Shown: positions 1 through 64,000 of the stretch, piece after piece
Layout: every line of letters starts with the position of its first letter
How positions within the stretch are numbered: the first letter of the stretch is position 1
From: Halichondria panicea
Lineage: Eukaryota; Porifera; Demospongiae; Suberitida; Halichondriidae
Length of the DNA: 64,000 nt
Reading direction: 5' to 3'
NCBI RefSeq assembly: GCF_963675165.1
Contig: NW_026986607.1
Span: 1 to 64,000 of the forward strand
Made by a program: the position numbers and the translations under genes
Notes under the pieces: model-generated
What the model saw: only the letters and a program-made list of their open reading frames with translations
Databases searched by the model: none
What the model was told of the DNA's origin: nothing

Positions 1-337
1 CCCCCAGGACAGTAGCTCCGGGGGGGGGGGGGGGTTCCGTCCTTAGGATATTTCCTCCCCCTGGAGTTTCTGTCCTAGGACAAAAAGCTCCTACCCCAGG
101 ACCAGAGCTCCCCCATTCTGCGGTGCAGGTGAAAGTCAGTCCACATGCAGGTAATCTGAGAAGACTAGTCTAGGCTACGAAGTAAACAGCCATAGACTAG
201 ATGCAATAGATGCTGTATCTATTATGTTATAGATCTCAATACTCAATAAATACAACAATGCAAGAGAAAGAAGTACAATAAATATAACCAAAAGTGCACA
301 AATCATAAAGTGATACAACCAGAACAAAACCAATTAC
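1..337. other. Non-coding left edge with G-run and CCCCAGGAC repeats
   Basis: No gene is visible. A run of about sixteen G follows position 18, and variants of CCCCAGGAC or its complement recur through the first 125 bases, giving a small imperfect repeat patch. From 180 to 337 the sequence is AT-rich and featureless and leads into the 3' end of the minus-strand transposase remnant. Confidence 0.5.
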
Positions 338-2154
338 CTACTGGTTCATTGCGAATTTTGGCACAGCGATAGTGATACTACTCACTAAATTTGTCACACA
401 TGACCATATCCTCAAAAGAGTCCGGTCTCTTGCACATGCAGTATATTGTAATGGCAATGGTTTGTGGTGTTGGTCTTTTGGGCATCGCTTTCTTTGTGCG
501 AGGGAACCGTGAGAGTTTGCCCTTCTCAAAGCACTTAATGAGATGTGCTCTCATTTTGGCCTCATCAAACACTAGAGAATCCACATTATCGTTCATAGCA
601 GCGTGATTGCAGCAGCAATGCTAAATAGTCCGCAGTTGTTAGCACCCTCTTGCTGCTGGAGAGCCACCACAGAGCCCATTGCATTGAATTAATGGGCTAT
701 ACACTTGTGCTATCTGGAGCTCAGTACTTGGGGAAAGCATTATATGGACCTTTCCAGGTGCAGTCCATTTTCCCTCCCATTCGATGAGAATTGGCCATAT
801 TCTTTAGCATGACACTGCTGCCAACTGGATAACTCTATGACAAAAATGGCAAAAATTAAGCTAAAATTTGCTATATAAAATAACACCTTCAAAGAGTTAT
901 GCTTGTTGTCATACTGCTGCTTCTGTTTTTGCTGTGCAGCAGCAATGTTCTCCTTGGCATTGAGGTGACAGCGATCACGAATTTCCATCAACCTTCGGAG
1001 AATTCCATCCATGTCTTCTCCGTCTTCTTCATTTTCAGTCTCCTCTCCACTCAATTGGTCAGCATCTCCTCTATCTTCTATAGCGTCGGCACCATCTCGT
1101 TGATCCATATCAAAAGTAACAGCTTTCCGCGGGTGGCGATTGAACATTAAGAAAAAGGGTGTGTACTTTGATGACGCCTACAATCAAAAAATAAAAGCAT
1201 GCATGATATAATAATTAAAATTTTACCTGTTTTGATATGCGATAGGCATAAAGAGCAGCAGAGAGATGCTGATCCCAGTCATCAGTACTAGAATCGATTA
1301 CCTTCTTGAGAGTGTTCACTATAGAGTCTGGTTGAAGCGTTCATCAAGGCCATTTGTTTGTGGGTGGTAAGCACTTGATACGCAGTGCTGTATGTCAGTC
1401 AACTGAAAAAGTCGGGTGTTGATTTCGTTGACAAACTCTCTTCCTTGGTCTGATTGAATCACTTTTGGCCACCCATGCCTGCAAAATGTGTCAAACAGAA
1501 ATTTTGCTACACCTTCTGCTGATTTTGATGGGAGTGGGGCAGCCTCAGGCCACTTAGAAATAGTCTGAGAGCGTGATAATGTACTTGTTTCCAGAGCTTG
1601 TTTCAGGTAGAGGTCCTACCAAGTCAATACCAACTCTGTACCAGACCTTTGTCACAGGGATGGGATGTAGTTCTGCTCTGGGCTTCTGCAGTTGGTGATT
1701 CGTTCGTTGGCATTTGTCGCAGTGCTTGCAGAGCTGTATGACGTCAGCATGTAGGCCTTTCCAGTAGATATCCTGAGCAACCTACATGCATGAAACAGAT
1801 ATAATTATACTTTATACGATATGATGATAAATATACCTTTCCATAGGTCTTGTCTCTCCCAAAATGCATTCCATCCAGTCCATCGTGGCACATGTTTAGT
1901 ATCCTGCTTTTCTCCTCTTGCTTCACCACAACTCTTCTCATTCTATGGATGCCAGTGCTGTCCTTCTCAGGCAGGTATAAGCATTGTTGCTGCAGAGCAT
2001 ATCTTTGAACTTTGTCTCTTATACTTCTCTTGTCATTAGTGGAAAGCCCGTCTCTGTATTTCTTCTGGCCAGCATTGCTGGCAGCAGTCTTGTACAGCAG
2101 TATGTCCTCATACTCTTGTTGAGTAGCCATTCTGATTGCTAACAGTCTATACAT
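338..2154 (-). pseudogene. Decayed Ginger1-like integrase with GPY/F, Ulp1 and PHD remnants
   Basis: Read on the minus strand. Exon 1 (about 2154-1837) ends in the HHCC zinc-binding start 'HDGLDGMHFGRDKTYGK'. Exon 2 (1781-1227) gives CKHCDKCQ, then 'GIDLVGPLPETSSGNKY' with the first catalytic Asp, 'SDQGREF' with the second, and 'SAYHPQTNGLDERFNQT' near the catalytic Glu. Exon 3 (1177-887) has 'YTPFFLMFNRHPR'. The next exon (about 834-735) has the 'WKGPYNAF' GPY/F module. Nearer 338 lie 'GANNCGLFSIAAA' (the catalytic Cys of a C48/Ulp1-type protease) and half a PHD finger. Breaks seen: frameshifts near 1565 and 1330, a frameshift near 600, a stop in the PHD core near 380, and probable loss of the region between GPY/F and the Ulp1 Cys. 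Integrase plus Ulp1 plus PHD with introns is, as I recall, the Ginger1 cut-and-paste transposon layout. It is not functional. Confidence 0.8.
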
Positions 2155-2221
2155 TTCTCATGCACTCGCACGTACGCTTATACTATAGCCTTGACAGGTT
2201 TTGACAGGGTACATGTACCCG

Positions 2222-3311
2222 GTAGCCTCGATCTCAGGCCGAGTTTTCGCTTTTATAACGGTTAGGCGAACAACTGGGCCTGGTACTAGTTGTCTGCGCA
2301 TGCGTCAATCGTTCGTCAGATTCTGACGAATGGATATTCTCGTTCACTTTTGTGACATTTATATTCGTGTACTATCGTGTACTAGAAGTCAGTTCCCGTT
2401 TTATCATTATTGGAATAGATTGGAATGGCTCTTAGCTGAAGCTTCTCTCTTCTCTGAAGCTTATTCTGAAGACTGAACAACAAGGGAAGAGGTATAAAGC
2501 TTTGTCAAGCTTGTTAAGGTCAGATATTTTTGTGTGGGCCCTATGGCCGGCTATGCTATCAAGTCTTGTTCATGTTTGGCAAGAATGTAGGTAGACTATA
2601 GTTTCATCATTAATATGGTGGATCAAGTGAAGAGTGTGAGCTAGAGAACTTGGTGCTGCCATCATCAGCTCGTCGACAATGACACTATAACTGAGAAATT
2701 TAATATGTATAGGTCTACACGTATTTAAAATGTCTACTTCTCTGTACAGGAGCAATGGCTAATATCCAGCTATCCCAACAGTGCTCCTCTTGGCTATACT
2801 AACGGACGAGACTGGACAGTTTGAGGTAAGGGTTTAACCGTCTTTGGTTTCTTTTAATATTGTCCTATACTCACAGACACAGGACTGGAGTATGACCTGC
2901 TCATTCGAGCGTTGCTGGGTAGCTCAGAGACATCAAGAGAATCTACGTTTTCTCAAGCAATGAGTTACGAGTTGGGGCCTAGAATCAGAGAAGTCCAGCA
3001 GCCTGCTAAATCTTTTTGAAACGTAATTTGAAGGCATTCAATCATCTTGAAGTTGCCCTGGGTCACTGTAATTGTGCTGCAGCACAACTGGCAACTCCCC
3101 AGGCCTTTGTGAAGCAGCTCCCTATGTGCATTTTTTGTGTACTCACTCTGTGCATTTTCTGTGTACAAATTTCTATTATTGATTTATTAAATATTTTTGC
3201 CGACCACAAATATACAATGAAAATTTGACGCATGCACAGACAACTAGTACCAGGCCCAGTTGTTAGCCTAACCGTTATAAAAGCGAAAACTCGGCCTGGG
3301 ATCGAGGCTAC
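2222..3311. mobile_element. Non-autonomous DNA element with ~85-bp terminal inverted repeats
   Basis: The left end (GTAGCCTCGATCTCAGGCCG onward, to about 2308) is the reverse complement of the right end (about 3227 to 3311), including GTTATAAAAGCG and the CTAGTACCAGGCCCAGTTG block. The interior has no convincing coding sequence. Termini of the same type occur alone near 24865 and 53530, so this is a multicopy family. No clean target duplication could be defined. It separates the two Ginger1-like copies. Confidence 0.75.
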
Positions 3312-3439
3312 ATTGCTCCCACAATTCCGAAGTCAGTGAAAATGGACTCCAAAGTGCAAATTGGCTCCTCTAAGTTGCAAATGGAAGAGCAAGAAACTGA
3401 GACGTAGCCATATGCTGCCATCACTACTTACCTACAATC

Positions 3440-6400
3440 AGGCATGTATCCACCAGACGCTGACAAAAAGGAGAAGCGTGGCCTCCGCAAAAGAGCGAAG
3501 TATTTCATGCTGTTCAGGGGCAAGCTGCAGTATGTAGGAGGAAATAAGAAGAACACTCCTAGATTGGTAGTGGAAGGTGAAGAAGACAGAAGAAAGATCA
3601 TTGAGAGCATCCATGGGCAAGCTCATCTAGGAAGAGACAAAACACTTTCTCAGCTAACTCAACGATACTACTGGCCAAACATGTACAAGACAGCATGTGC
3701 CTACGTAAGTTTCAAATTTATATACCTTGTTATAGTGCAGGTGTTTGGTGCATTGAACGGTATTTCTCTTGCAGATTGCTTCATGTGACCACTGCCAGCG
3801 CCAAAACCATAAGTTGCATAAAACTAATGCAACACTTCATCCCATTCCTGTTAAAGAAGAAGCCTGGTATCAGGTTGGAATGGATTTAGTGGGACCTCTG
3901 CCTGTAACTCCAGCAGGAAACAAGTTCTTGATGACAATTACAGATTACTACACAAAGTGGGCTGTAGCTGCAGCTCTAGAAGACAAAACTGCATTGTCAG
4001 TAGCCAACGTCTTATACTCGGTATAATTATATAAATTATGTGATGTGCATGCAACGGCCCTTAGTTATAATTATTTACTGTAACGCAGGTATTTTGCACA
4101 TACGGCTGCCCTACTGTTATCCTCAGTGACTAAGGAAGAGAATTTGTCAATAAAGTTACTGAGGCACTCTTTAAAAGAACAAACACACAGCATAGAATCA
4201 CTTCCGCCTATCATCCTCAAGTAAGAAGCATGCATGCACATAATTAAATACTGTATAATAAATTATGGCATATATAGATATACTTTCACACCACCCCAGA
4301 AAGGAAGTTCGAAAAAGGAGTGAACGTTTTTACTTTTACCTAGTGCAAAAAGGAGTGAATACATATAGGATATACATGCAACTATTATAATTATGGTATA
4401 ATTATTATGGCTAATTACTGAATTTTCAGACTAATGGCCTCACAGAGCGATTCAATCAGACAATCTGTCGTTCTCTCAGCAAGTTAGTGAATGAAGCACA
4501 CAATGATTGGGATACAAAGCTAGACACTATTCTGTTTGCATACCGAGTGTCGAAACACCGATCAACCGGCTATTCGCCATTCTTCATGATGTTTCATCGT
4601 GAAGCTCGGCTGCCTATAGAAGCAGATGTAGAGCAAAACGAAACAGTGACCAGTGAAGATATAGATACAGAGACAACTGCAGATGCTTTTATTGAGAAAA
4701 TGCTCAAGAGGCAAGAAGATATAAAGAGCATAGCTGGTGAAAACATAAAAAAATCTCAAAAAAAGCAAAAGGAGTGCTATGATAAACGGCATTCACCAGA
4801 GGTATATAATTATACAGCCCTATATATATTATACAGGCTGCATGCAAGTATATATACACTTGCACATTCATGTGTGCGAATGCTATAATTATGTACGAAG
4901 CATATATGATTTCAAACTGTGCAGTTTGTTCTAAGCAAATTAAATACATTTTATATTTAGGAACTGCAACCTGGAATCAAGGTTTTGGTTGAGAACACCC
5001 AACAAAAGGAGAGGAAAGGTGGAAAGCTCGAAAACAAGTATAGTGGACCATACATTATTAAGACCTCAGATGGAAAGGGTGTCTATACCCTTAAGGACTT
5101 GGATGGGAAGGTGTTAAAAAAGAAATGTAATATCAAACGTCTCAAGGTAAATATGAATGTATATAGCTAATCCTATAACTATATACCATAATTGTGATAA
5201 ATAACACATGCATAATACAGGCTTATATGGATCCTTCTTCATTGGTTGAACAAAAAGGTATTTATTTAGCTACCAGCACAGGTGGCAATTTTATACTGCA
5301 CATATATACATGCATGTAGCCTGCATGCGCATGAGATTCGATCCCTATAATGTAGCTCTCAGTGGCCAAACTCCACCGGATAAATCCAATGGCTCTACCC
5401 CACCAGAGAAATCCAATGGCCCTACCCCACCAGAGAAATCCAATGGCCCCACCTCACCAGAAGATCCAAATGGCCCCACCCCACCGAAGAAATCCAATGG
5501 CCCCACCCCACCAGAAGATCCAAATGGCCCCACCCCACCGGAGAAATCCAATGGCCCCACCCCACCAGAAGATCCAAATGGCCCCACCCCACCGGAGAAA
5601 TCCGATGGTCCCACCCCACCAGAATATATGGACATGGACCTGTGGTGACTCATTTGCAACCAATTGATGATGTCCCCTTAGATCGTCCACCACCACCTAA
5701 GAGACGAAAGTCTAATCAGTCTGTACCTAAGAGTCAAAAGGTAACTTCTGTCAGCCACGTGCACGTGCATGGCATAATTGTCCTGACATTAATTTTGTGA
5801 TCAGGCACGGTCAATTAATATGTAGAACCTAAGATATACTATTAACTACATAATAATTATTGTACATTCTCAGACCAGGTATGCTGGGAGTCTCTGGATA
5901 CCTGACTTAGATCTACGTTACAGGGATAGGGCAGTTGTAAAGAGAGGAAAACTATGTGACAAGCATATGTATGCTGCCCATGAAGTGCTGAGGTATGCGT
6001 TCCCTCATCTGCATGGTCTTCAATCGACATTACTTACTCAAAAAGAGTTTAAAGCAATGCAATGTCATGACTCTGTTGTAAGAGGTAAGGGTTAGGCTTA
6101 TATAATGTTATCTTGATGGATCACTAATTAATTATATTACTGTAATGTACATAGTGTATAATAATAATTATCGCCTATAATTATATGCAGCCGTTCAGAT
6201 ACTATTTGTTGAGGAAAGAGAGCACTGGGTTGTTTCCAGCCTCACCAATGGAAAACTGAGACTATACGACAGCTGTTCAACTGGAGAATTAACCTCAGTC
6301 TTCAAGTACAGCTAGCTCAAATATATGGCAATCAATTTGCGGTAAACAACAAACTCAAAGTTTACATTGAGCCTGTACAGAAGCAAGAAGGAGAAATGGA

Positions 6401-6740
6401 CTGTGGTGTTTTAAGCATTGCAAATGCATACAATGCTGCACAGGCGAAGAGTACAAAAGATGTAACGTATGACTCACAACAAATGCGTTCACACATTCAG
6501 CACTGTTTTGAAGCTAAAACGTTCAGCACTTTTCCTCAATCTAAAAATTCGGCAGCAATCAACAGATGTGATCCCAAACAGATAACCATCGAGCTGTACT
6601 GCACTTGTGGTCTTCCAGAGACATATGATAGCCGAATGACCGAGTGTACAAAATGCCAAAAGTGGTTTCACTTTAAATGCATGAACAAGGTCAGGCCAAG
6701 AGGATGGCTGTGTATAACATGTAGATCTAATTCATGTTAA
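3440..6740 (+). pseudogene. Ginger1-like integrase - Ulp1 protease - PHD finger gene, intron-containing, broken
   Basis: Exons with GT-AG borders: about 3440-3704, 3775-4020, 4089-4220, 4430-4801, 4961-5146, 5221-5257, about 5361-5739, 5874-6084, 6191-6740. Visible in order: HHCC zinc domain ('GQAHLGRDKT', 'CDHCQRQNH'), integrase core ('GMDLVGPLPVTPAGNKF', 'SAYHPQ', 'TNGLTERFNQT'), the 'YRVSKHRSTGYSPFFMMF' segment, GPY/F ('NKYSGPYIIKT'), a Pro-rich repeat linker, then a C48/Ulp1-type protease with His in 'EREHWVV', Asp in 'LRLYDS' and Cys in 'MDCGVLSIA', and a C-terminal PHD finger ('YCTCGLPE', 'CTKCQKWFHFKC', 'GWLCITC'). Three lesions are seen: a TAA exactly where the Gln of the SDQGREF motif should be (about 4130), a frameshift after the repeat linker (about 5640), and a frameshift inside the protease (about 6300). 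Better preserved than the minus-strand copy, but unlikely to make active transposase. Confidence 0.85.
5370..5628. repeat. 18/36-bp minisatellite coding a (T/S)PPEKSNGP linker
   Basis: About fourteen 18-bp units alternate between a CCACCGGAGAAATCCAATGG type and a CCACCAGAAGATCCAAATGG type, giving a 36-bp higher-order period. On the plus strand they encode PPEKSNGPT and PPEDPNGPT units between the integrase and protease halves of the transposase. Unit length is a multiple of 3, so copy number can change without frameshift, although the exon shifts frame just after the array. Open frames on the opposite strand are shadows of the repeat. Confidence 0.9.
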
Positions 6741-7043
6741 CTGTATCACCAAACTGTTAAATTGTTATTAAATAGCTAGCTAGCAAGCTATATTATAGAC
6801 ATTGAATATTATTGTTTTGCCATTATTATACGTAGACCATTACTTGTTTTTGCCATTGATTCTCGACTCAACCTCCATTACTTCTAATACGTACGACGCT
6901 GGCCTCATCTCATACCGATATAATTTATGTGTAGAACCAGGAGTAGTTAACAAGAAGAAGCATGTATACGTGTACATATAATTATAATGGTTTATTGAAA
7001 GCAGTTTATAGTGACAGTTAATTAAATTTGAGGGATCAGGCCC
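6741..7043. other. AT-rich spacer, nothing recognised
   Basis: Lies between the end of the plus-strand transposase and the 4-bp duplication of the next element. No terminal repeat for the Ginger1-like copy could be identified here. Confidence 0.4.
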
Positions 7044-7453
7044 TCTTGTATGGAAGGGTATTAGAGTCAAAATTCCCAGCCTTTTTGTCCCAGTAAATGT
7101 CCCGGTGTTTGTCCCAGTAAACATCCCGGTAAAGGTCCCAGTACATGTCCCGGTACGCCTTTTTCCTGTGGGCAAGGTCGACCAGCCTCCCAAATTTGGG
7201 GTGTGGTTGTCACAGCCCAGCAATTACTGCTGCATCCGCTCCAGTTTCTTGCCCCGGCAAGTGTCCCGGTATGTGTCCCAGTAAGTGTCCCGGTATGTGT
7301 CCCGGTATGTGCACCGGCAAGTGTCCCAGTATGTGTCCCGGTATGTGTCCCGGCACATGCCCCAGTACCAGAATAAAGATTGCAACAAGTTAACTCATGG
7401 AATGCGCATGCGCAATGGAAGTGAATGCCTCGTGTCATAAAAGAGCCTTGTGG

Positions 7454-7572
7454 AGGCTAAGAAGATACGAAGAACCTAGCCATGTGAGGCTAAGAAGACA
7501 CAAAGAACCTAGCCTTGTGAGGCTAAGAAGACACTAAGAACCTAGCATGCAGCCTTGTGAGGGGCTAAGAAG
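7454..7572. repeat. ~35-bp tandem repeat inside the 2.1 kb element
   Basis: Four imperfect copies of a unit containing GAGGCTAAGAAGACAC and AAGAACCTAGCC sit just inside the left arm. Non-coding. Confidence 0.75.
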
Positions 7573-7953
7573 ACTCAAACTTCTGATTTGATTTTACACA
7601 TAAACTTATGACTGTTTGTTGTTGTTTTTTGTCTCAAGAGGAGGGTTGTAGTGAGGCAGCTGCCTATTATACAAGACCACTCCCATTTTAGTCATGTAAA
7701 CTGGATAATTATACACAAAATAAAGCCAGTGTTAAATTTAAAGTTATAACGTTTAATAGATTGGAGTACAAAGGAGTATGAAACAGCACTTGAAATGGGT
7801 GGTATTAAAGTCGTTCTAGAGGAATGCAGTCCAGTTCAAGAGTGTTTCCGTCGGTTGGTGACAGATATTCTTGGTGTTCCTCTTCATAGAAGTTACTCTA
7901 GGACTTGCTGCACTAATCTATGTGTATAGATGTATGTCAGTGACACTGATAGT

Positions 7954-8688
7954 CAGGGGCGTAGGCAGGAATTTGAGGAAGGGGGGGCTGAGCTGAAAGG
8001 GTGTGAAGGAGCGCCGAAAATTTTCGGCGACCGGAAACCACACCTCCTAATTAATGACTGATTTCGGGGAATAGTTGTTGTACCAGGAGTGTCTGGTTGT
8101 GTACGATTTATGATGTTACAATAATTATTTTGTTGTTAATATGCATGAAACATTGCTAATATTTACAGTGCTAACTACATGTACAATGTATATGATAATG
8201 TAGCTGATCAGTTACTTTGCTGGCTCTTCATCAGTACTCAGGCTGGCAGTACTAGAGGCTAGAGCTTGGCAAACTGGCACTAGAGCTTGGCAAGTTGGCA
8301 CTAGATCTTGGCCTTGACTCACGCTTGAGAAATAATGGTCCAGTTTCTGCGACATAGTTGCTGCTCTCAATCAACCTCTGTGGTAGATTATTGATCAGTT
8401 GCACAGTGCATTGCACATGTGCAAGAAATAGTTTATAGCCACACCTGTTTCAATTAAATGGTGCATGCTAGCCAGCTAGCTAGCTAGCTTAGTTACACTG
8501 AAGAATCAAAGTTACTAGTATAGTATAGAGCTAGCTCTTGGACATGCTGTTTGTCTGCCACTAATCTATACCTGTAATTCCCAGGCTCAGTGAAGACAAT
8601 CATCAGAGAAGGTGGGGCTCTTAGTGTGGTTTTTGCAGAGGAAGGGGGGGCTCCAGCCCCCAAAGCCCTGCCCCTCCCTACGCCCCTG
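7954..8688. mobile_element. hAT-like MITE with CAGGGGCGTAGGCAGG ends
   Basis: Starts CAGGGGCGTAGGCAGG and ends with the inverted CCCTACGCCCCTG. ATAGT flanks both sides (7949-7953 and 8689-8693). G-rich and C-rich subterminal stretches pair across the element. Similar termini recur at 56899-57499 and 57881-58139. The CAGNGGCGTAG terminus resembles hAT-type ends, but the duplication is 5 bp rather than the usual 8. Confidence 0.75.
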
Positions 8689-9176
8689 ATAGTGTCTTCG
8701 CTTCTACTGCACTGTCACATACATTCTACTGTACTGTCACACACATACTGTACTGTCAGATCACATACATCAAGACACTAATTATTATATATAATGCACA
8801 CTAGGCTAATCACTCCCTAAAGTGTATTGCCTCGAATAAATACCTCGTGAAGTTTTGCGTTTTATCACTGGGACACATACCGGGACACTTACTGGGACAC
8901 AAACCGGGACACTTACTGGGACACATACCGGGACACTTGCTGGGGCAAAGAACTGGAGCGGATGCAAGCAGTAATTGCTGGGCTGTGACGACCACACCTC
9001 AAATTTGGGAGGCTGGTCGACCTCGCCCACAGGAAAAAGGCGTACCGGGACGTATACCGGGACATTTACCGGGACATTTACCAGGACAAACACTGGGACA
9101 AATACTGGGACAAAAGCTGGGAATTTTGACTCTAATACCCTTCCATACTCTTGTAGCAAGAGTGATGTAGCATCAC

Positions 9177-9283
9177 GTAGGGGTCCATGATTTGATGATC
9201 TTGTTCCGTAGGGGTCCATGATTATTTTGATGATCTTGTTCCGTATATAGGGGTCCATGATTTGATGATCTTGTTCCACGGAT
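9177..9283. repeat. Three tandem copies of a ~35-bp GGGGTCCATGATTTGATGATC unit
   Basis: The unit runs from the GTAGGGGTCCATG block to TTGATGATCTTGTTCC and is repeated three times, the second and third with small insertions. It lies directly outside the 2.1 kb element and covers the start of the retroelement remnant. Confidence 0.8.
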
Positions 9284-9284
9284 G

Positions 9285-9610
9285 CACATAATTGAAGATC
9301 GGACGGCAGCGAAGGATAGCTTGCACCTTAGCCAACTGATTACTACTGAGTATAGTTTTTCCCTTATTTCCAGGCGAGCATGTCTGCTAGTCTTTTGTAG
9401 AAGGTGGCGGCCTCTTGCCCCAGTCCACCTGTGGTTTATAGAAGACGTCGACGAGGGGGTGAAAACTCCTTGCTCAATGTCTCTGACGCGTTGGCCGTAA
9501 GCCCGTTTATTTTTGTCCTCATGTTTCTTATACCTCATGTTTCTTGTGCAGCTTTGATGGTTCTGGAGCTGTTGCTGGGTGCATTCGGGTACATCAAAAT
9601 ATGCGTTTTG
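9285..9610 (-). pseudogene. Retroelement RT-tail remnant
   Basis: Minus-strand frames give 'YFDVPECTQ', 'KNKRAYGQRVRDIEQGVFTP' and, after a frame break, 'SWLRCKLSFAAVRSSIMCIR'. I recognise these from memory as the conserved tail following the reverse transcriptase in a class of invertebrate retroelement proteins (a charged K/R-AY-x-RV-x-E block, then a W-x-R-C-x-L-SF-x-x-x-RS-x-x-CIRG block). Nothing of the RT catalytic core is present and the frame is broken at least once. Family placement (non-LTR or other) is uncertain. Confidence 0.45.
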
Positions 9611-10784
9611 AACAGAAAACCAGAACCTCTTGCACGGATGTCTAAGCGGGCATTGTCAGTGGTTAAATGGCTGAGCGGTGGGATAAAGATTCTCGCTTAG
9701 TGGTTGTAGTCGGGGTTCTCATGTTCTGTGGCAACATTGTGGCAGACTTTGGTGAGAAGTGAAGCAGTCAGGTCACGTAGCTCGTTATGCCTTCTAGTTG
9801 GGAAGGCGCCCTTTGGTAAAAATCATTGCGCATGGTTTGCTGAGAAGGCTGAGCCACAGTTGCACTTAGTTGGGGTTGATGGCAGTGGCCAGCCATAACA
9901 AATACAGGGTGCATCTCTGAAACCGTGGTCATCAATTGAAAGCCACCTTCAGAGGTTGCACCTGGCAGCTTGCTCATCGATGAGGCACCTTTCTCTCCTG
10001 GTACATGGTAGAACATTGCGTTGCTATCTCGAGGGGGGCCCTAAATCACTATGGGGGGCCTATATCACTAGTGCAATAGGCCCCCCCCCTAACACCCCAA
10101 ATCGCTAGCGTTTTAGGGCCGGGGGCCCCAAAAATAAGGGGGGGCCCATATCGCTTCTACACCGGTGGAACAAAACTGCTACATGTACGTGTACTGATAC
10201 CCAACCCAGAGCGCAGGGTTGGTTGGACTCCGCCCAACTAGTGCACAGTGAGGTTACAGGGATTTGAGGAGTTCTGTAATGTCGAGAGCGGAAGTACCTG
10301 TCACGTGAACCTTGGTAACAAGATTGAATTTTGGCTCATTCCAAACCAATTTTTCTCCAATAGAGCCTATTCATTTTTGTTAAACTGGGAAAACATCGAC
10401 TTACATCAGAAAGCTAAGAGCCTTTGGTAAAGGCTTTGCACCACAGCAGATTGTCAGCTGAAGCTATCCTTGAGATTCTAATCGTTTTGTGAGCTACTAC
10501 TTGCCCCAGCCTGCCCGTAAGCTGTTGAAAGTGTATCACTAGTCTCAGTAAAATCTCTCTTAGGCTAGCTCCAGCTGGATACACAGTTTGTGTGACAAAC
10601 TAATAGTATTAGCTCACGATTGGGCTCAAGGATAGCTTTAGCTGTGGTGTTTGGGCTTGCAGATAATTATAACACACACGCACACACACACGTGGGCACC
10701 AATAGTGAATACATACACATGTGCACACTAATAATTATGCAGAGCAAAGCCTCCTGTATAGGTCGATTTTTTCCCAAAATGTTT
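9611..10784. other. Intergenic, with a GC-rich palindromic patch
   Basis: The minus-strand open frame at 9768-10016 has no recognisable domain and is not called. At 10030-10155 several copies of GGGGGGCC(C/T) and its complement alternate with AAATCACTA or ATATCGCTT, giving a strongly self-complementary block. An AC microsatellite lies at 10672-10694. The rest is featureless. Confidence 0.45.
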
Positions 10785-11150
10785 GACTACTGTGCACATT
10801 GCGCATGCGCATATCCTGTATTGGCAAATTAATGGTGGGTTACAATTGTTTTGACACCTGGAAAATACAACACACAAGGTAAAATAAGTGTGTCTAGCTA
10901 TTTGGTGTTCTTTTATGGACAAAGTTCACGACTGATGTAACAGTTTGTGAGGAGTAGAACTCGGAAAACACCAGACAAGAGTAGCAGAGAGCATCTTGTG
11001 CAGGCAGGGGTGGTAGACAATACCAAAGCACCTGTGCATGCATGGGGAGTGACGGTTAATAATGACACTATGGACGTGCCATATAATAATAGTTGAGGGT
11101 CTAAACATTAATTTTGTGAATTGCATGCACGGAGAGTGACGGTTAATATT
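10785..11150. repeat. Dispersed repeat, copy 1 (partner at 31893)
   Basis: About 365 bp, from TTTGACTACTGTGCACATTG through the GCGCATGCGCAT motif to GAATTGCATGCA, nearly identical to 31893-32240 in the same orientation. It carries no plausible gene. Its second copy lies in the long spacer upstream of gene C, so it was either duplicated with the array or is a transposon of its own. Confidence 0.8.
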
Positions 11151-11759
11151 ATAGTTTATTGCTTTTTAATAAGTGCTGACATCAGCGTTTTACATTCAAA
11201 TTGCACAGGAAGCGACTCATCACCGACTGTGCAGGTATTTTTCCATATCGCACACCCGGAAGTATTATTGCACACTTGTTATTGCACACTAGGAAGTGAT
11301 TCTTATTTGGAATAAAACGTTTTCAGCAGTGAGAGAACATAGTTTACACACTTATAATCATGCATTGCAATATTTATCAGTCTCTTTTCTTGTTTTCTGA
11401 TGCTCTGTATCACTTCTGTGCTCTTTTTGCAGTGAAGCTGAGGGTCAGGAGGTTGTCAGTGTTCATATTTAATTAACGCATCAAACAGGCATCAGTGTTG
11501 GAAGTGGGTGCTTTGAGCGGAGTATTGCACATGTAGAAGTGTACTGCACCACCATATAAGCCTGTTCAGGCTTGTATAAAGTCGTTTTGGCTTCAAAAAC
11601 GGTTGTCACACTTTCTTCAGTTATAGCGGTGCATGTTTGTCTTGTAAGCAATGGTGACAATTCCGAGCTGCTTCTGTTATTCTGGTTGAGTGTGTCTGTT
11701 TGGTGTGTGCATTACACTGTGTTGGTGTGAGTGGTGTTTTCATGTCATTCAATGGCTTC

Positions 11760-12626
11760 CTCTCTCCTACTGTACAGTTGAGGAGACAAGAAGAGGCACT
11801 GAGAATGGAGGTAGAGGTACAGAGTACATTAGCTGGAAAATGCATTTGTGTCATACTTTGTAGAGTCCCTTAAAGTGATTCAAGGTCAGCTATAGTGTGT
11901 CCTATTCAGCACATGATGTGTGTTTCCCTGTAATGTATTTGAAGGTGTGCAATGTACAATCATGTACGACCCCCTCCCCCCCCACCGCACACACACCTTT
12001 AGGCCTACTATGCTGCTAAGAGAGGGGCCTCACGTAAACTGGCCACTCAGACGCTAACAGACCTCAGCAGTATGGAAAAGGATATGTCATCAGAGACTAA
12101 AAACTCCCCTGACACCCAGCCCTTACATGCATCCCACCTCCAGTCTGGTGAGCAGCCTATAAGCAGTGAGGGACAGTCTGAAGACATGGGTCCATGGACA
12201 GGGGCTACTGAGGAACCTTCATCAAGAACAAGGTACGTGTGTATAATGTATAGTTATGCAGTGCAATGAGTCGACTGTGTACTATTGAATGTACAGTACA
12301 GAGAATGGGAACCTAGCATGCTTACTAACTAGTCTGTATGTACATGCACTTGTATACAAGGTATGCTTCAATGTATGCAGTTTAGGTGTGTACAGGGAAA
12401 CGTGTGTCAATTGGCTTTCAGTTTTCTCACCCCTTACTTCCTAAGCCCTCAATTTTCCACTCAGTATGACTATGACCATGTGACTCTTTAACCCCTCAGT
12501 TCCTGAGCCCCACCTCTTACTGTCTGACTCGGAAGAGGAGATAGACTTTGGATTCTGGGAGAAGGCGTCCACCCTACCCTCGGACAAGACCCCAACCATG
12601 CAAGGAAGGACCTGAACTTGTTATGA
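11760..12626 (+). pseudogene. Plus-strand array gene fragment, copy I (unknown protein tail)
   Basis: A short GAGGAGACAAGAAGAGGCAC segment (11775-11825) is followed by an exon at 12003-12232 (acceptor CTTTAG, donor AAG|GTACGT) encoding 'AYYAAKRGASRKLATQTL' and then a Ser/Glu-rich stretch ('MEKDMSSETKNSPDTQPL'). A last exon from 12500 encodes the acidic tail 'LSDSEEEIDFGFWEKA' to a stop near 12626. The middle exon present in copy II is missing, which breaks the phase (2 out, 1 in), and the last exon carries an extra insertion. I do not recognise the protein. It converges on Kelch gene A with under 200 bp between ends. Confidence 0.6.
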
Positions 12627-12820
12627 GACTGTCACATAATTAGTATAATTATTGTCGGTTTCTTGTCTATTCGGGAAATTTAATTATGTACCAACTAATG
12701 CCATTGATTGTTTTTGCGTAATCTTTAATAGCTGCCAATCGAAATTCAGTTGCAACTTTAATTATTATGCTAGAAAAGTATCATTAATTTATAATTATAA
12801 CACGAAGGACATGAAAAAAA

Positions 12821-15800
12821 CTAAGAACTTATAGAGAAGAAATCCACAGTTTTGATTTTAATCTTATTTACTATCTGTCCTCCGGCTACAATAACCTCTC
12901 CACTAGGAAGTACTGAGCATGTGCAGCAGTATCGTACAGTAGGCAGGTCTCCTACTTTCAACCACCTCCTGGTGTCAGGCTGGTATAGGTGGATCGATGA
13001 ACTTGGGTTGACTCTGTCATTCGCTCCACCAACGGCTAATAGTGACCTCCCAATACTGAGAGGAGCTGACAACTCGAGCGGCACTTCCTCTAACGTCTGC
13101 CAGAGAGTGGGTGTGTCCGAGTTGGAAAGGGCTTTGGCAATGAGTTCATTGAGGTCAACGTGGTGCACTGTCTTGGTTGGCCCAGTGTGATCGTACCCTC
13201 CCATTAGGTAGAGGGTGTTTCCTATGAGAGTTGATTTCAGTTCTGATCGTGAGTTAGGTAGTGACTGAGCAATGTACCATCTTCTTGATACCACGTCCAA
13301 CACCTCCACAGAGGAGATACGACCATCACCATCACGCCCACCAGCTACAATTATGTGGTTGTTGAAGGAGACAGCTGTTGAGGATTGACGAGCAATGTTC
13401 ATTGGTGGGTACGGGTGAGTCCATTCCCCTGACTCGAGCACTGAAAGTTGATTGCTGGGTGTGTTTTTTTTTGGATCACGTCCTCCCACTAGCACTAGTC
13501 GATTAGCGAGTGATGTCATACCAAACCACTTGGCAGTGTACTCTGGTAGTTTGGTCCATTGATCTTGCTCGAGCTTCATCACTGTACACATGTTACGATA
13601 ATTGTCTGCACTGCCTCCACCAACATACGCCGTGTCACCGATAACAACACTCTGTACTGTGTAGCCCATCTTGATTGGCATATCTTTTCCTCTTCTCCAT
13701 TTCAGAGTGAGTGGCAACTCTCTGGGAGGGGGACCCTGAATAATGAATGAGGATAGTGTCTACGTTATAGATAGTACATGGGCATGAGGTATCTATGTGT
13801 TATAGTGTCCCATATCACGAGGGCTTTGCCCGAGGGATGAGGGACACTATAACCATAGATACCGAATGCACATGTGCTAACTAATTTAGATCCCACTTTT
13901 CATTGGCTGCCTCAGGCAAGAAGTGTATCTATAAAAGCAGCGAGCCTTAGCAACAGCTTTACTTTTGAAAATGTCCTGTTCTGACAAGCTAGATGAGTTC
14001 TGCTTCTCTGCTAAAAACCTTTGCATTGGCCTTGCTTCAACATTGGAATGGACAAACTAGTGTCTCCACCTTGTGCAGGAAGCACTCTGCAACAATTGAG
14101 CCCAGCCTCCTCTTTTCTCTGCACTCAAGCCCCACCCCAGCTCAAGCTTCTCAGTAAACTGTTCTGATCTGTACGCTAGCTAGCAAGGAACAGCTTGCAG
14201 CAATGCTACAGTGCACTATATTGTTCCCAGGAGTCTACCAATTTTGAAACATGGCTGTTAGAAACAGAAGTCAGGAGGACGAAGTTGACAAATGCTACTT
14301 AGTTGAAGACATGCTTTCATGCTTGTGACAATGGACCCAGAACATGCAGTTAAAATCATTGGCTCTTAGTGTTCCTCGTAGACTGGCGGACAAGAAAAGA
14401 TACTGGTGAACCCTACCATAAACCCAGCAAACGCTATAGAAACTGGTAGTGAAAAAACTGAATAGCCATAGCTAATTATCATACAGCTACAGCTTTATTA
14501 TCATTTCTGTACATTCAAAAAATTATACTTGTACTTTATACCCTCAAGCTTATAATTCCCTGGGAAACTATGAGATTATGGCTCATAATTCCCTGCTAAA
14601 CACACACAAGTGGGATCTAATAACAAGCGAGTGTTACTTATTTATAGCTATAATGAAACAGCACCCTGAGGTACAGTGCTGTTGTTTGTGGCTGCAGTTA
14701 GGAATCTCATTCACACACTACATGTACGCACCTTCTTGATTGGTTGAGTGTCCCTCTTTGTTGCCTCCATTGAGTCCGAGTCTCTTGTCAGTGAAGCATC
14801 TAATTAAACATTAAAAGGAAAATCGACACATTATTCGGAAGCGTAAAACACATAATTATCATACACTACGTACTTTATAGTGCAACATTTTGGTCAACTG
14901 TACAGAACAATGTGTGTAGGTGGGGGAGTGGTAATGTAGTGAAATAATTATACTAATTAACAAACTACGTATCATTAAGTTATGCACCTATCAATGATAT
15001 ACCCCACCCCACCACCTGGGGAGCACGTGAGGGAAATGTAGTGGAATGGTCAATATGGTCAATATAGTAGAATGGTCAATATCACACTGTTGTCTGACCC
15101 TTCTTCGAGTGAAGGGGTGTGGCTTGCGATACTAATAACCCTAGGTTGCGATACTAATAACCCTAGGTGGGGGGGAGGGGGGTGGGGCATATCGTTCATA
15201 TATATAGATGCATTAATGCACCTATCAATGTAAATCCCCACCCCCCTCCCTGGATAGGGTGGGGATTTGACACTGGGAGTTGCAAACCCCCCTCTTCAGG
15301 GGGGTAGTTTTCAGTACAAATACACTACCGTAGAAACTGGATTATTAGCGCTTACTCGACTATAAGCGTATCTTTATTTTAAGCACATGCTCAACGGCAG
15401 GCTTTTTATACTCGAATTGAAGCGCTTTTCCAATTATGCAAGTTCCTGGTCAATTTAAAATGATGTAAATGAACTGTAAAATGAACTGTAACATAATAGT
15501 ATGATATAGATCCAGTTAGGGTTGCCTGCTTGCCTTGCTTGCTCACTTTCTAGCTAGCTTGCGAGTCAGCACTCATCACAGAGACATCCGGTTGCTGGGT
15601 GGGGCTCGAAATGACTGCATTATAGGCGCATTCTCGAATATAAGCGTATAGAGCTCTGCTATTGACCCCAAAAGCGCATGCGCTAATAATTCAGTTTCTA
15701 CGGTACTAAAGCACTACAAATACCCCTCCCCTAACCCACGGGATTTGACACAGTCACAAAGAATAAACAACATAGCACATAATTATGGAGTACACTCTGT

Positions 15801-16431
15801 ATACAATAGTAAGTCTGTGGTTCTATTTCAACTCAATGAAACCACAGCTCCAGCAATCACAAGTGATCCAGCTTTCTATACTGGCTGTTTGTTCCTTCCA
15901 AAGAGCTACATGTACACATGCCAGTGGGAGGTTATAAAAAAGAACTAGAAGTTAAAATTATAGTATACTGACTTGTGGCTGCTGAGTATACAAACTTAAT
16001 TACAAAAGCCCCACCCCAGGGGAATCAAATGACTTACAAATGCCCCACCCTATCCCAGGAGGGGGGGGGGGGGGTGGGGGTTTGCATTGATAGGTGCATA
16101 ATTGGTACTTACCCTCTGACTTCACATCAGTAGGATTGCTAGACTGTAGATGATCTCTCTCGATGGTCCTGGCTATGTGAACGTGGCCCACAATAGGACT
16201 AGACAATGCTTTGACAACATCTTCCCAGCTTCTCTCCCCACCTTTCAGCCATTCTTTCAAACCCTCACGATAGCAGTCATCAGGATCATCTCGCCATTTC
16301 GTACCTATACTGTCGATAGTATCTGAGGATATCTCAAGAACCAGCAAGAAGTTTCGCCACTTCACTCGAGCATCAAACGTAGCTATGTATAGTTTTCCTA
16401 GATCTGCTATTGTGAGGTAAGTGTCAGACAT
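12821..16431 (-). CDS. Gene A: Death domain - Kelch protein lacking the kinase exon
   Basis: Three exons on the minus strand: 16431-16113 (Death domain, starts MSDTYLTIADLGKLYIATF), 14799-14732 (linker 'SLTRDSDSMEATKRDT') and 13735-12821 (Kelch). Phases match (1, then 0) and give about 433 aa. The Kelch exon shows six GG-containing repeats (YVGGG, LVLVGGRDP, IIVAGGRDG, LYLMGGYDH, LLAVGGAND, VIVAGGQ), as in a six-bladed propeller. Compared with gene C, the kinase exon (phase 1-1) and the coiled-coil exon (phase 0-0) are absent from the introns; both are symmetric, so their loss keeps the frame. The Kelch exon is nearly identical to that of gene D apart from a 9-bp deletion at its start. A Death-Kelch adaptor without kinase is the predicted product; a non-expressed remnant is the alternative. 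Confidence 0.7.
13785..14620. mobile_element. Hairpin and inverted-repeat insertion in gene A intron 2
   Basis: At 13792-13862 GGTATCTATG...TTATAGTGTCCC is mirrored by GGGACACTATAACCATAGATACC, a near-perfect hairpin with a short loop. Further out, AGATCCCACTT (about 13890) is mirrored by AAGTGGGATCT (about 14610). The insertion occupies the place where the coiled-coil exon sits in genes C and D, so it may mark the deletion or replacement of that exon. Confidence 0.5.
14981..16099. mobile_element. Inverted-repeat element ending TATGCACCTATCAATG in gene A intron 1
   Basis: TATGCACCTATCAATG at 14981 (and again near 15213) is mirrored by CATTGATAGGTGCATA ending at 16099, with C-rich/G-rich stretches (CCACCCC against GGGGTGG) just inside. 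It fills most of the intron in which the kinase exon would be expected. A MITE with different ends is nested at 15326-15705. Confidence 0.6.
15326..15705. mobile_element. MITE with CCGTAGAAACTG termini and TA flanks
   Basis: Starts TA-CCGTAGAAACTGGATTATTAG and ends with the inverted CTAATAATTCAGTTTCTACGG-TA. The TA on each side suggests Tc1/mariner-type mobilisation. Inside are further matching GCGCTT.. and TATAAGCG.. blocks. No coding sequence. Confidence 0.75.
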
Positions 16432-16700
16432 CTTCTCTGTAGAGTGTGGAATAAGATATTGCAGTGAAATGTATGAGCATAGTTTATATTGGGAGTGTGC
16501 AATGATTACTACACTAAAGATCTACAGTATACAGTGCTGTCTAGTCTGTACTCACTGATAATAATCCAGAGGCTACATCTTCTTCAAATTTAATACACAT
16601 GTAGTCTACGTACGTACATGTACAACACATGTCTACATGTACTTAACCTCGCGTACTTATAACAGCTACTGAGCTACAAGATACTCCCCCTTTTGAGCAA
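16432..16700. promoter_or_regulatory. Divergent intergenic region between gene A and plus-strand fragment II
   Basis: About 270 bp separate the gene A start from plus-strand fragment II. The sequence from about 16672 (GAGCTACAAGA) onward is homologous to 26655 onward (upstream of gene B) and 34645 onward (beyond the gene C spacer). The recurrent head-to-head position suggests a duplicated bidirectional promoter region, but no TATA box or initiator can be assigned with confidence. Confidence 0.35.
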
Positions 16701-18215
16701 AAATATTGCTGTATCAGCAAACCACATGCTTCTTGAGATCTGGTCAAAAAAGGTTTAGGTCTGACACTTTTGAAGCATGGAGGAAGTTGGCCAAACTATT
16801 GCCTGTATTCGGTGGAAGCTTTGTCCAGTCCTATTGTGAACCACAGTGGCATAGCCAGGACCATGGAGAGAGACCATTGCTGAGGAAAATTGCTAACTAT
16901 GGAATGCATGTGATATTGGGAAAACCTCCACATACCAGCAGCTCATCCCTCAGGGACCAACTTGGCTGGACCACACTCCATGAAAGGCGTCAAAGGTTCA
17001 TGCTCACCCAAGTGCACAAATGTCTGCTAAACCTTGCCCCTCCCTACCTGACGAACAAGTTTAAGCTCAACTCAACAATGTACACTGGGACCCGTGGATC
17101 AGGAAACATCTACCTGTACAGGTACAGAGTACATTAGCTGGAAAATGCATTTGTGTCATACTTTGTAGAGTCCCTTAAAGTTATTCAAGGTCAGCTATAG
17201 TGTGTCCTATTCAGCACATGATGTGTGTTTCCCTGTAATGTATTTAAAGGTGTGCAATGTACGACCCCCCCCCCACACACACACACACCTCTAGGCCTAC
17301 TATGCTGCTAAGACTGGCCACTCAGACGCTAACAGACCTCAGCAGTATGGAGAAGGGTCTGTCATCAGAGACTAAAAACTCCCCTGACACCCAGCCCTTA
17401 CATGCAGCCCACCTCCAGTCTGGTGAGCAGCCTACAAGCAGTGAGGGACAGTCTGAAGACATGGGTCCATGGACAGGGGCTACTGAGGAACCTTCATCAA
17501 GAACAAGGTACGTGTGTATAATGTGTAGTTATGCAGTGCAATGAGTCGACTGCGTACTATTGAATGTACAGTACAAAGAATGGGAACCTAGCATGCTTAC
17601 TAGTCTGTATGTACATGCACTTGTATACAAGGTATGCTTCAATGTATGCAGTTTAGGTGTGTACAGGGAAACATGTGTCAATTGAGAACACTAGCTCACA
17701 ATATTTGTACATGACATTGTACAGTACGTGTACCAGACCCTTCATCACACTACCAGTTTGAATGTGTCCATGTGTTGTTTATCCTGGCTACAGAACACTG
17801 ACTCAGGACGAGGAGGACTTTGACAAGTTCCTGGAGAGTGTCAAAGCTCAGCAGCTCTCACTCTCCACAAAAGGTATCACTTACTCTATTCTAGTATTAC
17901 TATAATGTAAGTAAGTAATACATGATGGCGTGCAGTGAAAATTAATCCGACGGCAAAAGGCTGACTCTTACGATTATTCTAGACTCTTAGTTAATATTGT
18001 ACACCAGTACATAGCATCCCTTTATCATTGTTTCCTAAGCCCTCAAACTTCCACTCAGTATGACTATGACCATGTGACTCTTTAACCCCTCAGTTCCCAA
18101 GCCCCACCCCTCAGCACTGTCTGACTCGGAAGAGGAGATAGACTTTGGATTCTGGGAGAAGGCGTCCACTCTACCCTCGGACAAGACCCCAACCAAGGAC
18201 CTGAACTTGTTATGA
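16700..18215 (+). pseudogene. Plus-strand array gene fragment, copy II (most complete)
   Basis: Starts with a piece of a plus-strand Death exon (about 16835-16880), interrupted by a LINE fragment. Then come exons 17295-17507 (Ser/Glu-rich; 'PDTQPLHAAHLQSGEQP'), 17794-17873 ('TLTQDEEDFDKFLESVKA') and 18094-18215 ('LSDSEEEIDFGFWEKA' to TGA). Junction phases 2 and 1 match across these three exons, so this copy shows the true exon order of the tail. A 17-bp deletion near 17313 relative to the other copies puts the start of the first of these exons out of frame. The protein is unknown; acidic patches and Ser-Pro sites are the only visible features. Confidence 0.6.
16884..17112 (+). mobile_element. 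LINE reverse-transcriptase C-terminal fragment
   Basis: The plus-strand frame reads 'NYGMHVILGKPPHTSSSSL', 'LGWTTLHERRQRFM', 'LTQVHKCLLNLAPPYL', 'STMYTGTRGSGN'. This is the recurrent tail of non-LTR reverse transcriptases in invertebrates (thumb/tail with LGW-x-x-LxxRRxxFM and APPYL). It joins the plus-strand array gene at both edges, between the Death remnant and the GTACAGAGTACATTAGC segment, so it replaced or interrupted part of that gene. Confidence 0.65.
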
Positions 18216-18274
18216 GACTGTCACGTACACATTTTGTCTGTTTTTGTGGTCTATTCTGACAATGTAATTATATA

Positions 18275-18671
18275 TACCGTATATGCTCGATCAGAGGCCG
18301 CTCTTGTATAAAGGCCGCACTCAAATAGTAGCCTCCCTTGCTAGCAAAATGAAACATTTAGTAGCCGCTCTCAAATAGTAACCTCAGTGAACTTTAACTC
18401 TAGCATTTCTGCACGTGGCAGCCAAAAAAATTATTACTAGCAGCTAGCTACATGTACATAGCTATGAGTAGCAGCTTGTTAGTGCTTCACAAAGACTTTC
18501 TCATGGCAGAGTTCAAGTTTATGCAGGTGAAAACAACTTTTGATGACAAACTAAATTATCTGGAGCTAATAAACGCCGCTCTTGAACTGTGGCCCCTCTT
18601 GAATTGTAGCCTCCTCTTCCAGCAAAATGAAACATTTAGTAGCCGCGGCTCCTGATCAAGCATATACGGTA
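18275..18671. mobile_element. MITE (TACCGTATATGCTCGATCA ends), tandem unit 1
   Basis: Inverted termini CCGTATATGCTCGATCA / TGATCAAGCATATACGG, flanked by TA. The interior holds AAAGGCCGC and CTCAAATAGTAGCCTC motifs repeated with variation. The short open frame inside is not a gene. Confidence 0.8.
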
Positions 18672-19059
18672 CCTTATATGCTCGATCAGAGGCCGCTCTT
18701 GTATAAAGGCCGCACTCAAATAGTAGCCTCCCTTGCTAGCAAAATGAAACATTTAGTAGCCGCTCTCAAATAGTAGCCTCAGTGAACTAGCATTTCTGCA
18801 CGTGGGCCAAAAAATTATTACTAGCAGCTAGCTACATGTACGTAGCTAGCTACAAGTAGCAACTTGTTAGTGCTTCACAAAGACTTTCTCATGGCAGAGT
18901 TCAAGTTTATGCAGGTGAAAACAACTTTAGATGACAAACTAAATTATCTGGAGCTAATAAACGCCGCTCTTGAACAGTGGCCTCTCTTGAATTGTAGCCT
19001 CCTCTTCCAGCAAAATGAAACATTTAGTAGCCGCGGCTCCTGATCAAGCATATACGGTA
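18670..19059. mobile_element. MITE, tandem unit 2 sharing one TA with unit 1
   Basis: A second copy of the same element, in the same orientation and highly similar, begins at the TA that ends unit 1 and finishes at 19059 with GCATATACGGTA. The arrangement is TA-element-TA-element-TA. Confidence 0.8.
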
Positions 19060-19413
19060 TACCAATATTGTTCATATTACTTTACTGCGACTCCTGTAAG
19101 TACAATAAAAAGCTAGTGCTTTAAATTAGTGCAAGGCTAACTCATAAGTTGAATAGAAACTTTGTGCGAGAAAATGATGCTATGAAAGATTTTAAAGAGA
19201 CTGCAACAGCCTTCAATGGGAGTCAAACAAGCCATAACTCGAATTGCTAATCCATGCACAAATCAAAATCCAAGAGAACGTGCATGGCTAGAAGCCTATA
19301 GAAACTGTTAGTTTTCGTTGCATTGCAACCGCGTTGAGCAGTTACAGATGGAACAGACACACACACACACACAGTCGTATCCCTAGCTTGTGTAGCTACG
19401 CCTTGACGCATAA
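19060..19413. other. Spacer with fragment of a dispersed repeat family
   Basis: CTAACTCATAAGTTGAATAG, the AACAAGCCATAACTCGA motif and an AC run (19359-19373) match the inner part of repeats near 25490-25690, 57570-57870 and 61265-61350. No gene. Confidence 0.45.
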
Positions 19414-19417
19414 TTAA

Positions 19418-20315
19418 CCCTTTCCCTGCTTTAATTAAAAGTGAATATTCGCATATTTTGTTTAAAAAATTTATAACTCATGAACCGTATATTAAAAACA
19501 CTTGTAACAAAGTTCCACAGGTAGAACCGGACCTGTCGCATTCATTGAATCATCAGTGTTGCCTAGCAACCAACCACCACCCCACAAATAACAATTGTTA
19601 ACAAAAATTCGCAATTATGTACACAAACAATATTGTATGATGTTACGAAGTGACTGAACACATGATATAAGTGTTCAGAATGTTCTCACGGTGACATGGC
19701 TCACTCAGGACTCAATCAGGATCTGCAGAAACTTGTATTTGAGGTTCTATCGACAGACGCCCTTTTGCCGGGAAATATTTTCTTCACCTACACACAGGTT
19801 TACAAATTTAATGGTCTCTCATGATGTCGACTGTTCTAACTAGCCTAAACAAACCTATAGTGAAGCTATCAAGACTACAAATGCTACTCTATAGTGACTT
19901 ACCAGGTTCAGGAAGATGGTCCACCTCAAGTGTGTCTTCCTCAGGATTCTCAGGCTCTTTCTTTTTAGCTTGACCTCTGAAAGGAAGCTTCCTACCTAGC
20001 TATGATCCCAGTCACTGTCCTCTCACTCTACAAGGCCATAGGCATCGATATTCTCACTCTGTAGCTTCCCTAGAACCTCCCTGACGTTGTACTACCAAGA
20101 TCTTGTAGCAATTATAAAACGGTCACTTTTCTTTCGACAATTCTGATCGAACTGTACCTCGAAGCAAAATATTAAAAATACCACGAGGAAGAGCAGCTCA
20201 ATGCGCATGTGCTGGTACCTGCAGTGTGTGCATAGCTCCAACACAGTGTGCACAATGATTTTTTGAAATTTATCAGTAGCCATGCCGACTATAGTCGGCT
20301 AAAGCGGGGAAAGGG
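19418..20315. mobile_element. Non-autonomous piggyBac-type element with TTAA duplication
   Basis: TTAA (19414-19417) is followed by CCCTTTCCCTGCTTTA; the other end reads TAAAGCGGGGAAAGGG followed by TTAA (20316-20319). A TTAA target and CCCTTT-starting termini are the hallmark of piggyBac. Length is about 0.9 kb, with no transposase. It ends about 25 bp from the stop codon of Kelch gene B, so it may supply 3' UTR or polyadenylation sequence to that gene. Confidence 0.8.
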
Positions 20316-21811
20316 TTAAGCAAGTGAAACAGTAACAACTATTAAGCACTTATAGAGAAGATATCAACAGTTCGAATATAACTAAATGTTTTCGTCTCTC
20401 CTCCGGCTACAATGACCTCTCCACTAGGAAGTACTGAGCATGTGCAGCTGTATCGTGCAGTAGGCAGGTCTCCCATTTTCACCCACCTCCTGGTGTCAGG
20501 CTGGTAGAGATGGATCAACGAACTTGGATTGACTCTGCCGTCCACTCCACCAACGGCAAATAGTGACCTCCCAATACTGAGAGGAGCTGACAACTTGAGT
20601 GGTACTTCCTGTAAGGTCTGCCAGAGAGTGGATGTGTCCTGGTTCGAAAGGGCCTTTGCAATCAGTTCATTGAGGTCGACGTGGTGCACTGTCTTGGTTG
20701 CACTTTCAGCATGATCGTACCCTCCCATTAGGTAGAGGGTGTTTCCTATGAGAGTTGATTTCAGTAATGATCGTGGGTTAGGTAGTGACTGAGCAATGTA
20801 CCATCTTCTTGATGCCCCGTCCAACACTTCCACAGAGGATGTATATCCTTTATCATCACGCCCACCAGCTACAATGACGTGGTTGTTGAAGGAGACAGCT
20901 GTTGAGGAATGACGAGCAATGTTCATTGGTGGGTATGAGTGAGTCCATTCCCCTGACTCAAAAATAGAAAGTTGATTGGTTCGTTTGTTGTTTCTTGGAT
21001 CACGTCCTCCCACCAGCACTAGTCGATTAGCGAGTGATGTCATAGCGAACCACTGGGCAGTGTACTCTGGTAGTTTGGTCCATCGATCTTGCTCGAGCTT
21101 CATCACTGTACACCCGTCACGATCATTGAATGTACCACCTCCACCAATATACACCGTGTCACCGATAACAACACTCTGTACGGAGCCACCCATCTTGATT
21201 GGCATTTTTTTCCCTATTCTTGATTTCAGAGTGAGTGGAGGTCTCAACTCTCTGGGAGGGGGACCCTGAATAATGAATGAGCGTAATTAGGATAGTGTCT
21301 ACTAACAAGCAAGTGTTACTTGTAGCAATAATTGTATGCACACTAAATCACTTTCTCTAATTAGCTTAAGAGGCGACACCCACCAGTCCACTAGAATGTA
21401 CAGTACGATTATAACGGATCGAAGCTTCTACTATAGCTCTGCAATTTTATAATGGTGCATTTCGTCTCACCAGTCTCTGCTGTTGAATGATGGCGTCTCT
21501 CCTGACCAGCTCAGCATCTTTGTGCTCAATCAGTTCCCTGTGTGACTGTACAGGGGAACGTTGGTGGAAATCTTCTAATTATACGAAAAAGACGTGAATA
21601 TTATTATTGTAGCATTGGAATAATTCTACACTCATGTACAGTATAATTATAACGCGTACACCATGGTCTTGATTCTAATTACAGCACTAAGAAAAACCAT
21701 GTTATATTTGTTTGATCTATTTCGATTATTTTAATTTCATAGTTAATGAAACAACTGCGGGTGCATGCTGATACCTCAGTGGAGGCGCCAAAAAGCTATA
21801 GAAGAGTGGGC

Positions 21812-22940
21812 CTGGTATCGACTGCTTGCGCATGCGCTAACCATCCGCCGGTATCTGGCGGATCCGGATAACAACGTGTATGCTTAGTAAAACGATGCAT
21901 AGAGGGAAGGTTTCTAGCCTGGCCATCAGATAGTATTCTGACAGCTACCCTTAGCCTGCTATGTTAACAAAAGACTCACAGCCAGCAACAGTGTGGATGA
22001 CAATCGTCTGAACGGAGTGAAAGCTGACACGAGCCTATATGGACAGGCCACGCCAATCTAATACTAAATTTAGTGAAAAGTCTACTATGGATGACAATCG
22101 TCCAATCAATCTATCAGAAATAAAATAGCTAGCTGTATGACAAACCTACAGCTTTGTCTCTAGCTAGCTAGCTATAATAGCTTTGTGTATGACCCTCCTA
22201 CTTTGTGAGGATATTTTCGAGATTTCTTTTTTCTGGATGTAATACAGTAGACTCTCGCTATTTCGGCTCTCTGAAGTACGGCCACCTCGATATACCGGCC
22301 ATTTGGCTTGGCACGGAATGCTAGCTATATGTTTACTGCACAAAACTCACCCTGAAGTACAACCACTCGCTATTCCGTTTACCGGCCAGTGCTGGCTGTC
22401 CCAAACTAGGTTTTCAATGTAATTTTATACATATATTACGGCCGGATATGACGTTTTGGGTGTGGTTTAGCAAATAAAATTAGATTACACTTAAATAGAG
22501 AACAGAATGATTCATTATCCTACATTATCCTCGAGACAAAAACCGCAAAAGTAGTTATTAGATTCGAGGTAAGGTCATTTTAAGCCGCGGCTATTTCTTG
22601 AGCTGCAGCCAGCCACCTCGCTATTCCGGCCAAGCTGCATGGTCCCAAGGGTGACCGGATTAACGAGAGTCTACGAAATGGAACTCTTTACCACCAGAAG
22701 TTAGCAATAGCTCCTCTGTTTCATCATTTAAACCTCAGTAGCTTTTTATTAATTAGCCATAGCTCCTTAATTTTTGTTTTATTTTTCTGTTTTTGTGTTG
22801 TCCAGGGGAAGTAGCCATCTGAGCTACCTGACCTACCCTTACTTGGTTTTGCATAAAATAAAAATAAAATAGTATCATAGTTTTTTTACGGGAAAAAAAT
22901 ATTCAGCGCATGCGCAAGCAGTCAGTAGCAGGCCTCCTCT
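21812..22940. mobile_element. Inverted-repeat element with GACTGCTTGCGCATGCGC ends in gene B intron
   Basis: GGGCCTGGTATCGACTGCTT followed by GCGCATGCGC (from about 21812) is mirrored by GCGCATGCGCAAGCAGTCAG...GGCCTC (to about 22940). A different MITE is nested inside at 22245-22676. Ends are similar in style to the 2222-3311 element (GGGCCTGGTACTAG...GCGCATGCG). Confidence 0.55.
22245..22676. mobile_element. MITE with AGTAGACTCTCG termini (Tc1/mariner-like)
   Basis: CAGTAGACTCTCGCTATTTC at the left pairs with TTAACGAGAGTCTACG at the right. Inside, CGCTATTCCGG-type segments are repeated in both directions. About 430 bp, with no coding capacity. Confidence 0.65.
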
Positions 22941-23489
22941 TCAGGGGAGGCCAGTGAAGGAGGTTAGGAGTGTAAGGGAAACGATCGACCAGATCGATAC
23001 CAAAAGTTCAAAGTTCATAATGGCTGCAAGCTAAAATAATGATAAACAGTGTGGCTTTGCAGCTCTTTTCTTACTCTTGCAGCTACCTATAGCTAGCGTT
23101 CTAGTGCAGACACACCGTATACCTCACTGCGCATGCGCAACTGAGGTAGCTTAGTTAGAACGACCATAACCAACAACCTACAGTTGCTGATACACATGAT
23201 CACTTTTAAATAAGTAGTGACATCAGCGTTTTACATTCAAATTGTACAAAAAACGAGTCATCATGGAAAACTACTTTGAGTGCAGATAATTATATAGCTG
23301 GATCACAAACGTTTTAAGGTCTTACAACCAGATCACTGTAATGCGAACATCTTGTTACCTCCACACCTATTCTAAGAACCAATTCTCAATAATTTGTCAT
23401 TCCAAATGTAGACCATTTCAAATTAATTGTTATTCAGAACAAAGACGGTGGAGTATAAGAGTGTGTGCATTTGGTGACTACTATAATAC
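22941..23489. other. Gene B intron sequence with dispersed-repeat pieces
   Basis: 23080-23155 carries the TGCAGCTACC..TAGCTAGCGTTCTAGTGCAG block and ACCGTATACCTCACTGCGCATG end of the repeat family seen at 25178-25745. 23205-23260 matches 11160-11215. No exon is recognised. Confidence 0.4.
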
Positions 23490-25177
23490 CTGTAAGAGAG
23501 CGTCCCTCTCAACTAGAGCAGCCTCTCTCTGGGAAATGATTGTTGACTCCAGTTCACTGAGTTGTCTGTCCTTGTCAGCAATCATACCATCTTTGGTGGC
23601 AGCATCAGCACGGACACTATTCAATAACTGTATAAAGTAAAAAAAGTTATTAACTTGCATGGTTAGCATAATACGAAATTGCTTGTAAAAGTGAAGTAAT
23701 AAAATTACTGACCTGTTGCTGTCTAGCAAGCTGAGTATCTTTGTCCGCTACTTCCTCATATTTTTGTGCCAGAAGTGCATTGCATCTTTCTCAGTTATTT
23801 GCTCATCTTTCCTCTCCAGTATCCTGTCCTTCTCGACCACCTCTCTCTGAGAACAGAGCACAGCATGCAGTGTCAGACCCTTGCACCCACTAGCTCACTG
23901 GACTGGACTCACTTGTAGAGCCTCTATATTCTTCTCCTTTGCCCTGAGGGTCTTCACTCGTGCAATGTCCAGCTGGAGCAGTCCTCCGTCCATCTCCCTC
24001 CCCACCTCCTCCAGAGACGAGAGGAGCTCAGCGGTGGTCGGTCTTCTCTCTGGAGTGTTGGCCAGACACTCCCTCACCAGACCAAACAGAGGGTGCTCAC
24101 ATCCACCCGCCAGACTCTTCTCAAGGAGAGCCGTGTAGGGACCTCGACGCTCAAACTCTGAGCGGGCCAGGAGGTGGTTTGGGTTGTTGGGGTCGCTGTA
24201 CGTGGGGGCAAGGAGATCTCCTGGAAACACCTGGAGTGGAAGAGCATGTCAATACTGAGTGTCATGATTGCATGTATGTACGTATGTATGAAGTGTACAT
24301 GTGTCATTTAATTGTCCAGGCCAATACAATTTGCCCAGGCGCTGAATCTCATAAATAATATGTATAGCCTCGTTCCTGGTCCAACTTTTCTGATGCCAGT
24401 GTGGCATCCAATGCAGGATCCTCCCGGACATAAATGCTCTATGCACGCATCCAATATAGGGATCCTCTGCATGGAGACACAGGCTATACAAATACTTCCT
24501 TCCGTTATACTATATGTAGTAAGTATGCATAGGACTCATACTATAGGATTGTCTGATACACGTAGGGAACAGTGGCCATGAATGTCATCTACCTCTATAA
24601 TGGTTCGCAAGTAGCAGTTGGAAACACCATAATTATAGCCTACATGTACAGAATCAGACATCCCGACCATACAACCATCATAGAGGTTGATGACAATGAT
24701 GAGAGCCTCTTCAGACTAGTGTGCAGGCCTTCTGGACCAACGTAATAGAGGGCTAAGTGCTTTACAACGAAAGACAAAGGGGATTCTCCAGATTATAGAG
24801 AGTAAATTAGTAGCGCACTATTACCCATGCAATAGGTATACCCGGCCGTACTTTTTCCCCTTCTGGCCTGGGACCGAGGCTACATCTTAAAAGGCAAAGT
24901 CAACCATTTAGGGGATCTACCCAACATATTCAATACCACAATACAGATAAGGTTACACTCCATTACCCAAAAGGAATCTACGTAAGTGCTAGATCTATGA
25001 AACCAGAGGACTGTTCAGTTCATAAAACTATACTTTTAACAGAGACTGGTAAACGATAACTTTAGCTGTTGCTCTACCTCGAATAAAGGCCGCGTGTAGA
25101 GCCAGCCAACGTTGCCAGTCCAAGCTTCTTAGTGCCTGCTTTTATACGACAAAAAGCTTGAAATCCGTTGAAAGCAC

Positions 25178-25745
25178 TGCGGGTGCTGATGCCTCGGCGG
25201 AGGTGCCAAAGCTACATAATAGCTAGCTTTTATACACACATTGATCATGATCAACATTTTAATTTTGCTGCATGTATGCAGAATCCAGAATAACAGGGAA
25301 ACTCAAAGAGTGAATAATGATCGACGATGATTGTTGTTAAAAACGATCGATGCCAAAAGTTCAAGTTAAAATTTAATAGCTGCAAGTCAGCAGAGCCTTG
25401 CAGCTCTTTTCTCACTCTTGCAGCTACCAATAGCTAGCGTTCTAGTGCAGAGCTAACTACTAAGTAGAATAGTAACACTCGGTGAACAAGTTTTGCTATG
25501 GACTCTTCTGAAAAGGCTGCAATGGCATTCCAAGTAAGCAAAACTAGGCATAACTCGAGAACGAAGCATTATTTTGCAAATCCACGAATTAAATCCAAGA
25601 AAACATGACAAGAAACCTATAGAAACTCTTACTTGCACTTTATTGATCCTTGAGCAGCTGTAGCAGTCTACACATACACACACACCTGACTACACACACA
25701 CACACTACCGTATACCTCGCTTGCATATGCGTACCGAGACATAAT
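25178..25745. mobile_element. Repeat element GCACTGCGGGTGCTGATGCCTCGG ... CGTATACCTCGC
   Basis: A 0.57 kb repeat in the gene B intron between the second and third kinase exons. A reverse-complement copy, enlarged by nested insertions, occupies about 56865-58335, and partial copies lie near 21750, 23100 and 52745. It contains an AC microsatellite near its right end. No coding sequence. Confidence 0.65.
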
Positions 25746-26640
25746 AACTTGTTGTGAAAAGGCTATACATACCGTAAACGCAGTGCTATGGCAGCCAGGT
25801 GAGTATTAATAGGTATAATAACAATTACAGAGGAATCTACCAATGAGTATCAGTAACCACACACATACTTGTGTGAGTGCAAACAATTGTAGCACTCCGA
25901 AAGAGAAGACGTCCAGACTGGGTCCGTACACACTGTGGCCTCTGTCAGAGAGGGCCTCGGGCGGCATGTACACCAGTGTCCCAGGAAACCTCGTCAGAGT
26001 CCTGGCCAGTTGACCAGGCTCCAGATTCACGATACGAGAGTTACCAAAGTCTGTGATCTTGGCTCTCAGAGATACCGTCAGCAGGACGTTCCTGGCAGTG
26101 AGGTCACGATGGATCACGGACTCACGATGCAGGTGGAGCAGCCCTCGAGCCACACAGATCAGAATGTACTGGCAGACAGAGAGGGGGATGTTGGGGGTGG
26201 ACTCCAGGAGATCGTCCAGACTTGAGTCCAACCTCTCCATGACCAGGAGGGGCAGTCGAGAGCCAGTCACGAAACACAGCCCAATGAACTGGGTGATGTT
26301 GGGGTGACGGATGTGAGCCATGAGTCGACACTCTCGGTGGTAGTTCCCAGCTATGTTGGCCACTCCACCACGCTCGTCCGTCTCCAGGAGAACCTCGTGG
26401 ATCTTCTTGGCTGCATACACCTCACCATTGATCATCACCTGTGCATGGAGGCAGTCACACTTGAATAGCTAGCAGATACACTAGAGACAGTGCACAGAAA
26501 CAGAGCATGCAGTGACTGACCTCTTGAACAGAGCCATAGGAGCCAGTTCCTAGAACTCTCTCCTGTCCAAAGTGCTCCACATTCTCCAGCACAAACTCCC
26601 TCAAGTTAGCGTCATCTCTAAGAGAAAACATTGCAGCCAT

Positions 26641-28029
26641 TCTTTCTCTGGCTCTGCATTCTTTTGTACAGCTACAAGACACCCCCTCTTAATCTTATGT
26701 ATAAAGAATTCCAATCTCCCGTGTTGCAAAAATATTGCTGAATCAGCAAACCACATGCTTTTGAAATTAGTCTGACACTTTTGAAGGATGGAAGAAGTTG
26801 GTCAAACTATTGCCTGTATTTGGTGGAAGCCTTGTCAAGTCCTATTGTGGGCCACAGTGACATAGCCAGGACTATGGAGAGAGACCATTGCTGAGGAGAG
26901 CGAGTTCCTGGCCAATCAGATGAGCCTGTATGACAAAGCTGCTTGTAAAGATGCAGCTAGAGTCTGATGACACACTGGATGATGAGTGAGTGGTAGTGGT
27001 GTTAGCCTAACAGGTTCTATCCAGAACACCTCAGCTCCCTCGACCAAAACACTTCAGCAAAAATGTGTTTGATTGTTATGACGTTGAAGAGTGCGTGAGT
27101 ACAAGCACTGTCATGGCCTCGAAACAAAACATGGCGAGAAGCACAGCGCAGCTTGCATCACTTGTTATATAGTGCAGTAAAGTAGTGCAGTAAAATACAT
27201 GATAAATTGTCTCGTTGTCTGTACGCTTATTCTAGATCGACTGATTGATTGTCTTCTGTACTATTGTTTAATTTTTCACCCCTGACCTTTGCCCCCAGTA
27301 GTGCGGCCATTTTCAGCCTGACCAAGTGTTGAGAGATGGAGAAGAGCTTTGTTGAGGAGACAAGAAGAGGCACTGAGAATGGAGGTACAGGTACAGAGTA
27401 CATTAGCTGGAAAATGCATTTGTGTGTCAGCTATAATGGAGCACATGATGTGTGTTTCCCTGTAATGTATTTGCATTGTACAATCATGTACGACCCCCCC
27501 CCCACACACACACACACACATACACACCTTTAGGCCTACTATGCTGCTAAGAGAGGGGCCTCACGTAAACTGGCCACTCAGACGCTAACAGACCTCAGCA
27601 GTATGGAAAAGGGTCTGTCATCAGAGACTAAAAGCTCTCCTGACACCCAGCCCTTACATGCAGCCCACCTCCAGTCTGGTGAGCAGCCTATAAGCAGTGA
27701 GGGACAGTCTGAAGACATGGCTCCATGGACAGGGGCTACTGAGGAACCTTCATCAAGAACAAGGTACGTGTGTATAATGTGTAGTTATGCAGTGCAATGA
27801 GTCGACTGTGTACTATTGAATGTAAAGTAGTACAGAGAATGGTAACCTAGCATGCTTACTTACATAGTAGGCCTGAAGTCAGTATGACTATGACCATGTG
27901 TGACTCTTTAACCCCTCAGTTCCCGAGCCCCACCCCTCACTGTCTGACTCGGAAGAGGAGATAGACTTTGGATTCTGGGAGAAGGTACCCTCGGACAAGA
28001 CCACAACCAAGGACCTGAACTTGTTATGA
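26641..28029 (+). pseudogene. Plus-strand array gene fragment, copy III
   Basis: A plus-strand piece of a Death exon (about 26830-26890; reads SPIVGHSDIARTMERDH-like) is followed by 'SEFLANQMSLYDKAACKDAA' near 26900, a GAGGAGACAAGAAGAGGCAC segment near 27350, the Ser/Glu-rich exon 27534-27763 and the acidic last exon 27920-28029 ending TGA. The DEEDFDKFLESV exon is missing, so the remaining two exons no longer share phase. It converges on Kelch gene C with about 315 bp between ends. The protein is unrecognised. Confidence 0.6.
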
Positions 28030-28343
28030 GACTGTCACATATTTTGTCTGTTTTTGTGGTCTATTCTGACAATATTTATGTTCATACCGGACCATTGTTT
28101 ATGTTTAAACTATAACTATATTTTACAATCCAATCAAACATTATGTCATAATTAATGTTTTTTACATGATTTAATATTATTTACAATCCCTATATACCAA
28201 CAATGATATTAATAATTATTCTGTGCAAGATAGTTAGAGCCTTTCTCTTGACATGTATAAAAAAAACATCAGGATTATTAATTGTCGCAATTCATGACAA
28301 TTAAAGTGAAACCAAAAGAAATGAAACAATTAGAGAATAGTGG

Positions 28344-31300
28344 CTAAGCACTTATACAGAATAAGTCCACAGTTTGAGTGTAATCAAATAGTTGTGTCTG
28401 TCCTCCGGCTACAATGACCTCTCCACTAGGAAGTACTGAGCATGTGGAGTAGTATCGTACAGTAGGCAGGTCTCCCACTGTCACCCACCTCCTGGTGTCA
28501 GGCTGGTAGAGGTGGATCGATGACCTTAAGTTGTCTCTGTCGTCCAGTCCACCAACGGCTAATAGTGACCTCCCAATACTGAGAGGAGCTGACAACTTGA
28601 GTGGTACTTCCCGTAAGGTCTGCCAGAGAGTGGGTGTGTCCAGGTTGGAAAGGGCCTTTGAAATGAGTTGATTAAGGTCGACGTGGTGCACTGTATTGGT
28701 TGCCCCCCCAGTGTGATCCCACCCTCCCATTAGGTAGAGGGTGTTTCCTATGAGAGTTGATTTCAGTTCTGATCGTTTGTTAGGTAGTGACTGAGCAATG
28801 TACCATCTTCTTGATGCCACGTCCAACACTTCCACAGAGGAGGTACGTCTTTTATCATCAAACCCACCAGCTACAATGATGTGGTTGTTGAAGGAGACAG
28901 CCGTTGAGGAATCACAAGCAATGTTCATTGGTGGGTACGGGTGAGTCCATTCCTTTGACTCAAAGATAGAAAGTTGATTGGTTGGTTTGTTGTTTATTGG
29001 ATCACGTCCACCCACCAGCACTAGTCGATTAGCGAGTGATGTCATAGCAAAGTACTTAAAAGTGTACTCTGGTAGTTTGGTCCATTCAAGATCTTGCTCG
29101 AGCTTCATCACTGTACACCTGTCACGATCATTGTTTGCTTCACCTCCACCAACATACACCGTGTCACCGATAACAACACTTTGTACTGTGTAGCTCATCT
29201 TGATTGACATGTCTTTTGCTCTTCTCCATTTCAGAGTGAGTGGAGGTCTCAACTCTCTGGGAGGGGGACCCTGAATAATGAATGAACGTAATTAGGATAG
29301 TGCCTACTAACAAGCGAGTGTTACTTGTATAGCAATAATTGTATGCACACTAAATCACTTTCTCTAATTAGCTTAAGAGGCGACGCCCACCAGTCCACTA
29401 GAATGTACAGTACGATTATAATGGATCAAAGCTTCTACTATAGCTCTGCAATATTATAATGGTGCATTGCGTCTCACCAATCTCTGCTGTTGAATGATGG
29501 CGTCTCTCCTGACCAGCTCAGCATCTTTGTGCTTAATCTGTTCCCTGTTTTCCTGTACAGGGGAACGTTGGTGGAACTCATAGAAGAATATAATAATTGT
29601 AGCAGTAGACAATTATGTACAGTACTACAGAACAAAATTAATCTTTACGCTAAAAAAATTATGTAACCATACTTAACAATGAAACAGCACCCTAAGGTAC
29701 AGTACTTTTGTTTGTGGCTGTAATTAAGAATCTCATTCACACACTACATGTACGCACCTTCTCGACTGGTAGAGTGTCCCTCTTTGTTGCCTCCACTGAG
29801 TCCGAGTCTCTTGTCAGTGAAACATCTAAAAGTAAGAATTAAACGTAAAAAACAAAATCGACAAATTTTTCTGAAGCGTAAAACACATAATTATCATGCA
29901 CTAGGTACCGTCAGGAGCACATTAAGAGGAGTATGCAACTCCCACACACATTCCATTCTACATCTCGGACTGAATCCATCACTAACACTTGTAGTTGTGT
30001 AAACTGTTAGCCATGAATAAAATTAAATGTGTGCTGGGAGCCAGTACAAACCACATGTGTGTGTGTGCCGATATCTCTACACCCACTTAAGATGTGGTCT
30101 GATAGTGACGTGGTATGACATGCTCCTACCGTAACCTGGTTTACACTACAACTGCTACAGTTGGATACTCCTCTTTATGTACTCCTGGTACCGTATAGCG
30201 CGAAATTTTCGAGGCACTTATATTAATTTTCATGGAATGGCCTCTAAAAGCATTTCGTTGCACAATGTTCGCGGAATGACTGCTTACCGGAAGCCACGCC
30301 TTTAAATCTTTGCACGTTATAGCAGATAATTCTAATTAAAGAAAAATTTTCGTGGACTTAATTTTTGTGTAGGATTACTAACCCACGAAATCCGCGCTAT
30401 ACAGTATCTAATAGACTCACAGATGTCCCTGGCAGATGGTCTCCTCGTCATGTCTTCTTGCAAACAGCTGTCGATAAGCTTCCTCAACCTGTGTGTGTGA
30501 GGGATCTGGGCAACATGGAATGATCGATCCTTGGCTGATTTGATCGTCTCCAACTTGCAAACAATTTGTGTCAAAATCACCCCAAAGGAAAACACATCCA
30601 GGCTATTATCGTAATTCTCCTCTTCTAATCGATATGCCTCGGGAGGTAGATACCCTCTACGGTGACCAATGGCTGTGAGGGTGGAGCTGAGCTTGGAGGG
30701 ATCGTATAGTCGCGACATACCAAAGTCGGAAATCTTTGCAACAGGCACTGGCAGTGTCAGCTTCAGCAAGACGTTATCACCACAGAGGTCACGGTGGATA
30801 ATCAGCTTGCTGTGAATGTAGGCCAGACCACAAGCCATGTCTTTGGAGAGGCTAATTTCACATTTGCTAGAGAGGGACTCTTCATCAAGGCCGGAGAAAT
30901 AGGATCTCAGATTGCAATCCATCAGCTCAACAACGAGGATTGTACCACCTGATTTGGGGTGCTTAGCAGTCAATAAAAACTGAACAACGTTTGGGTGCTG
31001 AAACGACTTGAGAAAATCACTCTCACGATCAATGGCATCGCTAGCATCTTCACTTTTGGTGGCGGGAATATTTGTCTGCATCTCCATAACAACCTGATGC
31101 AATAGTTTGATAGCACAAGGATCGCCTCTGTAGCTGCCTTTGAAGACTGCTCCAAATGCACCACTACCGAGTGGCTCGTCCAGGAAAATGGTCAAATCAT
31201 CATTGATCTTCTGGTGATTTTGGTCAACTGTAGGGTGTGGGGAGAGTGAGTGGGTGAGGCAGTGAATTAACAGTGATCATGGGATTATAGGAAAGATTGC

Positions 31301-31662
31301 TAACAAACATTATATAATATGAATTCCAGCTCAATTAATTGGTACTTATACGTACCCTCTGACTTCACATCAGTAGACTGTACATGATCTTTCTCGATGG
31401 TCCTGGCTATGTAACTGAAGCCCACAATAGGACTAGACAATGCTTTGACAACATCTTCCCAGCGGCTCTCCCCATTTTTCAGCCATTCTTTCAAACCCTC
31501 ACGATAGCAGTCATCAGGATCATCTCGCCATTTCGTACCTATGCTGTCGATAGTATCCGAGGATACGTCAAGAACAAGCAAGAAGTTTCGCCACTTCACT
31601 CGAGCATCGAACGTGACTAAGTACACTTTCTTAAGATCTTCTATTGTGAGATAGTCAGACAT
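28344..31662 (-). CDS. Gene C: Death domain - TKL-like kinase - coiled coil - Kelch protein
   Basis: Five exons, all GT-AG and phase-consistent: 31662-31356 (Death; starts MSDYLTIEDLKKVYLVTF), 31227-30421 (kinase), 29825-29758 (linker), 29576-29478 (coiled coil 'HKDAELVRRDAIIQQQRL'), 29270-28344 (Kelch, stop at 28344). Total 2208 nt, 735 aa. The kinase has GSGAFGAV, AIKLL, HRDLCGDN, DFGMSR and YLPPEA, so all catalytic residues are present; it ends 'RRPSARDIC'. The Kelch part has six GG repeats. By family knowledge Death domains recruit other Death proteins and Kelch propellers bind protein partners, so a cytoplasmic signalling kinase is likely; substrates are unknown. The start ATG fits because gene A has the same start in its Death exon. 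No defects seen. Confidence 0.85.
30191..30404. mobile_element. TA-flanked palindromic MITE next to the kinase donor site of gene C
   Basis: CCGTATAGCGCGAAATTTTC pairs with CGAAATCCGCGCTATACAG; TA on both sides (30189-30190, 30405-30406). It lies 15 bp downstream of the kinase exon donor. The same element occupies the same site in gene D (38126-38339), so the insertion predates the C/D duplication. Confidence 0.8.
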
Positions 31663-31892
31663 CTTTTCTGTATAGTGCTAGTGTGGAATACGAAAAAGCA
31701 ATGAATGTATAGCAAAAAGCAATTATCTAGCACATCCATATGCATACACAGTTAATTGTCTGCCCTCACTGATAATATCCCAGAGGCTACAGCATTCTGA
31801 TCACAGCATGATAATACACAGTGCTAGTGCAGTGAGGTTGGTTAGCGGAGAACAACACCAGAGCAACTTTACGAGACACGCCCTCTTTCTTT

Positions 31893-32240
31893 GACTACTG
31901 TGCACATTGCGCATGCGCATAGCCTGTCATTGGCAAATTAATGGTGGGTTACAATTATTTTGACACCTGGAAAATACAACACACAAGGTAAAATAAGTGT
32001 GTCTAGCTATTTGGTGTTCTTTTATGGACAGAGTTCACCGACTGATGTAACAAGTTGTGAGGAGTTGAACTCGGAAAACACCAGACAAGAGTAGCAGAGA
32101 GCATCTTGTGCAGGCAGGGACGATACCAAAGCACCTGTGCATGCATGGGGAGTGACGGTTAATAATGACACTATGGACGTACCATATAATAATAGTTGAG
32201 GGTCTAAACATTAATTTTGTGAATTGCATGCAAGGAGAGT
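31893..32240. repeat. Dispersed repeat, copy 2 (partner at 10785)
   Basis: Same orientation as and very similar to 10785-11150, with small indels (for example a shorter segment after GCAGGCAGGG). See that entry. Confidence 0.8.
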
Positions 32241-33193
32241 GACGGTTAATATTATAGTGTACTAGCCTAGGTACGTGTATATAGTTGGAATATGGACATA
32301 GTATGTAAAAAAATCGTGAATTGACAATTTTGTGGATTAGTCACAGAGAGCGGAATGTTTTGACACCTGTGTATAATTGTGATGGCTTATTCCAGTTCAT
32401 GTATAGCTACCTACATGTACGTACGGTAATAAGGTAATGGGGTAACGGGTGAACCCTGACCTCTCTGACATTTTTTCACCATTACATGAAGCTATTGTGA
32501 ATATGTTTTAATTGCTCTTAACAATAGAAGGTCCTTCAATTGAGTGACATTTTAACGGTGCAAACTGATCATTTTGACCCAACCAAAAACTACAGACATG
32601 CTTCAAATGAGATTACCGTATTCTCTTGAACGTACGTACTCTACCTACGTAACATAATATAGCAGCTCTTAGGAATCTTCCTACACTGCAAACCCCACCC
32701 ACCTGCTCCAGTGCTTGTTGTACACCAGCTGGTCTCCTCCGAGGGATGGACTGGGCAGGGGAAGGGGCGGAGTCTCGGGGGAGCACCAGTCAACAAGGCA
32801 TACACAGCTCTTCCATTGTGTGGTGGACTATGAACTCTGGGAGGGACTCTGTGGAGAGTGTGTGGGCAGGGGGATAAGACTGGAGGAATGGAGATATGAT
32901 TAAACCCCTTGGAAGCACACACACATTGTATTGCCATACTACAAGAATACACACTGTACATTAAGATACTGTACTGCTACTGTAACAATGTGCCTGGGTA
33001 CAGAGTTCAAATTTTACAATTGAGAAAACATTTGACACTTTGCAATCTAAATTTTGCAATAAGGAAAGTTTGTGCTATTATCATACAAGTACTGGTATGC
33101 AATCTTATTTTAGTGATGTCATAAAGCACTCACAAAGTTCGACACTGTTTGACACTTTCAAAAAATTGCAGTAGTAATACGATAGTTTAAGTT

Positions 33194-33399
33194 ACCTTAA
33201 GGTGACATATTTTCGCGTGTATTAATTTCTGCTATTTCTGCGAATGAGAGTAAAATCGCAAAAATTAGTACTTGCAAATAATTGGCCGCCCTCTTGTTTA
33301 ATGTATCCAGATCGACATTTCGCAAAAAATTATACCGCAAAATGTACAAAACTGTAAAAACGCAAACAAATCTACCTGTGAAAATATGTCACCTTAAGG
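33194..33399. mobile_element. Near-perfect palindromic MITE, CCTTAAGGTGACATATTTTC ends
   Basis: CCTTAAGGTGACATATTTTC at the left is mirrored by GAAAATATGTCACCTTAAGG at the right, with TA on each side. The outermost CCTTAAGG is itself a palindrome. Internal blocks (CGCAAAAATTAG..) also pair, so the 206 bp can fold into a long hairpin. Confidence 0.85.
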
Positions 33400-34640
33400 T
33401 AGTAGACACAAAGTGTGATGACTTCTTAAAGAGAATCTAGCTCTAAAAGGTAGACTAAGCAACGCAGCCACTATCACTAAACAAATAAATTACAAGAAGG
33501 AATATATAGCTCTTACTATGAAGTCGTGGGAGGTCAAGGCCCGTGGTGTGTCTAAAAGTATACTAAAGTAGTTTGAAGGACTATACTGCAAACGTTTATG
33601 AACAGTACAGCTTATCCATAGCATGAAACCATCCTATATAGCACTTAGATACATAATAACCAAGTCAAGCAATGTCCTTTGCTGTTTCGGCTTCACAGCA
33701 GGGAAAGACCTGGAGTATTTCAAGCTAAACTCAACAAAAAGTAAAAACAGAGTAAAGACAAGGGACTTAGAGCTTGTCAGTGGTGTACTTCTCTATAGAG
33801 TACCTCCCAGCTTCTGAGTGATCAATAGTGGATAGGAGAGCTAGAAACAGTTGAAATACAACCAAGTACGGTAAAAACTAAAATATTCACGAGCACGAAA
33901 TCATAACGCGAAGTGTTTCACCCGTTGACACAGGGAGGCCTGGTCGTTTCCAATCCCCTTCCTTTTCAATCTATGTTTTGATGCTAAAACTAAACACACT
34001 ATATAAACCTAGAACTCTCTGAACGCATTTTTTTACACTGGAAATTGGTCAGTTAAGTTATCGTATGGGTCTTCAAGGTTTCTGCTGACACAGCACATAC
34101 GTATACATGCATGCATACTGTGCAAGTCTTGATTAAAATCAGATCCACTAGCTAAACAAACACGTACCACATTCCATAGAGCTACATCTTTTCCTTAAAG
34201 CAGCTCTTGACAGAGTCCACAAATGTTATAGTTTAGAGCAGCACACTCACATTGCCACACCCCCATTGGCACACCCCCTTGTCCAGTTCCGTGTTCTCGT
34301 CTCGTACCGTCCAGTGTCACCTGTTGGATCATCCAATCAGCCAAGGATCTATCATTCCATGTTGCCCAGATCCCTCACACACATACACACAGGTTGAGGA
34401 AGCGTATCGATAGTTGTTTGCAGAAGATCTGTTAGTGTGTGATAATTATAATATAATTATGCCATCAATGAAACTCACAAGCAATTAATGTGTCTCTACA
34501 GTATCAATGTCTAGTCTGTGTATCTACAGTACACAGTGGTGTCTGTACTCACTGATAATATTCCAGAGACTACAGCATCTTTATTCTCATCACAGCTAGG
34601 AGTAGATACACAAGTAAGAGAACATGAGATTGAGATCCTT

Positions 34641-35891
34641 TTGCAGCTAGCTACAAGACACACCCTTTTCCTTGTCACATGCGCAATAACATTGCTGATT
34701 CAGCAAACATGCACATTTTTAGAGACAGAACAGGAGTTGACAGTTGAAGCATAATTAATAATCTATGATGGAACAAGCTAGTGCAGTGGCCAAACATTTC
34801 ACTGTCTGGATTTGTAGGAAGCTTTGTCCAGTCCTATTGTGGGCCACAGTGACATAGCCAGGACCATGGAGAGAGACCATGTACAGTCTACTGGTGCAAG
34901 CACTGAGGAAGCCAACGTCGTATAGGTATGAGAAGGGAGGCAACTCAATGAGTGACTCTAGACTGCATAGGAAGATGACAATTCTGAGCCTGTGTTAGTG
35001 TACAGTGTGTTGTACAGTACATTATAGCATGAGATGAGTTGGAAAATACATTAAATTTTGTCATCATACAGCGTGAGCTATAGCTCGTGATGTGTGTTTC
35101 CCTGTAATGTATTTGAAGGTGTGCAATGTACAATCATGTACGACCCCACCCCCACACACACACACACACACACACCTCTAGGCCTACTATGCTGCTAAAA
35201 GAGGAGCCTCACGTAAACTGGCCACTCAGACGCTAACAGACCTCAGCAGTATGGAAAAGGGTCTGTCATCAGAGACTAAAAACTCCCCTGACACCCAGCC
35301 CTTACATGCAGCCCACCTCCAGTCTGGTGAGCAGCCTATAAGCAGTGAGGGACAGTCTGAAGACATGGGTCCATGGACAGGGGCTACTGAGGAACCTTCA
35401 TCAAGAACAAGGTACGTGTGTATAATGTGTAGTTATGCAGTGCAATGAGTCCACTGTGTACTATTGAATGTACAGTACAGAGAATGGGAACCTAGCATGC
35501 TTACTAGTCTGTATGTACATGCACTTGTATACAAGGTATGCTTCAATCTATGCAGTTTAGGTGTGTACAGGGAAACGTCTGTCAATTGAGAACACTGGCT
35601 CACAATATTTGTACATGACATTGTACAGTACGTGTACCAGACCCTTCATCACACTACCAGTTTGAATGTGTCCATGTCAATTGGCTTTCAATTTTCTCAC
35701 CCTTACTTCCTAAGCCCTCAAACTTCCACCGAGTATGACTATGACCATGTGACTCTTTAACCCCTCAGTTCCTGAGCCCCACCTCTTACTGTCTGACTCG
35801 GAAGAGGAGATAGACTTTGGATTCTGGGAGAAGGCGTCCACCCTACCCTCGGACAAGACCCCAACCATGCAAGGACCTGAACTTGTTATGA
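34641..35891 (+). pseudogene. Plus-strand array gene fragment, copy IV
   Basis: 34826-34905 is a plus-strand piece of a Death exon tail (frame reads SPIVGHSDIARTMERDHVQS, as in genes C and D). The Ser/Glu-rich exon is 35182-35411 and the acidic last exon 35769-35891. The middle DEEDFDKFLESV exon is absent. Sequence from about 35720 onward is nearly identical to copy I, matching the near-identity of the adjacent Kelch exons A and D. It converges on gene D with about 185 bp between ends. Confidence 0.6.
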
Positions 35892-36076
35892 GACTGTCAC
35901 ATAATTAGTATAATTATTGTCGGTTTCTTGTCTATTCGGGAAATTTAATTATGTACCAACTAATTGTTTTTGCATAATTTTTAATAGCTGCCAATCGAAA
36001 TTCAGTTGCAACTTTAATTATTATGCTAGAAAAGTATCATTAATTTATAATTATAACACGAAGGACATGAAAAAAA

Positions 36077-37000
36077 CTAAGAACTTATAGAGAAGAAATC
36101 CACAGTTTGGATTTTAATCTTATTTACTATCTGTCCTCCGGCTACAATAACCTCTCCACTAGGAAGTACTGAGCATGTGCAGCAGTATCGTACAGTAGGC
36201 AGGTCTCCTACTTTCAACCACCTCCTGGTGTCAGGCTGGTAGAGGTGGATCGATGAACTTGGGTTGACTCTGTCATTCGCTCCACCAACGGCTAATAGTG
36301 ACCTCCCAATACTGAGAGGAGCTGACAACCCGAGTGGTACTTCTTGTAAGGTCTGCCAGAGAGTGGGTGTGTCCAGGTTGGAAAGGGCCTTTGTAATGAT
36401 GAGTTCATTGAGGTCGACGTGGTGCACTGTCTTGGTTGGCCCAGTGTGATCGTACCCTCCCATTAGGTAGAGGGTGTTTCCTATGAGAGTTGATTTCAGT
36501 TCTGATCGTGAGTTAGGTAGTGACTGAGCAATGTACCATCTTCTTGATGCCACGTCCAACACCTCCACAGAGGAGATACGACCATCACCATCACGCCCAC
36601 CAGCTACAATTATGTGGTTGTTGAAGGAGACAGCTGTTGAGGATTGACGAGCAATGTTCATTGGTGGGTACGGGTGAGTCCATTCCCCTGACTCGAGCAC
36701 TGAAAGTTGATTGCTGGGTGTGTTGTTTCTTGGATCACGTCCTCCCACTAGCACTAGTCGATTAGCGAGTGATGTCATACCAAACCACTTGGCAGTGTAC
36801 TCTGGTAGTTTGGTCCATTGATCTTGCTCGAGCTTCATCACTGTACACACGTTACAATCATCGCCTGCACTGCCTCCACCAACATACGCCGTGTCACCGA
36901 TAACAACACTCTGCACTGTGTAGCCCATCTTGATCGGCATGTCTTTTCCTCTTCTCCATTTCAGAGTGAGTGGAGGTCTCAACTCTCTTGGAGGGGGATC
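36077..37000 (-). CDS. Gene D Kelch propeller exon
   Basis: Terminal exon of gene D, 308 codons, stop at 36077. Six Kelch repeats with GG doublets (YVGGG, VLVGGRDP, IVAGGRDG, YLMGGYDH, LAVGGAND, IVAGGQ) and the expected Trp spaced downstream in each. It is nearly identical to the gene A Kelch exon and clearly more distant from that of gene C, although the D kinase is closest to C. This is a mosaic consistent with gene conversion or unequal exchange. Confidence 0.9.
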   Translation of the reverse strand, partial: DPPPRELRPPLTLKWRRGKDMPIKMGYTVQSVVIGDTAYVGGGSAGDDCNVCTVMKLEQDQWTKLPEYTAKWFGMTSLANRLVLVGGRDPRNNTPSNQLSVLESGEWTHPYPPMNIARQSSTAVSFNNHIIVAGGRDGDGRISSVEVLDVASRRWYIAQSLPNSRSELKSTLIGNTLYLMGGYDHTGPTKTVHHVDLNELIITKALSNLDTPTLWQTLQEVPLGLSAPLSIGRSLLAVGGANDRVNPSSSIHLYQPDTRRWLKVGDLPTVRYCCTCSVLPSGEVIVAGGQIVNKIKIQTVDFFSISS

Positions 37001-40000
37001 CTGAATAATGAATGAGCGTAATTAGGATAGTGTCTACTAACAAGCGAGTGTTACTTGTAGCAATAATTGTATGCACACTAAATCACTTTTTTGAATAATC
37101 GTATGGAGGGTAATGTCGTGGGGCAAAATATTCGTGGTTTTCTAGTTGAAGGTCTGACCACGAATATTTTACCCACGAATAAAGCGACCTTGCCTACCCT
37201 TCCCAGCAGTACAAGCAGCATGCAACCACGAAATGTCTCAAAATATTACCCACGAAACGTCTCAAAATGGCTGAACCACGAATATTTTGCCCCCTAAAAA
37301 TTACCCGCTATACTGAAGCTTAAGAGGTGAAGACCACCAGCCCACTAGAATGTACAAAACTATAACATCAAAGCTTCTACTATAGCTCTGCAATAATATA
37401 ATGGTGCATTGCACCTCACCTGTCTCTGTTCCTGTCTCTGTTGAATGATGGCGTCTCTCTTGACCAGCTCAGCATCTTTGTGCTCCATCTGTTCCCTGTG
37501 TGCCTGTACAGGGGAACGTTGGTGGAACTCATAGGAGAATGTAATAATTGTAGCAGTAGACAATTATGCTACAGAACTACAGAACAAAATTAATCTTTAC
37601 GCTAAAAAAATTATGTAACAATGAAACAGCACCCTAAGGAACAGTACTGTTGTTTGTGGCTGTAATCAAGAATCTCATTCACACACTACATGTACGCACC
37701 TTCTCGACTGGTAGAGTGTCCCTCTTTGTTGCCTCCACTGAGTCCGAGTCTCTTGTCAGTGAAACATCTAAAAGTAAGAATTAAACGTAAAAAACAAAAT
37801 CGACAAATTTTTCTGAAGTGTAAAACACATAATTATCATGCACTAGGTACCGTCAGGAGCACATTAAGAGGAGTATGCAACTCCCACGCACATGCATTCC
37901 ATCACTAACACTTGTAGTTGTGTAAACTATTAGCCATGAATAAAATTAAATGTGGGCTGGAGGTACAAACCACACGTGTGTGTGTGCCGATATCTAATAA
38001 CCACTACACCTACGCACCCACTTAAGATGTGGTCTGATAGTGACGTGGTATGACATGCTCCTACCGTAACCTGGTTTACACTACAACTGCTACAGTTGGA
38101 TACTCCTCTTAATGTACTCCTGGTACCGTATAGCGCGAAATTTTAGAGGCACTTATATTAATTTTCGTGGAATGGCCTCTAAAAGCATTTCGTTGCACAA
38201 TGTTCGCGGAATGACTGCTTACCGGAAGCCAAGCCTTTAAATCTTTGCACGTTATAGCAGATAATTCTAATTAAAGAATAATTTTCGTTGACTTAATTTT
38301 TGTGTAGGATTGCTAACCCACGAAATCCGCGCTATACAGTATCTAATAGACTCACAGATGTCCCTGGCAGATGGTCTCCTCGTCATGTCTTCTTGCAAAC
38401 AGCTGTCGATAAGCATCCTCAACCTGTGTGTGTGAGGGATCTGGGCAACATGGAATGATCGATCCTTGGCTGATTTGATCGTCTCTAACTTGCAAACAAT
38501 CTGCGTCAAAATCACCCCAAAAGAAAACACATCCAGGCTATTATCGTAATTCTCCTCTTCCAATCGATATGCCTCGGGAGGTAGATACCCTCTACGCTGA
38601 CCAATGGCTGTGAGGGTGGAGCTGAGCTTGGAGGGATCGTATAGTCGCGACATACCAAAGTCAGAAATCTTTGCAACAGGCACTGGCAGTGTCAGCTTCA
38701 GCAAGACGTTATCGCCACAGAGGTCACGGTGGATAATCAGCTTGCTGTGAATGTAGGCCAGACCACAAGCCATGTCTTTGGAGAGGCTAATTTCACATTC
38801 GCTAGTGAGGGACTCTTCATCAAGGCCAGAGAAATAGGATCTCAGATTGCAATCCATCAGCTCAACAACGAGGATTGTACCACCTGATTTGGGGTGCTTA
38901 GTAATCGACAAAAACTGAACAACGTTTGGGTGCTGGAACGACTTGAGAAAATCACTCTCACGATCTATTGCATCGCTAGCATCTTCACTTTTGGTGGCGG
39001 AAATATTTGTCTGCATCTCCATAGCAACCTGATGTAATAGTTTGATAGCACAAGGATCGCCTCTGTAGCTGCCTTTGAAGACTGCTCCAAATGCACCACT
39101 ACCGAGTGGCTCGTCCAGGAAAATGGTCAAATCATCATTGATCTTCTGGTGATTTTGGTCAACTGTAGGGTGTGGGGAGAGTGAGTGGGTGAGGCAGTGA
39201 ATTAACAGTGATCATGGAATTATAGGAAAGATTGCTAACAAACATTATATAATATGAATTCCAGCTCAATTAATTGGTACTTATACGTACCCTCTGACTT
39301 CATATCAGTAGACTGTAGATGATCTTTCTCGATGGTCCTGGCTATGTAGTTGAAGCCCACAATAGGACTAGACAATGCCCCCATCACATCTTCCCAGCTT
39401 CTCTCCCCACCCGTTAGCCATTCTGACAGTCCCTCACGATAGCAGTCATCAGGATTGTCACGCCATTTCGTACCTACATTGTTGATAGTAGCCGGGGATA
39501 CGTCAAGAACAAGCAAAATGTTTCGCCACTTAACTCGAGCATCAAACGTGACTAGGTACACTTTCTTAAGATCTTCTATGGTGAGATAGTCAGCCACAGA
39601 ATGTTGTTGCCTACTTGTTTGAGCATCTGTTGTCTTCAGGACGACTTCATTTAATCCACTCTCATACAAGACAGTAACAAGTTTATCTCGAGTAGCATCT
39701 TGCCCATCTCTTCTCTTCCACTCGTTGAAAAACCGATAAATCTGCTCTTTGAGGTCTCGTTCATTGGCATATTCAATTGATTGAATATCAATTTCCGTAA
39801 AACCAAGACTTCTGGCTAGGACCATCCAGTCTCGTCCAATGTGGTCAGAGACTTCACTGATGAGGGCATCCACTGACTCTACAGCATAGTCAGCATCAGG
39901 GGGCTCCAAGATTGATGGGTCTATTGCAATGGGATTCATGGTTGAGGAGGAAAGTGCATATCTCTCAAGTTCTTGAACAATTTTATCATGTCCTCGATGC

Positions 40001-43000
40001 TCCTCACTGGTCTTAAACAAGCAATCGTAGAGTAGGGCAAAACCATTTTTACCTCCATTTCTTTTTGTTAGATTGAGAAGATTAGATATTTTAGTTGAAT
40101 TATCAAGATTCGGCGATTGTACAGAATCGACGTCAGCCCGATGTACCAGACGATATTTGAGCAAGTATGGAAAGAGTGTGGATATGCTAACAAAGAGTGT
40201 GAGGTTAGGGAGACACTCTTTAAAGACATCTTCAGTCATGGAATACCGTTCAATCAGGGAGTCATCAATCAGGGAGTCATCAATCAGGGAGTCATCTGAG
40301 GATAAAAGAAAATAGTGATTATAGCTGTATGAAGTAGAAATGAGAAACATGATCTAGTATGAACGGCCCTATAATTATACTGTACTTTTAGAGCCTCTGC
40401 ATAAAGTTAAAATTATACCTGATTGTTTCAGATTCGAAATGACTTGTTGAACCTCCTCCCAGCTTGGGTTGTGATGAATGTGGAACCATTTTCTGATCAC
40501 CTCCATTAGTGCGGCATCCGTGTCTTGGCGGCACTGTACTGTTATGGTTTCCAGCGCATCACTCTCCAAGTTGAAGAGCATTCCCACTTTGTACCACGAA
40601 CTAGACCATGGAATGAGTTCAGCAAACACGTTGTGAACGGTAACTGCGTCAGCACCTATGTAATTATACAACCCAAAATAGTGATCAAGTTTTAATAATT
40701 AATTTTATACTTACTATCATGTATCTTGGTAAACCAGATGTCTTGAGTAGAAAAAAGTGCAAGCTTTTCATTTGTAGCAGAACATCTCCAGTGACCCTCT
40801 GTGCTAGGAACGATCATGTGTGTGTTGTCAACCTGACCACATGTGCAGTGAAACCCCACAACAGGAAGAGCTTGACCAGTAATGTGAAACGCTTCTGCGG
40901 CTTTGTTTAAACCAGTAACAATTGCTGTTCTGATAAATGGTAGAAACTCATAATCTTGCATCGAATTTGAATTGATATAAACAGTTAGTTCAGCATCTTC
41001 CTTTCTATACACATTTATGAGAGCATTGACTCCGGGTAGAATGAATTGCACAAAACTTTTGAATAGATCTCGACGAACATCAATTTTCCATGGCCATGGG
41101 TGACCATTGTACTGTGAGCACAAGTAGCACATGATGTATTCAAAACAACCATGGGCTAATAAACACTGGATCACAAGTGGAGCAACTTTGGTATCTTTCA
41201 AACCGGAAACAAAGCTGAAAGTTTCAACACTGACTTCTTCCCTCAGTAAGCATGGCATCAAGAATAACGAATTTTTCATTTCAATTAACAGATGTAAATC
41301 TTTAAAGAGGGATATTGCTTCTTTACATGTGAACAATCCTTCAGCATACATTACTTCACAAACTTCAAATGCAGAGAAGGGAATAATAGCTCCTCGATTA
41401 TGTTGTAGGTCAAAAAGGTTTATCTTTGCAATCAATTGGATCAATACGGTCGAATCCTTAAATATCACATTTGGAAGAACATTGCCAAAGTAAAGAATCA
41501 CACCAGTTATGTGCAGGCTAAGTAAGGCAATTTCAAGATCAGTTTCTGACATTCTGAATTCAGCAGCAATAGTCAATACTTCTTGCTTGCTAATAAAGTT
41601 CCGATTGTATTGTTGCATAACTTTCTTGATAGCGTGACCAAGCATGTGCCAGAATAAAGAGACTTGCTTCAGTTCACTCAAATCCAATGATGATACTAGC
41701 TGTCGTTCGATGTTTTCTATCTCCCTCAATGATTTGCCTACTTCAAATACTTCTTGTTTTCCATTTTTATCAGCAATTAATTTGGCTTGCTCATTATCCC
41801 TAAAGAGAATTTCACTATTTTTCTCAATCGACTCAACTTCTGCATGTGTTTCAACGACCATCAGTTTTGTTGCTAGCATACTGATGTCTTTTATTAGTTG
41901 CTTATTAGTAAAAGATACATCTGCTTCAATTTCAGTTTCGGGAACTAAAATTTTCTGAAGGATTATTTTTCCTTCGAGATCTTGGCTCAAACTCATACAG
42001 TTTATGCCTATGGCGATGCCTTTAAGGAAAATTGGTAGTACATTCAACAACCAAACATCAGAGCAGCATACGCAATTAATAATGTTCAAATTATCAAAAT
42101 CTTTTGTAAGCGATCGATCGCGATTTACCATTAGTTGTAAAATATTCTCAGGAGAGACACATTTTAATAGACTCTCTTTAGGTATTGGCTCATAGATTAG
42201 AATCTGATTAGAAGTGAGATGCTGTGGGGAGTTTCCAGCAGGTATCGATCTTGGTACTTCAACTTCTTTACCAACAGATTGAGCAGACCTTTCTTGCTTA
42301 TTTCGATCACTTGCAGAGTTTTCACTTGATGTCTCTTTGGGTCTTTGCTGTAGAAAATGTTCATCTGGCTCGGTTTGGCCAAGCACTATATTGGGTTGTT
42401 GGATGGAATGTTCATCTGACTTGTCATTTTTAGCTCCCTTTGGAGTCTGTACAGCTGCATTACAAGCAAACACCATATCCGAATCATCATCGTGTAAAGG
42501 TTTAATCTTTTCATCACTGACGGTATAGTAACTAAATTCAAAGCTGGGATCCAATGAGTGTGGTGATTCAAAAGGAGTAAAGTTCTTATCCATAATCAAA
42601 CGCTTGCAGGTATGGACATCTGATCCTGGCAGTCCAGTAAAAAGAATTGTTGTGAATCGCAGACCAAACTTCTTTCCTTTCATCGCAGCCTCAAATCTAG
42701 CCTCAGCATCTGCAACAATAAATTATTATTGGCTGTATAATTATATAGTAACACCATTATAATTTACCTTTTAGAGTAGCTATCTTTGGATGATGTTCAT
42801 CACTCAACCATATTTTGTGGGCAGCAGTGAGCTCCATTTGTTTGCCAGTATGTTCACCACATGTTACATGGTTATCAGTTGCAAATGGCAAATAATTGAG
42901 AAAGTGGATGCTAGATAAATGTTCGGAGCAAGAACATACAAATGTTAAGCGCATCGATTTCGTATTGATAACTCTTTGCAGCTGCACATTAAGAGTGGAT

Positions 43001-46000
43001 ACAATTTGAAGACATAGGTCAATATGGGGAATATTGTCATCAGTAAGTCCATCAAAGTGAGCTCGAACACAATCAATAAACTCAGTGAACACAAGCCGAA
43101 ACTGGTTATTAATTTCAAACGACACCATGTTCTTACAATTTATAAAATCGGGTGACAGTTTCCATATTATTCTGCCTTTTTTGATTCCAGAAAGTACGGT
43201 CATTAGTCTTGGAAAAAAACCTGGTGGTATAAACTTAGAGATTGGAACCAAAAACAGTGGTGCCACTTGTAAATCGGCTGGTAATACAGAACAGGCTGAA
43301 ATTCTCGTATGAAATACATGCTGATGATTAGGACAAATGGGAAGCACTTGGAGCATAGACGGAATAAAGTAGCTTTCCAGTAAAGGCATATGCATTGCTA
43401 AATGGTGTTCATCAAAGAAGTTTAGAATCCATGATAGCGGGAGACCAGTCTTACTATCCTCTAGAAGCTTTTTACCAACTTGGACATTCAGAATACCCTG
43501 TGTTTGAAGACTCTTCCATTGCTTAGGATGATCCTTATACACTTGGGGATCAAGAATAGTTCCAAGAATGGAAAGTAGGTTCTTAGGCTCAACAAAAACA
43601 TATTCTTGGAGCATTTTCTTGTTGTGATACCATATGAAGATACCAAGTTCATGAAAATAGCAAAGAGCTGCTCTAAGGTCTGTTTTACACTTTTTAGCTA
43701 TTTCACTAGCTTTTTCAAATGTCACAATTCCTGTGCAAGGCTGTTGTAAACATGATTCTCGTTCTAGATCAATCTTGAAAGCAATCCATTTGCTAGGTAT
43801 TTTTGCTTTGGCACTCTTTGTGCAGAAAACTATTTGCTCTCGCAAAGTTTTCATTCCAGGATCATCATACTTTGCTCCTGATTGTGTGTTGTCTATCTCA
43901 AACATAAAAGAGTTGGGTGTAGAAGTTGAAGGCAAGATTACCTTTTCATGAAAGTTCGTTCCTTGAGAGTTCAGATTGAGTTTTAACTGAAGGAGCATTT
44001 GATCCAAGTCTTGCTTGTCATCTACTTTAATCTGATCTTTGAAAGTACCGATAAAGGCTATTTTAGGAAAAACCGTTGCACTAGCTAATTCGAATACTCT
44101 CTTCTTTAATATATCTGGAAGGTTGCTGAGATGCACATCCAGTGAATTAGAGTCTAAGAAGGAAAGACTTCGATACAGGTAATCAGTATATGTGTAAGGA
44201 GACTCTCTCTCTATTTCAAGTGGGCAGGTAGGTCTAATGGAAGCGTTAGAATTTTCCAACAAATCACAAAGTCGAACAACAATACCATAAATGGATCTAA
44301 CTTTGGCGAAGCAAGGAAGAAGATCTTGAAACATTGGTTGCCCTCCTGTGTCCCAGAGAGTGAGATAAATATTATCTGGGTCGCTCTTATAAACACTGTC
44401 GTACTTCTTAAATACCACGGCGCTTTTCTTGGAGTCTATTGTACTTTCAAATGTTTCTTGGTAAAGCAGCTCCGGCTCCATTATGATTGTGCTTTTCTCC
44501 TTATCATTAAAGGGAATGTTCTGAAGATGCTTTCTGATGGACGTCTTTCCAACTCCCGTGTGGCCAATGAGAAGCATGTGCAAATGTGGTACCTCCAAAT
44601 ATTCAGAATCTGCTAGTTCAAAAGTAGCTTTCATTTCCAGGCTGGTTTTCTCCAACTCTAAATCGTATGAATAATTATAATGACATAGATAATTGCTGTT
44701 ACTTATAATAATACTTACTTACCTAGTATGTGTTCTAGTTCTTTGGCAACATCTGCTGTACTTGAAGAGCCTCGTTTATTGTCTGGGAACCACCTGTGCT
44801 TAAAAACGTTGAAAAGAATGTGGTTGTCAGGTAGTTTAGAATCGCTGTTGCACTGTTTACGATGAACCATCAAAAGAAGACTATCGTTGAGCCAATTCAA
44901 GCTGGGTAACTCTGGTTGGGTGTTGAGTTCCACTTTATGGAAGTAAGATTGCTCATATATAGGTAAAAACATAGCTTTTGTGTCATTAGTACTATATTTG
45001 TGTACAAACAGAGATTCTGTAGTCAATTGAAGGGTAATATTTGGTGAGAACCCAAGAACACTAATAGCAGCATTCAATAACAATGAAAGCTGTTGTATTT
45101 CAGATAAGGCCTCAGATAAAAAGCAATACTCTTTTAATGGTTGCTGAACTTCAAACAGGACAACAGGGTGTGAATAGAGTTTAGTATCAAAATGAATGCA
45201 TTTTGCTGGCATTACATTGGGCTTATTCGTTTGCACATCCTCGATGTATTTGGTGAATTTCAATTTATCACCTTCACCATTGTATACTAATGCCATACAT
45301 TGCTGTCCATTGTGAAGAGCTTTCCAGAGCGAGCATGGAGACACGTCTAGGTCCATTTCCTTTTGTAGTTCAAGTTTAGTTTCACAAAAAGTGTTGAGAA
45401 TTTGATTGTAGGTTACTTCCACTTCAGATCCAGGATCTACAATAAAATCAACTATCATACTGAATAATCTAAAAAATAATTTACTTGCCTGTAAAAGTGT
45501 ATTCAATGTCCGTGGTATCAATATCTGCCTCTTCTCCATCAATTGTCTCATTGTCTGCTTCACTACATGTACTGCTGATCTCACCCATCCCACTGCTATC
45601 GAGACTAGACACAGAACCTGCATAAATTAACAAATGACATGCATAGCTTACAAGTACCGTATATACTAGTATATACTTATACCACACTTACGTCACCACT
45701 CATTGGTCAACAGCTGTAGGATATTATAGCCCAGGCATGCACAGTTTTCAAGTTTTCAAGAAAGTAAGCAAAGACGGTTCTAAAACTCAAAGCAACGGCA
45801 GAAACACGGAAGCTGCTCTCCAACAAGATGGCTAAGCTTCCATGGCACGGTTAAGATACATTTTATCCAAGAAATCTTGCAACTCCAGTAAGGGACGTCG
45901 AATGGTCAACGCTTAGCATCTGTATAGGAGTTGACGTGTTGCTCAACTAGCTCTTTGATGGCTTGAAGAAGATCAATTGACTGCTTCAGCATATGTGCCA

Positions 46001-49000
46001 ACTCCCGTAATAGTTCACAAAAGCACTATATGTTTTGTACCTCTAGCTAGCTAGCCACTATAGATCTATTGGCAGGCTGAAAGATTAATGATTTTCATTT
46101 CAATACTTCAGCATTAGCATAGATCTATGGCATTAGATATCAGCCACTACACTTAATTGCAAGACTCCACGAGTAGAACGACGAAGATGATACAAAGCAG
46201 AGATTTGACTGAGATTTGTGATGCTCATCAATGGATGTTGTGTTACTCTAGCTAGTGGACTTAGCTGTATACATATACTGAGCGATTTTTTTACAAGATT
46301 ATCATGTGTGACTTAACTATTTATAGCACAGCAACTCAGGAGCAATAATACTAAACCAAACTAGAGGCATGCTGAGTATTTTGACGTTTTACTATAGATA
46401 TTATATGTACTGTGGACTAGGATCACAGCAAAGAAGCCTGGAGTCTCAGAATGACAAGCACCCTCATGACCCTACGCTGCCTTATAATTAAATTTTGACT
46501 CGATATTGAGACATAAAACGAGTGTGTCCATCAGAAAAGTCACGGAGAGCGCACAAAGTTGCGAAAATCGACGTAAAGAGTAATTTTTTTCCTCGTGTTT
46601 TGGTCTGCTCCCCCGCACAGTGTATGGGGGGATCTTAAGGAGGGTGAAAGCTAAAACCCTATATATATAATTATTATATTATGTATAGTTTCATAATACT
46701 CTTAATTGTGTTGTGTATACCTTGTACAGTGACATCATTCTTTGGACGCTTTGACAGAGTTTCAACTTCTTCATCTGATGGTAATGATCTTCTGCGCTGG
46801 CCTGAGGCTAGAGGATCTGTATGTAGTGTGTAGGAACAGATACAGTGCTAAATTAGAGCACTGGTGCTAACCCTCGGCTGTTGACATAAATAATTAAAAA
46901 GGAGTATTCAATTAAGATATATTTTCATCAGTCTTGGTCTGTTGATTGTTGAACACCTACACAATACCTATACCATACTCTACCAAGATTATGACCACCC
47001 TAATTGCATGCTACAAAGCAGTTACATGCATGCAGGTGGGATGAGCTTTATCTTCGAAAACATGTAGTTTACGCTCATGACTAATGAGTGCACTCATAAG
47101 TCTTTTCTGTCTGCATGACAAATGCATCACTCCTGTTCTCGAGGCAATTAGCCTATGCAGGAACTTCCACTCAAAAGTGGGGATGGGCATAATTTCGAAC
47201 GTGGGCGTAACCTTGGTAGAGTATACACGTGTACACATGCATGTGTGTGATAAATGCTGATACTAACCTCCATACATCAGCACTAAACCTTGAATGGTCG
47301 GAACACTGTCACCTATCACTGATTCAGAGTCATCCTTTTCAGAAGATATATCTCTGACTTTTTGGCTGTGCAAATCTTCAGGAACAGTTGAGGGTTTTAT
47401 CTCAGTTCTGAAACAGAAGCCACACAATTACACAGTATACTATAATGATTGACTCATTTGAAAAATCAAACACTTACCCTTGCATGCATGGGTTGTTGTC
47501 GTTACATGTACGTGGTGATTTTATTTTAGAAGTACGCAAATGCCACATATGAAACATCGTATATAGTGTTGGAAATCTTATTAGTTATTGTGTCACTACG
47601 TATTATGTCATCAGTATTGTAATCACATGATCAGACACATGTTGTGAGAAATGAATGAAAGATGAACAAGAGTCAATATCTGTAGTATAGCGATAATGAG
47701 AACAGTTTGAACAGTTAAGGTTAAGTAAGAGTGAATTCTGATGGTCCTTCGAACCGGATTGGAATCGGAAGTCTACAAACAAGTTTGCGAAGACTACTCA
47801 ACGGATCACTCTACTGTCTGCTCACATAGTGTGCAATGACCGACGCAGAAGTCTCAACAAGGAAGAAAAGAATACGCACTGGCCACAAGGCGTCGGCCAC
47901 GCGCACTCTGGGTCAACTGGCTGTTGCTCTTGGAGAAACACCCCCAAACCCAGATCGACTGTCTCTACTTAAGCAGCCCCTCGAACAAAAGTTGGAAACA
48001 CTAAAGGGATTAGATTATTGAACTTACCCCAGAGGAAACCCTTGATGATGAAAATCAACAAGCCGACGAGTATCGGGAGCGAATATATGAAGCCTTGACA
48101 CGAATCAAAAGAGCTGAACCTCCTGCTACAGCACCTGGGATTGCCCCACCTACGACCACTCGAGGTTCTGAACGAGGGGCGAGAGTTCAACTGCCCAAAC
48201 TAACACTTCCACACTTTAATGGTGACCTGATGAAATGGCCAACCTTTTGGGACTCATATGAGTCCGCTATTCACAATAACGATGGGCTAACAGACACGGA
48301 CAAGTTCAATTATCTGAGGTCCCTGGTGGAACGAACTGCGTATGATGCCATTTCCGGACTCACCGTGTCGACCGTTAACTATCAAGAAGCGATTGAGATC
48401 CTGCAGAAAAGGTTTGGCAATAAACAACTGATAATCTCGAAGCATATGGAGACACTGTTGACGGTTGGAGGCTGTGACATCAGACCAGAACCTGAAGGAT
48501 CTGCGACGACTCTACGACAGCACCGAATCACGCATGAGAAGTTTGAAGTCCCTAGGAGTGGAATCAGAATCGTATGGGGCTATGCTCTCCTCTGTGCTGC
48601 TAACCAAGCTACCTACCGATCTGCGTCTCATTGTCAGCCGTAAGGTCACATCCACAGATTTGAACATGGATAGCCTACTTAAAACCTTCGAAGAAGAACT
48701 GGTCGCTAGAGAGAGAGCTTCCAACTCCAACTCCTCCCATACACCACCACGTCGAAACCAAGATCGAGGCCGACAAACTTCCTCTACCCTATTGTCAAGG
48801 GTGCAGGAACCATACAAGAGCTGGCGTAAGTTGTAGCTACTGCCAGCAATCCCACTCGTCAACCGACTGCAAGACTGTAATCAGCCTCACTTTTTTCCAG
48901 GACGGTACTGTCAAGGAACACTTAGCGGAACTAAGCTGCGAATGGGTGTTCAACGTTGAACGCGCACCATGGTCGGGTGGTGTCTTCGAGAGAATGGTCA

Positions 49001-52000
49001 AATCGACAAAACGTTGCTTACGCAAAGTGATATGGAGAGCCCACCTCTCGCATGATGAACTCCTCACTGCAGTCACGGAAATCGAAGCCGTTATCATATC
49101 TCGGCCAACGATTTGGAGGAAGAACTCGCTCCTTCTCATTTGATTGTGGGACGTCGAATTCTAAACTTACCCGACCATATTGGATATCTATGTGATTCTA
49201 CCGATGATGAAGAGTTCTCAATCAATTCTACACAACTTGCGAAACGCGTTAAGCATCTCAGCAGTATACATTGAATCACTTTTGGAATCGATGGAGAACC
49301 GAGTATTTAGCAGAACTGAGGGTAGCCCATTACCATTCTGTGAAGAAAGTTGCCAATTCTGGAGACCACAACCTGTCCATTGGAGATGTCGTGATCGTAT
49401 ACAACAAACACCTACCCCGTGGACTTTGGAAGCTCGAGAGGATACAGGAACTCATGAAGGGTCAAGACGGACAATTTAGGGGTGCCACAGTCAAGATGGC
49501 CACGAGAGGTCGCCAACAGACTCTGCTGCATCGACCGATCCAACTACTATACCCCTTAGAAGTGAGATGCCCAATGGACCAGAGAAGCCAACTAACGATG
49601 CCGAGGAACCTGACACCGAACAAGAAGCTGACGTGGTCAAGGAAGGTCCTATGGAAACTCGACAAAGAACAACACGTGTTGCAGCCCAACATGTATGAAC
49701 TGGAAGACAATTGAACTTAAAGGACTGAACTTAAGATTATGTTATCCCGATTGTTGACCATGTTTGGTCAACGGGGGGAGTGTGTTGGAAATCTTATTAG
49801 TTATTGTGTCACTACGTATTATGTCATCAGTATTGTAATCACATGATCAGACACATGTTGTGAGAAATGGATGAAAGATGAACAAGAGTCAATCTAATTG
49901 AATCCTGTAGTACAACCTTTTTCACCTCATTTGAAATACACATTTTAAAAACAAAAAAAGAAATGTACCACTAATTGACCTCAGGTATGTACATATAGTA
50001 ATAGTCAGAGCTGGGCATGTTCACAATTTCAAATTGTTAATGAATGATAGATTGTGCAAGACCTAGATCTAAGCCTTCTTTAGAGTGATGTGCAAGACCT
50101 AGATCTAAGCCTTCTTTAGAGTGAATCCTATAGACGTTTAGGGCATAATGTGGCAGCACTTGTAGATCTACCAGCAATCTGAATTTCAGGTAGTCGGCTT
50201 TTCAAATCATCTCAATGACGATTAGTTTATCGTGAGATCATCTAGACAGTACTCCCTTGGGCTGGCTTTATTAGCAGACACATCTCCAGTGTGTTGAAAT
50301 CTATCAACAACCCTCCAAACAGTAGCTTCAGCAACAAACAATCTATCTACTGCTTCCTTAATGGTACAGCAATTGACAAGCCTTTGCCATATACCATTCT
50401 CCACCTCAGATTCTCATGATAGGATTTTGTACGGCCAGGTTCCCCCATTATTACTTGGTCTTGCACAATCAATCATTTATGAAACTGTGAACATGCCCAG
50501 CTCTGACCATTACTATATGTACATACCTGAGGTCAATTAGTGGTACATTTCTTTTTTTGTGTATATTTCAAGTGAGGTGAAAAAGGTTGTATAGCGATAA
50601 TAAGAACAGTTTGAACAGAGTGAATTCTGATTATTTACATATAGCAATACATACAGCATTTTCGTGAGGTGCAAAATTTCGCGTTTTTCGAAAGTATATA
50701 GAGCAGTAACACGAAAATTAAAGCCGGGATAAACTCCCATGCACGCACCGGTATTTTACATGCAAAGCTATTGGTGGGTGTGGTTTCCTGACATTGAACC
50801 GCGAATATTAGAACTCACGAACATTTTTGCTGAGGGCTCTGGAGCCAAACAGCAAACATTTGCACCCACGAAAATTTCCCGCTATAATGGTATGTGCCCC
50901 CTACACCTTTGTATCAGTAATAGTACCTCTCAACAGTTGTAGGTGCATCTTGAAAAATACTGATTCCTGCCTCACAGAGAGAAGCTAGTTGTGAAACCGT
51001 GGGTGGAAATAACTGAGCAAAAGCCTTTGCAGAAAAAAGGAACCTTAGACACAAGCATCCATCCTCGATACTGCATAAGCGAAATGTCCATTCATTCACG
51101 TTAAAGATAGAAGCAATGGTATCTTTGGCTGAGATAACATCACGAAGGGAAGAGTATCCACTTGAAGTTAGTTTCACTGTCAAAATGTTTGTACCGTTCC
51201 TTGATTCAGGTAAGCTGGGAAAGGTGTTGCGGGGAATCTCAAAGGCACTTCTTTTACAATAGTTGTCGAATGCAATTACATAATCCTTCATGATCATTTT
51301 GTCCTTTTTGGAGCCGAATTCCAATACAATACTATTGACAATTTTGTAGTTCAAGAAAGACTTGTACGGCCTAAGGGCAACAAAAATAGAAGGAATTGTA
51401 TCAGCTATTTCCAGTTTTGCGATGTATTCCTTCTCATCCGAAGATGAAATCATATCCAAAACAAAATTTTTGACCACCGCTACATCTTCCTTCGCTACAT
51501 CTTCCTTGAGATTTTTTGCAATAGCAGTGTCGGCTCTAGCAAAGAGCTCGATCATATTCTGAGTATCCTTTCTGAGAGTGGCCTCTAGTACTGATCGATC
51601 TTCTTTAGAGAGTGCTGGTGTGTTGAGGTATGGAAAGAGGGTTTCACCAGTTGCTTTGTGGAAGGAATTTTTTGACAAGTACTGCTCAAGCGTGCATTTC
51701 TGACAATATGGACAGATAAAGCTGGGCCCTATAAAGAAAGAAGATTATGAAAAACAGTCAATAATTATTTTAAAACCAGTAGGCTTTCACGGGTAACGTT
51801 GTACCAATCTTGAAGCGTGTATAATTATAGTATTTTGCATGCACATACGTATAAATTTCACTAGTATTCGAACTGTTATAATTATCTTGACATTGGCGTG
51901 AATGAATCAAAACAGCATGGAAAGTATACCATACCCTCGCGAAAATAAGCCCACCCTTTTCTGCAAGAAGTCTAGGCTTATTAGGGGACTGGGCGTTTAA

Positions 52001-55000
52001 TCGCGAACGGCTTGTTTTCATTTGAATATACGCCCATTCGCGGCCTCAAATCGAGGTTTACACTTTGCTCTATGACAATTCTTTAATTTTAATACATACT
52101 TTTAGTATGAACATTTCATTGACAACAACAATGTTATAAACTAATGCGTGAGTATGATTAAAGCATGACAAGAGAATGAACACGAAGAAGTGGACTCTGA
52201 CTCTATTCGTTGCTTGTCAATGTCAGATGTTAGCAGAAACTTTCCGAAGGATGGTAGGTCACACTCCTACAGAGCAGCTATCAGGTACTTTGTTTCAGAA
52301 ACCCAAGGCAAGGTAACCTGCAAAATTAGCGTGTGTGATAACTTTCTTGGACTTTGTGTTTTCCTTTCTCAGCATGTAGGACTACTTGTTCCCTGCATAT
52401 ACATCTTTAAGAGAAAACTGATCCATACAGAGAAAGTTATATGTCTGATCTTGGTCCAGCAAGGAGTATAGTCTTACTATATCTGCTACCTAAAACTTCC
52501 TTTCTTCGTAGTTAACATGTGACATTCAGCTACTGCGCATGCTCATCTCTTTATTCTGGGTGGGCTTATAATCGAGTGAAAATACCCTCGTGCAAGAACT
52601 TCAAAGCAAAAGAGGGGATGGGCGTTTATTCAAGATGGGCTTATTTTCGCGAGGGTACGGTACATGCATTTATCGCCTTTATCGTGTATATGAACGTGTG
52701 CTATGATATTTGTTTATGCATAATCATGTAAAAGGGCTTGTAGAATAATGAAAGCACTGCGGGTGCTATACATGTAGCCTCTACACAGGCTCTCCTTTTT
52801 CTGTTCTTTATCACAATCGTTCAATAAGATAAAATACTGTATTATTCGTTCAATGAGATAAAATACGGTATTAATTGGAGGAATAAAGAAAGAAATAGAC
52901 GTAAAGTTAGGAAAAAGGAGAGCCTGTATCGGGAAGTCGCGTGAGGGTAGAAGGGTGGTAGAAGGGTGAAAATGAGCGTGGGCATACTGAGCTAGAGATG
53001 TTGGACTGCCCACGCAGAGGTCTACGACTAGTAAAACTTTGCCTGCTGCAAGCTGGACATGGACTTGGAACTGGAAGTTTGCAAGCACTATAGCTAGCTA
53101 TACCTTAGGCTTAGCTAGATGATCTACTAGTCTAGATTGTATGTTTAGATTCTATCACTATTACCTTTTCTTGTGTCTTTCTACATGCTATAGTAGAATA
53201 GCTTAGTCATCATTATCATATAGCAGGTAGCTACTGCCACCAGAGCTGGCCACGCTGGTTCTCTGATCTGACTTGCAGCACAGCTTGGTGGTTGTCTCAG
53301 TGCAGTACAGTACAGTCTTACTCGGAATGCGTGGGAGAATACCTTACGTCACGATTGTGGGCTACATATCGCCCACGTTCATAAAAATCCTTGTGGATCA
53401 CGCGATTTCCCAAACCAGGCCTTACGTTTTCTTAACTGTACGCCCATTTCTTTCTTTGCTGCCTCACTATGTCTTTCTTATGTTTATGGATGAACAGTGA
53501 CAACAGCAAGAAAAAGTAAGGCCTGGGAACGAGGCTACTATACATGATGCCTCGGTGAAGGTGTAAAACTTACATATTAACATAAAGCTGCTTTTATATA
53601 CTAGCTCTTTGACGGTTGCAAAATCCGGCATATAGTCTTGTTCTTTTTGCAGTCTGCATCGTGGGATTGAATTTTTGCTAGGGGGAGGTCCTTTTATAGT
53701 GCTGCGGTCACGTGGTATATAAGTCAGATATGCCACACCTACTCGGAGAATATGCACCCTATATATCCTCCGCTACAGTGGTTACATACCCCTCGGAGTA
53801 ACCATGCACAGTAACGGAGGATATAATTATGGGTGCATGCATATCCTCCTCTTATAGGTGTGGTATATCTAAAACAATTTTCGTGGGCTTAATTTTTGTG
53901 TAGGATTGCTAACCCACAAAATCAACGAAAATTAAGCCCCTCGAAAATTTAGCGATTTACGGTGTATACATGCAGATGCTCATACATGCAGATGCTCAAG
54001 AGTTTAATAAAGATTATGAATCTCATTAACGCTAAAAGTAATTATATATAGAGATTGTACCTTGTAGAGCCGTGTAGACCTGGATATCATCAATGGTGAT
54101 GGATAGAAAGCCATTATTTGCTAAGAATTCAAGTTCTTTTCCTTGCTTCAACTGTTCCTCTATTGAGCACGCCAGAGAAGGAGGGACGTACAAGATGATG
54201 CTTTTGACACCACCTGCCACAAGAATAAATTCCTGAGATAGGGAAAATCCTTTCGAAAAAAGTTTGCTAGTTGTCTTCACATCATACAAAGTACAGTCTT
54301 CCCATTTTTTGCATACTTTTTTAACGACTATTCGTTTCAACTTAACCATTGATGGCTTTGCAATTAAATACGGCCAATAGTCAACAAAATCGCAAAGTTT
54401 AGTTTTAATAAGAAATGTTTTCCTTTCACTCTCATACTCGGCTAGCTTCCTCAGCAAAGGATTGTCTGCTTCAGTGAACATAACTCGAACCACGTGTTGG
54501 AAGAGCTCATAGTTCAAGAAATCCCAGAATTGATTTAACTTGCCCCATATCTCTGCGAGCATGTTCGCTTTCTCGAAGCATTCTTCAACATAATTTCCTG
54601 TAATGTGCTTTAACGATACACTCATGCTCGTTACAATAGCATAGAAATTGTCTACACTAATGCCAGATTTCTTAATTCGTTGATACCCTTCGTTAGTTAG
54701 CAAATTAAAGATCTCCTCCAGGTGTTTAACTTGGTCATCCAGGCTTGAGTAATCTGAGCCTGCAGGTAATGAATTAACTGATTGTTCAGGTTACGAAAAT
54801 CAATACTTACCAATTAGGCCAGTTTCTGATAAAGGAGACGGAAATTTAGACTGCTTTTTGCTCATCATTCCTATTGAAGAGCAAAAAAAGTGATCATTTG
54901 CTGAATTAATCAATAATAATTATGTTATAATTATTTGGGTACCAATTCTCCACTCCTCAATCTTCTCCGCCACATCCTTACGGTCCACGGTTGGAGATCG

Positions 55001-55258
55001 GAGACAGTCACACACATCCCTCCATGAGAGGGGGCCACCAGAGTGCAGACGTTTAATCAGCATTTCACGGAGACAGGTGTCAAGATTTTGGCTGTTTATT
55101 TCGTGGATCGCACTCAAGTCGTTACCATCAATGTTCAGGTTCAATCCAATATTGAACCATTTAGTACGAGCAGGATAGAGTTGTTTATGCAGTGGTGAAA
55201 GGTCATCACATATATCTGTGTGCGTGTGGGTGTGTATGTGTGTGCATGCTCTGCGCAC
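36077..55258 (-). CDS. Gene D: giant Death - (Roc-COR)x2 - Death/CARD - kinase - Kelch gene, 16 exons
   Basis: Exons, minus strand: 55258-54943, 54870-54811, 54759-54061, 51728-50927, 47407-47268, 46816-46721, 45617-45489, 45436-44723, 44657-42768, 42709-40715, 40655-40419, 40295-39291, 39162-38356, 37767-37700, 37527-37420, 37000-36077. The sum is 9990 nt, exactly divisible by 3 (3329 aa). Every junction agrees in phase (twelve phase 1, one phase 2, two phase 0); one intron is GC-AG. Approximate domain order: Death 15-105, two helical repeats 126-358 and 360-625, acidic linker to 747, 240-aa unassigned region, Roc-COR from 986, degenerate Roc-COR from 1616, Death 2281-2359, CARD-like and two Deaths 2375-2690, kinase 2695-2963, coiled coil, six Kelch repeats 3022-3329. 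The start is uncertain: 55215 is also a good acceptor, and ATG 47485 could begin a shorter form after the 3.5 kb intron. Seen: exons and phases. Inferred: that one transcript spans all of it. Confidence 0.6.
37100..37314. mobile_element. MITE (GGGGCAAAATATTCGTGG) in gene D intron 15
   Basis: GGGGCAAAATATTCGTGGTT at the left pairs with CCACGAATATTTTGCCCC at the right, with GGGTAAT / ATTACCC outside. Additional CACGAA(A/T) blocks repeat inside. It is absent from the corresponding introns of B and C, so it inserted after the duplications. Confidence 0.75.
37420..37767 (-). CDS. Gene D linker and coiled-coil exons
   Basis: Exon 37767-37700 encodes 'SLTRDSDSVEATKRDTLPVEK'-type linker sequence (phase 1 in, 0 out) and exon 37527-37420 a short heptad-like coiled coil (HREQMEHKDAELVKRDAIIQ). 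The second exon is 9 nt longer than in gene C through a QEQRQ-type duplication. Both are shared with genes A (linker only), B (coiled coil) and C. Confidence 0.8.
38126..38339. mobile_element. TA-flanked MITE next to the kinase donor site of gene D
   Basis: The ortholog of 30191-30404 in gene C: same position 15 bp or so from the donor, same ends CCGTATAGCGCG / CGCGCTATACAG, TA on each side. It gives an internal clock for the C/D duplication. Confidence 0.8.
38356..39162 (-). CDS. Gene D kinase exon
   Basis: A single phase 1-1 exon encoding a complete kinase: glycine loop GSGAFGAVFKG, Lys in CAIKLL, HPNVVQFL, HRDLCGDN, DFGMSRLY, GYLPPEAYRL, DVFSFGVILTQ, and C-lobe Arg in TRRPSARD. TKL-like by motif style, with HRDL and not HRDLAARN of receptor tyrosine kinases. 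No missing catalytic residue. Differs from the gene C kinase at only a handful of positions. Confidence 0.9.
39291..40295 (-). CDS. Gene D CARD-like - Death - Death exon
   Basis: One phase 1-1 exon of 1005 nt. It opens with a triple DDSLI repeat (three 15-bp units at 40249-40295), then a CARD-like helical segment ('LPYLLKYRLVHRADV...', 'NGFALLYDCLFKT'), then a Death domain with 'IGRDWMVLARSLGFTEIDI' and 'YRFFNEWKRRDG', then a second Death, 'DYLTIEDLKKVYLVTFDARV', equivalent to the single Death of genes A and C. The CARD call rests on the L-x-x-K-x-L-x-x-x-x-V pattern and the GFALL-x-x-CL end and is tentative; the Death calls are firmer. Confidence 0.75.
40419..40655 (-). CDS. Gene D third-from-last Death exon
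   Basis: Phase 1-1 exon of 237 nt. The sequence 'SSSWYKVGMLFNLESDALET', followed by 'IRKWFHIHHNPSWEEVQQVI', matches the Death-domain pattern W-x-x-G-x-x-L-x-x-x-x-L then W-x-x-V-x-x-x-L. It stands alone as an exon, as expected for a shuffled adaptor module. Confidence 0.8.
40715..42709 (-). CDS. Gene D second Roc-COR-like module with degenerate P-loop
   Basis: Phase 1-1 exon of 1995 nt, about 665 codons. The N-terminus 'FGLRFTTILFTGLPGSDVHT' aligns by position with the P-loop strand of a small GTPase but lacks the GxxxxGK(S/T) Lys; no switch II WDTGGQ is seen, and that region is replaced by a long low-complexity Gln/Ser/Glu insert. The C-terminal half ('FISKQEVLTIAAEF', 'GVILYFGNVLPNVIF', 'LIQLIAKINLF', 'HLLIEMKNSLFLMPCLL') has the COR-like helical pattern seen in the first module, and it ends with CTCG..GHWRCS, possibly metal-binding. 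Interpreted as a pseudo-GTPase copy of the upstream module. Confidence 0.65.
42768..44657 (-). CDS. Gene D Roc-COR GTPase module
   Basis: Phase 1-1 exon of 1890 nt. Roc GTPase: Walker A 'LLIGHTGVGKTSIRKHL', then 'YLTLWDTGGQPMFQDLLP' (switch II, as in Roc, Rab and Galpha families), 'IAFIGTFKDQI' where the N/TKxD-like base motif would sit. COR-like region: 'LGIFIWYHNKKMLQEYVFVE', 'LLSILGTILDP', 'QGILNVQVGKKLL', 'ESYFIPSMLQVLP'. ROCO proteins use GTP-dependent dimerisation of Roc-COR to control an attached kinase, and this gene also carries a kinase downstream, so the arrangement makes sense. No leucine-rich repeats are present. Confidence 0.85.
44723..45436 (-). CDS. Gene D unassigned 237-codon exon
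   Basis: Phase 1-1 exon. It starts 'DPGSEVEVTYNQILNTFCET' and ends 'STADVAKELEHILG'. The middle has alternating strands and helices ('HPVVLFEVQQPLKEYCFLSE', 'LLLNAAISVLGF'). The end looks superficially like a kinase C-lobe tail, but there is no HRD, DFG or Gly loop. I do not recognise it. Confidence 0.6.
45489..47407 (-). CDS. Gene D acidic linker exons
   Basis: Three small exons (47407-47268, 46816-46721, 45617-45489) encode a Ser/Asp/Glu-rich, probably disordered linker with 'SSEKDDSESVIGDS', 'GQRRRSLPSDEEVETLSKRP' and 'STCSEADNETIDGEEADI'. RRRS and KRP patches could be phosphorylation or nuclear-localisation sites. The last exon ends at ACAG|GCAAGT, a GC-AG intron; the nearby GT would break the frame. 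Confidence 0.65.
47567..50639 (+). mobile_element. BEL/Pao LTR retrotransposon, internally deleted
   Basis: LTRs start TGTTGGAAATC at 47567 and 49783. The 5' LTR ends about 47741 and is followed by a tRNA-type primer site TGGTCCTTCGAACCGG; a purine tract CGGGGGGAG precedes the 3' LTR. TATAG flanks the element (47562-47566 and 50640-50644), assuming a 9-bp loss at the 5' LTR end. From 47836 the gag has a Pao-type domain ('RVQLPKLTLPHFNGDLMKWP') and a CCHC knuckle ('CSYCQQSHSSTDC'), with frame breaks near 48018 and 48465. At about 48890 the sequence jumps to the integrase end ('WSGGVFERMVKSTKR') and the DUF5641-like tail ('LSIGDVVIVYNKHLPRGLWK'), so protease, RT, RNase H and most of the integrase are deleted. 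It lies in a gene D intron, antisense to the gene. Confidence 0.85.
49913..50589. mobile_element. mariner/Tc1-like element nested in the BEL 3' LTR
   Basis: CAACCTTTTTCACCTCA at 49913 is mirrored by TGAGGTGAAAAAGGTTG ending at 50589, with TA on both sides; the LTR sequence resumes as TAGCGATAA, as in the 5' LTR. The inverted arms extend about 110 bp (including GAGCTGGGCATGTTCAC). A minus-strand frame at 50404-50222 reads 'TIKEAVDRLFVAEATVWRVVDRFQHTG', a helix-turn-helix like that at the N-terminus of Tc1/mariner transposases. The catalytic part is absent. Confidence 0.8.
50640..50893. mobile_element. MITE hit by the BEL/Pao insertion
   Basis: TATAGC...CATTTTCGTGAGGTGCAAA pairs with TTTGCACCCACGAAAATTTCCCGCTATA near 50893. 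The left end continues across the BEL insertion to about 47560 (CGTATATAG), so the TATAG duplication of the retrotransposon is MITE terminus. It is the same general family as 57132-57400. Confidence 0.65.
50927..51728 (-). CDS. Gene D second helical-domain exon with N-terminal Cys cluster
   Basis: Exon of 802 nt (phase 1 in, 2 out). It begins GPSFICPYCQKCTLEQYL, a CxxCxxC cluster that may bind metal, then a helical domain with 'YKSFLNYKIVNSIVLEFGS' and 'YVIAFDNYCKRSAFEIP', and a strand-rich end 'FRLCSIEDGCLCLRFLFSA'. It is a diverged repeat of the preceding exon's domain (FLNY...). Its phase-2 donor fits only the 47407 acceptor across the BEL-bearing intron. Confidence 0.8.
51729..54060. other. 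Gene D intron 3 with several inverted-repeat elements
   Basis: 51928-52662: ACCCTCGCGAAAATAAGCCC pairs with GGGCTTATTTTCGCGAGGGT. 52783-52928: AGGCTCTCCTTTTTC pairs with GAAAAAGGAGAGCCT. 53722-53878: AGATATGCCACACCTA pairs with TAGGTGTGGTATATCT, with CCTCCG..CGGAGG inside. 53874-53958: ACGAAAATTAAGCCC hairpin. No exon is recognised; the plus-strand open frames are short and unsupported. Confidence 0.6.
54061..54759 (-). CDS. Gene D first helical-domain exon
   Basis: Phase 1-1 exon of 699 nt. Key blocks: 'YSSLDDQVKHLEEIFNLLT', 'FWDFLNYELFQHVVRVMFTE', 'KTKLCDFVDYWPYL', 'VVKKVCKKWEDCTLYDVKTT' and 'FILVAGGVKSIILYVPPSLA'. I recall domains with the same FLNY, DF and CTL-x-D landmarks in sponge and cnidarian Death-domain proteins, but have no name or function for it. 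The position directly after a Death domain supports a signalling scaffold role. Confidence 0.75.
54811..55258 (-). CDS. Gene D N-terminal Death exon and linker exon
   Basis: Exon 55258-54943 encodes a Death domain ('KWFNIGLNLNIDGNDLSAI', 'RLHSGGPLSWRDVCDCL'); exon 54870-54811 is a 20-codon linker. The first ATG at 55258 reads through a TG/CA microsatellite (MRRACTHIHTHTHT...), which is unusual for a start. The alternative acceptor at 55215 (CGCACACAG) has the phase 1 typical of this gene and would require an upstream exon that I did not find. Confidence 0.7.
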
Positions 55259-56147
55259 TTAAGGCCCGGGTCCAGATTTTAACACCAAAATTTACACTAT
55301 GTTCATACTGCTGTATTATTTGCAATATACAGTGTATGCTGCATCAAAATGATCCAAAATGAAGCTCAATGTTTTCTTTTTCCAAAAAACTAATTAGCTT
55401 AATTCAATTATGCTAATTAGTCCCATAAATGATGATGACGTCATGCCACTTTCAGAAAGAGAAGTGCAAATACGGCGTTGAAGATGCCAAGATCAAGCTT
55501 TAAAAACAAGGCTAGATGAACATCTCATAGCTAGGTACTAGTATCCTTGATGGGAAGAGTAGGAGTTATTGTATTCTTGAGATACACAAAATAGCCTACC
55601 TCTAGGGTGGCTGTCAGAGCTAAAGAAGCTAGCATAGCTAAGAAAGTTTTGGACATTTTTACTTCCCATCAAGGAAACATAATCATAACAACATAATCTA
55701 TCTTTTGAGGGCCTAAACAGCTACTCTTACCTTGTTTAAGTCCGCCGTATTTGTTGCCAAAGATAATCTATAATAGTTCTAGCAGCTAGCTAAGCAAATA
55801 CATTGACCTTATGACGTCATGTGCAATGAATAACATTAATAAACATTATGAATCTCATTAACACTACATGATCTACATGATCTACATAAAATGTAGGCAA
55901 TGAATAAAATTAATCTTATCAGTGCCTGACCCAGGCCTTAACTGCCCAGAGTGCTGTGCAACAATATCTTGTAATGATTCCACTAACAAAATTCATGCCC
56001 TCATACACGATTTCTTGGAATGTGTTTTATTTGTTACACTGTACTTTCCCCCATGTTACCCTCATCCACCATGTTGAGTAGGCCAAAGAATTTACTATAA
56101 AGAGAACAATACTTCAGTCCTGTGAATAAATTAAAAAGCTATATATA
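55259..56147. other. Upstream of gene D, no gene seen
   Basis: AT-rich. CTTGATGGGAAG (about 55550) is inverted as CTTCCCATCAAG (about 55665), a loose inverted repeat. No exon, promoter motif or RNA gene could be supported. Confidence 0.4.
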
Positions 56148-56777
56148 CCGTAGTTAACCGTCGAACCGCCCACCTGTTTTGATGGCTTCATTTAGGCTAT
56201 AATGGTGTAGCTATAGGATTGGATCATAATAGCAAGCAAATACCTGGTGTAAAGTATAACTGGTATAAAGTATATCCAATACTGCACAGCTCTCATTTAG
56301 GCTAAACAATTAAGGGGTGGGCGGATTTGATTATGTGGCTACTAAACCGTGCAAGCACCCATCCAAGAGAGTTGTGCTGGTACTTTCTGTGAAAACTACA
56401 CAGCTCATCTTCTATACAGTTACAGATCACATGCAGAAGACACTCTGCCACAAGAGAGAAAGGGGCCTGAACTGAAAGTAGACCATGTGTTTTGGTGTTT
56501 AGAAGAAACAGTCTCTTTGAACACTTGATGTCTGTTCTAGGATAGATCTACTATAGTAACTTTTAAAGTCTGTTTTATGCATGTTTATAATGAGCTACAA
56601 GCTATTTAATAGCTCCACACAGTGAAAATCTTGCATCGTGTTGACATTTGACCTAATTATATGCATGCGCAATAGTGGGCGCTTCTATACGATTGCAATT
56701 AGGCCTCTACAAGACTTTCAGGCAAAAGTAGGGGATGGGCGGTTATTTGATATGGGCGGTTTGACAGTTAACTACGG
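56148..56777. mobile_element. MITE with CCGTAGTTAAC termini and TA flanks
   Basis: CCGTAGTTAACCGTCGAACC pairs with GGTTTGACAGTTAACTACGG; TA at 56146-56147 and 56778-56779. Inner GGGTGGGCGG-type blocks pair with CCGCCCA. No coding sequence. Confidence 0.8.
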
Positions 56778-56898
56778 TACACACAAGTGATAGTAAACTG
56801 ATACAATTGATCAACGTGTTAATTAAGTTGCTGCATGTGCAGCTACAGATCTGTTATTATGCCTCGGTGCGCATGCGCAAGCGAGGTATACGGTAGTG

Positions 56899-57499
56899 CA
56901 GTGGCGTAGGCAGAGGGGGGCTGACGGGGCTGGAGCCCCCCCCTTTTGTGTTTCATCAACTCCAAACCAGCTTGAATCACCTTGATCTGTCCATAGATGT
57001 GATCTGTCAATCTATTCTGTCAATCTATTCTGCAACTGCACTGCATGTGTTACTAGAATGATGTCATTCTCAATGGAAATGTGGGCAGGGTCATCTACTC
57101 ATCTACTGCGCATGCTTACTGCTGATGAATACCGTATAGCGGGTATATTTCGAGGGTATAAATTTTCGCGGATGGACCATTACAAAGGATTTCGCGGATT
57201 TTATTTTCGTGGTCTGAGTTCCAGCCTTTTGGCGCATGCGCACATCAACATGCAGCTGTACCTCCACATCGTTAGCCTCAAATCCATAATACTGAACACA
57301 CCTACTATTACAAATTTTCGTGGGTATACATTTTCACGGTACAGGCTCAATCCGCGAAAACCGCGAACATTTATACCCTCGAAATATACCCGCTATACGG
57401 TAGTGATGACCTTTTTTTTCTAAGCTATTCAGCGCCTGCTCCTGGCCCTGCTCAATGGATTTGAGCCCTGCCTTTCCCAAAATCCTGGCTATGCCACTG
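56899..57499. mobile_element. hAT-like MITE (CAGTGGCGTAGGCAG) copy 2
   Basis: CAGTGGCGTAGGCAGAGGGG at the left, GGCTATGCCACTG at the right, GTAGTG on both sides (56893-56898 and 57500-57505). A palindromic MITE at 57132-57400 is nested in it. Confidence 0.75.
57132..57400. mobile_element. Palindromic MITE, CCGTATAGCGGGTATATTTC ends
   Basis: CCGTATAGCGGGTATATTTC at the left is mirrored by GAAATATACCCGCTATACGG at the right; TA flanks both sides. Arms of about 45 bp each are nearly perfect. Confidence 0.85.
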
Positions 57500-57501
57500 G
57501 T

Positions 57502-57505
<4 letters not shown>

Positions 57506-57558
<53 letters not shown>

Positions 57559-57560
57559 AT
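57506..57560. repeat. (GT)n microsatellite
   Basis: About 26 GT units with two interruptions, adjoining the right end of the hAT-like element and corresponding to the AC run inside the 25178-25745 family member. Confidence 0.9.
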
Positions 57561-57880
57561 GTGTGTAGACTGCTACAGCTGCTCAAGGATGAATCAAGTG
57601 CAAGTAAGAGTTTCTATATAGGCTTCTAGTCATGTTTACTTGGATTTTAATTCGTGGATTTGCAAAATAATGCTTCGTTCTCGAGTTATGCCTAGTTTTG
57701 CTTACTTGGAATGCCATTGCAGCCTTTTCAGAAGAGCACGTATAGCCAAACTTGTTTACCGAGTGTTGCTACTCTACTTAGTAGTTATAGCTCTGCACTA
57801 AAACGCTAGCTATTGGTAGCTGCAAGAGTGAGAAGAGAGCTAGCTGCAAGGCTCTCTGACTTGCAGCCATTAATTTTAGG

Positions 57881-58139
57881 CAGTGGCGTAGCCAGGATCA
57901 GTTTGGGAAGGGCAGGGCTCAAATCAGTTGAGCAGGGCATCACTTTTGCTCAGCAGTCAGCATGCGTATTAGATGGCCCTGCCCACATTTCCATTCAATG
58001 ACATCCGGCATTCTAGTAACTATATACACATGCAGTACAGTGCAGAATACATGGACAGATCGCAGCTGAGTAGGAGTTGATAAAGCACAAAAGGGGGGGG
58101 CTCTAGCCCCTCAGCCCCCCCCCTCTGCCTACGCCACTG
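57881..58139. mobile_element. hAT-like MITE (CAGTGGCGTAGCCAGG) copy 3
   Basis: CAGTGGCGTAGCCAGG at the left, CTGCCTACGCCACTG at the right, TTAGG on both sides. Subterminal CCCCC/GGGGG stretches as in the other two copies. 259 bp. Confidence 0.8.
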
Positions 58140-58599
58140 TTAGGCTTGAACTTTTGGCATCACAATCGTTTTTAACAACAATCATGGTCGATCATTACCC
58201 ACTCCTTGAGTTTCCTTGGATTTTGCATGCAAATGTTCATAATGATAACCATGATATCCATGTGTGTAGCTTAGTAGCTTTATGTTATGTAGCTATAGCA
58301 CCTCCACCGAGGCATCAGCACCCGCGGTGCTTTCATTAGACTAGAGTTGCTTATACTAGAGGTGCTGCATGTTAATAAAATAACACTTTCTGTTAGCATG
58401 CATCATGGGTCCAATCAGGAGTACATTAAGAGAGTATCCAACTGTAGCAGTTGTAGTGTAAACATAGGAGTATGTCATACCACGTCACTATCAGACCACA
58501 TCTTAAGTGGGTGCGTAGGTGTAGTGGTTAATTACTTCAAAATGATATCACGCACATGGTCTGCTGTGGTTTGTACCTCCAGCCCACATTTAAGTATTA

Positions 58600-58761
58600 T
58601 TTAGAACACACCTAGCCAAGATTAAGTGTTTTAATCTGCGTGCCGAGGATGGCCTCGAGGTTAACGTGGTGCTCGAGGCGCAGCCGAGTGCATTACGTAA
58701 CCGAGAGGCCATCCGAGTGCACCAGCATTAAAACACGTGACTTGGCTAGGTGTGTTCTAAA
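58600..58761. mobile_element. 160-bp inverted repeat, TTTAGAACACACCTAGCCAAG ends
   Basis: TTAGAACACACCTAGCCAAG pairs with CTTGGCTAGGTGTGTTCTAA, continuing inward as AGTGTTTTAAT / ATTAAAACAC and GATGGCCTCG / GAGGCCATCC. It can form one long hairpin. No coding sequence. Confidence 0.8.
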
Positions 58762-59689
58762 GGATTTAGTGCTGTCACGTGAGCTCTAGCCTCGTGGCAG
58801 CTGCTACATTTTAAATCAGTTGCTGGTGGCTAGCTAGCTAGCTAGACGTAATAGCAAGTTTTAGTAGGTTTGTAGATCCAGTAACTGATGCAAAGGAGAA
58901 GGAGATACGATCTAAAGCTATCTGGACTGACTGGGCATGTTCTCGACTTATTTCTCCTGCTGACCAACAGTCCCGATCCCACTACTGGATATGCCTCCAG
59001 TTGATCTGGCTTACTGGATGGGAAACTTTGTGCGCAAACTATATGGCAATGAGTATCTGGTTTGCTCTTTTGGAACGCTATGATATTCGAAGCACCTTTG
59101 ATGAAACGATTATATGGATCTGGCTTAGGTACAGGTACGTACATTTTCGAAGCAAGCTGAGCCTATTTCACCAGACGAAAAAGTGATGCTATGGTCAAGT
59201 CAGCAATTCGGTACACATGAAACAAGTCGAAACAATAACATTCAACTTTCTAATACTTTTCAGCTTTGCTTGTGTACGTATTCAATCTGCTTGTATTATA
59301 TTATAACTAGGAGCATGCAGAGCATGTTTGGGGCGAGCGAGCAATTTTGTATTTGTTGTACAGTCATTTGGTACAATGTGGTAATTTTAAGTATTATTGT
59401 TTATTTATGAATCGAATGAAATGAACAGTGATTGTGAATAACCGAGTAGTCCATACATGTAGACGACTTTCCTGTGCCACCTGTGACAATTATTCTGTCA
59501 GAGTGGTGTAGGGTTGTTGTCTTTGACTGTGCATGGTGTAACTTGAAGTTGACTTACTAAGAGTGAAACAAATTATATCTATGAGTGAAAGTTCAGCACG
59601 AAAGAGCTGGCTGTACAAACTAAGCAAGGAGATATTATCACTTTTTGCTGGACCCAAATTACAAGGCTATAGTATACTGTCAGTGTAAA

Positions 59690-60080
59690 CAATCCTTAAA
59701 GCTACTCTGACCTGTTGTAAGCCTGTGTGGCCTCAGAAGTTTCCATCTGAGCTGGTCTGACCTGCCGTAGTGCTGTATTATCTAAAAGTGCCTGTGCAAC
59801 TTCAAAAGTCTCCATCTGAGCTGCTCTGACCTGTCCTAGTGACTGGCCTCGATCTCTGTTTTGTCCTGTTGAGCTAGCAGGTTTATTATCACAAAAACAC
59901 AAGACTTGGAAGTGAAACATGGCAAGTAAGCTGCTGTGACCTCCTGCAGGCGTGCCTGTGTGATCTTAGGCTCAGAAGGTCCCCATTTGAGCTGCTCTGA
60001 CCTGCTGTAGGCGTGCTTGTAGCCTCAAGCGTCTCTGTGTACGTGTCTTGTCTGAGTCTTCGTTCCTGAGTATAGCTAGC
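59690..60080. repeat. Imperfect ~70-bp tandem repeat around CTGACCTG
   Basis: Blocks CATCTGAGCTG(G/C)TCTGACCTG recur about every 70 bp. On the minus strand they would read QVRAAQMETFE-like units, but with stops between, so this is a minisatellite or a very old repetitive exon and not an intact gene. Confidence 0.5.
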
Positions 60081-62703
60081 TCTTGTGCCCATGCGCAGCT
60101 TTCACGTAAAAGTTGGTAAAGGGTCACGAGCACAAAAAACAAATATCGTGCCGGTCCATGACACACACACAGACAAAATTGCAACGTTCATCACTAGGAA
60201 GGGACTCGCTTCGCTCGCCCCAATTATGATGACATTCAGATTCAATCTGCTTGTATTATGATTGTTTGATAAAAGTGTGCATTAACAAACCAACTTAAAG
60301 CACACTTAAGTGTGGATTAAGTTATTTAATCCATGGTCACCTGACTACTTTCAGATAAGCTGATTGGCTGGAGATCATGTGATCAGCACTAATTTTGGCT
60401 AACACAACTACAAGTGTTAGTGACGGATTCAGTCCTAGATGTAGAATAGAATGGAATGTGCGTACTCTTGATATAATACTCCTGGTCCAATGAAAAGATA
60501 TACATATATAATAGCTTCGACGACCCTCAGAGAGTGGACTCAGCAGTAAAATAAATTAACAGTATAGCAGGCTTGGATCTGTAAACTTGATCACTTTGTT
60601 GGAGAGCATAAGATTTTATGTTGCTGGATGCTCTTCAACAAAGTGATTACTACGGATACAAGCCCCGAGTATACATAATCACTTCTGTGTAAAAAAATGT
60701 TGTTGCCACTCACGACGGAACAGTTGCTAACATTTTTGCTTGAAACCACTCCCCGTGCATAACCTCTATAACAAGTGTTGCAAGCTGCGCTGTGATAAAT
60801 TCCTCTGTTATGTTTTGCTTTCGCTCAAAAAGTTATTAGAGTGATTAATTTTACCGTAATTATAGCGGGTAATTTTCGTGGGTAAAAATTCGTTATTTTC
60901 GTGGTCACTGACCTCCACGAAATTTAACGTAGGTGTGGCTTATTGTAACGTATGAATGCAGTGCAGGCAACGAGATTTATACTCACTGAGAAGTAATTAG
61001 TATAATAATTATAATGTTATGCTGACACTGTGTGATTCAGTTTTTTTGCCTATTATTATGATGGCTTGATGATCTTCAAGGATAGAAGCCAGAGGACAGA
61101 TCGAGGTTATTGCGCGTTTCCTGTCAATGAATAATGAAAAAAGGGGTGGATTTCCAATGAGGTTAGTTCACAAGGCTGTATATATGCTGGCAGTGAATAC
61201 GTGTATATGCAGCTTCGTAGCTCTTTTCTGGCTTAGCAATAGCTATAGCGCTTTAGTTCAAGGCTAGCTCATAAGTTGAATAGAAAGCGAATTACTATAC
61301 TGATGAAGAAGCCTTCACTGTGAGTCAATTAAACTAGCCATAACTCGAGAGGAAACTTTAGTTTACCATAGTGACCACAAGAATGCAGATAGTATGGCTG
61401 TAATAATTGCACACACGCAATGTTTACAATCACTGCGTGTGCGTTATCTCATTAGTTGTGGCTGCGCTCGCATGTACATTGTACTACCGTACTAGCGCCT
61501 ATCCTCACGTACGAACGCACAATATCATTTGGGGGCGTAGCTTTCATTTAAGCGAGCTATTTAGCCACTACCGTAGAGGGTAAGCGCTAAAACGTTCGAT
61601 CTAGAGTTCCACGTGCAGGATAGGGCCTATATTTAGCATAGTTAACCCATGATGTCATGTTAACAAAATTTTGATCCATATAATATGGTCTAGATTTTTC
61701 TAAACTGGGTGTGTCACAGCAAAAAAAGTCTATAAATTGAACAACACAGGAAAAAACGTTCAGTAATATTGAAAAGCATTTCAAACGGCATAAAATGATA
61801 TAAAAACCAAGTCCCTAGCACTAGTGGTTTTTTACGCGGAACCATTTTTAGCTATTCACTAAAATGGCTTGCTGTACCTCTTCCGGGTGATATTTCTTCT
61901 TGATTCTTGAGGTAGGCACTAGTAGCTTTTAAGTATAGTGAAGGACCCATGTCTCTACTGGCAGCAGTTTCATAGTTAGTTTTCCCTAGCAACAGCGTGT
62001 GGGCGTAGGTGGGCCAGCACCCTTTAAAATATCATATCTTATCATCTTAATCTTCTATCATCTTGTTGCCTAAGAAATTCCGCATCATTTGGCATGTTGT
62101 ATGGCTTCACTCGATACAGTTTGGTTATTGCATCTAATTAGTGTTCTTTGAACTCAGACATTAGGATTGTTTATAATAACTCAAACAACAAATAATTATT
62201 GCCCAAGTAACACTACATCCTACAACATATCTCGTGATATGAACTAAAACATAGCTTCAAAAGAGTTCAAAAGATGCAGAATTTCTTAGGCAACACGATG
62301 ATATACAATTTTAGTCTTCAATGTTAATGGTTAGACAGTTACAGTTTAACTAACAGCATGCAGCCACTTCAAAAGTTGAGAATTTCTAATCAACTCAATC
62401 TCAAAAGCCATCTTTTTTTACAAAACCCAACATTTTTTCTAAGATGTTATCATACCATTCCTCAAATACATACACCAAGTTTCGTGCAATTCTGAAGACG
62501 TCACGTTTTAAATTTCGTTGAATTTATATGGAATGACCCATAGTTATCTCTTCTCTCAAGCTAGTTCGTCTGAGGCTCAACCGATTTTGGTGCAATTATA
62601 AAGCTATTGGTGGTATCCCAGGAGCGCGAGTCAGTTTTATACATGCCGTAAAACATAAGGCCACGTCATGTTTTAATTGACCATGCATGGCATTCCTCTC
62701 AGC
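60081..62703. other. Intergenic, several hairpins, no gene
   Basis: 60566-60664: TGTAAACTTGATCACTTTGTTG / CAACAAAGTGATTACTACGGATA palindrome. 60857-60960: a partial TATAGCGGGTAATTTTCGTGG MITE end. 61265-61350 shares the CATAACTCGAGA motif of the 25178 family. 60405-60460 is the inverse of 29940-29990. No open frame with domain content. Confidence 0.45.
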
Positions 62704-62850
62704 CCAGAGGAGGTACGACAGGCGCGGTGCAGCTCTAGCAATTAGCCTTTGACTAATTACCCGCCCACGTTGTGTTGTTATTGCTAGTACAAATGTAATC
62801 AGAGGCTAATTGCTTTAGCTGTGCACAGCGCCTGCCGGACCTCCTCCGAC
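62704..62850. mobile_element. 150-bp palindromic element, GAGGAGGTACGACAGGCGC arms
   Basis: The left arm (GAGGAGGTACGACAGGCGCG...AGCAATTAGCCT) is mirrored by the right arm (AGGCTAATTGCT...GCGCCTGCCGGACCTCCTC). Two arms of about 55 bp with a short centre. Hairpin-forming, non-coding. Confidence 0.75.
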
Positions 62851-64000
62851 AGTATGTTTACCCGAAGACCTCTCTACCTCCAAATAAATAATTGTTGACC
62901 TCTAAAAGTAGCGACAGTTGCGTTGACAATGTCGTGTCCTAAATGGAGGCAAATTTAGCCACACTCTATAGCCGGCCCAATAGAAAATACACGTTTTTAA
63001 GCACTGATCAGAGTAGTCTGGGGGCCAGACCTTTTCTCAGAGGGGGAGGAGGAAGAGAGAAAGAGGTCTGGAGACTCTTGCAGCACTTCCGTGTGCTCTT
63101 GGAATGTCAATAGGGAGGAGACTGTGATATTGGAGGTTATAAAGAAGGAGTAGATGTAGCAATACTCTCATTTCATTGGCTGCATCTAAATTCCATTGGC
63201 TGTAATCCAAATTCCACAGAGGCAATACTCACATTTCATTGGGTTAAAAATCACATGACATTTATAGGATATGCATTTCATTGGCTCTGGCCACATTCTG
63301 CTAGAGCACACGGAAATGCTGCAAGAGTCTCCAGACTTAATCCTAGCTCTCTTGATTTTGCCCCCGAGCTATTAGGTCTGGCTCCCAGACTATGATCAGA
63401 GCTACATGCTACTCTCTATATGCGACATTCAATACAATTTTTCAACCTCCAAAATAACCAACCTCTTGCCATTTAATTATGCCTCGAGGCGTAGTTAAAT
63501 TAGGTATTGCACTGCAGTATTTATAGCTTGCCCCACTCACCATCTAGTGGCGATGCCTCTCCACTGTCGACACCGTGTCCACCACCAGTAGCCATAGTCT
63601 TGTGGACCCAGACCACCCTGAAGAGGCAGTATACTGAGTACAGTAGCCGTGGCGGACTATGCGGGATCGACTAAGTTCACCCAAGGGCGTATACAGAGAA
63701 GAGGGCATGCAACTCGCCCCATTCTCAGAATCATCCGACTTCGTATTGAGCTATTTTTAGAACTGCCCACAAAAACGCCCACGCGTAACCTTTGTCGTGT
63801 ATTGACTTAGTTAGTTCAAGCACGATAAGTAATAACAATCATTCAGAATTACTTGCACAAAGAGACTTATATTAATGACAAAACTCAAGTATAAATACAG
63901 CAACACAGGAAGTAAATGATGACGTCACAATACATAAATTATACAATAAGAACAAATACTCAGTACACTACATTCCTTCCCCCTTACATTGAAGGTCTAT
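62851..64000. other. Right edge: one MITE, otherwise nothing recognised
   Basis: 63005-63401: CTGATCAGAGTAGTCTGGGGGCCAGACC pairs with AGGTCTGGCTCCCAGACTATGATCAG, and inside TCTGGAGACTCTTGCAGCA pairs with TGCTGCAAGAGTCTCCAGA, a two-tier inverted repeat of about 0.4 kb. The remainder to 64000 has no supported feature. Confidence 0.6.

Follow-up and report, generated by a model that had tools for sequence, protein, structure and literature searches.

The gene studied here (the focal gene) is encoded on the minus strand of C28, a small unplaced contig (94,770 bases) of the sponge Halichondria panicea, and all positions refer to the window, i.e., the whole 64,000-nucleotide stretch that was analyzed. 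The rebuilt model has 17 exons and 9,936 nt and codes for 3,311 residues plus the stop. The original prediction was a chain of 16 exons and 9,990 nt; the exon count and the length had to be revised, but the chain is open through all exons, without a single internal stop over 3,311 codons, and the junctions 50927/47407, 40715/40655, 39291/39162, and 38356/37767 are exact exon borders of the rebuilt model. Every junction is also in phase, as had been stated. However, we rejected this as proof of one gene since the introns are mostly phase 1 (13 of 16 junctions), and a wrong junction would pass such a weak test with a probability of ca. 0.68. A better argument, which we regard as strong evidence at the sequence level, is that the fusion point falls inside a single exon (E12, see below). 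Position 55258, formerly taken as the 5' end, is merely where the reading frame opens, with no start codon before the first Death-like domain. A phase-matched start results if the acceptor at 55215 is combined with a 13-nt exon (E00, coding for MVDE) located at 56060 to 56072, although this exon is kept in only one (L033) of the five relatives checked, broken in another (L031), and not found in the other three, so that its assignment as the true start is tentative.

A Pfam HMM check of ten pieces of the protein, all outside the linkers E05 to E07, recovered the Roc, COR-like, Death, kinase, and six-blade Kelch domains recognized before. From the 5' end, E01 (54943 to 55215) codes for a Death-like domain, similar (tblastn, 32 to 37%) to the Death domains of the gene array in the window and with a Pfam Death match in one of six relatives (0.018). 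After a linker (E02, 54811 to 54870) come the modules E03 (54061 to 54759) and E04 (50927 to 51728), with 36 and 111 matches in the genome, respectively. They had been listed as two unknown helical domains; we read them as DED-like plus TRADD-N-like modules, with the first half of E03 described simply as helical. The AF2 model of E04 (pLDDT 80) has a helical half (approximately residues 60 to 160) and an alpha+beta, RRM-like half (residues 174 to 266). DED chains occupied ranks 1 to 6 for the helical half, at Z values (8.5 to 9.7) within the range in which helical matches can be due to chance (below ca. 13), and TRADD-N (1f3v, Z 5.3) was one among many RRM-like folds matching the other half. 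Foldseek gave no match to this model at E 0.001 (the best, at E 0.024, was not a DED). By sequence the similarity is weak, with PF20694 (TRADD-like_N) matching 3 of 19 sequences (best 0.0086; focal, 0.16). E03 is akin to the E04 family by hhalign (probability 96, E 4.9e-9).

Three linkers follow: E05 (47268 to 47407), E06 (46721 to 46816), and the acidic E07 (45489 to 45617). E08 (44723 to 45436) codes for a degenerate domain that we call only kinase-like because PF07714 matched just two of nine aligned sequences (best 1e-5; focal, none; AF2 pLDDT 39). The Roc domain of E09 (42768 to 44657) is clear (PF08477, 41.4 bits for a cut-off of 27, 2e-10; P-loop GHTGVGKTS and WDTGGQ by eye); behind it, PF16095 is covered completely (1 to 143 of 143, 8.3e-7) but at 29.4 bits, below the cut-off of 35.3, hence COR-like. 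E10 (40715 to 42709) has a degenerate Roc with valine at the position of the P-loop lysine (V32, invariant in seven copies) and a second COR-like region (PF16095, 2.4e-4, under the curated cut-off). The Death-like domain of E11 (40419 to 40655) was matched by Pfam in four of seven copies (best 0.013). E12 (39291 to 40295) codes for a CARD-like part (PF00619 in five of seven copies, best 0.0013; focal, none), the Death domain of the ROCO hub (PF00531, 64.7 bits for a cut-off of 22.6, 8.6e-18), and then the Death domain of the array gene. E13 (38356 to 39162) is a TK/TKL-like protein kinase (PF07714, 126.7 bits, 1.3e-36) whose K, HRD, and DFG motifs have their usual form by eye; among PDB sequences it had one match at E ≤1e-20, EGFR. 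A linker (E14, 37700 to 37767), a coiled coil identified by eye (E15, 37420 to 37503), and a six-blade Kelch propeller with the stop codon (E16, 36077 to 37000; PF01344, 92.5 bits, 1.1e-26; six GG motifs) complete the gene. Profile searches of PDB sequences with the alignments of E08, E10, the CARD-like part, E11, and E01 retrieved no Death-fold, kinase, or ROCO relative, and Rfam had no match. The domain order given before omitted the kinase-like remnant of E08. We propose the order Death-like, two DED/TRADD-N-like modules, linkers, kinase-like remnant, Roc-COR, degenerate Roc-COR, Death-like, CARD-like, Death, Death, kinase, coil, and Kelch.

Two gene families and the join in exon E12

The 5' part of the gene, from E00 to approximately residue 234 of E12, represents a ROCO hub gene that exists in seven close copies, namely, the focal one and those on C6 (0.73 Mb), C1 (C1a, 3.01 Mb, and C1b, 3.10 Mb), C10 (1.20 Mb), C12 (5.09 Mb), and C4 (7.74 Mb). 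E10 used as a query gave 68 genome matches, with seven loci at 71 to 97% to the focal copy, four at 31% (C10:4.29-4.44 Mb), and others weaker; E08 found the same seven hub loci and the same four on C10 (12 rows). Donor and acceptor sites of E07/E08, E08/E09, E09/E10, and E10/E11 are present in all six sister copies, although three of these have the E10 donor displaced by a few bases, and the E11 donor was found in five (not in C10). For the E11/E12 acceptor, our script placed no site in five sisters and a wrong one in C6. The donor of E07 is GC in every hub copy except C1b (GT). At the beginning of E12 (40250 to 40296), the focal copy has three perfect 15-nt repeats (DDSLI), of which the six other copies have a single one. 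No match to the focal kinase was found within 5.1 to 6.4 kb downstream of the hub in C1a, C1b, C10, and C4, which argues that the hub is independent of the fusion.

The 3' part is a Death-kinase-coil-Kelch gene that belongs to a large array. The kinase query gave 143 scored matches (771 candidates), the first 108 of them at 76% or more (the focal one included, some partial) and mostly located at C6:0-0.8 Mb and C1:15.5-17.4 Mb. Adjacent Death and kinase matches with identical frame lengths are found in six array copies, in which both domains seem to share one uninterrupted frame, and some array copies carry stops. The window itself has three further Kelch exons of the same array. One belongs to a separate Death-kinase-coil-Kelch gene (unit C, 28344 to 31662, minus strand) with its own ATG at 31662-31660. 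Another unit (A, 12821 to 16521) has Death and Kelch exons with no long kinase frame between them and, since matches of the same score recur on C6, may be a kinase-less type of gene. Upstream of the Kelch exon of unit B (20342 to 21286), at 23895 to 26468, there are frames of what by eye is a different kinase, and array Kelch exons may thus be paired with unlike kinases.

Both parts meet inside E12 at 39595/39594, with one frame across. Homology to unit C starts at 39596 and extends towards the 3' end, and that to the hub copies (C6, C1a, and C1b) stops at 39595. Five array genes compared have AA(A/G)ATGTCTGACTATCTC at this position, which is their ATG start; the focal gene has TGTGGCTGACTATCTC, with GTG in place of ATG, directly behind the hub tail CAACAACATTC. 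On the 3' side, DNA identity to unit C is 93%, and the nearest array relative (C6:585) shares 96% with the focal gene along 1.7 kb beginning at the join. Past the join, the first in-frame ATG is found close to where the second Death domain ends. In four hub copies, C6, C1a, C1b, and C10, the stop lies within ca. 16 codons of the position of the join: C6 and C1a end in HSVYL and a stop, C1b stops ca. 12 codons later, and C10 some codons earlier (KKS). C4, its Death domain lost, continues into other codons until it stops. Among the array Death matches listed (at least 151), ten lie in frames of more than 200 codons: the focal one, six in which the kinase shares the frame, one that has a stop (427 codons), and two of 243 codons; the remaining frames are too short for such a hub exon.

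Because no stop interrupts E12, which both parts share, and because the second Death domain is almost over before an in-frame ATG occurs, the best reading is one continuous coding gene, as had been predicted, but a chimera of two families rather than a single old unit. In this one assembly, a ROCO hub joined in frame to an array gene at 39595/39594 is what we consider probable. Judged from its sequence, the focal gene is a young chimera of two families that are otherwise apart in the genome (bar C12 and C6, see below) and not an old platform. What can be read directly from the DNA is the open frame, the pair of parent families, the site of the break, and the sisters with separate ends; a single transcript spliced as one unit, and its function, we infer. 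The same stretch could be two transcription units, with the hub ending on its own and the kinase-Kelch part having a separate promoter or being made through internal initiation. The stop between the parts in C6, the ATG of unit C, and ATTAAA motifs at 40696 and 39655 would fit this arrangement. Yet the focal copy retains neither the hub stop nor the array start codon, hub sequence has taken the place of what precedes the ATG in array genes, and the first in-frame ATG after the join is as distant as stated above, so we regard two units as quite unlikely. Assembly errors are likely around the focal gene because the contig is small and unplaced and the array was recently duplicated, and the join could have been made by the collapse of similar repeats in a 94.8-kb contig that has pieces up to 99% like the C6 copies. 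We nonetheless find an artefact improbable: the frame is kept at the join, the break point differs from that of C6, the hub adjoins the kinase array also on the large contig C6, and the few bases shared by the two sides (by eye) are too few for a false overlap.

Further joins and selection

The continuous chimeric gene is not the only place where hub and sensor genes meet. The C12 copy (L019, C12:5091613-5093650) is a ROCO-Death-Kelch combination with no kinase in between and a break point unlike the focal one. Its hub is joined, inside its last Death domain and in one open frame, to a further Death domain; the nearest relatives of the latter (57 to 83%) are clustered at C12:5.72-5.80 Mb, where the relatives of its Kelch exon (73 to 79%) are also found. 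This Kelch exon was identified by a 22% match to E16 (5e-12), not by Pfam. The phases of the linker and Kelch exons agree, and the stretch read is open from the CARD-like exon to the Kelch, so by its sequence the C12 copy looks independently fused to another sensor gene. In C6, the hub tail and its stop run into the intron before the kinase exon of a kinase-Kelch gene, the second Death exon being missing. A donor-like GTAGGC located before this stop (L015, 8320 to 8620) could splice in phase to the kinase (phase judged by eye). Altogether, of the seven hub copies, two look fused and C6 abuts, with a different break point in each of the three cases. The apparently independent merger of a second hub copy suggests that merged proteins keep being made. 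We put forward only tentatively, as a doubtful generalization, that this genome repeatedly makes immune proteins with hub and sensor in a single chain, by fusing copies of the ROCO/Death/TRADD-N hub in frame to members of expanded Death-(kinase)-Kelch families whose propeller loops are under diversifying selection. C28 and C12, and possibly C6 if splicing bypasses its stop, would then be three separate events of different ages.

Selection was estimated by the Nei-Gojobori method as the mean over pairs of copies, which are not independent of each other. Mean dN/dS was 0.21 for the kinase (three copies), 0.36 for E08 (seven), 0.47 for E10 (seven), and 0.76 for the Kelch (five; single pairs ranged from 0.33 to 1.02). 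Between the focal gene and C6, the values were 0.31 for E09 (dS 0.26), 0.67 for E10, 0.13 for E11, 0.63 for residues 1 to 234 of E12, and 0.37 for E13, but constraint after the fusion cannot be read from this pair because dS is only 0.02 to 0.04 in E10 to E13, i.e., too few changes. The fusion might be real and yet neutral, unused, and heading to decay, and the low divergence, the stops in some array copies, and the values of 0.63 to 0.67 (E12 and E10) would agree with that. This is a possibility of some substance, if not the one that we favor, given that all 17 exons are intact and that the C12 fusion, which looks older (79 to 83% to its nearest relatives), is still open over the stretch read.

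Within the Kelch, the loops (defined as the nine columns after each GG) had a dN/dS of 1.79 versus 0.46 for the rest, a contrast to be taken as descriptive because the loop rule was chosen after the variable columns were visible. The whole-Kelch value of 1.02 in one pair could also be compatible with relaxed constraint. Kelch propellers elsewhere act as substrate or cytoskeleton adaptors. The focal one might likewise be an adaptor for the kinase and not an immune sensor, its loop variation reflecting relaxed constraint or gene conversion, to which the mosaic similarity between copies (see below) and the whole-exon range of dN/dS point. With the variation placed in the loops and the framework at 0.46 (under the same loop rule, set with the variable columns known), we hold this to be somewhat unlikely.

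Possible role and relation to known proteins

By the probable join at 39595/39594, the hub gene lost its stop and the neighboring array gene its start codon, and a single exon now leads from the last Death domain of the hub into that of the array gene. The sensor-plus-hub role could work as follows. The Kelch propeller, with the fastest-changing loops, would bind a variable ligand, and this would free or cluster the kinase. Death, CARD-like, and DED-like domains would recruit further adaptors, the Roc-COR GTPase would set the dimer or oligomer state, and the fusion would provide a covalent link between sensor and hub in place of a Death-Death contact between two proteins. An immune role of this kind would be plausible, considering the domain content, the fast Kelch loops, and previous work on Death/TRADD-N proteins (PMC8195603).

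Like the members of the ROCO family (LRRK1/2, DAPK1, MASL1, and the Dictyostelium Rocos), the focal product would be a large multidomain protein with Roc followed by a COR-like region. It shares with LRRK and the Dictyostelium Rocos a kinase C-terminal to Roc-COR and with DAPK1 a Death domain. However, DAPK-type proteins have kinase and ankyrin before Roc and Death at the end, whereas here no ankyrin was found in the pieces scanned, the intact kinase comes after Roc-COR, and it is the degenerate kinase-like E08 that precedes Roc. LRRs, as in LRRK-type ROCO proteins, were not found either (no family at E 0.1 in the same ten pieces). Also unlike the family are the several Death-fold domains, the second, degenerate Roc-COR, and a kinase gained by fusion from another family. 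Roc-COR has been discussed as a dimerizing switch in ROCO proteins (PMC6337361), and Rocos with Kelch or WD40 propellers have been reported (PMC6320773). In the sponge Amphimedon, a lineage-specific expansion of Death/TRADD-N proteins comprises 357 proteins, up to half of them with a unique architecture, for which gene fusion was proposed as a source (Kaur et al. 2021, PMC8195603). As proposed for the focal gene, N-terminal Death-like and TRADD-N domains are there combined with a variable C terminus that may include a kinase; the terms “kelch” and “Roc-COR” are absent from the main text of that paper. The candidate immune receptors of the ROCO type in brown algae also have a ROCO hub, a fast-changing repeat sensor, and exon shuffling, but their sensor consists of LRR exons and here whole genes would be fused (Teng et al. 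2024, PMC11378527). The same article also refers to at least 17 ROCO genes of placozoans, which have LRR, TPR, CARD, and Death domains.

Among the titles and abstract openings listed in our search, which covered few subscription papers, none dealt with a ROCO-Death-kinase-Kelch protein. Plant NLR proteins with integrated domains have a sensor domain fused into a signaling hub. Their hub and sensor folds differ from those described here, and the comparison is an analogy only. If real, the focal gene would be an animal counterpart of such integrated sensors in plant immune receptors and a case of domain shuffling caught in the act, with members of each parent family, the precise break point, and separate-ended sisters in one genome. 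The gain of a new signaling architecture would then be datable and testable, and the gene would show one concrete way in which Death/TRADD-N architectures could have become so diverse in early animals.

Mosaic similarity and a retroelement remnant

Compared in 500-nt windows, the focal gene is 93 to 99% identical to C6 between 39.5 and 43 kb; in the windows between 43.5 and 45.5 kb, its identity to C1a is 96, 98, 88, and 96%. The flank at 60 to 63 kb is 81 to 88% identical to stretches upstream of the hub copies C1a, C1b, and C4. From this mosaic similarity and the matching flanks, recombination or gene conversion between copies seems to be frequent. We considered whether C28 could be a plain allele of the C6 locus and found no support for this: the proteins of E10 to E13 are 96 to 99% identical, but those of E08 and E09 only 77 to 84%, E01 to E06 are unmatched in the C6 stretch compared, and the break points differ. 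The derivation of C6 from the focal copy by deletion is also unlikely since C6 has kept the hub tail TGTACTTATAAT, as has C1a. In C6, an N-terminal module that by eye is DED/TRADD-N-like, with phase-1 borders, is found 53 nt before E07.

The intron between E04 and E05 (3.5 kb) carries a retroelement remnant; C1a, without the remnant, has the same donor and acceptor ca. 440 nt apart. The remnant lies at 47566 to 49893, between 112-bp direct repeats that are 99% alike; its frames are on the plus strand, and we take it to be BEL/Pao-like. At 740 to 4888, on both strands, there are further frames, presumably pieces of a retroelement integrase.
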